64,000 bases of DNA from contig CP126200.1 in the NCBI GenBank assembly GCA_030272155.1, positions 2,976,001-3,040,000 of the forward strand, given 5' to 3'. Source of the DNA: Tetradesmus obliquus (Eukaryota > Chlorophyta > Chlorophyceae > Sphaeropleales > Scenedesmaceae). The notes under the pieces were generated by a model. That model saw nothing but the letters and a program-made list of their open reading frames with translations. It ran no database searches and had not been told where the DNA came from. Positions within the stretch are counted from its first letter, which is position 1; each line of letters opens with the position of its first letter. This document shows positions 1 to 64,000 of this stretch, in pieces. The position numbers and the translations under genes were made by a program.

Positions 1-1876
1 TGGATGTGTCGGTTACAGATGCAGACGTGCTGCTGCTGCAGGGCCAGGCAGCACTGCGCGGCAATCAGGTGGGTTGGGTGGCTTTGTGCAGTGTGCTTAG
101 GGACAAGCGATATGGAGGAGCGCAACATTTGTTGCAGAGCCAAGCAGCACAGGGACTGACAACAGGCTTCAAGCACAGCATTTAAAGGCATGTTGTGGAT
201 GCTGTCCTGAGCGGCATGCATCATGTACTGTGCCTGCTATGTTTTTGCTTGCACACCACATGCGCACACTGCGCAGACATGTGCTGGGGCAGCAGGGCGC
301 AACGTGCTTGCCTTCGCAATGATCAGCACACGCAGCCAGCTTACATGCAGCACACATGCACATGTACATAAATTCGTCCTTTCACATGCATATGCGCCCG
401 CAACATGCTGTTGTGCAACTGCTGCTTGCTGGCGCGCAGGGCAGCGGCAGCGTGGTAGCAGGCTACAAGCGCGTGCTGTCACCAAACGACGAGTTGGAGG
501 CACATGCAGTGCTAGGCCTGCGCAGCTTGCTGCAGCTGACCAGCACGCGCCGCTTGGGGCACTACACAACAGCAGCAGCCACTGGCAGCTACTCCTGGGA
601 TCAGGGCATGGGCCTGCAGCTGACAACCAGCAGGCAGCTGACACACAGCAGCAGCGCATCACTCACGTGGGTGGTGGGCCCACCCAATGCATCAAGCATG
701 GGCATCAGCATCAGCCACAGGGGCAGCAAGTACGTCATAACAGGCAAGATTGACCTCGGGCTTGTTACAAGCCTCAGCAGCAGGCTCACGTACCTGTTAA
801 ATGACAACCTGTCACTGAAAATAACAGGGCGCATCGGCACCAGCGGGGTAGATGCAGAGCTAGGGCTGGCCAGGAAGTTTAGCCCCACCAGCAGCTTGTA
901 TGCAGGCTCAGCAGTGAGCCTGCAGGGTGGCACAGCATTCAAGGTGCGCTACAGCCGCGCAGGTCAGGTGTTCGAGTTCCCGATCCTGCTAACGGGGGAT
1001 TGCAGGGATTGGGAGGTGCTGGCAGCTGCCAGCATTGTGCCACCCCTTGCCAGCTTTCTGCTTATGCGATACGTGGTGGGGCCGCTGAAGCGCTGGCAGC
1101 GGCGGCGAGCAGAAACAGCGGCACGCAGCGAGCATGCAGAGCAGCTGCGGCGAGAGGCCAACAGGGCAGCAGCGGAGCGCGCGCTGCTGCAGCCGGTGGC
1201 TCGGCGTAAGGCAGCAGCGGAGGCTGCTGCTGGCGGGCTGGTGATACTGGAAGCAGTGTATGGGCTACTGCATGAGTATCGGCTGGTGCGCGCGCAGCAG
1301 GGGCAGAGCAGCAGCAGCGAAGCAGCAGCGGGTCCCCAGCGAGACCAGCAGCGGCAGCAGCAGCAGCAGCAGGAGCAGCACAGAAAGCAGGAGCAGCAAG
1401 CGAAGGCGCAGCAGCAAGCCAGCAGCAGTAGCAGCAGCAGCAGCCAAGGGCAGCCGCAGATGAACGGCAGCAGCAGTAGCAGCAGCAGCAGCCCTGCTGC
1501 AGATGCAGCAGCTGGCAGCAGCAGCAGCAGCAGTGAAGGCGATCTGGCGCTGCCACCTCCATGGCTAGATGTGACAGATGCGCTGCAGTACCTGGTGTCT
1601 GGAGGCAAGCTTGAGCTGCATGGTGGCGTGTCAAAGCTGGGGCTCATGGGCTTTGCTGATGTGGCAGAAGGTGACAAGGAGCTGTATGTTGCCTACTGTT
1701 ACAAGCAGCGGCTGTTTGAGAAGGTGGTTGGTGATGCAGATCTGCTGCGGCTGCCCGGTGCTGGCGAGCCAGTGTGCGAGCCAGATGTGGCAGACCGGCT
1801 GTGGGCCAAGTACCGCAGCATGTACCAGCAGCAGCAGCAGCAGCAGCCCCAGCAGCAGCAGGAAGCAGCTCAGTAG
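1..1876 (+). CDS. DNAJC11: DNAJC11/OWL1-like J-protein, 3' part (C-terminal about 500 residues)
   Basis: Two exons are visible: 1-68 (frame starting at base 3) and 440-1876, ending in TAG. The 371-bp intron 69-439 starts GTGGGT and ends GCGCAG, and the frame is kept. The 5' part with the J domain lies outside the window. The first about 180 residues are beta-strand-like (alternating polar and hydrophobic), as in the porin-like middle region of DNAJC11. Then comes a hydrophobic stretch (VPPLASFLLMRYVVGPL), a charged helix (RRRAETAARSEHAEQLRREA) and a C-terminal block DVTDALQYLVSGGKLEL...GLMGF matching the DUF3395 domain of DNAJC11 and plant OWL1. Known DNAJC11 associates with the mitochondrial MICOS/SAM membrane complex; that role here is by family. 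Poly-Gln and poly-Ser tracts are inserted between helix and DUF3395, and the protein ends in a Gln-rich tail. Confidence 0.8.
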
Positions 1877-2519
1877 CTGCAGCACTGTGTTGCAATCAAG
1901 GATAAATCTATGTTTGTGTCTGCGTGTTGCTATTGTGTGTGGTAGCAAACAGCATTATGGGCAAAGCGTGTGGGAGTTTGTGGTGCAAGCAGTAATGACT
2001 TAGTGGCACGACGGTGATGGGATTTTCTTGTCAACTTTGTGTTGAGGTACAGCGTTTGGTAAAGCGCCTGTGGTTAAGAGCTGTTTCAAGCACCATCATC
2101 ATGTGAGAAACCTTGGCCTTGCTGCGACAGCTGCCCTGTATCGCACTGGCTGCTTACGATTCACCGTAGTAACAAATCCACCAAATAAATCCCATGTACG
2201 CTGCTCTTCCTGCTATGGCAGCCAGTGCTTCCATTGAATCAACCATGTCTGATTTCGAACTTCTGTCACAGTGTGTCACTCACACCCACTATGCACCAGT
2301 TCTCTTCATTCGCAAGCAGGGTGAACTTGCAAAGCTCTGTGTAGTGACTGTGAGTAAGTGACGCCGAGACCTTGAAGAGAGGGACAGGGTGACGCTTGCT
2401 ACTGTGATCGCAGCATAGACGAATCTGCCTTCACACCCCGACGTGCTGAACTCGTTTGTAGCTTACGGATGCCTGTATAGCACGAATACAGTCGCCACAG
2501 TCACTGGCCAAGCAGAGAC
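1877..2519. other. Intergenic: 3' UTR of DNAJC11-like gene and 5' flank of NBS1-like gene
   Basis: No reading frame with recognisable protein character was seen. I did not find a TGTAA poly(A) signal of the Chlamydomonas type here, nor an obvious TATA box. Confidence 0.5.
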
Positions 2520-3673
2520 ATGTGGGTGCTGTCTCCCCTGCTGCCTTCTGCCAGCCAGAGGGCTGCAGAGGAAGGGGCCCTGCCGAACCCAGTGCAGTTC
2601 CTGACGTCAGGAAAGATCACTATCGGCCGTCCTGCGAAGAAGGGAGGGACCACAGGCAAGGCAGACATCCTGATCTTCAATGAGAGCAGCGTCAGCAACC
2701 TGCATGCAGTGCTGGAGGTGCAGCCTGCCACAGATGATGGCACACACAGCAAAATCACACTCACAGGTGAGGCATATGCGTGAAACGATTGTATCTTTCT
2801 TACAACGCCGCGGATGCACAGCAGCAGGTGCAGTTGCAAGCAAACAGCACAAACTTTGTGCAGCTGCTCAGCAGCGCACACTGTACTGCCTCCTCTTGCA
2901 GCAAGTATACCCAGCAGGTGCTTGGTCCTTGGTGATTGTTTGAGCAGCGTGCCGGACAGCAGATTACATCCTGCCTGTGTCAGTTTTGTCACCACTCATC
3001 TCAGGCACTGCTGTCGCCTGATACACGAGCAGTGGGACGGACAGCAACCACTTCCTGCATGTGTCAGCAGCAGTTGGTACCTCTCATCTCAGGCGCTGCT
3101 GTTATCTCATTCAAAAGCAATCCCATGTTGACGATCTGCTGCTTCTGTCCTTCGTAACCCAACTCCGCAAATTCCTGTGATACTGCAACAGACTCTGGCA
3201 GCAAGTTTGGCACCTTTGTACGCAGCAGCACCAGCGGCTCACTGGAGCAGCGCCTGCAGCAGCAGCAGCAGCAGCTGCAGCCCAATGACGTCATCCGCTT
3301 CGGCAATAAGATGCGCTACCAGCTGCAGCAAGTCCCCGTCAGCATCTGTCCTGCAAGCAGCAGCAGCAGCAGCAGCAGCGACGCAAGTTTCCTGCAAGCA
3401 GCTGCTGCCTGCAACATCAGCGTTGCCAGCAGCTGCAGCAGCAGCAGTGCAGCTGGCAATGATGACAGCAACACCATGCATGAGGCTTGCCATGTGGTGG
3501 CTTCAGATGGTGATGAACTGAGTCCTGCAAGCTTAGCTGCGCTGCTGCTGAAGCTGCCGCTTGTAACGCCAGATTGGGTGGCTGCAGTAGCTGCTAAGAA
3601 GGTGCATGCCCAGAGCCTGCCAGGTCCAGAGGGCTTCAGCACCAAGCAGCTGCTGCTGCCACAGGTGCCAGGT

Positions 3674-3713
<40 letters not shown>

Positions 3714-6252
3714 TGCTGGATGTTGCAAGGTGGCAGCAGCCGTCGGATGTGCTGCTGCGCGGCTACCAGCTGCTGCTGCCACAAGGCGATGGACAGGTAA
3801 GGGTGGAAGAGACAAGGCACAACAGATTCAGGCACCATTGTAGAGCGTGCAGGGTGCAATGAGCAACACACCAGTACAAATGCCGTTCCTGAATAAAGAG
3901 GTAAATCGAAGTGTGTGGCAACCAACAAAAGCACATAGTGGTGCAACGGTGGGCAAGTTGCCTGCAGCAAGCAAGCTATCCTGCACAAGTGTGCTGTGCC
4001 ATGACTGAACACTGCCGCATCCACCATCTGTGGTTGCCTGTCCGTGCAATGCTTGCAGGACGACCTGGCTGCTGCAGCGAAGGTGCTAGGGGCAGCTGTT
4101 CAGCTGGAAGAGGGCCCTGTGCTGTCCCAAGCACAAGTGGAAGCAGCAGGGTGCAAAGCAGCAGCAGACGGCCATGCACTTGTGCTGGTGCTGTCAGCAG
4201 AACAGGCGGCTTCACTGCAAGTGGCAGTGGTATCGCCGCAGCAGCTGCTGCTTGTGTTGGCAACCGGGGACGCGGCACCCATTACAGCTGCAGCAGAGGC
4301 CCGTCGGGCTGATTTGGCAGCGGAAGCAGCGACGGCAGCAGCGGCAGCAGCAGCAGCAGCACACAGTGCTGATGAGGACGTGACAGAAGCCGAGGAGACA
4401 GAGGAAGGCGATGCTGCGGCTGCCGGCAGCCAAGAGCAGCTGCAGCCAGTGATGCCAGTGGTGCACACCAGGGCTACAAGGCTCAGAGGTATGTGCAGGC
4501 TAGTAGCAGCAGCAGCAGCAGCAGCAGCAGCAAATAGTAGTTTCACGGCTGCTGAGGCGCAGGCATGCTGCACTGCATCAAGAAGCTAGGGGTGCGCCCT
4601 CCTGCTGTCATTACCTCAGCCAGCGCTGGGCCAAACCATGTTCAACACGCCACCATCTTGTGCTATGCCTGCACAGTTGTGAAAAGAGCCCAACAACCCA
4701 GCAGAGGCTTGTCTTCCGAGTGTTCGCTGCCTCCTTTAACAACCTGCTCGCTGCTTTGAGCTGCTGTGAGATTGGATGCTGCTGCCCTGCGCTGCCTGCA
4801 CAAAATTGCTCATGCAGGACCTGCCTCGCCAGCAGCAAAGGGCGCCAAGTCGCCGGCAGCAAAGAGCGCAAAGTCGCCAGCAGCCAAATCAGCCAAGTCT
4901 CCAGCAGCCAAAGCAGCCAAGTCGCCAGCAGCCAAGGTTAAATCGCCAGCCGCAAAAATAAAGTCACCTGCAGGCAAAACAAAGTCGCCGCTGCAGCTGC
5001 AGGAGAGCACACCAAACCGCACGCGTGCCGGCAAGCGGAGCACAGCACTGTTTGAAGCCGATCTGGCTGCAGATGCAGGGCAGGCGATGCAGCCGGCAGC
5101 AGCAGCACCAGCTCCAGCATCAGCAGCGGCAGCAGCAGTGGCAGCAGCAGCGCAAGGCGGCCGCAAGCGGCGGAAAGTGGCAGCAGCAGCTGCATCGATA
5201 GGACAGGCTGGTGATGGGGGTGATGAAGATGCTGTGGTGGACACACCAGCTACAGCTGCTGCTGGCGATGCGGCCGGCACCAGCCAGCAGCAGCTGCAGG
5301 AGCATCAGCAGCAGTGGCATCAGCAGCAGCACCAACAGCAGCCTGACACAGCAGGTGCTGCTGCTGCTGATGCAGAGCCAGTGCAGATCAAGGAGGGCAT
5401 ATATACAGTGGATCTGATTGTGCCTGTGCAGCAGCAGCAGCATCAGCAGCAGCAGGGAGTGCTGCAGACCAGCAGCGTGGGTTCTGGTGTGAACTACAAG
5501 GCCTTTCGGCGAAAGGGGCAGCAGCAGCAGCAGCAGCAGCCATTCGGCGGAACAGTAGCGAGTGGGGCGCCTGTTTGGCAGCTGGTGCCTATTGAGCGAG
5601 ACCTGCAGGGCACAGATACAGATACCTTCCTCAAGTAGGTTTCCCGCTTCAAGCAGGATGGTTTGAGTGCAGCATAGTGATCATATGGTGTGCTGAACTA
5701 GCAGCAGCCAGTGCTGCCAGCCTAAGCAGCTAGGTGGTGTTGTGCAGGCAGCAGCTGCAGCAGCATACGGTTCCTGCCCCGCAGCGTCAGGGCATGCAGC
5801 AGTTCAGCTGCTGAAGTTTAGCATGCATGCAGTGACAATCGCTGTTACATCAACTCCTCACCATGTTATGGACCAAGCACAATCCTGCGCCACCACCAAT
5901 TTTCTCTGTGCTGAGGGCTGCTCCTGCTGCAAATCTGCTGCAACTTTACACCTCCTTCCGCATGCCGCGCACCAACCAGGGCATCCCTGCATGCAGCACT
6001 ACAACTAGTCTGATTACACGCCTGGTCCAGCAATGCTTGAAGGTGCGCAGATTTGCTTCTTTCATGTTACAACTGTCCATCTTTACACTTGCATGTCATG
6101 CACTGCCCTGCATGCCCACCTGCTGCAGGGATGAGCAAGCCCGCCTGGATCGCCTGCGCAAGGCTGATGAGCTGTTCAACGCCAACCTCAAGCCTAAGGC
6201 GGTGAAGGCATCAGCAGCAGCGCAGAAGCGGGCTGTTGGCAGGGCCAGATGA
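2520..6252 (+). CDS. NBS1: NBS1/nibrin homologue (MRN complex subunit), five exons, 740 residues
   Basis: Exons 2520-2766, 3192-3796, 4059-4488, 4818-5634 and 6129-6252; all introns are GT-AG and the sum is 2223 bp, exactly 741 codons. It begins MWVL, like the MW.L start of animal nibrin. The FHA domain (about 1-130) shows GR at 36-37, S..H ending at H62, and SKFGTFV at 86-92. BRCT1 (about 165-225) has the hallmark TPDW (W211); a degenerate BRCT2 follows (about 270-350) after a poly-Gln run. Residues about 430-485 are SPAAK repeats. NYKAFRRK (653-660) resembles the NFKKFKK MRE11-binding motif, and ADELFN (712-717) resembles the ATM-binding LADDLF segment near the human C terminus. The family recruits MRE11-RAD50 and ATM to DNA breaks in the nucleus. 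Exon 4 could instead begin at 4761, also in frame. No in-frame donor follows other than GTAGGT at 5635, which removes a TAG. Confidence 0.87.
3674..3712 (+). repeat. CAG run (poly-Gln) in NBS1 between BRCT1 and BRCT2
   Basis: About 13 uninterrupted CAG codons translate to poly-Gln between the two BRCT-like regions of the NBS1 homologue. It is in frame and should be length-variable between strains. Confidence 0.85.
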
Positions 6253-6836
6253 GCTGCTGCGCCCTGCGAGGGAGCGCCAGTGTGGCAGCATGGCAGCAGC
6301 AAGAGCTCTCGAGATTTGGAGCAAGTGCTGCTGATGCTTGCGGAACTGCTGCTTTCAGCTAGTACTGCAGCTGCGAGTCCTGGCAGGTGCATCTAGTAGA
6401 AGGGTGCGAGGCTTGCCAAAGTACAAGCTGCAACGCAACCAAGGACGAGGCACGAACACAGCAGCACAAGAACTTCGTGGCGAACATGTTGTCCAAGGTC
6501 TGGCTCTCCTCATGTTCAGAGGAGCAGCTAGTCCCGTTGGTTTTGTCCAGTTCTTAAGGATGATCAAGTGCGTGTTCCAGCGCTGCCTGCCAGGCAGGCT
6601 TCCTACGTCGCCCGTTGTCACGTCTGCATAAGTGACATCAGCAGGCTGGTGGAACAGCACTCGAATGACTTATCGTTTCCAGCATTTTCACAATGTTGAT
6701 CACTGCCATACTGTTGAAAAGCTCAGGACGTGCAGAGCAGGCTTTTCGGCCAATGTCCGGTGTATGTAGAAGGGCTCGGTGAAGCTGCTCCTTTGTAGCC
6801 TTGAAAACCCACATGATGATGCCGCAAATACGTTGA
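6253..6836. other. Intergenic: NBS1 3' UTR and 5' flank of CBM1 membrane-protein gene
   Basis: No gene recognised. The short open frames here have no family resemblance. Confidence 0.5.
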
Positions 6837-8167
6837 ATGATAATGAAGGCGATCTGCGCGATCCTCACATGTGTCGGCTTGCTGATCTCGGCAGTAGCGG
6901 ACAATCCGGGCACCCAAAACTCGAGAACCCTATTAGTCACTGCCGATACGGATGAAAAACTATTAATGGGGCAGCAGTGCGGCGACCAGGCTGGACGATG
7001 GGCCGGGAAGGCGTGCGATGCTGGAGCCTGTGTCCGAGTGAACGATTGGTTCATGCAGTGCATCCCCACGGACAATTCAGCGTCCGTGACGCTAGTCCCA
7101 CCCAACGTGTTGCAAGCGTGGGAGGCGTGCAACGCTGCAGACAATCCGAAGGTGAGCAGCAGCAGTCACCCGGCCCTGCATCAGATGCTGCCTGCAGTTC
7201 TAGGCCTTCTACTTGCATGGCAATTTGACAATAACCCATCATACGACGCCCTTCACACGCTCTGCTTGTGTTGTACTGCTGATCATTGCAAGGTACATGA
7301 TGCACATCTACAGTCATCGCCTCAGGCTGCAGCCTGCTGCTGTATGGTACAAGCGCATGCATGCATGCATGCATGCACCTGTTAAACAATGTGAGAGCCA
7401 CTGCAATGCACGAGACACTACACTGCAGCTACCAACCTGCATGTAATGGTTGAAATGTATCTTGTGTTGTGCAGGCTGTTTGCCCGCAAGGCTATACCTG
7501 TGTGCGTATGGATGAGTGGTACTCGCAATGCAGACCCTCACAAACAGAAGTGACAGCTGGATCGGCACCAGCCACACTGCAAGAAGCATCAGCACAGTCT
7601 GGACTGCCTGCGATTCAAGCAGCACAGTTGAGCTTATGGTCACAATGTGGCGGGTTTGGAAGCTGTGGAGGCCATTTCCCGTGCTCTGATACTGCTTGGA
7701 CCATGGTGAGAGCCAGTGACAAGCACTAGCAGGCTTCTGCTTGGTGTGAGTAGCAGCAACCTGTGACAGCAGGGAAATGCTACAACGAGTTGCTTGCATT
7801 GTGTGACATTGTCAGTGCATGCTGCAGCCTGAGTTGGGTTTTGCTGCATGCCATCAGGCTGATAGGCTGACCAGCTGACTCGTTGCTGCCCCTCATGCCT
7901 GATGCTGTTGCGCTGCTGCGGATGCATGATTCAGGCCTCCTGTCCCACTGGATCCTCATGTATGCGTAGTGACAAGTGGTTCTGGCAGTGCCGGCCTGAC
8001 CAGACAGCAGCAGCAACGGCAGCAGCAGCAATAGGCTCAACCAGGATCCTGCATTCATCTCCAGGTGCAGTCAGCAGGCTCGGCCTGTGGCAGCAGTGTG
8101 GCGGCAAGGGTACCTGTGGCGGCAACTCCCCGTGTGCAGACCAAGCATGGGCTACGGTGGGTGGCAC

Positions 8168-8200
<33 letters not shown>

Positions 8201-8910
8201 CACACGTTGCTGCTGCTGCTATCATGCTCCAGCTGCGTCATAGCTGAAACATGTCACTTGCTTGCGTGTTTGCTGCCCAATGTCATCAGCCATCTGCCTC
8301 AACTTCCACACTGATTTATCACATGGTGCATGTGCCAGATGTTGCATGTGGCAGGTGTTGCGCACAAGTCATGTCCTGCGCTGCTGCTGCCAAACAGAGC
8401 GTGACCAGCTGCTGTGCTGCAGGACAGCACGGCAAATACCACTGCGGTGGTCAGCTGTGCACTGCAAGTGTGTGCATCCATAACCCTACTTGTTGACAAT
8501 GCTACCTCACAGGTCTGAGAGTGAAAAAACACTGTGTGTTGCACTCTGCATGTGTGCAGGTGGCCTGCTCTCCGGGCTCTTCCTGTATGCGCAAAAGCGA
8601 GTGGTTCCACCAGTGCAGGCCAGACCAGCCAGCAACAGCAGCAGCTGCTGCAGCTACCCTCACTCTGTGGGCACAGTGCGGCGGCAAGGGCAGTTGCAGC
8701 GGACCAAATGGCCCTTGTGCTGATAACGCATGGACAAAGGGGCCGCAGTGTCCGCTGGGCAGCAGCTGTGTACGGTTGAGTGCATGGTTCTGGCAGTGCA
8801 AGCCAGCATCTGAGGCAGCAAGTACAGCTGGAGTAGCCTCTCCAGTAGGCGTGGCAAAGCAGCAGTCTGGTATTGCAGCAGGTGGTAGCAGGGCAGCACA
8901 GGCTGATGCA

Positions 8911-8943
<33 letters not shown>

Positions 8944-11900
8944 AGTGCAGCTGCTGGTCATGTTGGTGCAACAGGCAAACCGGCAACAGCGGCTGCCGGC
9001 AGTGCGACGGCCAGCAAGTCCGGAACTGAGGCAGCAGCAGGCGCAAAGTCTGTTGCACCTGGTGCAGCAGGAGCAGCAGCAGCTGCTGCTGCTGCTCAGA
9101 AGCATAAGGTTCAAGAAGCTGGTGCCAAACAGAAGCAGCAGCCTCATCTGGCAGGACCTAAGACTGGTGCTGCTGGTGCTCAGGGAGCAGTGCAAACTCG
9201 CAATGTGCCAGGGACAGGTGCCGCAGCCAACAGCACAGCAGCTGCAAAGGCAGCTGCTGCTGCTGCGGCGGCGGCGGCGGCAACGGCCACTAAGAGCAAT
9301 GCTACAGCTCGTGGTGCTGCTACCAAGGCAGTCAATGGTACAGCAGAGAAAGGTCCAGCAGCAGCAGCAGCACAGCAGTCTGGGCAAGCCAATGGTACTG
9401 CTGGTGCTAAATCAAAGGGGACCAAACAGCCAGCTAACAAGGCAGCAGAGCAGAAGGGCCCCAGTGCAAAGAGCACAGAGCCAAACGCAGCCAACGCCAC
9501 TGCTGGAAATGCTACAGCTGAAGGCACCAAGGGCAAGACGCCTGCAGGCAATGCCTCTCAGGCAGCAGGGACTGCAGCTGCTGCTGCACCTACTGCAGAA
9601 CTAACTTTCCCAGGTGCGGCTGCAACGCTGTCTTCTGTGACGTCATGTTTGGTGCTTGGCAACTGTCTTCATGATGTATTGCTGGCACCTGAACTGTTTG
9701 TCAGATATGAGCACCTGCTTGCTTTGATGGCTGTCTCAAAAACCTCCTTGCAACGAAGTGCACACTCATCATGCAACTCCATGGCTGCTGCCTGAAAACC
9801 CTGCTGCAATGCATTTGGGCTTGCGCTGCAACAGGCATGAGCCCTGATCAGTTCCAAGGCGACAGCCCTGCTGCAGCAGCAACACGCGAGGCGGTGTCCA
9901 AGGTTACGGGTGTGCCAGCTGACCAGATCAAGGCCTTTTTTGCAGCGGCACCTGGCAGGCGCCGGCTGCTGCAGCAGGTGAGAGGCGATACATGTAGCAT
10001 ATGACCAAACTTGTCTAGATGGTACTAGGGATTGCCGCCAGTGTTTGTGTTTGGTGTCCACACTTGTACTGGCACTGCATTGGCCTAGGTGTGGTCAAGC
10101 TGCATGCTGCATGCTGCAGTTGTAGCAGCAGGAGGTGTTAAATGACACAACATTGCACTGTACCCGACCCTGTCTGCCTGTAGGCTGGCACTACTGCCAC
10201 CATCACGCTTCCTAACCAGGAGGCAGCAGACAGACTGAAAGCAGCAGCCAACATGGACAGCCCCAACGCCAGCGGCAGCGGCAGCAGCAGCAGCAGCAGC
10301 GGTAAAGCATATGATGGCCCGGGCCTGCTTGAAGCGCTTGAGAGTGCATTCAGCGCTCGCGGCTTACCAGCACCTGACGTTTCAGCTGTGACAATTGGCG
10401 GCCAGAAGCTTGATGTGTCACGCAGAAGAGGCAGCAAGGAGCCAGCAGCAGCAGCAGCAGGCAGTGCAACTGCATCTGCAGGAAAGAGCTCTGACAGCAC
10501 AAGCATCCTAGCTGGCGTCCTGGGAGCTGTTTGTGGCTTGATTGGCTTGATCTGCCTTGCGCTGTATCTTTACTCGGGAAAGCATGGCTCCCTGCCTTGC
10601 CACTGCTGCAAGCCAGTGTATGCGGATGAGACGCATTCTGGCGCAGACAAGAAGCAGAAGCTTGATGCATACAAGCAGCGGGAGCATTCAAGGGAAGCAC
10701 CAGGTGCTGCTGCAGCAGGTGTCGATGAAGCATCAGGGGCAGAGGTGCAGCCAGGTTACTGGCGTGGGAGTTATGGTGTTTACAAAGATGAGAAACAGGA
10801 GATCCAGCCAGCTGCCGTCAGTGACGTTGATACTGGGAGGGATCAGCAAGGCGCAAGGCACTACAACAAGGAGTATGATGTAGCTGCAAGTGAGGAGCTA
10901 GTGCTCAGGAGGTATGAGGCACAGCCTGTTGAGGCGCCTCTTGAAGCAGCAAGGACAGCTGACAGCAACCATACAGGGGCGGCAGCAGCAGGTGTTGGGG
11001 CAGCGGCAGCAGCAGGTGCTGCAGCGGCAGCAGTGGTTAGCAAGAGGGACCAGAGCAGTCTCAGTGACAGGGGTGCAGCCACTGGCACAGTGACCTGGGA
11101 CGCACCCACACCCTCTGCAGGTGGTGAGGCTACTGGATCATTTGCTCGCAAACCAGACTCAGCAACAGCAACAGCAACAGCTCCAACAGCAAATGTGCCA
11201 CCACGGGCTGCTGCTGCTAGCAGCAGCACTGGCACAGCAGCAGCGGCAGCAGCAGCAGCCCCTGCAGCAATGTTTGGTGGGATTGCAGCGAGGATTCGCA
11301 GCTGGAGGAGCATTGACAGCCGCTCAGCAGCAACAGACACCGTGCCATGGGACACACCCACAGCCAGTGTAGCTGGGGCTGGAGCTGATTCCCGAGCTGA
11401 GGCAGATGAAGATGCGTCACAGCACAGCTCTGCAGCGCTTGCAGCAGCAGTTGCAGGGCTAGACGGTGCTGGAGGTGCAGCAGCAGCAGCGCGCAGGGGT
11501 GGAGCAGCAGGCGCCGGCAGCAGCAGTGGTGCTGAGCAGCAGAAGGCGATTCCTGCAAGCAGGCTTGCACGCATGACCAGCGTCGGTGCAACAACAGAGA
11601 CAGTGCCATGGGACACACCCCCTGACAGTGAGGCAGGGGCTTTTGAGCCCCAGCGCAAGGGTTCAGCCAGCAATGCAGCAGCTGCTGCAGCAGCAGCGAC
11701 GGCTGCGGGCGCAGCCACAGCTAGCGCAGCTGCTGCGAGGCTGCGTGCAGCGCAGCGCACTGCAAGCATCGACAGTGCTGGTGCAGCATCTGCTACTGTC
11801 CCTTGGGACTCCCCACCAGACACGCCCACGGCTGCTGAGGCGCGGGCTGGCACAAGCCAGTCAGGGCAGAATAGGCTGGCTAGTGTTGACAGCAGGGACA

Positions 11901-12051
11901 CCGCCAGTAACGTCATGTCATATGACAGAACGGCTGACAGCGAAGCAGGCAGCTCAGTTGCTCTCGCGTCTGCGGCAGCAGCAGCAGCGGGAGGGGCAGC
12001 TACAGCAGCTGCTGCGACAAAGCGCGCTGGCCGCAGCAGCGGAGAAGGTGT

Positions 12052-12090
<39 letters not shown>

Positions 12091-12728
12091 TGCTGGTGGT
12101 GGTGGTTGGGGCACGTGGTTCAGCAGCTGGTGGGCTGACAAGGCAGATGATGAGGACCTTCCTGCAAGCAGGGTGGTGCAGGACAGTGAGCTTGGGCAGG
12201 GGCAGCAAGCCAGCCCCCAGGAGCCATGGATGGACATTGGCCAGCTGAGGTGAGGTTCTAATCATTTGATAGAGGATAGTTACCTGTGGGCCCTGGCACC
12301 ATCTTGGATGGTATCAGCCACAACACGTGGAACACATGGTCTGAGACCAGAAAAGGAGAATCAGTTGGCGGCGAATTTTGCGATGTGTGCTCACTTTCAA
12401 GCGCGCTCCATAGTTGCTCCTAATGGCAAGAGCCAGTCCGGTCAACTCGCCCCGACTTAAAGGGCTTTTGAAAGTGCAGATGTTATGTTTGCCAGGCGCA
12501 CACCATGATTGCAGCTCGGACTTCCAGGTGCTTTTGGCAAATTTCCTGGCCTGCTGCAACTTGCTGCTGCATTGATTGATATCACAGCTTTATTTGATGT
12601 ATGTGTCACCAACATGTGTATGCACTCCTTCTCGTCGCAGGTCCACCTACAGCAGACCGACAACACCAGAAGTGAGCAGGCCAACATCGCCTGTCGGCAC
12701 CGGCCCATCTTCACCTGTGGGCTCCGGC

Positions 12729-12766
<38 letters not shown>

Positions 12767-12947
12767 AAAAGCACCCATAGCTCTAGGCCGCGTGGAATCC
12801 TACCCCATCTCAATTGAGCCCTCTTCTCCCACCAACACAGTAACCTCAACAATCAGCAGTGGCGGCTGGCAGCCGCAGCCAGCATATGCGGGGCCAGCGA
12901 CATCTTCAGATCCTGCAAGGATGGCCCGCCGCCGCCTGATGCGCTGA
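6837..12947 (+). CDS. Transmembrane protein with five CBM1-like modules and a repeat-bearing cytoplasmic tail, seven exons, 1445 residues
   Basis: Exons 6837-7151, 7475-7705, 7935-8156, 8560-9613, 9835-9977, 10184-12249 and 12641-12947; GT-AG introns, 4338 bp in total (1446 codons with stop). Residues 1-21 form a signal peptide (the start may be M1 or M3). Five Cys-rich modules follow at about 44-77, 92-126, 157-203, 231-277 and 291-338. They share LW.QCGG.G.C...PC...AW....C..GS.C.R...W..QCRP, like fungal-type cellulose-binding CBM1 with aromatic W/F/Y positions. Then comes a long Ala-rich stalk with several N-x-T/S sequons, a segment ending APGRRRLLQ (about 650), and one membrane span (about 763-785). 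The cytoplasmic tail of about 660 residues has five VPWD(T/S)P-type repeats, a Trp-rich patch (WGTWFSSWW) and an SP/TP-rich end. Binding of wall polysaccharide is by family; signalling is inference. Confidence 0.75.
7355..7377 (+). repeat. (GCAT)n microsatellite in intron 1 of the CBM1 gene
   Basis: About six tandem GCAT units lie in intron 7152-7474. The repeat is self-complementary and can form a hairpin. Confidence 0.85.
8168..8198 (+). repeat. (CTG)n run in intron 3 of the CBM1 gene
   Basis: About ten CTG units sit just inside the intron 8157-8559, twelve bases after the donor. Confidence 0.8.
11066..11953 (+). repeat. Five degenerate VPWD(T/S)P protein repeats in the cytoplasmic tail
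   Basis: Copies lie at about 11066-11128, 11306-11377, 11570-11641, 11756-11833 and 11873-11953. The pattern is R..S(I/V)DS..A...TVPWD(T/S)P..S; the first copy reads TVTWDAP and the last VMSYDRT. Spacing between copies is uneven (about 39-88 residues), with low-complexity Ala between them. I do not recognise the motif from a named domain family. Confidence 0.7.
12056..12091 (+). repeat. (GCA)n run encoding poly-Ala in the CBM1 protein tail
   Basis: About twelve consecutive GCA codons come just before a Gly-rich and Trp-rich patch in exon 6. Confidence 0.8.
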
Positions 12948-13759
12948 GGCGCTGCCGCGCAGCATGAGTGAGTGAGCTACGCGTGGTGTGTTCACACTTA
13001 ACACCCAAGTAAGTTAAGGACGGGGGCGTGTGGCGATAAGGATACCTCATGCGCCTCCACGCCTCCTACCATCAGCGCAGCATTCCTCACAGCTCCAAGG
13101 TTTGGCAGCAGGTTATGCGGCGGGTTGTTGACACCCGAGTGCGCACAGGTGGCGCCACATCTGCTACCTTGGTTGCACATGCAGCAACAGCAGCAGCAAG
13201 GTTCAGCAACAATTGAATGCAGCAGCTTGTGTGCTGCAGTCCAGTGTGTGCCGGTGTAGCATCGCAATACACCTTGATTGCAGGCCGCAGCAGGCAGTGT
13301 AGCAGCTGCATGGCAGATGCTCATGGGAATGATGCAGCACTGGCTGCTGCATCATCAGCTGCACGGTGAATGCTGAACAGAATGACGCAGTAGGGAGCGG
13401 CCTGCGTGCCACATATGGCATGTGCATATGCTGCTAAATGCCGGTCACAACGGTAAAACACATGGGGGTTGTGATCTGGACTCATGCATTGATCCACCTG
13501 GGATGACGGCCTTCCATTCCATTGCATGCAGCACACTTACAGTAGCGGTCACGAGCTTCATGAATTGTGCGCTGTGATTTCTGGGTTGTGCATCCGCAGA
13601 AGTGTTGGTATGTGATGTTCAGAAGAGGCGGATCGCATCATACTGCGTCGCCGAACAAACAGCTGGTGTGTGTTTGGCGCGTCAATAGGGCAGCGCGTAT
13701 GGAAGCACGGGCGTCAGCAAGCGCTTCTCTGCCGCTGCCGTCCATTTGACATGACTCAT

Positions 13760-13776
13760 GTCTAGTCGGACTAGAC
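13760..13776. repeat. Perfect 17-bp palindrome, GTCTAGTC-G-GACTAGAC
   Basis: Two 8-base arms are separated by one base. It has no neighbouring gene within a few hundred bases, so a regulatory role cannot be assigned. Confidence 0.7.
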
Positions 13777-14511
13777 TTGATGCAACGCATGTACAAGTCT
13801 GCTCCATCAAACTGTGCAGAACGGGGCAGCACTTGGGTGCCAGACACACTGCTACGTGTTTGCATACATTTATCCCTTTGACCCTTTGACATGAAAGCAG
13901 CATCTTTGTTATCTTTGCTTACATCCAGCAGTTGTTTGCACCATTGACCAGATTTGACCATAATGCAATGCATGAAATGGGCTGATATTAGCAGTTACTG
14001 CTGCTCAATTACCGCAGTCCTGCAGTCGGTTTGCATATGCAGCAGCTGCGATAGAGGGAAGGCTGATGAGGATTACTTGATGAGAACATGATCGACTTAC
14101 GGAGGCAAACCCTCTGCTTTTTTGCACATGAAAGCATTTCATCCCCTGGGCACAGCAGCAGGCAGTGGCAGCAGCAATGACATGCGGCAGGTTGACATGA
14201 CTGGTGTTGACAGTGCCTGTTGTACGCACCCAGTCAATGTTTTTGCGCCTAGGCGGTGCTTGCTGTGCTGACAGTAGTGTATCGTGCCGTCAACGCATGC
14301 CGGCAAGGTCTTGGACATGTTACAGTGCCTTTTTGTTTGCCTGCTTGTTACATTTGGTAATCCCTGGACTTGCTGCACTGCAGCGCCTCGCTGGGATTAC
14401 ACTGCTGATTAGCTATAGCAGCTCATGAGGCGAAAGCATTGTTGGTGAGGTGCCAAAGCATTCTCATGCATTGACAGCAGACCATCACATGCTGGCACTC
14501 CACCAGCCAGC

Positions 14512-14603
14512 GCATTCCCAGCCATCACAGCTGGCAGCCATTCCCAGCCATCACAAGTGGCAGCCATTCCCAGCCATTCCCAGCCATTCCCAGCCATCAC
14601 AGG
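14512..14603 (+). repeat. Short tandem repeat based on CCATTCCCAG
   Basis: Two 26-bp units (CATTCCCAGCCATCACA plus a GTGGCAG- or CTGGCAG-type end) are followed by three 10-bp CCATTCCCAG units and one more CCATCACAG. The open plus-strand frame across it is repeat-driven. Confidence 0.8.
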
Positions 14604-14701
14604 TGGGCACGGCTCCCCACACTTCTCATGATCACGCGACACACGCAGACCGTGACAAACGCACGCACAGATTTCGAGCAGACAACTTGCGGCTGCAGCC
14701 G

Positions 14702-16153
14702 CTACTGAGCAAGTGGCCTGCCAGTGGCAGGGTTCAGCCGTGGCAGCTGAACCCCAGCCGCCTGCCTCACCTCACCCTTAAATGTCAAATCAGCTGCAGC
14801 ATCTGGCGACACAGCAGTCGTCCTGCTCTTCTGACAGCCCACCCGAACAAACTCCATGTCAGCCTTAGCAGCCTTGTTCATTAAATCAGCAAAGTTTGCT
14901 CGCAGGCAGCGCATGGCGCTTTGCAGAGCACCCCAGGACCACCCAGAGCCAGTTATGTAATAAGCCTCTCCAACCATGCAAATACTGCTCTTGGGTTTAG
15001 CAGATTCGCGGCTCTTAAAACCTTGTAACGGGGCCAGAGCCCAGTCAGCCACACGCTGCACCGTCACATTGCGTGCAGTGGCATTCCCTCTCAGATAATG
15101 CCACGCAGCAACTGGCAGGTAGAATGCATCACCGCCAGTAATTGGCTGTGGGATCTCTTCTCAAGGAAAGAAGCTCTGAAGAGCCTCTACCACTGCTTTC
15201 CTGACAGCGGCAATACCACCAGACTGATACAGTTTCTCCCACTTTTCAACACATTTAGGGTCGTCAGTGTACACCGGCCGGCTGGCGTTGACTGATGCCA
15301 GTGCCTTCACACCGGGAAACTCTGAGCGCACAAGGCAGCGGCTGTCTGAGGGTGTCACCAGCAGGAAGTTGCGGCCAGTGCGGGTGGCATACTTTTCCCA
15401 CCACCTGCACACACAATGCAAGCAAGCGGAAGGTGTGGGCAACAGGTCTGCGAGGGTTGGTCCTGGCCCAACAACGCTGTCATGGCTTCTGCCTGCTGTT
15501 CATGCCCCGTCTGCATGCAATTACTTTGCTTGTGGTGATGGCTGATCATGGCTGCTACTTCACACAAACAAGCGACCTGCTGCTGTTCAAAGCACTCCCA
15601 CCTTGAGGGCCAGTACGCGTTGTACACAGCCACCTTCACAGGAGTGATGCTGTTCAGCTCAGGCTGCCGTGCCAGCTTTGCTACAAGACTCCCCTGCATC
15701 TTCAGCACATCGCTGGGCACAGGATTCAGGATCAGCCTCTCAGCTCGCCAGCCGCGCCACTGGCCGTCAGCGCAGCATACTTGCTGGCAGAGCTGGGTGC
15801 TGTATCTGCTGTGGTTATTTCTGAGAGGCAGTTGATGGGGCTGGAGTTGAAGATGAGCACACCTGCAGCAGCGATGCGCTTGCGGAGCTCGCTGTGGAAT
15901 CGCCTGCACGCAGAAAGCGCAGCTTGCTCTTCAGAGCTGAGAGCATCCTTTGCAGTAGATCTGGTGTGGTGCTGTCAGGGAGATGCTAAGCCCACTTCAA
16001 AGCACATCGCAATGAATGCCACAGCCGACATGTGTCAGCTGACTTCAGCAGCATGCCATGCAGAAGGTTTGCAGTGCCCATCCCACCTGAAGCCCCCTCG
16101 GGGTAGAAGGCGGTGCCTGGCCGCTGCCAATCAGCCGTGTAGTAGGCGATGTA
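14702..16153 (-). pseudogene. Flavin amine-oxidase-like gene, 5'-truncated and broken
   Basis: Three exon-like blocks read on the minus strand: 16153-16044 (YPEGASGGMGTANLLHGML), 15903-15602 and 15404-14702. Splices GTCAGC...GTGCAG and GTGGGA...GTGCAG join them. Family signs are GG followed by a helix and LRKRIAAAGVLIFNSSP; WRAERLILNPVPSDVL, as in the substrate domain of amine oxidases; and near the C terminus ICMVGEAYYITGSGWSWGAL, matching the FAD-contacting GEA...G...GAL segment. Between LTASG (about 15750) and WRAERL the frame shifts by one base. After QSFFP an in-frame TGA (15161-15163) interrupts EEIPQPITGGDAFYLP. The N-terminal GxGxxG dinucleotide fold is absent: only 163 bp separate the first block from the tandem array. 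It could instead be an intact gene with sequencing errors, its 5' exons lying beyond the array. Confidence 0.65.
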
Positions 16154-16157
16154 CTGC

Positions 16158-16158
<1 letters not shown>

Positions 16159-16206
<48 letters not shown>
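16159..16206. repeat. (CAG)16 microsatellite near the array edge
   Basis: Sixteen uninterrupted CAG units. On the minus strand this is a CTG tract directly before the splice acceptor of the first amine-oxidase-like block. Confidence 0.9.
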
Positions 16207-16211
<5 letters not shown>

Positions 16212-16316
16212 ACGTCAACATGAAAGTAAGCACAGCCATTGGTGTGCTGACAACAGCAGCAGCAGCAAGGGCTGGATGGTTTGACTTCTGGTTACAAACT
16301 AGTATGCAGATGCTTG

Positions 16317-17031
16317 CACTGGGTCTAGTAAAGAATCTCGCGCCATATATGCAGGGATGTAGCCAAGATCCCTATGCATCTATTGGCGTGCTCAATTGAT
16401 GCGCTGCATGCGTGTGTGCTCTGGAAAACGAGTTTACGTATGTCCCTCCTCGCAGTTAAAAACGGCGGGGATAGGCAGGTTTTGCTGCGGCTGCGCTGCT
16501 TCGAGTGACACATAAAAATATGGAATGTGTTTGCATGCAGCAGCAGGGCTGGCTGTGTGTTGTGTGTGGCGATCCAGGGCTGTGATGCGCTTGCCATGCC
16601 AAAGTGAACTCGTGATGCTTGCCCTGCTTGATTGAGCTGAGTGCCGAAAACATGTTTTCTGAGTATCGAGATTTTGGTTGTGTTGCTGTTGTGAGGCGTG
16701 CTGCAGCAGCAGCCCAGCTTGTTCACCTGATGCCTGCAAATAGCTCCTGTGGCCTTGCTGTGCTGCTGCGTGCTGATGAGAGCCCTGTGCCACGGGGGGG
16801 TTTCGATGCTATTGTGTGGTGCAAGTGTGGGTGTAAAACAGGCGTCACTGAGGGGTGTCACCAGCAGCAGCAGCAGGCAGCAGGTTGGCAGTGTCTGCAT
16901 TGGCCCTGTTCAAGGCTTCATTGTGTGCTCAAGGTAACCACGATTATACATACGAAGCTGCGTTGGATAGTATTGCGGCCGTGCGCAACAGGCTGCATGT
17001 GAACGTGTGAGATTCTTTTCTCGACCCAGTG
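16317..17031. mobile_element. Segment A, copy 1: 715-bp MITE-like element with terminal inverted repeats
   Basis: The left terminus (16317-16339) begins CACTGGGTCTAG. The right terminus (17009-17031) read on the minus strand begins CACTGGGTCGAG. They match at 21 of 23 positions. A 191-codon minus-strand frame (16900-16325) and a 127-codon plus-strand frame (16619-17002) overlap inside it, and neither resembles a known protein, so the element is treated as non-coding. No target-site duplication is visible: the left flank ends CTTG in copy 1 and GCCT in the others, and the right flank starts AAGC. Superfamily is not assigned; CACT termini occur in several cut-and-paste groups. Confidence 0.7.
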
Positions 17032-17491
17032 AAGCAGCACCACTTTTGGGGCCCCGGTTTAGGGCGCAAGTTGTCAGTGTGGCACAAGCCTGTAAATTCG
17101 TGATATAATTCATGGATGCAGTTCTTCTGTATGTGCTTAACATACGTGATGCCGCTCAGCGCGACAGCCTTAATACGCACAGCTCTGCCGTGGTGAAGTT
17201 CCAGTGCAGGCAGTTTCCCTGTGGACCTCGCGATATTCGCCTCTTCGCCTGTCTGCTTCCGCCCAATTTACAATCGAAATCGAATGAGTGGTCACGCCGG
17301 AGCATTGCCGCAGCAAGCAGCCTCCGCAATGACAACAGCGGAGCCCGGGATGTCAACACCGGTGAGCTGCTGTTGCTGCCCGGGCGCTCGTTGTGCTGCC
17401 ATAACAATCAATCATGTGAGCAGTATATTAATAAGGATTGATCAGCTGCGCGTATATCAGCAGCACCGCGGCCGTGCTCCGCAGTTTGACC

Positions 17492-17569
17492 ATGAAGCAG
17501 CAGCTGTCTCCCTGCAGCCACAGCTTGCTGCACTACAACACCAAGGAACGCCTTGACAGCCAAACTTGC
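17492..17569 (+). other. Possible first exon of the nuclease-like gene, copy 1 (tentative)
   Basis: It would encode 26 residues starting MKQQLSPCSHS and ending DSQTC, before a weak GTGCCC donor. The intron to 17626 would be only 57 bp but AT-rich and ending CTTGCAG. The frame joins the next exon in phase 0. An alternative start, ATG 17284 with donor GTGAGC at 17362, also exists but meets a stop downstream. Confidence 0.25.
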
Positions 17570-17626
17570 GTGCCCAAATAATCAAAATACACTTCTTCAT
17601 GCTACAAATGCTTCTGCTGCTTGCAG

Positions 17627-17750
17627 GGCATGCTTGAACTGCAGCCAGAAAGCCAACAACCTTGCAGCAGCAGCAGTACGAGCCAGCAGTGCGGCTCTGG
17701 CTGCCAGCACCACATGGAGACCAGGAGGAAAGGCAAAGCAGCCAACAAAG
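17627..17750 (+). other. Probable upstream exon of the nuclease-like gene, copy 1
   Basis: It is bounded by acceptor GCTTGCAG and donor AAAG|GTATGC. The frame that joins the downstream exon at 18359 (phase 1) gives a Cys/Ser-rich stretch ending in a basic run METRRKGKAANKG. That run continues into TGQVAGSTPPAAKPVGRPKG across the splice. Transposase exon 2 lies antisense within the intron this creates (17751-18358). Confidence 0.45.
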
Positions 17751-17884
17751 GTATGCTTATACTACAGCATATATTGTGCTTCACAACTAGAATAGCAGCT
17801 GCTGTGCATCTCAGCTGTAGGTGATGGCAGCCACAGCAAGGTGCCAGGGCAGCACTTGTTGCGCGCAACTTGTGTGCACTCTGT

Positions 17885-19815
17885 CTACCTGAAAGGGAAT
17901 GGTGCATACAGGCCAGCATTGTCAATGACTGCCTGGTAGGTGTATGGCAAGCTGTCCACATCAGCCTGGATTGAAGCAGGCTGTACATCATAGAACAACT
18001 GCTCCAGCTTATCCTGGCACTGCTGCGGGGTCGGCTTGCCCGGCCACAAGCTGCGGCGCCATGCCTGCAGTGCCTGGCTCAGGTATGCATGCACATGCTC
18101 GACCACCTTGTGCAGATCAGGACTGAGGGGACACAGGGCAAACCTGTGGTCTTTCGACCAGATGCCGTGCTCGTCCAGCTTGGCACGCGCGTGTGCGCTG
18201 TCGTTGTCACTGGACAACAGCCAGATGGGCTCCTCTCCTGGGTTCTGCTGCGTGTACGCCTGCCACAGCTCGTGCAGCCTCTCACGCAGATCCCGGATGC
18301 AATCCTCATACTCATCTGCTGTCATGCCCTTTGCTGGCTCACCCTTTCTGGTCTGCAGGCACAGGGCAGGTTGCAGGCAGCACACCACCAGCAGCAAAAC
18401 CCGTGGGCAGGCCAAAGGGGTGTTTCAGCAATGAAGCCCAGCAGAGGTGGAGGCCAGGTTTAAACCACATGCTGCTTGAGAGCCATGCAGCCTACAGCAG
18501 CAGCAAGCAGTGCTTTACATGCAGGTGCAAGAACAGCAAGCATGTCAGACTGCTGGCACTGCAAACCGTGTCACGCGGGGACGCTTGCTTCAAGTGTCAT
18601 GTGTGCAGCAAGAAGGGCAGCAAGTACGAGAAGCAGCTGTATGCTTTGCTGAACAGCAACGCAGCTGTCACCGCATACGCTGTGGAGGCAGTGGCTATGG
18701 GCAGGAAGATACAGCTGCAGATACCTAACAGCAAGCAGGGGCTGTGGCTGAACAGGCACAGATGGGATGCAGTGCTGCTGCAGCCGGATAGCTTGCTGAT
18801 TGAGGTGCAAGGAGAGCAGCACATAGACAAGGAGGACGGCAAGCGCAACAACAGGGGTGACACACTAGCAGACAGGCAGGCCAAGGACCAGGCATTGGCA
18901 GATGCAGCGCTGGCCGACGGTTTCAGTGTGCTGTGGCTGCACCCAGGTGCTGCAGATGATGTGCGGGGCCGCGCCAGGCGCTGGGCAGCAGCTGTGCAGG
19001 TGGCGCTGGAGCATGTTGCTGCCAAGCAGCGCCCCAAGCTGTTCAAGGCCTGAACTCACCCGGTAATCACAGCCGTCTCTGTCTGCTGCCATGCCGCTTG
19101 TGCCAGTGAAGAATTTGATCCACACAGGACCCAGCAGGTAGTTGACGCCAATGATGTACTTCAGCTTTGCCGCGCTGTTGTTGTAGCGGGGCACAGGTGT
19201 GCGCCAGTGCCAGTCCTCTTCACCAGCACTGAACCAGCCCATGTAGGATTCCTTGCTCAAGCAGATCACCTTCTCATCCACCCACACCACAGCAGCCTTG
19301 TCAGCTTGCAGCCGCGCCTTATTTTCTGCGCTGACGTCGATTCTGCTCTGCCTGTGCTGGTCATCCAGGTAGGCCCTGTCGCGCACAACCCCATACTTAA
19401 AGCGGGGGTCAAACTCCTTGAGGTTGTTGGTCAGGGTCTCCGGAGTGATGCCGGCGCCCGTCACGATGTTGTGCACCACCGCGCTCTCAGCAATCAGCTG
19501 CTCCGCTGAGGTGTACGGACCCTGCCTGCCGGCCAACCACCAGTTGCGGGCCTCGACATAGCAAGCAGTTACCTGCCGCTCTGTCAAAACCTTGTGGCGC
19601 CCGCTGCTGTGGGCGCAACCCTCAACCACGCCGTCGTCACCCAGGCGTGGGCCCCATATTTCAACGTATTCACCGGGGTTGCTGGGCAGGTCGTAGTGTG
19701 CAGCTTGCAGGCGCTTGCGGAACTCTGCTGTGGCGTCAACTAGATTACCAGAACTTGCCCTCCAGGCAAGGCCAGCAGTGTATTGGTAGACTGGTGGATA
19801 GGTCATATGCTGCAT
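17885..19815 (-). CDS. Tc1/mariner-like DDE transposase, copy 1, two exons, 407 residues
   Basis: Exon 1 is 19815-19060 (252 codons), the intron 19059-18353 (GTGAGT...CTGCAG, 707 bp), and exon 2 18352-17885, ending TAG; the join is in phase 0. An N-terminal helical DNA-binding part (about 70-165) precedes the RNase-H-like core. The first catalytic Asp is D180 in VVWVDEKVI. The second, D301, is in SSDNDSAH, with H306 matching the DNxxxH of Tc1. E337 in PLSPDLHKVVEH matches the SPDLNPIE motif, with 35 residues between D301 and E337. The intron separates D180 from the other two acids. The final codons overlap a possible donor (CAG|GTAGAC), so a small further exon is possible. A TTTTAAAT box and a CCAAT sequence lie about 110-145 bp upstream of the ATG. 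The next gene-like feature is antisense in the intron. Confidence 0.82.
18353..18358. promoter_or_regulatory. Palindromic CTGCAG used as splice acceptor on both strands, copy 1
   Basis: On the minus strand the CAG at 18355-18353 ends the transposase intron; on the plus strand the CAG at 18356-18358 ends the likely nuclease-gene intron. Both sides have pyrimidine-rich approaches (CCCTTTCTGGT on plus, CTGCCCTGTGC on minus). Frame continuity supports the minus use strongly and the plus use moderately. Confidence 0.55.
18359..19053 (+). CDS. Zinc-finger PD-(D/E)XK nuclease-like protein, main exon, copy 1
   Basis: This exon encodes 230 residues and ends TGA; an internal ATG at 18469 would give 194. 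An AT-hook-like PVGRPKG (about 18400-18420) comes first. Numbered from the 18469 Met: a Cys cluster C15, C18, C20 and C40, C43, C46 (treble-clef or ribbon-like), then SKYEKQLYALL, then the core HRWDAVLL (D100), LLIEVQGEQH (E112-V-Q114), an R/D/K-rich helix and GFSVLWL. That order matches Vsr/DUF559-type restriction-like folds, with Gln in place of the usual Lys of ExK. Such zinc-finger nucleases occur in algal genomes and large DNA viruses as possible homing or repair enzymes. It lies wholly inside the transposase intron, antisense, with stop and donor six bases apart. Nuclease activity is inference. Confidence 0.62.
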
Positions 19816-19998
19816 GTATCACGCCGAACCCTAGTTAGTACTGAACCTTGGACATGTGGCGTGTTGGTGCTCATTGTGCATGGACGGGGGCAGCACTCTG
19901 AGGCGGGCACAGTAGCGCAGCCCTGAGTTGATTGGCTACATCACATTTAAAATGCAATGCTGCGCTGCGATGCTACAGCATTAAATTGTATTTTGCCT

Positions 19999-20713
19999 CA
20001 CTGGGTCTAGTAAAGAATCTCGCGCCATATATGCAGGGATGTAGCCAAGATCCCTATGCATCTATTGGCGTGCTCAATTGATGCGCTGCATGCGTGTGTG
20101 CTCTGGAAAACGAGTTTACGTATGTCCCTCCTCGCAGTTAAAAACGGCGGGGATAGGCAGGTTTTGCTGCGGCTGCGCTGCTTCGAGTGACACATAAAAA
20201 TATGGAATGTGTTTGCATGCAGCAGCAGGGCTGGCTGTGTGTTGTGTGTGGCGATCCAGGGCTGTGATGCGCTTGCCATGCCAAAGTGAACTCGTGATGC
20301 TTGCCCTGCTTGATTGAGCTGAGTGCCGAAAACATGTTTTCTGAGTATCGAGATTTTGGTTGTGTTGCTGTTGTGAGGCGTGCTGCAGCAGCAGCCCAGC
20401 TTGTTCACCTGATGCCTGCAAATAGCTCCTGTGGCCTTGCTGTGCTGCTGCGTGCTGATGAGAGCCCTGTGCCACGGGGGGGTTTCGATGCTATTGTGTG
20501 GTGCAAGTGTGGGTGTAAAACAGGCGTCACTGAGGGGTGTCACCAGCAGCAGCAGCAGGCAGCAGGTTGGCAGTGTCTGCATTGGCCCTGTTCAAGGCTT
20601 CATTGTGTGCTCAAGGTAACCACGATTATACATACGAAGCTGCGTTGGATAGTATTGCGGCCGTGCGCAACAGGCTGCATGTGAACGTGTGAGATTCTTT
20701 TCTCGACCCAGTG
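19999..20713. mobile_element. Segment A, copy 2
   Basis: Same as copy 1 with both inverted termini; left flank is the end of segment B. Confidence 0.7.
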
Positions 20714-21566
20714 AAGCAGCACCACTTTTGGGGCCCCGGTTTAGGGCGCAAGTTGTCAGTGTGGCACAAGCCTGTAAATTCGTGATATAATTCATGGATG
20801 CAGTTCTTCTGTATGTGCTTAACATACGTGATGCCGCTCAGCGCGACAGCCTTAATACGCACAGCTCTGCCGTGGTGAAGTTCCAGTGCAGGCAGTTTCC
20901 CTGTGGACCTCGCGATATTCGCCTCTTCGCCTGTCTGCTTCCGCCCAATTTACAATCGAAATCGAATGAGTGGTCACGCCGGAGCATTGCCGCAGCAAGC
21001 AGCCTCCGCAATGACAACAGCGGAGCCCGGGATGTCAACACCGGTGAGCTGCTGTTGCTGCCCGGGCGCTCGTTGTGCTGCCATAACAATCAATCATGTG
21101 AGCAGTATATTAATAAGGATTGATCAGCTGCGCGTATATCAGCAGCACCGCGGCCGTGCTCCGCAGTTTGACCATGAAGCAGCAGCTGTCTCCCTGCAGC
21201 CACAGCTTGCTGCACTACAACACCAAGGAACGCCTTGACAGCCAAACTTGCGTGCCCAAATAATCAAAATACACTTCTTCATGCTACAAATGCTTCTGCT
21301 GCTTGCAGGGCATGCTTGAACTGCAGCCAGAAAGCCAACAACCTTGCAGCAGCAGCAGTACGAGCCAGCAGTGCGGCTCTGGCTGCCAGCACCACATGGA
21401 GACCAGGAGGAAAGGCAAAGCAGCCAACAAAGGTATGCTTATACTACAGCATATATTGTGCTTCACAACTAGAATAGCAGCTGCTGTGCATCTCAGCTGT
21501 AGGTGATGGCAGCCACAGCAAGGTGCCAGGGCAGCACTTGTTGCGCGCAACTTGTGTGCACTCTGT

Positions 21567-23497
21567 CTACCTGAAAGGGAATGGTGCATACAGGCCAGCA
21601 TTGTCAATGACTGCCTGGTAGGTGTATGGCAAGCTGTCCACATCAGCCTGGATTGAAGCAGGCTGTACATCATAGAACAACTGCTCCAGCTTATCCTGGC
21701 ACTGCTGCGGGGTCGGCTTGCCCGGCCACAAGCTGCGGCGCCATGCCTGCAGTGCCTGGCTCAGGTATGCATGCACATGCTCGACCACCTTGTGCAGATC
21801 AGGACTGAGGGGACACAGGGCAAACCTGTGGTCTTTCGACCAGATGCCGTGCTCGTCCAGCTTGGCACGCGCGTGTGCGCTGTCGTTGTCACTGGACAAC
21901 AGCCAGATGGGCTCCTCTCCTGGGTTCTGCTGCGTGTACGCCTGCCACAGCTCGTGCAGCCTCTCACGCAGATCCCGGATGCAATCCTCATACTCATCTG
22001 CTGTCATGCCCTTTGCTGGCTCACCCTTTCTGGTCTGCAGGCACAGGGCAGGTTGCAGGCAGCACACCACCAGCAGCAAAACCCGTGGGCAGGCCAAAGG
22101 GGTGTTTCAGCAATGAAGCCCAGCAGAGGTGGAGGCCAGGTTTAAACCACATGCTGCTTGAGAGCCATGCAGCCTACAGCAGCAGCAAGCAGTGCTTTAC
22201 ATGCAGGTGCAAGAACAGCAAGCATGTCAGACTGCTGGCACTGCAAACCGTGTCACGCGGGGACGCTTGCTTCAAGTGTCATGTGTGCAGCAAGAAGGGC
22301 AGCAAGTACGAGAAGCAGCTGTATGCTTTGCTGAACAGCAACGCAGCTGTCACCGCATACGCTGTGGAGGCAGTGGCTATGGGCAGGAAGATACAGCTGC
22401 AGATACCTAACAGCAAGCAGGGGCTGTGGCTGAACAGGCACAGATGGGATGCAGTGCTGCTGCAGCCGGATAGCTTGCTGATTGAGGTGCAAGGAGAGCA
22501 GCACATAGACAAGGAGGACGGCAAGCGCAACAACAGGGGTGACACACTAGCAGACAGGCAGGCCAAGGACCAGGCATTGGCAGATGCAGCGCTGGCCGAC
22601 GGTTTCAGTGTGCTGTGGCTGCACCCAGGTGCTGCAGATGATGTGCGGGGCCGCGCCAGGCGCTGGGCAGCAGCTGTGCAGGTGGCGCTGGAGCATGTTG
22701 CTGCCAAGCAGCGCCCCAAGCTGTTCAAGGCCTGAACTCACCCGGTAATCACAGCCGTCTCTGTCTGCTGCCATGCCGCTTGTGCCAGTGAAGAATTTGA
22801 TCCACACAGGACCCAGCAGGTAGTTGACGCCAATGATGTACTTCAGCTTTGCCGCGCTGTTGTTGTAGCGGGGCACAGGTGTGCGCCAGTGCCAGTCCTC
22901 TTCACCAGCACTGAACCAGCCCATGTAGGATTCCTTGCTCAAGCAGATCACCTTCTCATCCACCCACACCACAGCAGCCTTGTCAGCTTGCAGCCGCGCC
23001 TTATTTTCTGCGCTGACGTCGATTCTGCTCTGCCTGTGCTGGTCATCCAGGTAGGCCCTGTCGCGCACAACCCCATACTTAAAGCGGGGGTCAAACTCCT
23101 TGAGGTTGTTGGTCAGGGTCTCCGGAGTGATGCCGGCGCCCGTCACGATGTTGTGCACCACCGCGCTCTCAGCAATCAGCTGCTCCGCTGAGGTGTACGG
23201 ACCCTGCCTGCCGGCCAACCACCAGTTGCGGGCCTCGACATAGCAAGCAGTTACCTGCCGCTCTGTCAAAACCTTGTGGCGCCCGCTGCTGTGGGCGCAA
23301 CCCTCAACCACGCCGTCGTCACCCAGGCGTGGGCCCCATATTTCAACGTATTCACCGGGGTTGCTGGGCAGGTCGTAGTGTGCAGCTTGCAGGCGCTTGC
23401 GGAACTCTGCTGTGGCGTCAACTAGATTACCAGAACTTGCCCTCCAGGCAAGGCCAGCAGTGTATTGGTAGACTGGTGGATAGGTCATATGCTGCAT
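21567..23497 (-). CDS. DDE transposase, copy 2
   Basis: Exons 23497-22742 and 22034-21567; translation identical to copy 1. Confidence 0.8.
22041..22735 (+). CDS. Nuclease-like protein, copy 2
   Basis: Main exon; translation identical to copy 1. Confidence 0.6.
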
Positions 23498-23680
23498 GTA
23501 TCACGCCGAACCCTAGTTAGTACTGAACCTTGGACATGTGGCGTGTTGGTGCTCATTGTGCATGGACGGGGGCAGCACTCTGAGGCGGGCACAGTAGCGC
23601 AGCCCTGAGTTGATTGGCTACATCACATTTAAAATGCAATGCTGCGCTGCGATGCTACAGCATTAAATTGTATTTTGCCT

Positions 23681-24395
23681 CACTGGGTCTAGTAAAGAAT
23701 CTCGCGCCATATATGCAGGGATGTAGCCAAGATCCCTATGCATCTATTGGCGTGCTCAATTGATGCGCTGCATGCGTGTGTGCTCTGGAAAACGAGTTTA
23801 CGTATGTCCCTCCTCGCAGTTAAAAACGGCGGGGATAGGCAGGTTTTGCTGCGGCTGCGCTGCTTCGAGTGACACATAAAAATATGGAATGTGTTTGCAT
23901 GCAGCAGCAGGGCTGGCTGTGTGTTGTGTGTGGCGATCCAGGGCTGTGATGCGCTTGCCATGCCAAAGTGAACTCGTGATGCTTGCCCTGCTTGATTGAG
24001 CTGAGTGCCGAAAACATGTTTTCTGAGTATCGAGATTTTGGTTGTGTTGCTGTTGTGAGGCGTGCTGCAGCAGCAGCCCAGCTTGTTCACCTGATGCCTG
24101 CAAATAGCTCCTGTGGCCTTGCTGTGCTGCTGCGTGCTGATGAGAGCCCTGTGCCACGGGGGGGTTTCGATGCTATTGTGTGGTGCAAGTGTGGGTGTAA
24201 AACAGGCGTCACTGAGGGGTGTCACCAGCAGCAGCAGCAGGCAGCAGGTTGGCAGTGTCTGCATTGGCCCTGTTCAAGGCTTCATTGTGTGCTCAAGGTA
24301 ACCACGATTATACATACGAAGCTGCGTTGGATAGTATTGCGGCCGTGCGCAACAGGCTGCATGTGAACGTGTGAGATTCTTTTCTCGACCCAGTG
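23681..24395. mobile_element. Segment A, copy 3
   Basis: Identical in structure to copy 1. Confidence 0.7.
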
Positions 24396-25248
24396 AAGCA
24401 GCACCACTTTTGGGGCCCCGGTTTAGGGCGCAAGTTGTCAGTGTGGCACAAGCCTGTAAATTCGTGATATAATTCATGGATGCAGTTCTTCTGTATGTGC
24501 TTAACATACGTGATGCCGCTCAGCGCGACAGCCTTAATACGCACAGCTCTGCCGTGGTGAAGTTCCAGTGCAGGCAGTTTCCCTGTGGACCTCGCGATAT
24601 TCGCCTCTTCGCCTGTCTGCTTCCGCCCAATTTACAATCGAAATCGAATGAGTGGTCACGCCGGAGCATTGCCGCAGCAAGCAGCCTCCGCAATGACAAC
24701 AGCGGAGCCCGGGATGTCAACACCGGTGAGCTGCTGTTGCTGCCCGGGCGCTCGTTGTGCTGCCATAACAATCAATCATGTGAGCAGTATATTAATAAGG
24801 ATTGATCAGCTGCGCGTATATCAGCAGCACCGCGGCCGTGCTCCGCAGTTTGACCATGAAGCAGCAGCTGTCTCCCTGCAGCCACAGCTTGCTGCACTAC
24901 AACACCAAGGAACGCCTTGACAGCCAAACTTGCGTGCCCAAATAATCAAAATACACTTCTTCATGCTACAAATGCTTCTGCTGCTTGCAGGGCATGCTTG
25001 AACTGCAGCCAGAAAGCCAACAACCTTGCAGCAGCAGCAGTACGAGCCAGCAGTGCGGCTCTGGCTGCCAGCACCACATGGAGACCAGGAGGAAAGGCAA
25101 AGCAGCCAACAAAGGTATGCTTATACTACAGCATATATTGTGCTTCACAACTAGAATAGCAGCTGCTGTGCATCTCAGCTGTAGGTGATGGCAGCCACAG
25201 CAAGGTGCCAGGGCAGCACTTGTTGCGCGCAACTTGTGTGCACTCTGT

Positions 25249-27179
25249 CTACCTGAAAGGGAATGGTGCATACAGGCCAGCATTGTCAATGACTGCCTGG
25301 TAGGTGTATGGCAAGCTGTCCACATCAGCCTGGATTGAAGCAGGCTGTACATCATAGAACAACTGCTCCAGCTTATCCTGGCACTGCTGCGGGGTCGGCT
25401 TGCCCGGCCACAAGCTGCGGCGCCATGCCTGCAGTGCCTGGCTCAGGTATGCATGCACATGCTCGACCACCTTGTGCAGATCAGGACTGAGGGGACACAG
25501 GGCAAACCTGTGGTCTTTCGACCAGATGCCGTGCTCGTCCAGCTTGGCACGCGCGTGTGCGCTGTCGTTGTCACTGGACAACAGCCAGATGGGCTCCTCT
25601 CCTGGGTTCTGCTGCGTGTACGCCTGCCACAGCTCGTGCAGCCTCTCACGCAGATCCCGGATGCAATCCTCATACTCATCTGCTGTCATGCCCTTTGCTG
25701 GCTCACCCTTTCTGGTCTGCAGGCACAGGGCAGGTTGCAGGCAGCACACCACCAGCAGCAAAACCCGTGGGCAGGCCAAAGGGGTGTTTCAGCAATGAAG
25801 CCCAGCAGAGGTGGAGGCCAGGTTTAAACCACATGCTGCTTGAGAGCCATGCAGCCTACAGCAGCAGCAAGCAGTGCTTTACATGCAGGTGCAAGAACAG
25901 CAAGCATGTCAGACTGCTGGCACTGCAAACCGTGTCACGCGGGGACGCTTGCTTCAAGTGTCATGTGTGCAGCAAGAAGGGCAGCAAGTACGAGAAGCAG
26001 CTGTATGCTTTGCTGAACAGCAACGCAGCTGTCACCGCATACGCTGTGGAGGCAGTGGCTATGGGCAGGAAGATACAGCTGCAGATACCTAACAGCAAGC
26101 AGGGGCTGTGGCTGAACAGGCACAGATGGGATGCAGTGCTGCTGCAGCCGGATAGCTTGCTGATTGAGGTGCAAGGAGAGCAGCACATAGACAAGGAGGA
26201 CGGCAAGCGCAACAACAGGGGTGACACACTAGCAGACAGGCAGGCCAAGGACCAGGCATTGGCAGATGCAGCGCTGGCCGACGGTTTCAGTGTGCTGTGG
26301 CTGCACCCAGGTGCTGCAGATGATGTGCGGGGCCGCGCCAGGCGCTGGGCAGCAGCTGTGCAGGTGGCGCTGGAGCATGTTGCTGCCAAGCAGCGCCCCA
26401 AGCTGTTCAAGGCCTGAACTCACCCGGTAATCACAGCCGTCTCTGTCTGCTGCCATGCCGCTTGTGCCAGTGAAGAATTTGATCCACACAGGACCCAGCA
26501 GGTAGTTGACGCCAATGATGTACTTCAGCTTTGCCGCGCTGTTGTTGTAGCGGGGCACAGGTGTGCGCCAGTGCCAGTCCTCTTCACCAGCACTGAACCA
26601 GCCCATGTAGGATTCCTTGCTCAAGCAGATCACCTTCTCATCCACCCACACCACAGCAGCCTTGTCAGCTTGCAGCCGCGCCTTATTTTCTGCGCTGACG
26701 TCGATTCTGCTCTGCCTGTGCTGGTCATCCAGGTAGGCCCTGTCGCGCACAACCCCATACTTAAAGCGGGGGTCAAACTCCTTGAGGTTGTTGGTCAGGG
26801 TCTCCGGAGTGATGCCGGCGCCCGTCACGATGTTGTGCACCACCGCGCTCTCAGCAATCAGCTGCTCCGCTGAGGTGTACGGACCCTGCCTGCCGGCCAA
26901 CCACCAGTTGCGGGCCTCGACATAGCAAGCAGTTACCTGCCGCTCTGTCAAAACCTTGTGGCGCCCGCTGCTGTGGGCGCAACCCTCAACCACGCCGTCG
27001 TCACCCAGGCGTGGGCCCCATATTTCAACGTATTCACCGGGGTTGCTGGGCAGGTCGTAGTGTGCAGCTTGCAGGCGCTTGCGGAACTCTGCTGTGGCGT
27101 CAACTAGATTACCAGAACTTGCCCTCCAGGCAAGGCCAGCAGTGTATTGGTAGACTGGTGGATAGGTCATATGCTGCAT
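25249..27179 (-). CDS. DDE transposase, copy 3
   Basis: Exons 27179-26424 and 25716-25249; translation identical to copy 1. Confidence 0.8.
25723..26417 (+). CDS. Nuclease-like protein, copy 3
   Basis: Main exon; translation identical to copy 1. Confidence 0.6.
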
Positions 27180-27362
27180 GTATCACGCCGAACCCTAGTT
27201 AGTACTGAACCTTGGACATGTGGCGTGTTGGTGCTCATTGTGCATGGACGGGGGCAGCACTCTGAGGCGGGCACAGTAGCGCAGCCCTGAGTTGATTGGC
27301 TACATCACATTTAAAATGCAATGCTGCGCTGCGATGCTACAGCATTAAATTGTATTTTGCCT

Positions 27363-28077
27363 CACTGGGTCTAGTAAAGAATCTCGCGCCATATATGCAG
27401 GGATGTAGCCAAGATCCCTATGCATCTATTGGCGTGCTCAATTGATGCGCTGCATGCGTGTGTGCTCTGGAAAACGAGTTTACGTATGTCCCTCCTCGCA
27501 GTTAAAAACGGCGGGGATAGGCAGGTTTTGCTGCGGCTGCGCTGCTTCGAGTGACACATAAAAATATGGAATGTGTTTGCATGCAGCAGCAGGGCTGGCT
27601 GTGTGTTGTGTGTGGCGATCCAGGGCTGTGATGCGCTTGCCATGCCAAAGTGAACTCGTGATGCTTGCCCTGCTTGATTGAGCTGAGTGCCGAAAACATG
27701 TTTTCTGAGTATCGAGATTTTGGTTGTGTTGCTGTTGTGAGGCGTGCTGCAGCAGCAGCCCAGCTTGTTCACCTGATGCCTGCAAATAGCTCCTGTGGCC
27801 TTGCTGTGCTGCTGCGTGCTGATGAGAGCCCTGTGCCACGGGGGGGTTTCGATGCTATTGTGTGGTGCAAGTGTGGGTGTAAAACAGGCGTCACTGAGGG
27901 GTGTCACCAGCAGCAGCAGCAGGCAGCAGGTTGGCAGTGTCTGCATTGGCCCTGTTCAAGGCTTCATTGTGTGCTCAAGGTAACCACGATTATACATACG
28001 AAGCTGCGTTGGATAGTATTGCGGCCGTGCGCAACAGGCTGCATGTGAACGTGTGAGATTCTTTTCTCGACCCAGTG
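27363..28077. mobile_element. Segment A, copy 4
   Basis: Identical in structure to copy 1. Confidence 0.7.
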
Positions 28078-28930
28078 AAGCAGCACCACTTTTGGGGCCC
28101 CGGTTTAGGGCGCAAGTTGTCAGTGTGGCACAAGCCTGTAAATTCGTGATATAATTCATGGATGCAGTTCTTCTGTATGTGCTTAACATACGTGATGCCG
28201 CTCAGCGCGACAGCCTTAATACGCACAGCTCTGCCGTGGTGAAGTTCCAGTGCAGGCAGTTTCCCTGTGGACCTCGCGATATTCGCCTCTTCGCCTGTCT
28301 GCTTCCGCCCAATTTACAATCGAAATCGAATGAGTGGTCACGCCGGAGCATTGCCGCAGCAAGCAGCCTCCGCAATGACAACAGCGGAGCCCGGGATGTC
28401 AACACCGGTGAGCTGCTGTTGCTGCCCGGGCGCTCGTTGTGCTGCCATAACAATCAATCATGTGAGCAGTATATTAATAAGGATTGATCAGCTGCGCGTA
28501 TATCAGCAGCACCGCGGCCGTGCTCCGCAGTTTGACCATGAAGCAGCAGCTGTCTCCCTGCAGCCACAGCTTGCTGCACTACAACACCAAGGAACGCCTT
28601 GACAGCCAAACTTGCGTGCCCAAATAATCAAAATACACTTCTTCATGCTACAAATGCTTCTGCTGCTTGCAGGGCATGCTTGAACTGCAGCCAGAAAGCC
28701 AACAACCTTGCAGCAGCAGCAGTACGAGCCAGCAGTGCGGCTCTGGCTGCCAGCACCACATGGAGACCAGGAGGAAAGGCAAAGCAGCCAACAAAGGTAT
28801 GCTTATACTACAGCATATATTGTGCTTCACAACTAGAATAGCAGCTGCTGTGCATCTCAGCTGTAGGTGATGGCAGCCACAGCAAGGTGCCAGGGCAGCA
28901 CTTGTTGCGCGCAACTTGTGTGCACTCTGT

Positions 28931-30861
28931 CTACCTGAAAGGGAATGGTGCATACAGGCCAGCATTGTCAATGACTGCCTGGTAGGTGTATGGCAAGCTG
29001 TCCACATCAGCCTGGATTGAAGCAGGCTGTACATCATAGAACAACTGCTCCAGCTTATCCTGGCACTGCTGCGGGGTCGGCTTGCCCGGCCACAAGCTGC
29101 GGCGCCATGCCTGCAGTGCCTGGCTCAGGTATGCATGCACATGCTCGACCACCTTGTGCAGATCAGGACTGAGGGGACACAGGGCAAACCTGTGGTCTTT
29201 CGACCAGATGCCGTGCTCGTCCAGCTTGGCACGCGCGTGTGCGCTGTCGTTGTCACTGGACAACAGCCAGATGGGCTCCTCTCCTGGGTTCTGCTGCGTG
29301 TACGCCTGCCACAGCTCGTGCAGCCTCTCACGCAGATCCCGGATGCAATCCTCATACTCATCTGCTGTCATGCCCTTTGCTGGCTCACCCTTTCTGGTCT
29401 GCAGGCACAGGGCAGGTTGCAGGCAGCACACCACCAGCAGCAAAACCCGTGGGCAGGCCAAAGGGGTGTTTCAGCAATGAAGCCCAGCAGAGGTGGAGGC
29501 CAGGTTTAAACCACATGCTGCTTGAGAGCCATGCAGCCTACAGCAGCAGCAAGCAGTGCTTTACATGCAGGTGCAAGAACAGCAAGCATGTCAGACTGCT
29601 GGCACTGCAAACCGTGTCACGCGGGGACGCTTGCTTCAAGTGTCATGTGTGCAGCAAGAAGGGCAGCAAGTACGAGAAGCAGCTGTATGCTTTGCTGAAC
29701 AGCAACGCAGCTGTCACCGCATACGCTGTGGAGGCAGTGGCTATGGGCAGGAAGATACAGCTGCAGATACCTAACAGCAAGCAGGGGCTGTGGCTGAACA
29801 GGCACAGATGGGATGCAGTGCTGCTGCAGCCGGATAGCTTGCTGATTGAGGTGCAAGGAGAGCAGCACATAGACAAGGAGGACGGCAAGCGCAACAACAG
29901 GGGTGACACACTAGCAGACAGGCAGGCCAAGGACCAGGCATTGGCAGATGCAGCGCTGGCCGACGGTTTCAGTGTGCTGTGGCTGCACCCAGGTGCTGCA
30001 GATGATGTGCGGGGCCGCGCCAGGCGCTGGGCAGCAGCTGTGCAGGTGGCGCTGGAGCATGTTGCTGCCAAGCAGCGCCCCAAGCTGTTCAAGGCCTGAA
30101 CTCACCCGGTAATCACAGCCGTCTCTGTCTGCTGCCATGCCGCTTGTGCCAGTGAAGAATTTGATCCACACAGGACCCAGCAGGTAGTTGACGCCAATGA
30201 TGTACTTCAGCTTTGCCGCGCTGTTGTTGTAGCGGGGCACAGGTGTGCGCCAGTGCCAGTCCTCTTCACCAGCACTGAACCAGCCCATGTAGGATTCCTT
30301 GCTCAAGCAGATCACCTTCTCATCCACCCACACCACAGCAGCCTTGTCAGCTTGCAGCCGCGCCTTATTTTCTGCGCTGACGTCGATTCTGCTCTGCCTG
30401 TGCTGGTCATCCAGGTAGGCCCTGTCGCGCACAACCCCATACTTAAAGCGGGGGTCAAACTCCTTGAGGTTGTTGGTCAGGGTCTCCGGAGTGATGCCGG
30501 CGCCCGTCACGATGTTGTGCACCACCGCGCTCTCAGCAATCAGCTGCTCCGCTGAGGTGTACGGACCCTGCCTGCCGGCCAACCACCAGTTGCGGGCCTC
30601 GACATAGCAAGCAGTTACCTGCCGCTCTGTCAAAACCTTGTGGCGCCCGCTGCTGTGGGCGCAACCCTCAACCACGCCGTCGTCACCCAGGCGTGGGCCC
30701 CATATTTCAACGTATTCACCGGGGTTGCTGGGCAGGTCGTAGTGTGCAGCTTGCAGGCGCTTGCGGAACTCTGCTGTGGCGTCAACTAGATTACCAGAAC
30801 TTGCCCTCCAGGCAAGGCCAGCAGTGTATTGGTAGACTGGTGGATAGGTCATATGCTGCAT
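28931..30861 (-). CDS. DDE transposase, copy 4
   Basis: Exons 30861-30106 and 29398-28931; translation identical to copy 1. Confidence 0.8.
29405..30099 (+). CDS. Nuclease-like protein, copy 4
   Basis: Main exon; translation identical to copy 1. Confidence 0.6.
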
Positions 30862-31044
30862 GTATCACGCCGAACCCTAGTTAGTACTGAACCTTGGACA
30901 TGTGGCGTGTTGGTGCTCATTGTGCATGGACGGGGGCAGCACTCTGAGGCGGGCACAGTAGCGCAGCCCTGAGTTGATTGGCTACATCACATTTAAAATG
31001 CAATGCTGCGCTGCGATGCTACAGCATTAAATTGTATTTTGCCT

Positions 31045-31759
31045 CACTGGGTCTAGTAAAGAATCTCGCGCCATATATGCAGGGATGTAGCCAAGATCCC
31101 TATGCATCTATTGGCGTGCTCAATTGATGCGCTGCATGCGTGTGTGCTCTGGAAAACGAGTTTACGTATGTCCCTCCTCGCAGTTAAAAACGGCGGGGAT
31201 AGGCAGGTTTTGCTGCGGCTGCGCTGCTTCGAGTGACACATAAAAATATGGAATGTGTTTGCATGCAGCAGCAGGGCTGGCTGTGTGTTGTGTGTGGCGA
31301 TCCAGGGCTGTGATGCGCTTGCCATGCCAAAGTGAACTCGTGATGCTTGCCCTGCTTGATTGAGCTGAGTGCCGAAAACATGTTTTCTGAGTATCGAGAT
31401 TTTGGTTGTGTTGCTGTTGTGAGGCGTGCTGCAGCAGCAGCCCAGCTTGTTCACCTGATGCCTGCAAATAGCTCCTGTGGCCTTGCTGTGCTGCTGCGTG
31501 CTGATGAGAGCCCTGTGCCACGGGGGGGTTTCGATGCTATTGTGTGGTGCAAGTGTGGGTGTAAAACAGGCGTCACTGAGGGGTGTCACCAGCAGCAGCA
31601 GCAGGCAGCAGGTTGGCAGTGTCTGCATTGGCCCTGTTCAAGGCTTCATTGTGTGCTCAAGGTAACCACGATTATACATACGAAGCTGCGTTGGATAGTA
31701 TTGCGGCCGTGCGCAACAGGCTGCATGTGAACGTGTGAGATTCTTTTCTCGACCCAGTG
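31045..31759. mobile_element. Segment A, copy 5
   Basis: Identical in structure to copy 1. Confidence 0.7.
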
Positions 31760-32612
31760 AAGCAGCACCACTTTTGGGGCCCCGGTTTAGGGCGCAAGTT
31801 GTCAGTGTGGCACAAGCCTGTAAATTCGTGATATAATTCATGGATGCAGTTCTTCTGTATGTGCTTAACATACGTGATGCCGCTCAGCGCGACAGCCTTA
31901 ATACGCACAGCTCTGCCGTGGTGAAGTTCCAGTGCAGGCAGTTTCCCTGTGGACCTCGCGATATTCGCCTCTTCGCCTGTCTGCTTCCGCCCAATTTACA
32001 ATCGAAATCGAATGAGTGGTCACGCCGGAGCATTGCCGCAGCAAGCAGCCTCCGCAATGACAACAGCGGAGCCCGGGATGTCAACACCGGTGAGCTGCTG
32101 TTGCTGCCCGGGCGCTCGTTGTGCTGCCATAACAATCAATCATGTGAGCAGTATATTAATAAGGATTGATCAGCTGCGCGTATATCAGCAGCACCGCGGC
32201 CGTGCTCCGCAGTTTGACCATGAAGCAGCAGCTGTCTCCCTGCAGCCACAGCTTGCTGCACTACAACACCAAGGAACGCCTTGACAGCCAAACTTGCGTG
32301 CCCAAATAATCAAAATACACTTCTTCATGCTACAAATGCTTCTGCTGCTTGCAGGGCATGCTTGAACTGCAGCCAGAAAGCCAACAACCTTGCAGCAGCA
32401 GCAGTACGAGCCAGCAGTGCGGCTCTGGCTGCCAGCACCACATGGAGACCAGGAGGAAAGGCAAAGCAGCCAACAAAGGTATGCTTATACTACAGCATAT
32501 ATTGTGCTTCACAACTAGAATAGCAGCTGCTGTGCATCTCAGCTGTAGGTGATGGCAGCCACAGCAAGGTGCCAGGGCAGCACTTGTTGCGCGCAACTTG
32601 TGTGCACTCTGT

Positions 32613-34543
32613 CTACCTGAAAGGGAATGGTGCATACAGGCCAGCATTGTCAATGACTGCCTGGTAGGTGTATGGCAAGCTGTCCACATCAGCCTGGATT
32701 GAAGCAGGCTGTACATCATAGAACAACTGCTCCAGCTTATCCTGGCACTGCTGCGGGGTCGGCTTGCCCGGCCACAAGCTGCGGCGCCATGCCTGCAGTG
32801 CCTGGCTCAGGTATGCATGCACATGCTCGACCACCTTGTGCAGATCAGGACTGAGGGGACACAGGGCAAACCTGTGGTCTTTCGACCAGATGCCGTGCTC
32901 GTCCAGCTTGGCACGCGCGTGTGCGCTGTCGTTGTCACTGGACAACAGCCAGATGGGCTCCTCTCCTGGGTTCTGCTGCGTGTACGCCTGCCACAGCTCG
33001 TGCAGCCTCTCACGCAGATCCCGGATGCAATCCTCATACTCATCTGCTGTCATGCCCTTTGCTGGCTCACCCTTTCTGGTCTGCAGGCACAGGGCAGGTT
33101 GCAGGCAGCACACCACCAGCAGCAAAACCCGTGGGCAGGCCAAAGGGGTGTTTCAGCAATGAAGCCCAGCAGAGGTGGAGGCCAGGTTTAAACCACATGC
33201 TGCTTGAGAGCCATGCAGCCTACAGCAGCAGCAAGCAGTGCTTTACATGCAGGTGCAAGAACAGCAAGCATGTCAGACTGCTGGCACTGCAAACCGTGTC
33301 ACGCGGGGACGCTTGCTTCAAGTGTCATGTGTGCAGCAAGAAGGGCAGCAAGTACGAGAAGCAGCTGTATGCTTTGCTGAACAGCAACGCAGCTGTCACC
33401 GCATACGCTGTGGAGGCAGTGGCTATGGGCAGGAAGATACAGCTGCAGATACCTAACAGCAAGCAGGGGCTGTGGCTGAACAGGCACAGATGGGATGCAG
33501 TGCTGCTGCAGCCGGATAGCTTGCTGATTGAGGTGCAAGGAGAGCAGCACATAGACAAGGAGGACGGCAAGCGCAACAACAGGGGTGACACACTAGCAGA
33601 CAGGCAGGCCAAGGACCAGGCATTGGCAGATGCAGCGCTGGCCGACGGTTTCAGTGTGCTGTGGCTGCACCCAGGTGCTGCAGATGATGTGCGGGGCCGC
33701 GCCAGGCGCTGGGCAGCAGCTGTGCAGGTGGCGCTGGAGCATGTTGCTGCCAAGCAGCGCCCCAAGCTGTTCAAGGCCTGAACTCACCCGGTAATCACAG
33801 CCGTCTCTGTCTGCTGCCATGCCGCTTGTGCCAGTGAAGAATTTGATCCACACAGGACCCAGCAGGTAGTTGACGCCAATGATGTACTTCAGCTTTGCCG
33901 CGCTGTTGTTGTAGCGGGGCACAGGTGTGCGCCAGTGCCAGTCCTCTTCACCAGCACTGAACCAGCCCATGTAGGATTCCTTGCTCAAGCAGATCACCTT
34001 CTCATCCACCCACACCACAGCAGCCTTGTCAGCTTGCAGCCGCGCCTTATTTTCTGCGCTGACGTCGATTCTGCTCTGCCTGTGCTGGTCATCCAGGTAG
34101 GCCCTGTCGCGCACAACCCCATACTTAAAGCGGGGGTCAAACTCCTTGAGGTTGTTGGTCAGGGTCTCCGGAGTGATGCCGGCGCCCGTCACGATGTTGT
34201 GCACCACCGCGCTCTCAGCAATCAGCTGCTCCGCTGAGGTGTACGGACCCTGCCTGCCGGCCAACCACCAGTTGCGGGCCTCGACATAGCAAGCAGTTAC
34301 CTGCCGCTCTGTCAAAACCTTGTGGCGCCCGCTGCTGTGGGCGCAACCCTCAACCACGCCGTCGTCACCCAGGCGTGGGCCCCATATTTCAACGTATTCA
34401 CCGGGGTTGCTGGGCAGGTCGTAGTGTGCAGCTTGCAGGCGCTTGCGGAACTCTGCTGTGGCGTCAACTAGATTACCAGAACTTGCCCTCCAGGCAAGGC
34501 CAGCAGTGTATTGGTAGACTGGTGGATAGGTCATATGCTGCAT
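32613..34543 (-). CDS. DDE transposase, copy 5
   Basis: Exons 34543-33788 and 33080-32613; translation identical to copy 1. Confidence 0.8.
33087..33781 (+). CDS. Nuclease-like protein, copy 5
   Basis: Main exon; translation identical to copy 1. Confidence 0.6.
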
Positions 34544-34726
34544 GTATCACGCCGAACCCTAGTTAGTACTGAACCTTGGACATGTGGCGTGTTGGTGCTC
34601 ATTGTGCATGGACGGGGGCAGCACTCTGAGGCGGGCACAGTAGCGCAGCCCTGAGTTGATTGGCTACATCACATTTAAAATGCAATGCTGCGCTGCGATG
34701 CTACAGCATTAAATTGTATTTTGCCT

Positions 34727-35441
34727 CACTGGGTCTAGTAAAGAATCTCGCGCCATATATGCAGGGATGTAGCCAAGATCCCTATGCATCTATTGGCGTG
34801 CTCAATTGATGCGCTGCATGCGTGTGTGCTCTGGAAAACGAGTTTACGTATGTCCCTCCTCGCAGTTAAAAACGGCGGGGATAGGCAGGTTTTGCTGCGG
34901 CTGCGCTGCTTCGAGTGACACATAAAAATATGGAATGTGTTTGCATGCAGCAGCAGGGCTGGCTGTGTGTTGTGTGTGGCGATCCAGGGCTGTGATGCGC
35001 TTGCCATGCCAAAGTGAACTCGTGATGCTTGCCCTGCTTGATTGAGCTGAGTGCCGAAAACATGTTTTCTGAGTATCGAGATTTTGGTTGTGTTGCTGTT
35101 GTGAGGCGTGCTGCAGCAGCAGCCCAGCTTGTTCACCTGATGCCTGCAAATAGCTCCTGTGGCCTTGCTGTGCTGCTGCGTGCTGATGAGAGCCCTGTGC
35201 CACGGGGGGGTTTCGATGCTATTGTGTGGTGCAAGTGTGGGTGTAAAACAGGCGTCACTGAGGGGTGTCACCAGCAGCAGCAGCAGGCAGCAGGTTGGCA
35301 GTGTCTGCATTGGCCCTGTTCAAGGCTTCATTGTGTGCTCAAGGTAACCACGATTATACATACGAAGCTGCGTTGGATAGTATTGCGGCCGTGCGCAACA
35401 GGCTGCATGTGAACGTGTGAGATTCTTTTCTCGACCCAGTG
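34727..35441. mobile_element. Segment A, copy 6
   Basis: Identical in structure to copy 1. Confidence 0.7.
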
Positions 35442-36294
35442 AAGCAGCACCACTTTTGGGGCCCCGGTTTAGGGCGCAAGTTGTCAGTGTGGCACAAGCC
35501 TGTAAATTCGTGATATAATTCATGGATGCAGTTCTTCTGTATGTGCTTAACATACGTGATGCCGCTCAGCGCGACAGCCTTAATACGCACAGCTCTGCCG
35601 TGGTGAAGTTCCAGTGCAGGCAGTTTCCCTGTGGACCTCGCGATATTCGCCTCTTCGCCTGTCTGCTTCCGCCCAATTTACAATCGAAATCGAATGAGTG
35701 GTCACGCCGGAGCATTGCCGCAGCAAGCAGCCTCCGCAATGACAACAGCGGAGCCCGGGATGTCAACACCGGTGAGCTGCTGTTGCTGCCCGGGCGCTCG
35801 TTGTGCTGCCATAACAATCAATCATGTGAGCAGTATATTAATAAGGATTGATCAGCTGCGCGTATATCAGCAGCACCGCGGCCGTGCTCCGCAGTTTGAC
35901 CATGAAGCAGCAGCTGTCTCCCTGCAGCCACAGCTTGCTGCACTACAACACCAAGGAACGCCTTGACAGCCAAACTTGCGTGCCCAAATAATCAAAATAC
36001 ACTTCTTCATGCTACAAATGCTTCTGCTGCTTGCAGGGCATGCTTGAACTGCAGCCAGAAAGCCAACAACCTTGCAGCAGCAGCAGTACGAGCCAGCAGT
36101 GCGGCTCTGGCTGCCAGCACCACATGGAGACCAGGAGGAAAGGCAAAGCAGCCAACAAAGGTATGCTTATACTACAGCATATATTGTGCTTCACAACTAG
36201 AATAGCAGCTGCTGTGCATCTCAGCTGTAGGTGATGGCAGCCACAGCAAGGTGCCAGGGCAGCACTTGTTGCGCGCAACTTGTGTGCACTCTGT

Positions 36295-38225
36295 CTACCT
36301 GAAAGGGAATGGTGCATACAGGCCAGCATTGTCAATGACTGCCTGGTAGGTGTATGGCAAGCTGTCCACATCAGCCTGGATTGAAGCAGGCTGTACATCA
36401 TAGAACAACTGCTCCAGCTTATCCTGGCACTGCTGCGGGGTCGGCTTGCCCGGCCACAAGCTGCGGCGCCATGCCTGCAGTGCCTGGCTCAGGTATGCAT
36501 GCACATGCTCGACCACCTTGTGCAGATCAGGACTGAGGGGACACAGGGCAAACCTGTGGTCTTTCGACCAGATGCCGTGCTCGTCCAGCTTGGCACGCGC
36601 GTGTGCGCTGTCGTTGTCACTGGACAACAGCCAGATGGGCTCCTCTCCTGGGTTCTGCTGCGTGTACGCCTGCCACAGCTCGTGCAGCCTCTCACGCAGA
36701 TCCCGGATGCAATCCTCATACTCATCTGCTGTCATGCCCTTTGCTGGCTCACCCTTTCTGGTCTGCAGGCACAGGGCAGGTTGCAGGCAGCACACCACCA
36801 GCAGCAAAACCCGTGGGCAGGCCAAAGGGGTGTTTCAGCAATGAAGCCCAGCAGAGGTGGAGGCCAGGTTTAAACCACATGCTGCTTGAGAGCCATGCAG
36901 CCTACAGCAGCAGCAAGCAGTGCTTTACATGCAGGTGCAAGAACAGCAAGCATGTCAGACTGCTGGCACTGCAAACCGTGTCACGCGGGGACGCTTGCTT
37001 CAAGTGTCATGTGTGCAGCAAGAAGGGCAGCAAGTACGAGAAGCAGCTGTATGCTTTGCTGAACAGCAACGCAGCTGTCACCGCATACGCTGTGGAGGCA
37101 GTGGCTATGGGCAGGAAGATACAGCTGCAGATACCTAACAGCAAGCAGGGGCTGTGGCTGAACAGGCACAGATGGGATGCAGTGCTGCTGCAGCCGGATA
37201 GCTTGCTGATTGAGGTGCAAGGAGAGCAGCACATAGACAAGGAGGACGGCAAGCGCAACAACAGGGGTGACACACTAGCAGACAGGCAGGCCAAGGACCA
37301 GGCATTGGCAGATGCAGCGCTGGCCGACGGTTTCAGTGTGCTGTGGCTGCACCCAGGTGCTGCAGATGATGTGCGGGGCCGCGCCAGGCGCTGGGCAGCA
37401 GCTGTGCAGGTGGCGCTGGAGCATGTTGCTGCCAAGCAGCGCCCCAAGCTGTTCAAGGCCTGAACTCACCCGGTAATCACAGCCGTCTCTGTCTGCTGCC
37501 ATGCCGCTTGTGCCAGTGAAGAATTTGATCCACACAGGACCCAGCAGGTAGTTGACGCCAATGATGTACTTCAGCTTTGCCGCGCTGTTGTTGTAGCGGG
37601 GCACAGGTGTGCGCCAGTGCCAGTCCTCTTCACCAGCACTGAACCAGCCCATGTAGGATTCCTTGCTCAAGCAGATCACCTTCTCATCCACCCACACCAC
37701 AGCAGCCTTGTCAGCTTGCAGCCGCGCCTTATTTTCTGCGCTGACGTCGATTCTGCTCTGCCTGTGCTGGTCATCCAGGTAGGCCCTGTCGCGCACAACC
37801 CCATACTTAAAGCGGGGGTCAAACTCCTTGAGGTTGTTGGTCAGGGTCTCCGGAGTGATGCCGGCGCCCGTCACGATGTTGTGCACCACCGCGCTCTCAG
37901 CAATCAGCTGCTCCGCTGAGGTGTACGGACCCTGCCTGCCGGCCAACCACCAGTTGCGGGCCTCGACATAGCAAGCAGTTACCTGCCGCTCTGTCAAAAC
38001 CTTGTGGCGCCCGCTGCTGTGGGCGCAACCCTCAACCACGCCGTCGTCACCCAGGCGTGGGCCCCATATTTCAACGTATTCACCGGGGTTGCTGGGCAGG
38101 TCGTAGTGTGCAGCTTGCAGGCGCTTGCGGAACTCTGCTGTGGCGTCAACTAGATTACCAGAACTTGCCCTCCAGGCAAGGCCAGCAGTGTATTGGTAGA
38201 CTGGTGGATAGGTCATATGCTGCAT
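36295..38225 (-). CDS. DDE transposase, copy 6
   Basis: Exons 38225-37470 and 36762-36295; translation identical to copy 1. Confidence 0.8.
36769..37463 (+). CDS. Nuclease-like protein, copy 6
   Basis: Main exon; translation identical to copy 1. Confidence 0.6.
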
Positions 38226-38408
38226 GTATCACGCCGAACCCTAGTTAGTACTGAACCTTGGACATGTGGCGTGTTGGTGCTCATTGTGCATGGACGGGGG
38301 CAGCACTCTGAGGCGGGCACAGTAGCGCAGCCCTGAGTTGATTGGCTACATCACATTTAAAATGCAATGCTGCGCTGCGATGCTACAGCATTAAATTGTA
38401 TTTTGCCT

Positions 38409-39123
38409 CACTGGGTCTAGTAAAGAATCTCGCGCCATATATGCAGGGATGTAGCCAAGATCCCTATGCATCTATTGGCGTGCTCAATTGATGCGCTGCA
38501 TGCGTGTGTGCTCTGGAAAACGAGTTTACGTATGTCCCTCCTCGCAGTTAAAAACGGCGGGGATAGGCAGGTTTTGCTGCGGCTGCGCTGCTTCGAGTGA
38601 CACATAAAAATATGGAATGTGTTTGCATGCAGCAGCAGGGCTGGCTGTGTGTTGTGTGTGGCGATCCAGGGCTGTGATGCGCTTGCCATGCCAAAGTGAA
38701 CTCGTGATGCTTGCCCTGCTTGATTGAGCTGAGTGCCGAAAACATGTTTTCTGAGTATCGAGATTTTGGTTGTGTTGCTGTTGTGAGGCGTGCTGCAGCA
38801 GCAGCCCAGCTTGTTCACCTGATGCCTGCAAATAGCTCCTGTGGCCTTGCTGTGCTGCTGCGTGCTGATGAGAGCCCTGTGCCACGGGGGGGTTTCGATG
38901 CTATTGTGTGGTGCAAGTGTGGGTGTAAAACAGGCGTCACTGAGGGGTGTCACCAGCAGCAGCAGCAGGCAGCAGGTTGGCAGTGTCTGCATTGGCCCTG
39001 TTCAAGGCTTCATTGTGTGCTCAAGGTAACCACGATTATACATACGAAGCTGCGTTGGATAGTATTGCGGCCGTGCGCAACAGGCTGCATGTGAACGTGT
39101 GAGATTCTTTTCTCGACCCAGTG
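38409..39123. mobile_element. Segment A, copy 7
   Basis: Identical in structure to copy 1. Confidence 0.7.
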
Positions 39124-39976
39124 AAGCAGCACCACTTTTGGGGCCCCGGTTTAGGGCGCAAGTTGTCAGTGTGGCACAAGCCTGTAAATTCGTGATATAA
39201 TTCATGGATGCAGTTCTTCTGTATGTGCTTAACATACGTGATGCCGCTCAGCGCGACAGCCTTAATACGCACAGCTCTGCCGTGGTGAAGTTCCAGTGCA
39301 GGCAGTTTCCCTGTGGACCTCGCGATATTCGCCTCTTCGCCTGTCTGCTTCCGCCCAATTTACAATCGAAATCGAATGAGTGGTCACGCCGGAGCATTGC
39401 CGCAGCAAGCAGCCTCCGCAATGACAACAGCGGAGCCCGGGATGTCAACACCGGTGAGCTGCTGTTGCTGCCCGGGCGCTCGTTGTGCTGCCATAACAAT
39501 CAATCATGTGAGCAGTATATTAATAAGGATTGATCAGCTGCGCGTATATCAGCAGCACCGCGGCCGTGCTCCGCAGTTTGACCATGAAGCAGCAGCTGTC
39601 TCCCTGCAGCCACAGCTTGCTGCACTACAACACCAAGGAACGCCTTGACAGCCAAACTTGCGTGCCCAAATAATCAAAATACACTTCTTCATGCTACAAA
39701 TGCTTCTGCTGCTTGCAGGGCATGCTTGAACTGCAGCCAGAAAGCCAACAACCTTGCAGCAGCAGCAGTACGAGCCAGCAGTGCGGCTCTGGCTGCCAGC
39801 ACCACATGGAGACCAGGAGGAAAGGCAAAGCAGCCAACAAAGGTATGCTTATACTACAGCATATATTGTGCTTCACAACTAGAATAGCAGCTGCTGTGCA
39901 TCTCAGCTGTAGGTGATGGCAGCCACAGCAAGGTGCCAGGGCAGCACTTGTTGCGCGCAACTTGTGTGCACTCTGT

Positions 39977-41907
39977 CTACCTGAAAGGGAATGGTGCATA
40001 CAGGCCAGCATTGTCAATGACTGCCTGGTAGGTGTATGGCAAGCTGTCCACATCAGCCTGGATTGAAGCAGGCTGTACATCATAGAACAACTGCTCCAGC
40101 TTATCCTGGCACTGCTGCGGGGTCGGCTTGCCCGGCCACAAGCTGCGGCGCCATGCCTGCAGTGCCTGGCTCAGGTATGCATGCACATGCTCGACCACCT
40201 TGTGCAGATCAGGACTGAGGGGACACAGGGCAAACCTGTGGTCTTTCGACCAGATGCCGTGCTCGTCCAGCTTGGCACGCGCGTGTGCGCTGTCGTTGTC
40301 ACTGGACAACAGCCAGATGGGCTCCTCTCCTGGGTTCTGCTGCGTGTACGCCTGCCACAGCTCGTGCAGCCTCTCACGCAGATCCCGGATGCAATCCTCA
40401 TACTCATCTGCTGTCATGCCCTTTGCTGGCTCACCCTTTCTGGTCTGCAGGCACAGGGCAGGTTGCAGGCAGCACACCACCAGCAGCAAAACCCGTGGGC
40501 AGGCCAAAGGGGTGTTTCAGCAATGAAGCCCAGCAGAGGTGGAGGCCAGGTTTAAACCACATGCTGCTTGAGAGCCATGCAGCCTACAGCAGCAGCAAGC
40601 AGTGCTTTACATGCAGGTGCAAGAACAGCAAGCATGTCAGACTGCTGGCACTGCAAACCGTGTCACGCGGGGACGCTTGCTTCAAGTGTCATGTGTGCAG
40701 CAAGAAGGGCAGCAAGTACGAGAAGCAGCTGTATGCTTTGCTGAACAGCAACGCAGCTGTCACCGCATACGCTGTGGAGGCAGTGGCTATGGGCAGGAAG
40801 ATACAGCTGCAGATACCTAACAGCAAGCAGGGGCTGTGGCTGAACAGGCACAGATGGGATGCAGTGCTGCTGCAGCCGGATAGCTTGCTGATTGAGGTGC
40901 AAGGAGAGCAGCACATAGACAAGGAGGACGGCAAGCGCAACAACAGGGGTGACACACTAGCAGACAGGCAGGCCAAGGACCAGGCATTGGCAGATGCAGC
41001 GCTGGCCGACGGTTTCAGTGTGCTGTGGCTGCACCCAGGTGCTGCAGATGATGTGCGGGGCCGCGCCAGGCGCTGGGCAGCAGCTGTGCAGGTGGCGCTG
41101 GAGCATGTTGCTGCCAAGCAGCGCCCCAAGCTGTTCAAGGCCTGAACTCACCCGGTAATCACAGCCGTCTCTGTCTGCTGCCATGCCGCTTGTGCCAGTG
41201 AAGAATTTGATCCACACAGGACCCAGCAGGTAGTTGACGCCAATGATGTACTTCAGCTTTGCCGCGCTGTTGTTGTAGCGGGGCACAGGTGTGCGCCAGT
41301 GCCAGTCCTCTTCACCAGCACTGAACCAGCCCATGTAGGATTCCTTGCTCAAGCAGATCACCTTCTCATCCACCCACACCACAGCAGCCTTGTCAGCTTG
41401 CAGCCGCGCCTTATTTTCTGCGCTGACGTCGATTCTGCTCTGCCTGTGCTGGTCATCCAGGTAGGCCCTGTCGCGCACAACCCCATACTTAAAGCGGGGG
41501 TCAAACTCCTTGAGGTTGTTGGTCAGGGTCTCCGGAGTGATGCCGGCGCCCGTCACGATGTTGTGCACCACCGCGCTCTCAGCAATCAGCTGCTCCGCTG
41601 AGGTGTACGGACCCTGCCTGCCGGCCAACCACCAGTTGCGGGCCTCGACATAGCAAGCAGTTACCTGCCGCTCTGTCAAAACCTTGTGGCGCCCGCTGCT
41701 GTGGGCGCAACCCTCAACCACGCCGTCGTCACCCAGGCGTGGGCCCCATATTTCAACGTATTCACCGGGGTTGCTGGGCAGGTCGTAGTGTGCAGCTTGC
41801 AGGCGCTTGCGGAACTCTGCTGTGGCGTCAACTAGATTACCAGAACTTGCCCTCCAGGCAAGGCCAGCAGTGTATTGGTAGACTGGTGGATAGGTCATAT
41901 GCTGCAT
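39977..41907 (-). CDS. DDE transposase, copy 7
   Basis: Exons 41907-41152 and 40444-39977; translation identical to copy 1. Confidence 0.8.
40451..41145 (+). CDS. Nuclease-like protein, copy 7
   Basis: Main exon; translation identical to copy 1. Confidence 0.6.
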
Positions 41908-42090
41908 GTATCACGCCGAACCCTAGTTAGTACTGAACCTTGGACATGTGGCGTGTTGGTGCTCATTGTGCATGGACGGGGGCAGCACTCTGAGGCGGGC
42001 ACAGTAGCGCAGCCCTGAGTTGATTGGCTACATCACATTTAAAATGCAATGCTGCGCTGCGATGCTACAGCATTAAATTGTATTTTGCCT

Positions 42091-42805
42091 CACTGGGTCT
42101 AGTAAAGAATCTCGCGCCATATATGCAGGGATGTAGCCAAGATCCCTATGCATCTATTGGCGTGCTCAATTGATGCGCTGCATGCGTGTGTGCTCTGGAA
42201 AACGAGTTTACGTATGTCCCTCCTCGCAGTTAAAAACGGCGGGGATAGGCAGGTTTTGCTGCGGCTGCGCTGCTTCGAGTGACACATAAAAATATGGAAT
42301 GTGTTTGCATGCAGCAGCAGGGCTGGCTGTGTGTTGTGTGTGGCGATCCAGGGCTGTGATGCGCTTGCCATGCCAAAGTGAACTCGTGATGCTTGCCCTG
42401 CTTGATTGAGCTGAGTGCCGAAAACATGTTTTCTGAGTATCGAGATTTTGGTTGTGTTGCTGTTGTGAGGCGTGCTGCAGCAGCAGCCCAGCTTGTTCAC
42501 CTGATGCCTGCAAATAGCTCCTGTGGCCTTGCTGTGCTGCTGCGTGCTGATGAGAGCCCTGTGCCACGGGGGGGTTTCGATGCTATTGTGTGGTGCAAGT
42601 GTGGGTGTAAAACAGGCGTCACTGAGGGGTGTCACCAGCAGCAGCAGCAGGCAGCAGGTTGGCAGTGTCTGCATTGGCCCTGTTCAAGGCTTCATTGTGT
42701 GCTCAAGGTAACCACGATTATACATACGAAGCTGCGTTGGATAGTATTGCGGCCGTGCGCAACAGGCTGCATGTGAACGTGTGAGATTCTTTTCTCGACC
42801 CAGTG
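42091..42805. mobile_element. Segment A, copy 8
   Basis: Identical in structure to copy 1. Confidence 0.7.
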
Positions 42806-43658
42806 AAGCAGCACCACTTTTGGGGCCCCGGTTTAGGGCGCAAGTTGTCAGTGTGGCACAAGCCTGTAAATTCGTGATATAATTCATGGATGCAGTTCTT
42901 CTGTATGTGCTTAACATACGTGATGCCGCTCAGCGCGACAGCCTTAATACGCACAGCTCTGCCGTGGTGAAGTTCCAGTGCAGGCAGTTTCCCTGTGGAC
43001 CTCGCGATATTCGCCTCTTCGCCTGTCTGCTTCCGCCCAATTTACAATCGAAATCGAATGAGTGGTCACGCCGGAGCATTGCCGCAGCAAGCAGCCTCCG
43101 CAATGACAACAGCGGAGCCCGGGATGTCAACACCGGTGAGCTGCTGTTGCTGCCCGGGCGCTCGTTGTGCTGCCATAACAATCAATCATGTGAGCAGTAT
43201 ATTAATAAGGATTGATCAGCTGCGCGTATATCAGCAGCACCGCGGCCGTGCTCCGCAGTTTGACCATGAAGCAGCAGCTGTCTCCCTGCAGCCACAGCTT
43301 GCTGCACTACAACACCAAGGAACGCCTTGACAGCCAAACTTGCGTGCCCAAATAATCAAAATACACTTCTTCATGCTACAAATGCTTCTGCTGCTTGCAG
43401 GGCATGCTTGAACTGCAGCCAGAAAGCCAACAACCTTGCAGCAGCAGCAGTACGAGCCAGCAGTGCGGCTCTGGCTGCCAGCACCACATGGAGACCAGGA
43501 GGAAAGGCAAAGCAGCCAACAAAGGTATGCTTATACTACAGCATATATTGTGCTTCACAACTAGAATAGCAGCTGCTGTGCATCTCAGCTGTAGGTGATG
43601 GCAGCCACAGCAAGGTGCCAGGGCAGCACTTGTTGCGCGCAACTTGTGTGCACTCTGT

Positions 43659-45589
43659 CTACCTGAAAGGGAATGGTGCATACAGGCCAGCATTGTCAAT
43701 GACTGCCTGGTAGGTGTATGGCAAGCTGTCCACATCAGCCTGGATTGAAGCAGGCTGTACATCATAGAACAACTGCTCCAGCTTATCCTGGCACTGCTGC
43801 GGGGTCGGCTTGCCCGGCCACAAGCTGCGGCGCCATGCCTGCAGTGCCTGGCTCAGGTATGCATGCACATGCTCGACCACCTTGTGCAGATCAGGACTGA
43901 GGGGACACAGGGCAAACCTGTGGTCTTTCGACCAGATGCCGTGCTCGTCCAGCTTGGCACGCGCGTGTGCGCTGTCGTTGTCACTGGACAACAGCCAGAT
44001 GGGCTCCTCTCCTGGGTTCTGCTGCGTGTACGCCTGCCACAGCTCGTGCAGCCTCTCACGCAGATCCCGGATGCAATCCTCATACTCATCTGCTGTCATG
44101 CCCTTTGCTGGCTCACCCTTTCTGGTCTGCAGGCACAGGGCAGGTTGCAGGCAGCACACCACCAGCAGCAAAACCCGTGGGCAGGCCAAAGGGGTGTTTC
44201 AGCAATGAAGCCCAGCAGAGGTGGAGGCCAGGTTTAAACCACATGCTGCTTGAGAGCCATGCAGCCTACAGCAGCAGCAAGCAGTGCTTTACATGCAGGT
44301 GCAAGAACAGCAAGCATGTCAGACTGCTGGCACTGCAAACCGTGTCACGCGGGGACGCTTGCTTCAAGTGTCATGTGTGCAGCAAGAAGGGCAGCAAGTA
44401 CGAGAAGCAGCTGTATGCTTTGCTGAACAGCAACGCAGCTGTCACCGCATACGCTGTGGAGGCAGTGGCTATGGGCAGGAAGATACAGCTGCAGATACCT
44501 AACAGCAAGCAGGGGCTGTGGCTGAACAGGCACAGATGGGATGCAGTGCTGCTGCAGCCGGATAGCTTGCTGATTGAGGTGCAAGGAGAGCAGCACATAG
44601 ACAAGGAGGACGGCAAGCGCAACAACAGGGGTGACACACTAGCAGACAGGCAGGCCAAGGACCAGGCATTGGCAGATGCAGCGCTGGCCGACGGTTTCAG
44701 TGTGCTGTGGCTGCACCCAGGTGCTGCAGATGATGTGCGGGGCCGCGCCAGGCGCTGGGCAGCAGCTGTGCAGGTGGCGCTGGAGCATGTTGCTGCCAAG
44801 CAGCGCCCCAAGCTGTTCAAGGCCTGAACTCACCCGGTAATCACAGCCGTCTCTGTCTGCTGCCATGCCGCTTGTGCCAGTGAAGAATTTGATCCACACA
44901 GGACCCAGCAGGTAGTTGACGCCAATGATGTACTTCAGCTTTGCCGCGCTGTTGTTGTAGCGGGGCACAGGTGTGCGCCAGTGCCAGTCCTCTTCACCAG
45001 CACTGAACCAGCCCATGTAGGATTCCTTGCTCAAGCAGATCACCTTCTCATCCACCCACACCACAGCAGCCTTGTCAGCTTGCAGCCGCGCCTTATTTTC
45101 TGCGCTGACGTCGATTCTGCTCTGCCTGTGCTGGTCATCCAGGTAGGCCCTGTCGCGCACAACCCCATACTTAAAGCGGGGGTCAAACTCCTTGAGGTTG
45201 TTGGTCAGGGTCTCCGGAGTGATGCCGGCGCCCGTCACGATGTTGTGCACCACCGCGCTCTCAGCAATCAGCTGCTCCGCTGAGGTGTACGGACCCTGCC
45301 TGCCGGCCAACCACCAGTTGCGGGCCTCGACATAGCAAGCAGTTACCTGCCGCTCTGTCAAAACCTTGTGGCGCCCGCTGCTGTGGGCGCAACCCTCAAC
45401 CACGCCGTCGTCACCCAGGCGTGGGCCCCATATTTCAACGTATTCACCGGGGTTGCTGGGCAGGTCGTAGTGTGCAGCTTGCAGGCGCTTGCGGAACTCT
45501 GCTGTGGCGTCAACTAGATTACCAGAACTTGCCCTCCAGGCAAGGCCAGCAGTGTATTGGTAGACTGGTGGATAGGTCATATGCTGCAT
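43659..45589 (-). CDS. DDE transposase, copy 8
   Basis: Exons 45589-44834 and 44126-43659; translation identical to copy 1. Confidence 0.8.
44133..44827 (+). CDS. Nuclease-like protein, copy 8
   Basis: Main exon; translation identical to copy 1. Confidence 0.6.
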
Positions 45590-45772
45590 GTATCACGCCG
45601 AACCCTAGTTAGTACTGAACCTTGGACATGTGGCGTGTTGGTGCTCATTGTGCATGGACGGGGGCAGCACTCTGAGGCGGGCACAGTAGCGCAGCCCTGA
45701 GTTGATTGGCTACATCACATTTAAAATGCAATGCTGCGCTGCGATGCTACAGCATTAAATTGTATTTTGCCT

Positions 45773-46487
45773 CACTGGGTCTAGTAAAGAATCTCGCGCC
45801 ATATATGCAGGGATGTAGCCAAGATCCCTATGCATCTATTGGCGTGCTCAATTGATGCGCTGCATGCGTGTGTGCTCTGGAAAACGAGTTTACGTATGTC
45901 CCTCCTCGCAGTTAAAAACGGCGGGGATAGGCAGGTTTTGCTGCGGCTGCGCTGCTTCGAGTGACACATAAAAATATGGAATGTGTTTGCATGCAGCAGC
46001 AGGGCTGGCTGTGTGTTGTGTGTGGCGATCCAGGGCTGTGATGCGCTTGCCATGCCAAAGTGAACTCGTGATGCTTGCCCTGCTTGATTGAGCTGAGTGC
46101 CGAAAACATGTTTTCTGAGTATCGAGATTTTGGTTGTGTTGCTGTTGTGAGGCGTGCTGCAGCAGCAGCCCAGCTTGTTCACCTGATGCCTGCAAATAGC
46201 TCCTGTGGCCTTGCTGTGCTGCTGCGTGCTGATGAGAGCCCTGTGCCACGGGGGGGTTTCGATGCTATTGTGTGGTGCAAGTGTGGGTGTAAAACAGGCG
46301 TCACTGAGGGGTGTCACCAGCAGCAGCAGCAGGCAGCAGGTTGGCAGTGTCTGCATTGGCCCTGTTCAAGGCTTCATTGTGTGCTCAAGGTAACCACGAT
46401 TATACATACGAAGCTGCGTTGGATAGTATTGCGGCCGTGCGCAACAGGCTGCATGTGAACGTGTGAGATTCTTTTCTCGACCCAGTG
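45773..46487. mobile_element. Segment A, copy 9
   Basis: Identical in structure to copy 1. Confidence 0.7.
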
Positions 46488-47340
46488 AAGCAGCACCACT
46501 TTTGGGGCCCCGGTTTAGGGCGCAAGTTGTCAGTGTGGCACAAGCCTGTAAATTCGTGATATAATTCATGGATGCAGTTCTTCTGTATGTGCTTAACATA
46601 CGTGATGCCGCTCAGCGCGACAGCCTTAATACGCACAGCTCTGCCGTGGTGAAGTTCCAGTGCAGGCAGTTTCCCTGTGGACCTCGCGATATTCGCCTCT
46701 TCGCCTGTCTGCTTCCGCCCAATTTACAATCGAAATCGAATGAGTGGTCACGCCGGAGCATTGCCGCAGCAAGCAGCCTCCGCAATGACAACAGCGGAGC
46801 CCGGGATGTCAACACCGGTGAGCTGCTGTTGCTGCCCGGGCGCTCGTTGTGCTGCCATAACAATCAATCATGTGAGCAGTATATTAATAAGGATTGATCA
46901 GCTGCGCGTATATCAGCAGCACCGCGGCCGTGCTCCGCAGTTTGACCATGAAGCAGCAGCTGTCTCCCTGCAGCCACAGCTTGCTGCACTACAACACCAA
47001 GGAACGCCTTGACAGCCAAACTTGCGTGCCCAAATAATCAAAATACACTTCTTCATGCTACAAATGCTTCTGCTGCTTGCAGGGCATGCTTGAACTGCAG
47101 CCAGAAAGCCAACAACCTTGCAGCAGCAGCAGTACGAGCCAGCAGTGCGGCTCTGGCTGCCAGCACCACATGGAGACCAGGAGGAAAGGCAAAGCAGCCA
47201 ACAAAGGTATGCTTATACTACAGCATATATTGTGCTTCACAACTAGAATAGCAGCTGCTGTGCATCTCAGCTGTAGGTGATGGCAGCCACAGCAAGGTGC
47301 CAGGGCAGCACTTGTTGCGCGCAACTTGTGTGCACTCTGT

Positions 47341-49271
47341 CTACCTGAAAGGGAATGGTGCATACAGGCCAGCATTGTCAATGACTGCCTGGTAGGTGTA
47401 TGGCAAGCTGTCCACATCAGCCTGGATTGAAGCAGGCTGTACATCATAGAACAACTGCTCCAGCTTATCCTGGCACTGCTGCGGGGTCGGCTTGCCCGGC
47501 CACAAGCTGCGGCGCCATGCCTGCAGTGCCTGGCTCAGGTATGCATGCACATGCTCGACCACCTTGTGCAGATCAGGACTGAGGGGACACAGGGCAAACC
47601 TGTGGTCTTTCGACCAGATGCCGTGCTCGTCCAGCTTGGCACGCGCGTGTGCGCTGTCGTTGTCACTGGACAACAGCCAGATGGGCTCCTCTCCTGGGTT
47701 CTGCTGCGTGTACGCCTGCCACAGCTCGTGCAGCCTCTCACGCAGATCCCGGATGCAATCCTCATACTCATCTGCTGTCATGCCCTTTGCTGGCTCACCC
47801 TTTCTGGTCTGCAGGCACAGGGCAGGTTGCAGGCAGCACACCACCAGCAGCAAAACCCGTGGGCAGGCCAAAGGGGTGTTTCAGCAATGAAGCCCAGCAG
47901 AGGTGGAGGCCAGGTTTAAACCACATGCTGCTTGAGAGCCATGCAGCCTACAGCAGCAGCAAGCAGTGCTTTACATGCAGGTGCAAGAACAGCAAGCATG
48001 TCAGACTGCTGGCACTGCAAACCGTGTCACGCGGGGACGCTTGCTTCAAGTGTCATGTGTGCAGCAAGAAGGGCAGCAAGTACGAGAAGCAGCTGTATGC
48101 TTTGCTGAACAGCAACGCAGCTGTCACCGCATACGCTGTGGAGGCAGTGGCTATGGGCAGGAAGATACAGCTGCAGATACCTAACAGCAAGCAGGGGCTG
48201 TGGCTGAACAGGCACAGATGGGATGCAGTGCTGCTGCAGCCGGATAGCTTGCTGATTGAGGTGCAAGGAGAGCAGCACATAGACAAGGAGGACGGCAAGC
48301 GCAACAACAGGGGTGACACACTAGCAGACAGGCAGGCCAAGGACCAGGCATTGGCAGATGCAGCGCTGGCCGACGGTTTCAGTGTGCTGTGGCTGCACCC
48401 AGGTGCTGCAGATGATGTGCGGGGCCGCGCCAGGCGCTGGGCAGCAGCTGTGCAGGTGGCGCTGGAGCATGTTGCTGCCAAGCAGCGCCCCAAGCTGTTC
48501 AAGGCCTGAACTCACCCGGTAATCACAGCCGTCTCTGTCTGCTGCCATGCCGCTTGTGCCAGTGAAGAATTTGATCCACACAGGACCCAGCAGGTAGTTG
48601 ACGCCAATGATGTACTTCAGCTTTGCCGCGCTGTTGTTGTAGCGGGGCACAGGTGTGCGCCAGTGCCAGTCCTCTTCACCAGCACTGAACCAGCCCATGT
48701 AGGATTCCTTGCTCAAGCAGATCACCTTCTCATCCACCCACACCACAGCAGCCTTGTCAGCTTGCAGCCGCGCCTTATTTTCTGCGCTGACGTCGATTCT
48801 GCTCTGCCTGTGCTGGTCATCCAGGTAGGCCCTGTCGCGCACAACCCCATACTTAAAGCGGGGGTCAAACTCCTTGAGGTTGTTGGTCAGGGTCTCCGGA
48901 GTGATGCCGGCGCCCGTCACGATGTTGTGCACCACCGCGCTCTCAGCAATCAGCTGCTCCGCTGAGGTGTACGGACCCTGCCTGCCGGCCAACCACCAGT
49001 TGCGGGCCTCGACATAGCAAGCAGTTACCTGCCGCTCTGTCAAAACCTTGTGGCGCCCGCTGCTGTGGGCGCAACCCTCAACCACGCCGTCGTCACCCAG
49101 GCGTGGGCCCCATATTTCAACGTATTCACCGGGGTTGCTGGGCAGGTCGTAGTGTGCAGCTTGCAGGCGCTTGCGGAACTCTGCTGTGGCGTCAACTAGA
49201 TTACCAGAACTTGCCCTCCAGGCAAGGCCAGCAGTGTATTGGTAGACTGGTGGATAGGTCATATGCTGCAT
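47341..49271 (-). CDS. DDE transposase, copy 9
   Basis: Exons 49271-48516 and 47808-47341; translation identical to copy 1. Confidence 0.8.
47815..48509 (+). CDS. Nuclease-like protein, copy 9
   Basis: Main exon; translation identical to copy 1. Confidence 0.6.
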
Positions 49272-49454
49272 GTATCACGCCGAACCCTAGTTAGTACTGA
49301 ACCTTGGACATGTGGCGTGTTGGTGCTCATTGTGCATGGACGGGGGCAGCACTCTGAGGCGGGCACAGTAGCGCAGCCCTGAGTTGATTGGCTACATCAC
49401 ATTTAAAATGCAATGCTGCGCTGCGATGCTACAGCATTAAATTGTATTTTGCCT

Positions 49455-50169
49455 CACTGGGTCTAGTAAAGAATCTCGCGCCATATATGCAGGGATGTAG
49501 CCAAGATCCCTATGCATCTATTGGCGTGCTCAATTGATGCGCTGCATGCGTGTGTGCTCTGGAAAACGAGTTTACGTATGTCCCTCCTCGCAGTTAAAAA
49601 CGGCGGGGATAGGCAGGTTTTGCTGCGGCTGCGCTGCTTCGAGTGACACATAAAAATATGGAATGTGTTTGCATGCAGCAGCAGGGCTGGCTGTGTGTTG
49701 TGTGTGGCGATCCAGGGCTGTGATGCGCTTGCCATGCCAAAGTGAACTCGTGATGCTTGCCCTGCTTGATTGAGCTGAGTGCCGAAAACATGTTTTCTGA
49801 GTATCGAGATTTTGGTTGTGTTGCTGTTGTGAGGCGTGCTGCAGCAGCAGCCCAGCTTGTTCACCTGATGCCTGCAAATAGCTCCTGTGGCCTTGCTGTG
49901 CTGCTGCGTGCTGATGAGAGCCCTGTGCCACGGGGGGGTTTCGATGCTATTGTGTGGTGCAAGTGTGGGTGTAAAACAGGCGTCACTGAGGGGTGTCACC
50001 AGCAGCAGCAGCAGGCAGCAGGTTGGCAGTGTCTGCATTGGCCCTGTTCAAGGCTTCATTGTGTGCTCAAGGTAACCACGATTATACATACGAAGCTGCG
50101 TTGGATAGTATTGCGGCCGTGCGCAACAGGCTGCATGTGAACGTGTGAGATTCTTTTCTCGACCCAGTG
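49455..50169. mobile_element. Segment A, copy 10
   Basis: Identical in structure to copy 1. Confidence 0.7.
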
Positions 50170-51022
50170 AAGCAGCACCACTTTTGGGGCCCCGGTTTAG
50201 GGCGCAAGTTGTCAGTGTGGCACAAGCCTGTAAATTCGTGATATAATTCATGGATGCAGTTCTTCTGTATGTGCTTAACATACGTGATGCCGCTCAGCGC
50301 GACAGCCTTAATACGCACAGCTCTGCCGTGGTGAAGTTCCAGTGCAGGCAGTTTCCCTGTGGACCTCGCGATATTCGCCTCTTCGCCTGTCTGCTTCCGC
50401 CCAATTTACAATCGAAATCGAATGAGTGGTCACGCCGGAGCATTGCCGCAGCAAGCAGCCTCCGCAATGACAACAGCGGAGCCCGGGATGTCAACACCGG
50501 TGAGCTGCTGTTGCTGCCCGGGCGCTCGTTGTGCTGCCATAACAATCAATCATGTGAGCAGTATATTAATAAGGATTGATCAGCTGCGCGTATATCAGCA
50601 GCACCGCGGCCGTGCTCCGCAGTTTGACCATGAAGCAGCAGCTGTCTCCCTGCAGCCACAGCTTGCTGCACTACAACACCAAGGAACGCCTTGACAGCCA
50701 AACTTGCGTGCCCAAATAATCAAAATACACTTCTTCATGCTACAAATGCTTCTGCTGCTTGCAGGGCATGCTTGAACTGCAGCCAGAAAGCCAACAACCT
50801 TGCAGCAGCAGCAGTACGAGCCAGCAGTGCGGCTCTGGCTGCCAGCACCACATGGAGACCAGGAGGAAAGGCAAAGCAGCCAACAAAGGTATGCTTATAC
50901 TACAGCATATATTGTGCTTCACAACTAGAATAGCAGCTGCTGTGCATCTCAGCTGTAGGTGATGGCAGCCACAGCAAGGTGCCAGGGCAGCACTTGTTGC
51001 GCGCAACTTGTGTGCACTCTGT

Positions 51023-52953
51023 CTACCTGAAAGGGAATGGTGCATACAGGCCAGCATTGTCAATGACTGCCTGGTAGGTGTATGGCAAGCTGTCCACATC
51101 AGCCTGGATTGAAGCAGGCTGTACATCATAGAACAACTGCTCCAGCTTATCCTGGCACTGCTGCGGGGTCGGCTTGCCCGGCCACAAGCTGCGGCGCCAT
51201 GCCTGCAGTGCCTGGCTCAGGTATGCATGCACATGCTCGACCACCTTGTGCAGATCAGGACTGAGGGGACACAGGGCAAACCTGTGGTCTTTCGACCAGA
51301 TGCCGTGCTCGTCCAGCTTGGCACGCGCGTGTGCGCTGTCGTTGTCACTGGACAACAGCCAGATGGGCTCCTCTCCTGGGTTCTGCTGCGTGTACGCCTG
51401 CCACAGCTCGTGCAGCCTCTCACGCAGATCCCGGATGCAATCCTCATACTCATCTGCTGTCATGCCCTTTGCTGGCTCACCCTTTCTGGTCTGCAGGCAC
51501 AGGGCAGGTTGCAGGCAGCACACCACCAGCAGCAAAACCCGTGGGCAGGCCAAAGGGGTGTTTCAGCAATGAAGCCCAGCAGAGGTGGAGGCCAGGTTTA
51601 AACCACATGCTGCTTGAGAGCCATGCAGCCTACAGCAGCAGCAAGCAGTGCTTTACATGCAGGTGCAAGAACAGCAAGCATGTCAGACTGCTGGCACTGC
51701 AAACCGTGTCACGCGGGGACGCTTGCTTCAAGTGTCATGTGTGCAGCAAGAAGGGCAGCAAGTACGAGAAGCAGCTGTATGCTTTGCTGAACAGCAACGC
51801 AGCTGTCACCGCATACGCTGTGGAGGCAGTGGCTATGGGCAGGAAGATACAGCTGCAGATACCTAACAGCAAGCAGGGGCTGTGGCTGAACAGGCACAGA
51901 TGGGATGCAGTGCTGCTGCAGCCGGATAGCTTGCTGATTGAGGTGCAAGGAGAGCAGCACATAGACAAGGAGGACGGCAAGCGCAACAACAGGGGTGACA
52001 CACTAGCAGACAGGCAGGCCAAGGACCAGGCATTGGCAGATGCAGCGCTGGCCGACGGTTTCAGTGTGCTGTGGCTGCACCCAGGTGCTGCAGATGATGT
52101 GCGGGGCCGCGCCAGGCGCTGGGCAGCAGCTGTGCAGGTGGCGCTGGAGCATGTTGCTGCCAAGCAGCGCCCCAAGCTGTTCAAGGCCTGAACTCACCCG
52201 GTAATCACAGCCGTCTCTGTCTGCTGCCATGCCGCTTGTGCCAGTGAAGAATTTGATCCACACAGGACCCAGCAGGTAGTTGACGCCAATGATGTACTTC
52301 AGCTTTGCCGCGCTGTTGTTGTAGCGGGGCACAGGTGTGCGCCAGTGCCAGTCCTCTTCACCAGCACTGAACCAGCCCATGTAGGATTCCTTGCTCAAGC
52401 AGATCACCTTCTCATCCACCCACACCACAGCAGCCTTGTCAGCTTGCAGCCGCGCCTTATTTTCTGCGCTGACGTCGATTCTGCTCTGCCTGTGCTGGTC
52501 ATCCAGGTAGGCCCTGTCGCGCACAACCCCATACTTAAAGCGGGGGTCAAACTCCTTGAGGTTGTTGGTCAGGGTCTCCGGAGTGATGCCGGCGCCCGTC
52601 ACGATGTTGTGCACCACCGCGCTCTCAGCAATCAGCTGCTCCGCTGAGGTGTACGGACCCTGCCTGCCGGCCAACCACCAGTTGCGGGCCTCGACATAGC
52701 AAGCAGTTACCTGCCGCTCTGTCAAAACCTTGTGGCGCCCGCTGCTGTGGGCGCAACCCTCAACCACGCCGTCGTCACCCAGGCGTGGGCCCCATATTTC
52801 AACGTATTCACCGGGGTTGCTGGGCAGGTCGTAGTGTGCAGCTTGCAGGCGCTTGCGGAACTCTGCTGTGGCGTCAACTAGATTACCAGAACTTGCCCTC
52901 CAGGCAAGGCCAGCAGTGTATTGGTAGACTGGTGGATAGGTCATATGCTGCAT
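51023..52953 (-). CDS. DDE transposase, copy 10
   Basis: Exons 52953-52198 and 51490-51023; translation identical to copy 1. Confidence 0.8.
51497..52191 (+). CDS. Nuclease-like protein, copy 10
   Basis: Main exon; translation identical to copy 1. Confidence 0.6.
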
Positions 52954-53136
52954 GTATCACGCCGAACCCTAGTTAGTACTGAACCTTGGACATGTGGCGT
53001 GTTGGTGCTCATTGTGCATGGACGGGGGCAGCACTCTGAGGCGGGCACAGTAGCGCAGCCCTGAGTTGATTGGCTACATCACATTTAAAATGCAATGCTG
53101 CGCTGCGATGCTACAGCATTAAATTGTATTTTGCCT

Positions 53137-53851
53137 CACTGGGTCTAGTAAAGAATCTCGCGCCATATATGCAGGGATGTAGCCAAGATCCCTATGCATC
53201 TATTGGCGTGCTCAATTGATGCGCTGCATGCGTGTGTGCTCTGGAAAACGAGTTTACGTATGTCCCTCCTCGCAGTTAAAAACGGCGGGGATAGGCAGGT
53301 TTTGCTGCGGCTGCGCTGCTTCGAGTGACACATAAAAATATGGAATGTGTTTGCATGCAGCAGCAGGGCTGGCTGTGTGTTGTGTGTGGCGATCCAGGGC
53401 TGTGATGCGCTTGCCATGCCAAAGTGAACTCGTGATGCTTGCCCTGCTTGATTGAGCTGAGTGCCGAAAACATGTTTTCTGAGTATCGAGATTTTGGTTG
53501 TGTTGCTGTTGTGAGGCGTGCTGCAGCAGCAGCCCAGCTTGTTCACCTGATGCCTGCAAATAGCTCCTGTGGCCTTGCTGTGCTGCTGCGTGCTGATGAG
53601 AGCCCTGTGCCACGGGGGGGTTTCGATGCTATTGTGTGGTGCAAGTGTGGGTGTAAAACAGGCGTCACTGAGGGGTGTCACCAGCAGCAGCAGCAGGCAG
53701 CAGGTTGGCAGTGTCTGCATTGGCCCTGTTCAAGGCTTCATTGTGTGCTCAAGGTAACCACGATTATACATACGAAGCTGCGTTGGATAGTATTGCGGCC
53801 GTGCGCAACAGGCTGCATGTGAACGTGTGAGATTCTTTTCTCGACCCAGTG
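53137..53851. mobile_element. Segment A, copy 11
   Basis: Identical in structure to copy 1. Confidence 0.7.
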
Positions 53852-54704
53852 AAGCAGCACCACTTTTGGGGCCCCGGTTTAGGGCGCAAGTTGTCAGTGT
53901 GGCACAAGCCTGTAAATTCGTGATATAATTCATGGATGCAGTTCTTCTGTATGTGCTTAACATACGTGATGCCGCTCAGCGCGACAGCCTTAATACGCAC
54001 AGCTCTGCCGTGGTGAAGTTCCAGTGCAGGCAGTTTCCCTGTGGACCTCGCGATATTCGCCTCTTCGCCTGTCTGCTTCCGCCCAATTTACAATCGAAAT
54101 CGAATGAGTGGTCACGCCGGAGCATTGCCGCAGCAAGCAGCCTCCGCAATGACAACAGCGGAGCCCGGGATGTCAACACCGGTGAGCTGCTGTTGCTGCC
54201 CGGGCGCTCGTTGTGCTGCCATAACAATCAATCATGTGAGCAGTATATTAATAAGGATTGATCAGCTGCGCGTATATCAGCAGCACCGCGGCCGTGCTCC
54301 GCAGTTTGACCATGAAGCAGCAGCTGTCTCCCTGCAGCCACAGCTTGCTGCACTACAACACCAAGGAACGCCTTGACAGCCAAACTTGCGTGCCCAAATA
54401 ATCAAAATACACTTCTTCATGCTACAAATGCTTCTGCTGCTTGCAGGGCATGCTTGAACTGCAGCCAGAAAGCCAACAACCTTGCAGCAGCAGCAGTACG
54501 AGCCAGCAGTGCGGCTCTGGCTGCCAGCACCACATGGAGACCAGGAGGAAAGGCAAAGCAGCCAACAAAGGTATGCTTATACTACAGCATATATTGTGCT
54601 TCACAACTAGAATAGCAGCTGCTGTGCATCTCAGCTGTAGGTGATGGCAGCCACAGCAAGGTGCCAGGGCAGCACTTGTTGCGCGCAACTTGTGTGCACT
54701 CTGT

Positions 54705-56635
54705 CTACCTGAAAGGGAATGGTGCATACAGGCCAGCATTGTCAATGACTGCCTGGTAGGTGTATGGCAAGCTGTCCACATCAGCCTGGATTGAAGCAGG
54801 CTGTACATCATAGAACAACTGCTCCAGCTTATCCTGGCACTGCTGCGGGGTCGGCTTGCCCGGCCACAAGCTGCGGCGCCATGCCTGCAGTGCCTGGCTC
54901 AGGTATGCATGCACATGCTCGACCACCTTGTGCAGATCAGGACTGAGGGGACACAGGGCAAACCTGTGGTCTTTCGACCAGATGCCGTGCTCGTCCAGCT
55001 TGGCACGCGCGTGTGCGCTGTCGTTGTCACTGGACAACAGCCAGATGGGCTCCTCTCCTGGGTTCTGCTGCGTGTACGCCTGCCACAGCTCGTGCAGCCT
55101 CTCACGCAGATCCCGGATGCAATCCTCATACTCATCTGCTGTCATGCCCTTTGCTGGCTCACCCTTTCTGGTCTGCAGGCACAGGGCAGGTTGCAGGCAG
55201 CACACCACCAGCAGCAAAACCCGTGGGCAGGCCAAAGGGGTGTTTCAGCAATGAAGCCCAGCAGAGGTGGAGGCCAGGTTTAAACCACATGCTGCTTGAG
55301 AGCCATGCAGCCTACAGCAGCAGCAAGCAGTGCTTTACATGCAGGTGCAAGAACAGCAAGCATGTCAGACTGCTGGCACTGCAAACCGTGTCACGCGGGG
55401 ACGCTTGCTTCAAGTGTCATGTGTGCAGCAAGAAGGGCAGCAAGTACGAGAAGCAGCTGTATGCTTTGCTGAACAGCAACGCAGCTGTCACCGCATACGC
55501 TGTGGAGGCAGTGGCTATGGGCAGGAAGATACAGCTGCAGATACCTAACAGCAAGCAGGGGCTGTGGCTGAACAGGCACAGATGGGATGCAGTGCTGCTG
55601 CAGCCGGATAGCTTGCTGATTGAGGTGCAAGGAGAGCAGCACATAGACAAGGAGGACGGCAAGCGCAACAACAGGGGTGACACACTAGCAGACAGGCAGG
55701 CCAAGGACCAGGCATTGGCAGATGCAGCGCTGGCCGACGGTTTCAGTGTGCTGTGGCTGCACCCAGGTGCTGCAGATGATGTGCGGGGCCGCGCCAGGCG
55801 CTGGGCAGCAGCTGTGCAGGTGGCGCTGGAGCATGTTGCTGCCAAGCAGCGCCCCAAGCTGTTCAAGGCCTGAACTCACCCGGTAATCACAGCCGTCTCT
55901 GTCTGCTGCCATGCCGCTTGTGCCAGTGAAGAATTTGATCCACACAGGACCCAGCAGGTAGTTGACGCCAATGATGTACTTCAGCTTTGCCGCGCTGTTG
56001 TTGTAGCGGGGCACAGGTGTGCGCCAGTGCCAGTCCTCTTCACCAGCACTGAACCAGCCCATGTAGGATTCCTTGCTCAAGCAGATCACCTTCTCATCCA
56101 CCCACACCACAGCAGCCTTGTCAGCTTGCAGCCGCGCCTTATTTTCTGCGCTGACGTCGATTCTGCTCTGCCTGTGCTGGTCATCCAGGTAGGCCCTGTC
56201 GCGCACAACCCCATACTTAAAGCGGGGGTCAAACTCCTTGAGGTTGTTGGTCAGGGTCTCCGGAGTGATGCCGGCGCCCGTCACGATGTTGTGCACCACC
56301 GCGCTCTCAGCAATCAGCTGCTCCGCTGAGGTGTACGGACCCTGCCTGCCGGCCAACCACCAGTTGCGGGCCTCGACATAGCAAGCAGTTACCTGCCGCT
56401 CTGTCAAAACCTTGTGGCGCCCGCTGCTGTGGGCGCAACCCTCAACCACGCCGTCGTCACCCAGGCGTGGGCCCCATATTTCAACGTATTCACCGGGGTT
56501 GCTGGGCAGGTCGTAGTGTGCAGCTTGCAGGCGCTTGCGGAACTCTGCTGTGGCGTCAACTAGATTACCAGAACTTGCCCTCCAGGCAAGGCCAGCAGTG
56601 TATTGGTAGACTGGTGGATAGGTCATATGCTGCAT
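54705..56635 (-). CDS. DDE transposase, copy 11
   Basis: Exons 56635-55880 and 55172-54705; translation identical to copy 1. Confidence 0.8.
55179..55873 (+). CDS. Nuclease-like protein, copy 11
   Basis: Main exon; translation identical to copy 1. Confidence 0.6.
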
Positions 56636-56818
56636 GTATCACGCCGAACCCTAGTTAGTACTGAACCTTGGACATGTGGCGTGTTGGTGCTCATTGTGCA
56701 TGGACGGGGGCAGCACTCTGAGGCGGGCACAGTAGCGCAGCCCTGAGTTGATTGGCTACATCACATTTAAAATGCAATGCTGCGCTGCGATGCTACAGCA
56801 TTAAATTGTATTTTGCCT

Positions 56819-57533
56819 CACTGGGTCTAGTAAAGAATCTCGCGCCATATATGCAGGGATGTAGCCAAGATCCCTATGCATCTATTGGCGTGCTCAATTG
56901 ATGCGCTGCATGCGTGTGTGCTCTGGAAAACGAGTTTACGTATGTCCCTCCTCGCAGTTAAAAACGGCGGGGATAGGCAGGTTTTGCTGCGGCTGCGCTG
57001 CTTCGAGTGACACATAAAAATATGGAATGTGTTTGCATGCAGCAGCAGGGCTGGCTGTGTGTTGTGTGTGGCGATCCAGGGCTGTGATGCGCTTGCCATG
57101 CCAAAGTGAACTCGTGATGCTTGCCCTGCTTGATTGAGCTGAGTGCCGAAAACATGTTTTCTGAGTATCGAGATTTTGGTTGTGTTGCTGTTGTGAGGCG
57201 TGCTGCAGCAGCAGCCCAGCTTGTTCACCTGATGCCTGCAAATAGCTCCTGTGGCCTTGCTGTGCTGCTGCGTGCTGATGAGAGCCCTGTGCCACGGGGG
57301 GGTTTCGATGCTATTGTGTGGTGCAAGTGTGGGTGTAAAACAGGCGTCACTGAGGGGTGTCACCAGCAGCAGCAGCAGGCAGCAGGTTGGCAGTGTCTGC
57401 ATTGGCCCTGTTCAAGGCTTCATTGTGTGCTCAAGGTAACCACGATTATACATACGAAGCTGCGTTGGATAGTATTGCGGCCGTGCGCAACAGGCTGCAT
57501 GTGAACGTGTGAGATTCTTTTCTCGACCCAGTG
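56819..57533. mobile_element. Segment A, copy 12
   Basis: Identical in structure to copy 1. Confidence 0.7.
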
Positions 57534-58386
57534 AAGCAGCACCACTTTTGGGGCCCCGGTTTAGGGCGCAAGTTGTCAGTGTGGCACAAGCCTGTAAATT
57601 CGTGATATAATTCATGGATGCAGTTCTTCTGTATGTGCTTAACATACGTGATGCCGCTCAGCGCGACAGCCTTAATACGCACAGCTCTGCCGTGGTGAAG
57701 TTCCAGTGCAGGCAGTTTCCCTGTGGACCTCGCGATATTCGCCTCTTCGCCTGTCTGCTTCCGCCCAATTTACAATCGAAATCGAATGAGTGGTCACGCC
57801 GGAGCATTGCCGCAGCAAGCAGCCTCCGCAATGACAACAGCGGAGCCCGGGATGTCAACACCGGTGAGCTGCTGTTGCTGCCCGGGCGCTCGTTGTGCTG
57901 CCATAACAATCAATCATGTGAGCAGTATATTAATAAGGATTGATCAGCTGCGCGTATATCAGCAGCACCGCGGCCGTGCTCCGCAGTTTGACCATGAAGC
58001 AGCAGCTGTCTCCCTGCAGCCACAGCTTGCTGCACTACAACACCAAGGAACGCCTTGACAGCCAAACTTGCGTGCCCAAATAATCAAAATACACTTCTTC
58101 ATGCTACAAATGCTTCTGCTGCTTGCAGGGCATGCTTGAACTGCAGCCAGAAAGCCAACAACCTTGCAGCAGCAGCAGTACGAGCCAGCAGTGCGGCTCT
58201 GGCTGCCAGCACCACATGGAGACCAGGAGGAAAGGCAAAGCAGCCAACAAAGGTATGCTTATACTACAGCATATATTGTGCTTCACAACTAGAATAGCAG
58301 CTGCTGTGCATCTCAGCTGTAGGTGATGGCAGCCACAGCAAGGTGCCAGGGCAGCACTTGTTGCGCGCAACTTGTGTGCACTCTGT

Positions 58387-60317
58387 CTACCTGAAAGGGA
58401 ATGGTGCATACAGGCCAGCATTGTCAATGACTGCCTGGTAGGTGTATGGCAAGCTGTCCACATCAGCCTGGATTGAAGCAGGCTGTACATCATAGAACAA
58501 CTGCTCCAGCTTATCCTGGCACTGCTGCGGGGTCGGCTTGCCCGGCCACAAGCTGCGGCGCCATGCCTGCAGTGCCTGGCTCAGGTATGCATGCACATGC
58601 TCGACCACCTTGTGCAGATCAGGACTGAGGGGACACAGGGCAAACCTGTGGTCTTTCGACCAGATGCCGTGCTCGTCCAGCTTGGCACGCGCGTGTGCGC
58701 TGTCGTTGTCACTGGACAACAGCCAGATGGGCTCCTCTCCTGGGTTCTGCTGCGTGTACGCCTGCCACAGCTCGTGCAGCCTCTCACGCAGATCCCGGAT
58801 GCAATCCTCATACTCATCTGCTGTCATGCCCTTTGCTGGCTCACCCTTTCTGGTCTGCAGGCACAGGGCAGGTTGCAGGCAGCACACCACCAGCAGCAAA
58901 ACCCGTGGGCAGGCCAAAGGGGTGTTTCAGCAATGAAGCCCAGCAGAGGTGGAGGCCAGGTTTAAACCACATGCTGCTTGAGAGCCATGCAGCCTACAGC
59001 AGCAGCAAGCAGTGCTTTACATGCAGGTGCAAGAACAGCAAGCATGTCAGACTGCTGGCACTGCAAACCGTGTCACGCGGGGACGCTTGCTTCAAGTGTC
59101 ATGTGTGCAGCAAGAAGGGCAGCAAGTACGAGAAGCAGCTGTATGCTTTGCTGAACAGCAACGCAGCTGTCACCGCATACGCTGTGGAGGCAGTGGCTAT
59201 GGGCAGGAAGATACAGCTGCAGATACCTAACAGCAAGCAGGGGCTGTGGCTGAACAGGCACAGATGGGATGCAGTGCTGCTGCAGCCGGATAGCTTGCTG
59301 ATTGAGGTGCAAGGAGAGCAGCACATAGACAAGGAGGACGGCAAGCGCAACAACAGGGGTGACACACTAGCAGACAGGCAGGCCAAGGACCAGGCATTGG
59401 CAGATGCAGCGCTGGCCGACGGTTTCAGTGTGCTGTGGCTGCACCCAGGTGCTGCAGATGATGTGCGGGGCCGCGCCAGGCGCTGGGCAGCAGCTGTGCA
59501 GGTGGCGCTGGAGCATGTTGCTGCCAAGCAGCGCCCCAAGCTGTTCAAGGCCTGAACTCACCCGGTAATCACAGCCGTCTCTGTCTGCTGCCATGCCGCT
59601 TGTGCCAGTGAAGAATTTGATCCACACAGGACCCAGCAGGTAGTTGACGCCAATGATGTACTTCAGCTTTGCCGCGCTGTTGTTGTAGCGGGGCACAGGT
59701 GTGCGCCAGTGCCAGTCCTCTTCACCAGCACTGAACCAGCCCATGTAGGATTCCTTGCTCAAGCAGATCACCTTCTCATCCACCCACACCACAGCAGCCT
59801 TGTCAGCTTGCAGCCGCGCCTTATTTTCTGCGCTGACGTCGATTCTGCTCTGCCTGTGCTGGTCATCCAGGTAGGCCCTGTCGCGCACAACCCCATACTT
59901 AAAGCGGGGGTCAAACTCCTTGAGGTTGTTGGTCAGGGTCTCCGGAGTGATGCCGGCGCCCGTCACGATGTTGTGCACCACCGCGCTCTCAGCAATCAGC
60001 TGCTCCGCTGAGGTGTACGGACCCTGCCTGCCGGCCAACCACCAGTTGCGGGCCTCGACATAGCAAGCAGTTACCTGCCGCTCTGTCAAAACCTTGTGGC
60101 GCCCGCTGCTGTGGGCGCAACCCTCAACCACGCCGTCGTCACCCAGGCGTGGGCCCCATATTTCAACGTATTCACCGGGGTTGCTGGGCAGGTCGTAGTG
60201 TGCAGCTTGCAGGCGCTTGCGGAACTCTGCTGTGGCGTCAACTAGATTACCAGAACTTGCCCTCCAGGCAAGGCCAGCAGTGTATTGGTAGACTGGTGGA
60301 TAGGTCATATGCTGCAT
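58387..60317 (-). CDS. DDE transposase, copy 12
   Basis: Exons 60317-59562 and 58854-58387; translation identical to copy 1. Confidence 0.8.
58861..59555 (+). CDS. Nuclease-like protein, copy 12
   Basis: Main exon; translation identical to copy 1. Confidence 0.6.
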
Positions 60318-60500
60318 GTATCACGCCGAACCCTAGTTAGTACTGAACCTTGGACATGTGGCGTGTTGGTGCTCATTGTGCATGGACGGGGGCAGCACTC
60401 TGAGGCGGGCACAGTAGCGCAGCCCTGAGTTGATTGGCTACATCACATTTAAAATGCAATGCTGCGCTGCGATGCTACAGCATTAAATTGTATTTTGCCT

Positions 60501-61215
60501 CACTGGGTCTAGTAAAGAATCTCGCGCCATATATGCAGGGATGTAGCCAAGATCCCTATGCATCTATTGGCGTGCTCAATTGATGCGCTGCATGCGTGTG
60601 TGCTCTGGAAAACGAGTTTACGTATGTCCCTCCTCGCAGTTAAAAACGGCGGGGATAGGCAGGTTTTGCTGCGGCTGCGCTGCTTCGAGTGACACATAAA
60701 AATATGGAATGTGTTTGCATGCAGCAGCAGGGCTGGCTGTGTGTTGTGTGTGGCGATCCAGGGCTGTGATGCGCTTGCCATGCCAAAGTGAACTCGTGAT
60801 GCTTGCCCTGCTTGATTGAGCTGAGTGCCGAAAACATGTTTTCTGAGTATCGAGATTTTGGTTGTGTTGCTGTTGTGAGGCGTGCTGCAGCAGCAGCCCA
60901 GCTTGTTCACCTGATGCCTGCAAATAGCTCCTGTGGCCTTGCTGTGCTGCTGCGTGCTGATGAGAGCCCTGTGCCACGGGGGGGTTTCGATGCTATTGTG
61001 TGGTGCAAGTGTGGGTGTAAAACAGGCGTCACTGAGGGGTGTCACCAGCAGCAGCAGCAGGCAGCAGGTTGGCAGTGTCTGCATTGGCCCTGTTCAAGGC
61101 TTCATTGTGTGCTCAAGGTAACCACGATTATACATACGAAGCTGCGTTGGATAGTATTGCGGCCGTGCGCAACAGGCTGCATGTGAACGTGTGAGATTCT
61201 TTTCTCGACCCAGTG
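60501..61215. mobile_element. Segment A, copy 13
   Basis: Identical in structure to copy 1; belongs to the unit cut by the window end. Confidence 0.7.
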
Positions 61216-62068
61216 AAGCAGCACCACTTTTGGGGCCCCGGTTTAGGGCGCAAGTTGTCAGTGTGGCACAAGCCTGTAAATTCGTGATATAATTCATGGA
61301 TGCAGTTCTTCTGTATGTGCTTAACATACGTGATGCCGCTCAGCGCGACAGCCTTAATACGCACAGCTCTGCCGTGGTGAAGTTCCAGTGCAGGCAGTTT
61401 CCCTGTGGACCTCGCGATATTCGCCTCTTCGCCTGTCTGCTTCCGCCCAATTTACAATCGAAATCGAATGAGTGGTCACGCCGGAGCATTGCCGCAGCAA
61501 GCAGCCTCCGCAATGACAACAGCGGAGCCCGGGATGTCAACACCGGTGAGCTGCTGTTGCTGCCCGGGCGCTCGTTGTGCTGCCATAACAATCAATCATG
61601 TGAGCAGTATATTAATAAGGATTGATCAGCTGCGCGTATATCAGCAGCACCGCGGCCGTGCTCCGCAGTTTGACCATGAAGCAGCAGCTGTCTCCCTGCA
61701 GCCACAGCTTGCTGCACTACAACACCAAGGAACGCCTTGACAGCCAAACTTGCGTGCCCAAATAATCAAAATACACTTCTTCATGCTACAAATGCTTCTG
61801 CTGCTTGCAGGGCATGCTTGAACTGCAGCCAGAAAGCCAACAACCTTGCAGCAGCAGCAGTACGAGCCAGCAGTGCGGCTCTGGCTGCCAGCACCACATG
61901 GAGACCAGGAGGAAAGGCAAAGCAGCCAACAAAGGTATGCTTATACTACAGCATATATTGTGCTTCACAACTAGAATAGCAGCTGCTGTGCATCTCAGCT
62001 GTAGGTGATGGCAGCCACAGCAAGGTGCCAGGGCAGCACTTGTTGCGCGCAACTTGTGTGCACTCTGT

Positions 62069-63999
62069 CTACCTGAAAGGGAATGGTGCATACAGGCCAG
62101 CATTGTCAATGACTGCCTGGTAGGTGTATGGCAAGCTGTCCACATCAGCCTGGATTGAAGCAGGCTGTACATCATAGAACAACTGCTCCAGCTTATCCTG
62201 GCACTGCTGCGGGGTCGGCTTGCCCGGCCACAAGCTGCGGCGCCATGCCTGCAGTGCCTGGCTCAGGTATGCATGCACATGCTCGACCACCTTGTGCAGA
62301 TCAGGACTGAGGGGACACAGGGCAAACCTGTGGTCTTTCGACCAGATGCCGTGCTCGTCCAGCTTGGCACGCGCGTGTGCGCTGTCGTTGTCACTGGACA
62401 ACAGCCAGATGGGCTCCTCTCCTGGGTTCTGCTGCGTGTACGCCTGCCACAGCTCGTGCAGCCTCTCACGCAGATCCCGGATGCAATCCTCATACTCATC
62501 TGCTGTCATGCCCTTTGCTGGCTCACCCTTTCTGGTCTGCAGGCACAGGGCAGGTTGCAGGCAGCACACCACCAGCAGCAAAACCCGTGGGCAGGCCAAA
62601 GGGGTGTTTCAGCAATGAAGCCCAGCAGAGGTGGAGGCCAGGTTTAAACCACATGCTGCTTGAGAGCCATGCAGCCTACAGCAGCAGCAAGCAGTGCTTT
62701 ACATGCAGGTGCAAGAACAGCAAGCATGTCAGACTGCTGGCACTGCAAACCGTGTCACGCGGGGACGCTTGCTTCAAGTGTCATGTGTGCAGCAAGAAGG
62801 GCAGCAAGTACGAGAAGCAGCTGTATGCTTTGCTGAACAGCAACGCAGCTGTCACCGCATACGCTGTGGAGGCAGTGGCTATGGGCAGGAAGATACAGCT
62901 GCAGATACCTAACAGCAAGCAGGGGCTGTGGCTGAACAGGCACAGATGGGATGCAGTGCTGCTGCAGCCGGATAGCTTGCTGATTGAGGTGCAAGGAGAG
63001 CAGCACATAGACAAGGAGGACGGCAAGCGCAACAACAGGGGTGACACACTAGCAGACAGGCAGGCCAAGGACCAGGCATTGGCAGATGCAGCGCTGGCCG
63101 ACGGTTTCAGTGTGCTGTGGCTGCACCCAGGTGCTGCAGATGATGTGCGGGGCCGCGCCAGGCGCTGGGCAGCAGCTGTGCAGGTGGCGCTGGAGCATGT
63201 TGCTGCCAAGCAGCGCCCCAAGCTGTTCAAGGCCTGAACTCACCCGGTAATCACAGCCGTCTCTGTCTGCTGCCATGCCGCTTGTGCCAGTGAAGAATTT
63301 GATCCACACAGGACCCAGCAGGTAGTTGACGCCAATGATGTACTTCAGCTTTGCCGCGCTGTTGTTGTAGCGGGGCACAGGTGTGCGCCAGTGCCAGTCC
63401 TCTTCACCAGCACTGAACCAGCCCATGTAGGATTCCTTGCTCAAGCAGATCACCTTCTCATCCACCCACACCACAGCAGCCTTGTCAGCTTGCAGCCGCG
63501 CCTTATTTTCTGCGCTGACGTCGATTCTGCTCTGCCTGTGCTGGTCATCCAGGTAGGCCCTGTCGCGCACAACCCCATACTTAAAGCGGGGGTCAAACTC
63601 CTTGAGGTTGTTGGTCAGGGTCTCCGGAGTGATGCCGGCGCCCGTCACGATGTTGTGCACCACCGCGCTCTCAGCAATCAGCTGCTCCGCTGAGGTGTAC
63701 GGACCCTGCCTGCCGGCCAACCACCAGTTGCGGGCCTCGACATAGCAAGCAGTTACCTGCCGCTCTGTCAAAACCTTGTGGCGCCCGCTGCTGTGGGCGC
63801 AACCCTCAACCACGCCGTCGTCACCCAGGCGTGGGCCCCATATTTCAACGTATTCACCGGGGTTGCTGGGCAGGTCGTAGTGTGCAGCTTGCAGGCGCTT
63901 GCGGAACTCTGCTGTGGCGTCAACTAGATTACCAGAACTTGCCCTCCAGGCAAGGCCAGCAGTGTATTGGTAGACTGGTGGATAGGTCATATGCTGCAT
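62069..63999 (-). CDS. DDE transposase, copy 13
   Basis: Exons 63999-63244 and 62536-62069; translation identical to copy 1. The start codon is complete, one base from the window end; its upstream flank is not in the window. Confidence 0.8.
62543..63237 (+). CDS. Nuclease-like protein, copy 13
   Basis: Main exon; translation identical to copy 1. Confidence 0.6.
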
Positions 64000-64000
64000 G

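What the first reader, a model, noticed from the sequence alone, without database searches (positions are those of the whole stretch)
17627..19815. Two antiparallel genes interlocked exon-in-intron inside a transposon unit
The transposase intron (18353-19059, 707 bp) is filled by an antisense exon (18359-19053, 695 bp) of a zinc-finger PD-(D/E)XK nuclease-like gene, with six bases left at each end. In turn transposase exon 2 (17885-18352) appears to sit inside the intron of the nuclease gene (17751-18358). Each gene's exon is the other's intron. Transposase splicing is well supported by phase-0 joining and the restored DDE core; the nuclease's upstream exon is less certain. A nuclease nested in a transposase intron, on the other strand, could be a homing-type passenger, a partner in mobilisation, or a way to keep both genes together. 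I know of no described element with this layout.
Basis: partly seen in the sequence, partly recalled or inferred. Interest (0 to 1): 0.92.

Follow-up and report, generated by a model that had tools for sequence, protein, structure and literature searches.

The report
Interlocked genes in an algal transposon
A green-alga jumping gene carries its cut-and-paste enzyme and a second DNA-cutting enzyme on opposite strands, each gene's exon lying inside the other's intron, and four diverged families of the element keep this zipper-like layout.

Summary
In each 3,682-bp unit a minus-strand DDE transposase (407 aa) and a plus-strand nuclease (271 aa) interlock: the 707-nt transposase intron holds the nuclease's main exon, and the 608-nt nuclease intron holds transposase exon 2. 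One CTGCAG palindrome is acceptor for both strands. Four families in this genome (nucleases 66, 39 and 36% identical to the window's) keep the intron positions and phases. Coding parts show dN<dS. A deposited Tetradesmus protein uses the predicted transposase junction; a deposited Scenedesmus protein fits the nuclease's first exon. No RNA was seen.

A 715-bp 'cap' with CACTGGG inverted ends flanks the gene-bearing body on both sides. Insertions with both ends intact have 3-bp duplications (7 of 7 examined, families 1-2), form cap-(body-cap)n arrays, and lose internal caps leaving C(A/T)G (12 of 12 clean junctions). This is the composite plan published for animal KolobokP, reached here with a Tc1/mariner-like transposase and a Vsr-fold nuclease. 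Likely mechanism: the transposase moves caps and whole elements; nuclease cuts provoke sister-chromatid exchange that builds arrays. The nuclease's role is inferred.

The parts
16314..16316 (.). TTG, left copy of the 3-bp target site duplication; right copy is outside the window at C10:3051944-3051946
16317..17031 (+). first cap, 715 bp, long terminal direct repeat with its own inverted ends (CACTGGGTC...GACCCAGTG); repeated at 19999-20713 and every 3,682 bp
16317..16339 (+). left inverted end of the cap, 23 nt, 91% complementary to 17009-17031
   Evidence: found there on the next unit, 3,682 bp on
17009..17031 (-). right inverted end of the cap
   Evidence: next unit
17032..19998 (.). body, 2,967 bp, holds both genes
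17630..17750 (+). nuclease exon 1 (121 nt)
   Evidence: P0008
17751..18358 (+). nuclease intron, 608 nt, GTATGC...CTGCAG, phase 1, encloses transposase exon 2
18359..19053 (+). nuclease exon 2 with C/H region and PD-(D/E)XK domain, stop TGA at 19051-19053
19060..19815 (-). transposase exon 1 (D180), start ATG at 19815
18353..19059 (-). transposase intron, 707 nt, GTGAGT...CTGCAG, phase 0, encloses nuclease exon 2
17885..18352 (-). transposase exon 2 (D301, E337), stop included
18353..18358 (.). CTGCAG palindrome serving as acceptor for both introns, one per strand
   Evidence: kept in family 2
16317..64000 (+). tandem array, 12 complete 3,682-bp units and part of a thirteenth in the window; the whole array is C10:2992317-3051943 with 16 bodies and 17 caps

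Best explanation
A composite-like DNA transposon of scenedesmacean green algae. Shown by sequence: long direct-repeat caps with their own inverted ends flank a body that encodes a DDE transposase and a PD-(D/E)XK-fold nuclease; the two genes are interlocked on opposite strands and each needs splicing. Inferred, well supported: the transposase recognises cap ends and moves a solo cap or a cap-body-cap unit with 3-bp duplications, and excision of an internal cap leaves C(A/T)G. Inferred, less sure: the nuclease cuts a site in the element or at its junctions, and repair from a misaligned sister copy adds units, giving long uniform arrays and replacing caps lost by excision. Interlocking packs both genes into 2.2 kb and leaves no complementarity between the mature mRNAs, although the precursors are antisense, so each gene's output depends on splicing and on which strand is transcribed.
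For: Interlock kept in four families with dN<dS. Caps at both ends of the C10, C17, C8 and C15 elements and of a C16 element. 3-bp duplications in 7 of 7 insertions of families 1-2 with both ends intact: arrays C10 TTG, C17 CAG, C3 ATC; monomer C8 TAG; solo caps C4 GAG, C15 CCT, C10:5212084 CAC. C(A/T)G at 12 of 12 clean cap-less junctions. Transposase D-D-E order and spacing and collinear Sleeping Beauty match, E 0.036. Nuclease fold closest to Vsr and a homing endonuclease. The same architecture, with multimers and cap loss, is published for KolobokP, whose authors propose nuclease-induced unequal crossover (PMC9587614).
Against: No RNA, no enzyme assay, no cut site known for the nuclease. 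The transposase-to-Tc1/mariner link is weak by sequence (E 0.036; lost with a second alignment; no Pfam family) and Tc1/mariner elements duplicate TA (recalled), not 3 variable bases. Unequal crossover can make arrays without any nuclease. The 100%-identical C10 units also fit simple recent amplification. Families 3 and 4 fit 4-bp duplications better. C2 and C6 arrays begin inside a body.
Confidence: 0.6

Rival explanations
1. The nuclease is a TnsA-like partner: it cuts the 5' strands at cap ends while the DDE transposase cuts and joins the 3' strands, so that transposition needs both.
Confidence: 0.15
2. The nuclease is a homing-type parasite that entered the transposase gene, became its intron by splicing, and is kept by its own drive without helping transposition.
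Against: No nuclease match outside the element and no transposase relative without the intron were found (0 of 23 read straight across), so no sign of independent movement. The transposase exon also lies in the nuclease's intron, which simple insertion does not explain.
Confidence: 0.15
3. Only one strand is really expressed; the antisense frame is a by-product, or the arrays are inert satellite DNA or an assembly artefact.
For: No RNA evidence; C10 units are 100% identical; families 3 and 4 carry broken transposase frames.
Against: Both genes show dN<dS and both have relatives in metagenomes. For 7 of the 23 transposase relatives the longest contig is 3,660-3,716 bp, about one unit, as expected of collapsed arrays (my inference). 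Arrays differ in cap-less units and in bases.
Confidence: 0.05

Closest known systems
KolobokP (Kojima and Bao 2022, PMC9587614; abstract, background, results and most of the discussion read)
   Same: Internal region between long terminal direct repeats (about 450 or 660 bp there, 690-720 bp here) that have their own short inverted ends; solo repeats, multimers sharing repeats, loss of internal repeats; DDD/E transposase plus a homing-type nuclease on the complementary strand.
   Different: KolobokP is reported from animals only, with a Kolobok transposase, a His-Me finger nuclease placed downstream, 5'-RR termini and 3-5-bp duplications. Here: green alga, Tc1/mariner-like transposase, PD-(D/E)XK-fold nuclease, CACTG termini, and genes interlocked exon-in-intron.
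IS630/Tc1/mariner transposases (Sleeping Beauty, Tc3)
   Same: D-D-E order with D301 and E337 36 positions apart; collinear profile match to Sleeping Beauty, E 0.036; scar C(A/T)G of the form Sleeping Beauty leaves (recalled).
   Different: 3-bp variable duplication, not TA; termini CACTG; direct-repeat caps; second gene; weak sequence support.
CACTA/EnSpm elements
   Same: CACTG termini and 3-bp duplications (class features recalled).
   Different: No CACTA-type transposase match in Pfam; transposase resembles another group.
Vsr / I-Bth0305I (EDxHD) nucleases, and TnsA
   Different: No significant sequence match; motif here is D...E-x-Q...H; extra C/H region; eukaryotic, spliced, antisense inside a transposase intron.

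Membership tests
KolobokP | internal region flanked by long terminal direct repeats with own inverted ends, solo repeats and multimers | tested here: met
KolobokP | His-Me finger (I-PpoI-like) nuclease | tested here: not met
   fold matches are PD-(D/E)XK nucleases
KolobokP | Kolobok DDD/E transposase with zinc finger between second D and E | tested here: not met
   the only Cys between D301 and E337 in family 1 is absent from family 2
KolobokP | termini 5'-RR and YY-3' | tested here: not met
   termini are CACTG...CAGTG
IS630/Tc1/mariner | RNase H-like DDE/D core with short second-to-third spacing | tested here: inconclusive
   order and spacing fit; Sleeping Beauty E 0.036 collinear but not found with alignment A5; no Pfam match to such a family
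IS630/Tc1/mariner | bipartite helix-turn-helix N-terminus | tested here: inconclusive
IS630/Tc1/mariner | TA target duplication | tested here: not met
   TTG, CAG, ATC, TAG, GAG, CCT, CAC
CACTA/EnSpm | CACTR termini and 3-bp duplication | tested here: met
   families 1-2
CACTA/EnSpm | CACTA-type transposase | tested here: inconclusive
   no Pfam match of any transposase family
PD-(D/E)XK superfamily | core fold with conserved acidic motif | tested here: met
Homing endonuclease | site-specific cleavage that copies its own gene | not testable with these tools
   needs a cleavage assay

The most novel reading that the evidence does not exclude
Green algae have independently evolved the KolobokP way of life: a DDE transposase that moves long direct-repeat caps, plus a Vsr-like nuclease that multiplies the element in place into arrays of up to 61 units. 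The two genes are interlocked exon-in-intron so that neither can be lost, or expressed without splicing, alone; the interlock is an addiction-like device kept across four diverged families.
Probability: 0.4. Interest if true: 0.86.

Novelty: new variant of a known kind. Interest (0 to 1): 0.76.

Why it matters
If right, the composite plan of direct-repeat caps plus transposase plus homing-type nuclease arose at least twice, in animals with one transposase and nuclease type and in green algae with another, which makes nuclease-driven array growth a testable general strategy. The interlocked genes are a clean natural case of two coding genes sharing one locus with no exon overlap, and a tractable system for asking how opposite-strand transcription and splicing are balanced. 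The arrays (up to about 221 kb) are also a large and apparently recent source of genome change in this group of algae.

Tried and rejected
Chance antisense frame: rejected by four-family conservation, dN<dS and metagenome relatives. Oddity of a single array: rejected. Cap as an unrelated small element that hit one unit before amplification: rejected, because family 2 has a homologous cap (about 71% over 660 bp) at the same place, and families 3 and 4 have 690-720-bp caps. KolobokP membership: rejected on nuclease fold, missing zinc finger and termini.

Literature: searches listed no paper on an interlocked transposase/nuclease pair or on this element. Titles and abstract starts were what I saw, apart from PMC9587614 (sections named above) and passages of PMC7955037. 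The library holds open-licence papers only and Repbase was not searched, so absence in print is not proven.

Full report
What was checked. The window lies at C10:2976001-3040000 of a 104.66-Mb, 17-contig genome. From 16317 to its end it is a perfect tandem array with period 3,682. I read the quoted region on both strands and rebuilt both genes. The transposase is 407 aa; its intron has GTGAGT...CTGCAG borders and phase 0. The nuclease is 271 aa; its intron has GTATGC...CTGCAG borders and phase 1. The palindrome CTGCAG at 18353-18358 is the acceptor of both introns, one on each strand. The coding exons of the two genes do not overlap by a single base.

Is it more than chance? The same genome holds four families. 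Family 1 is on C10 (16 bodies), C2 (18 full), C6 (4 full) and C16. Family 2 is on C17 (61 nuclease matches), C3 (16) and C8 (1). Family 3 is on C15 (2) and family 4 on C16 (2). Nuclease identity to the window is 66, 39 and 36% for families 2, 3 and 4; transposase identity is 50% for family 2 and 31% for the readable part of family 4. Family 2 has the same 707-nt transposase intron and the same 121-nt nuclease first exon. The transposase junction falls at one aligned site in all four. The nuclease intron has a phase-1 solution in all four, and a TR-containing motif precedes the donor in families 1, 3 and 4 and in P0008, though not in family 2. In families 3 and 4 the two acceptors are no longer one palindrome but lie some 15 nt apart. 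Between families 1 and 2 both genes show dN below dS, weakly so for the short nuclease exon 1; coding DNA is 62-73% identical, nuclease exon 1 54%, and non-coding parts 43-52%. All 100 exon-1 transposase matches listed neighbour a nuclease match, by my reading of the tables. In one search one further transposase match, C6:2326210, lies in the truncated left end of an array where the nuclease part is missing. Two more partial family 1-like copies on C16 are broken.

Independent gene models. P0022, deposited as Tetradesmus obliquus OEZ85_001778, is a 399-aa relative of the family 4 transposase and joins ...GAPYK to TKKGKK..., the junction predicted here. P0008, from Scenedesmus sp. NREL 46B-D3, begins with a Ser-rich 39-residue stretch ending LTRNKHNSLVK and then G, matching nuclease exon 1 in length and end. 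That genome was annotated with ab initio, homology and transcriptome input (PMC7955037, passages), so neither model is proof of splicing. P0008 also lacks the catalytic stretch of its relatives, which may be an annotation error. Of 23 transposase relatives, 12 run past the donor into the intron, 1 is spliced, 9 start in the intron or in exon 2, and 1 ends before the junction; none reads straight from exon 1 to exon 2.

The mobile unit. Each period is a 715-bp cap plus a 2,967-bp body. The cap starts CACTGGGTC and ends GACCCAGTG, with 23-nt inverted ends at 91%. The C10 array starts and ends with a cap and is flanked by TTG. The C17 and C3 arrays and the single C8 element, all family 2, are flanked by CAG, ATC and TAG. 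Three solo family 1 caps are flanked by GAG, CCT and CAC; beside the last, part of the cap and its flank are tandemly repeated. That is 7 of 7 insertions examined with both ends intact. Family 3 and family 4 copies fit 4-bp duplications, CTTT and AGAG, better. Arrays on C2 and C6 begin inside a body, so no duplication can be tested. The cap of family 2 is about 71% identical to that of family 1 over 660 bp and sits at the same place; family 3 caps are 699 bp and family 4 caps 720 and 690 bp. The cap is therefore part of the element.

Cap loss. Where two bodies meet without a cap, 3 nt stand in its place: CTG or CAG in 5 C2 and 2 C6 junctions, CTG in 4 C17 junctions and CAG in 1 C15 junction, which is 12 of 12. 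A thirteenth on C16, with an altered body end, also reads CTG. C(A/T)G results if each end keeps a 2-nt CA overhang and the two overhangs overlap at an A:A mismatch; this is my inference. Sleeping Beauty leaves a scar of the same form (recalled).

How it works, most likely. The transposase acts on cap ends, which explains solo caps, 3-bp duplications and cap loss. Long arrays keep one duplication at their outer ends, so they most likely grew in place after one insertion. The KolobokP authors propose nuclease-induced unequal exchange for the same pattern (PMC9587614), and I adopt that as the most likely role of this nuclease, at roughly even odds against all other roles together. Interlocking may simply be compact. 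It also means that the two mature mRNAs cannot pair although their precursors can, and that loss of either gene's exon damages an intron of the other.

What is new. The plan of direct-repeat caps, transposase and nuclease is known from KolobokP in animals. New here are the host group, the transposase and nuclease types, and the exon-in-intron interlock conserved over four families. Nine literature searches listed no description of it, in a library of open-licence papers only.

Noticed in passing
L030 (C10:5211951-5217400): Beside a complete cap flanked by CAC, a 1,355-bp unit made of the cap's right flank plus cap bases 128-715 is repeated in tandem three times, so tandem growth happens at a solo cap too, without the genes.
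   Followed up: partly
C17:2095005-2316560: A single family 2 array of 61 units, about 221.6 kb, flanked by one CAG duplication; 4 of its 60 spacings lack the cap.
   Followed up: partly
L022-L023 (C16:1398922-1403808): A cap-less, inverted and rearranged pair of older family 1 bodies, a degraded form of the element.
   Followed up: no
window 1294-16208: Many CAG/GCA triplet-repeat tracts in the flank outside the array.
   Followed up: no
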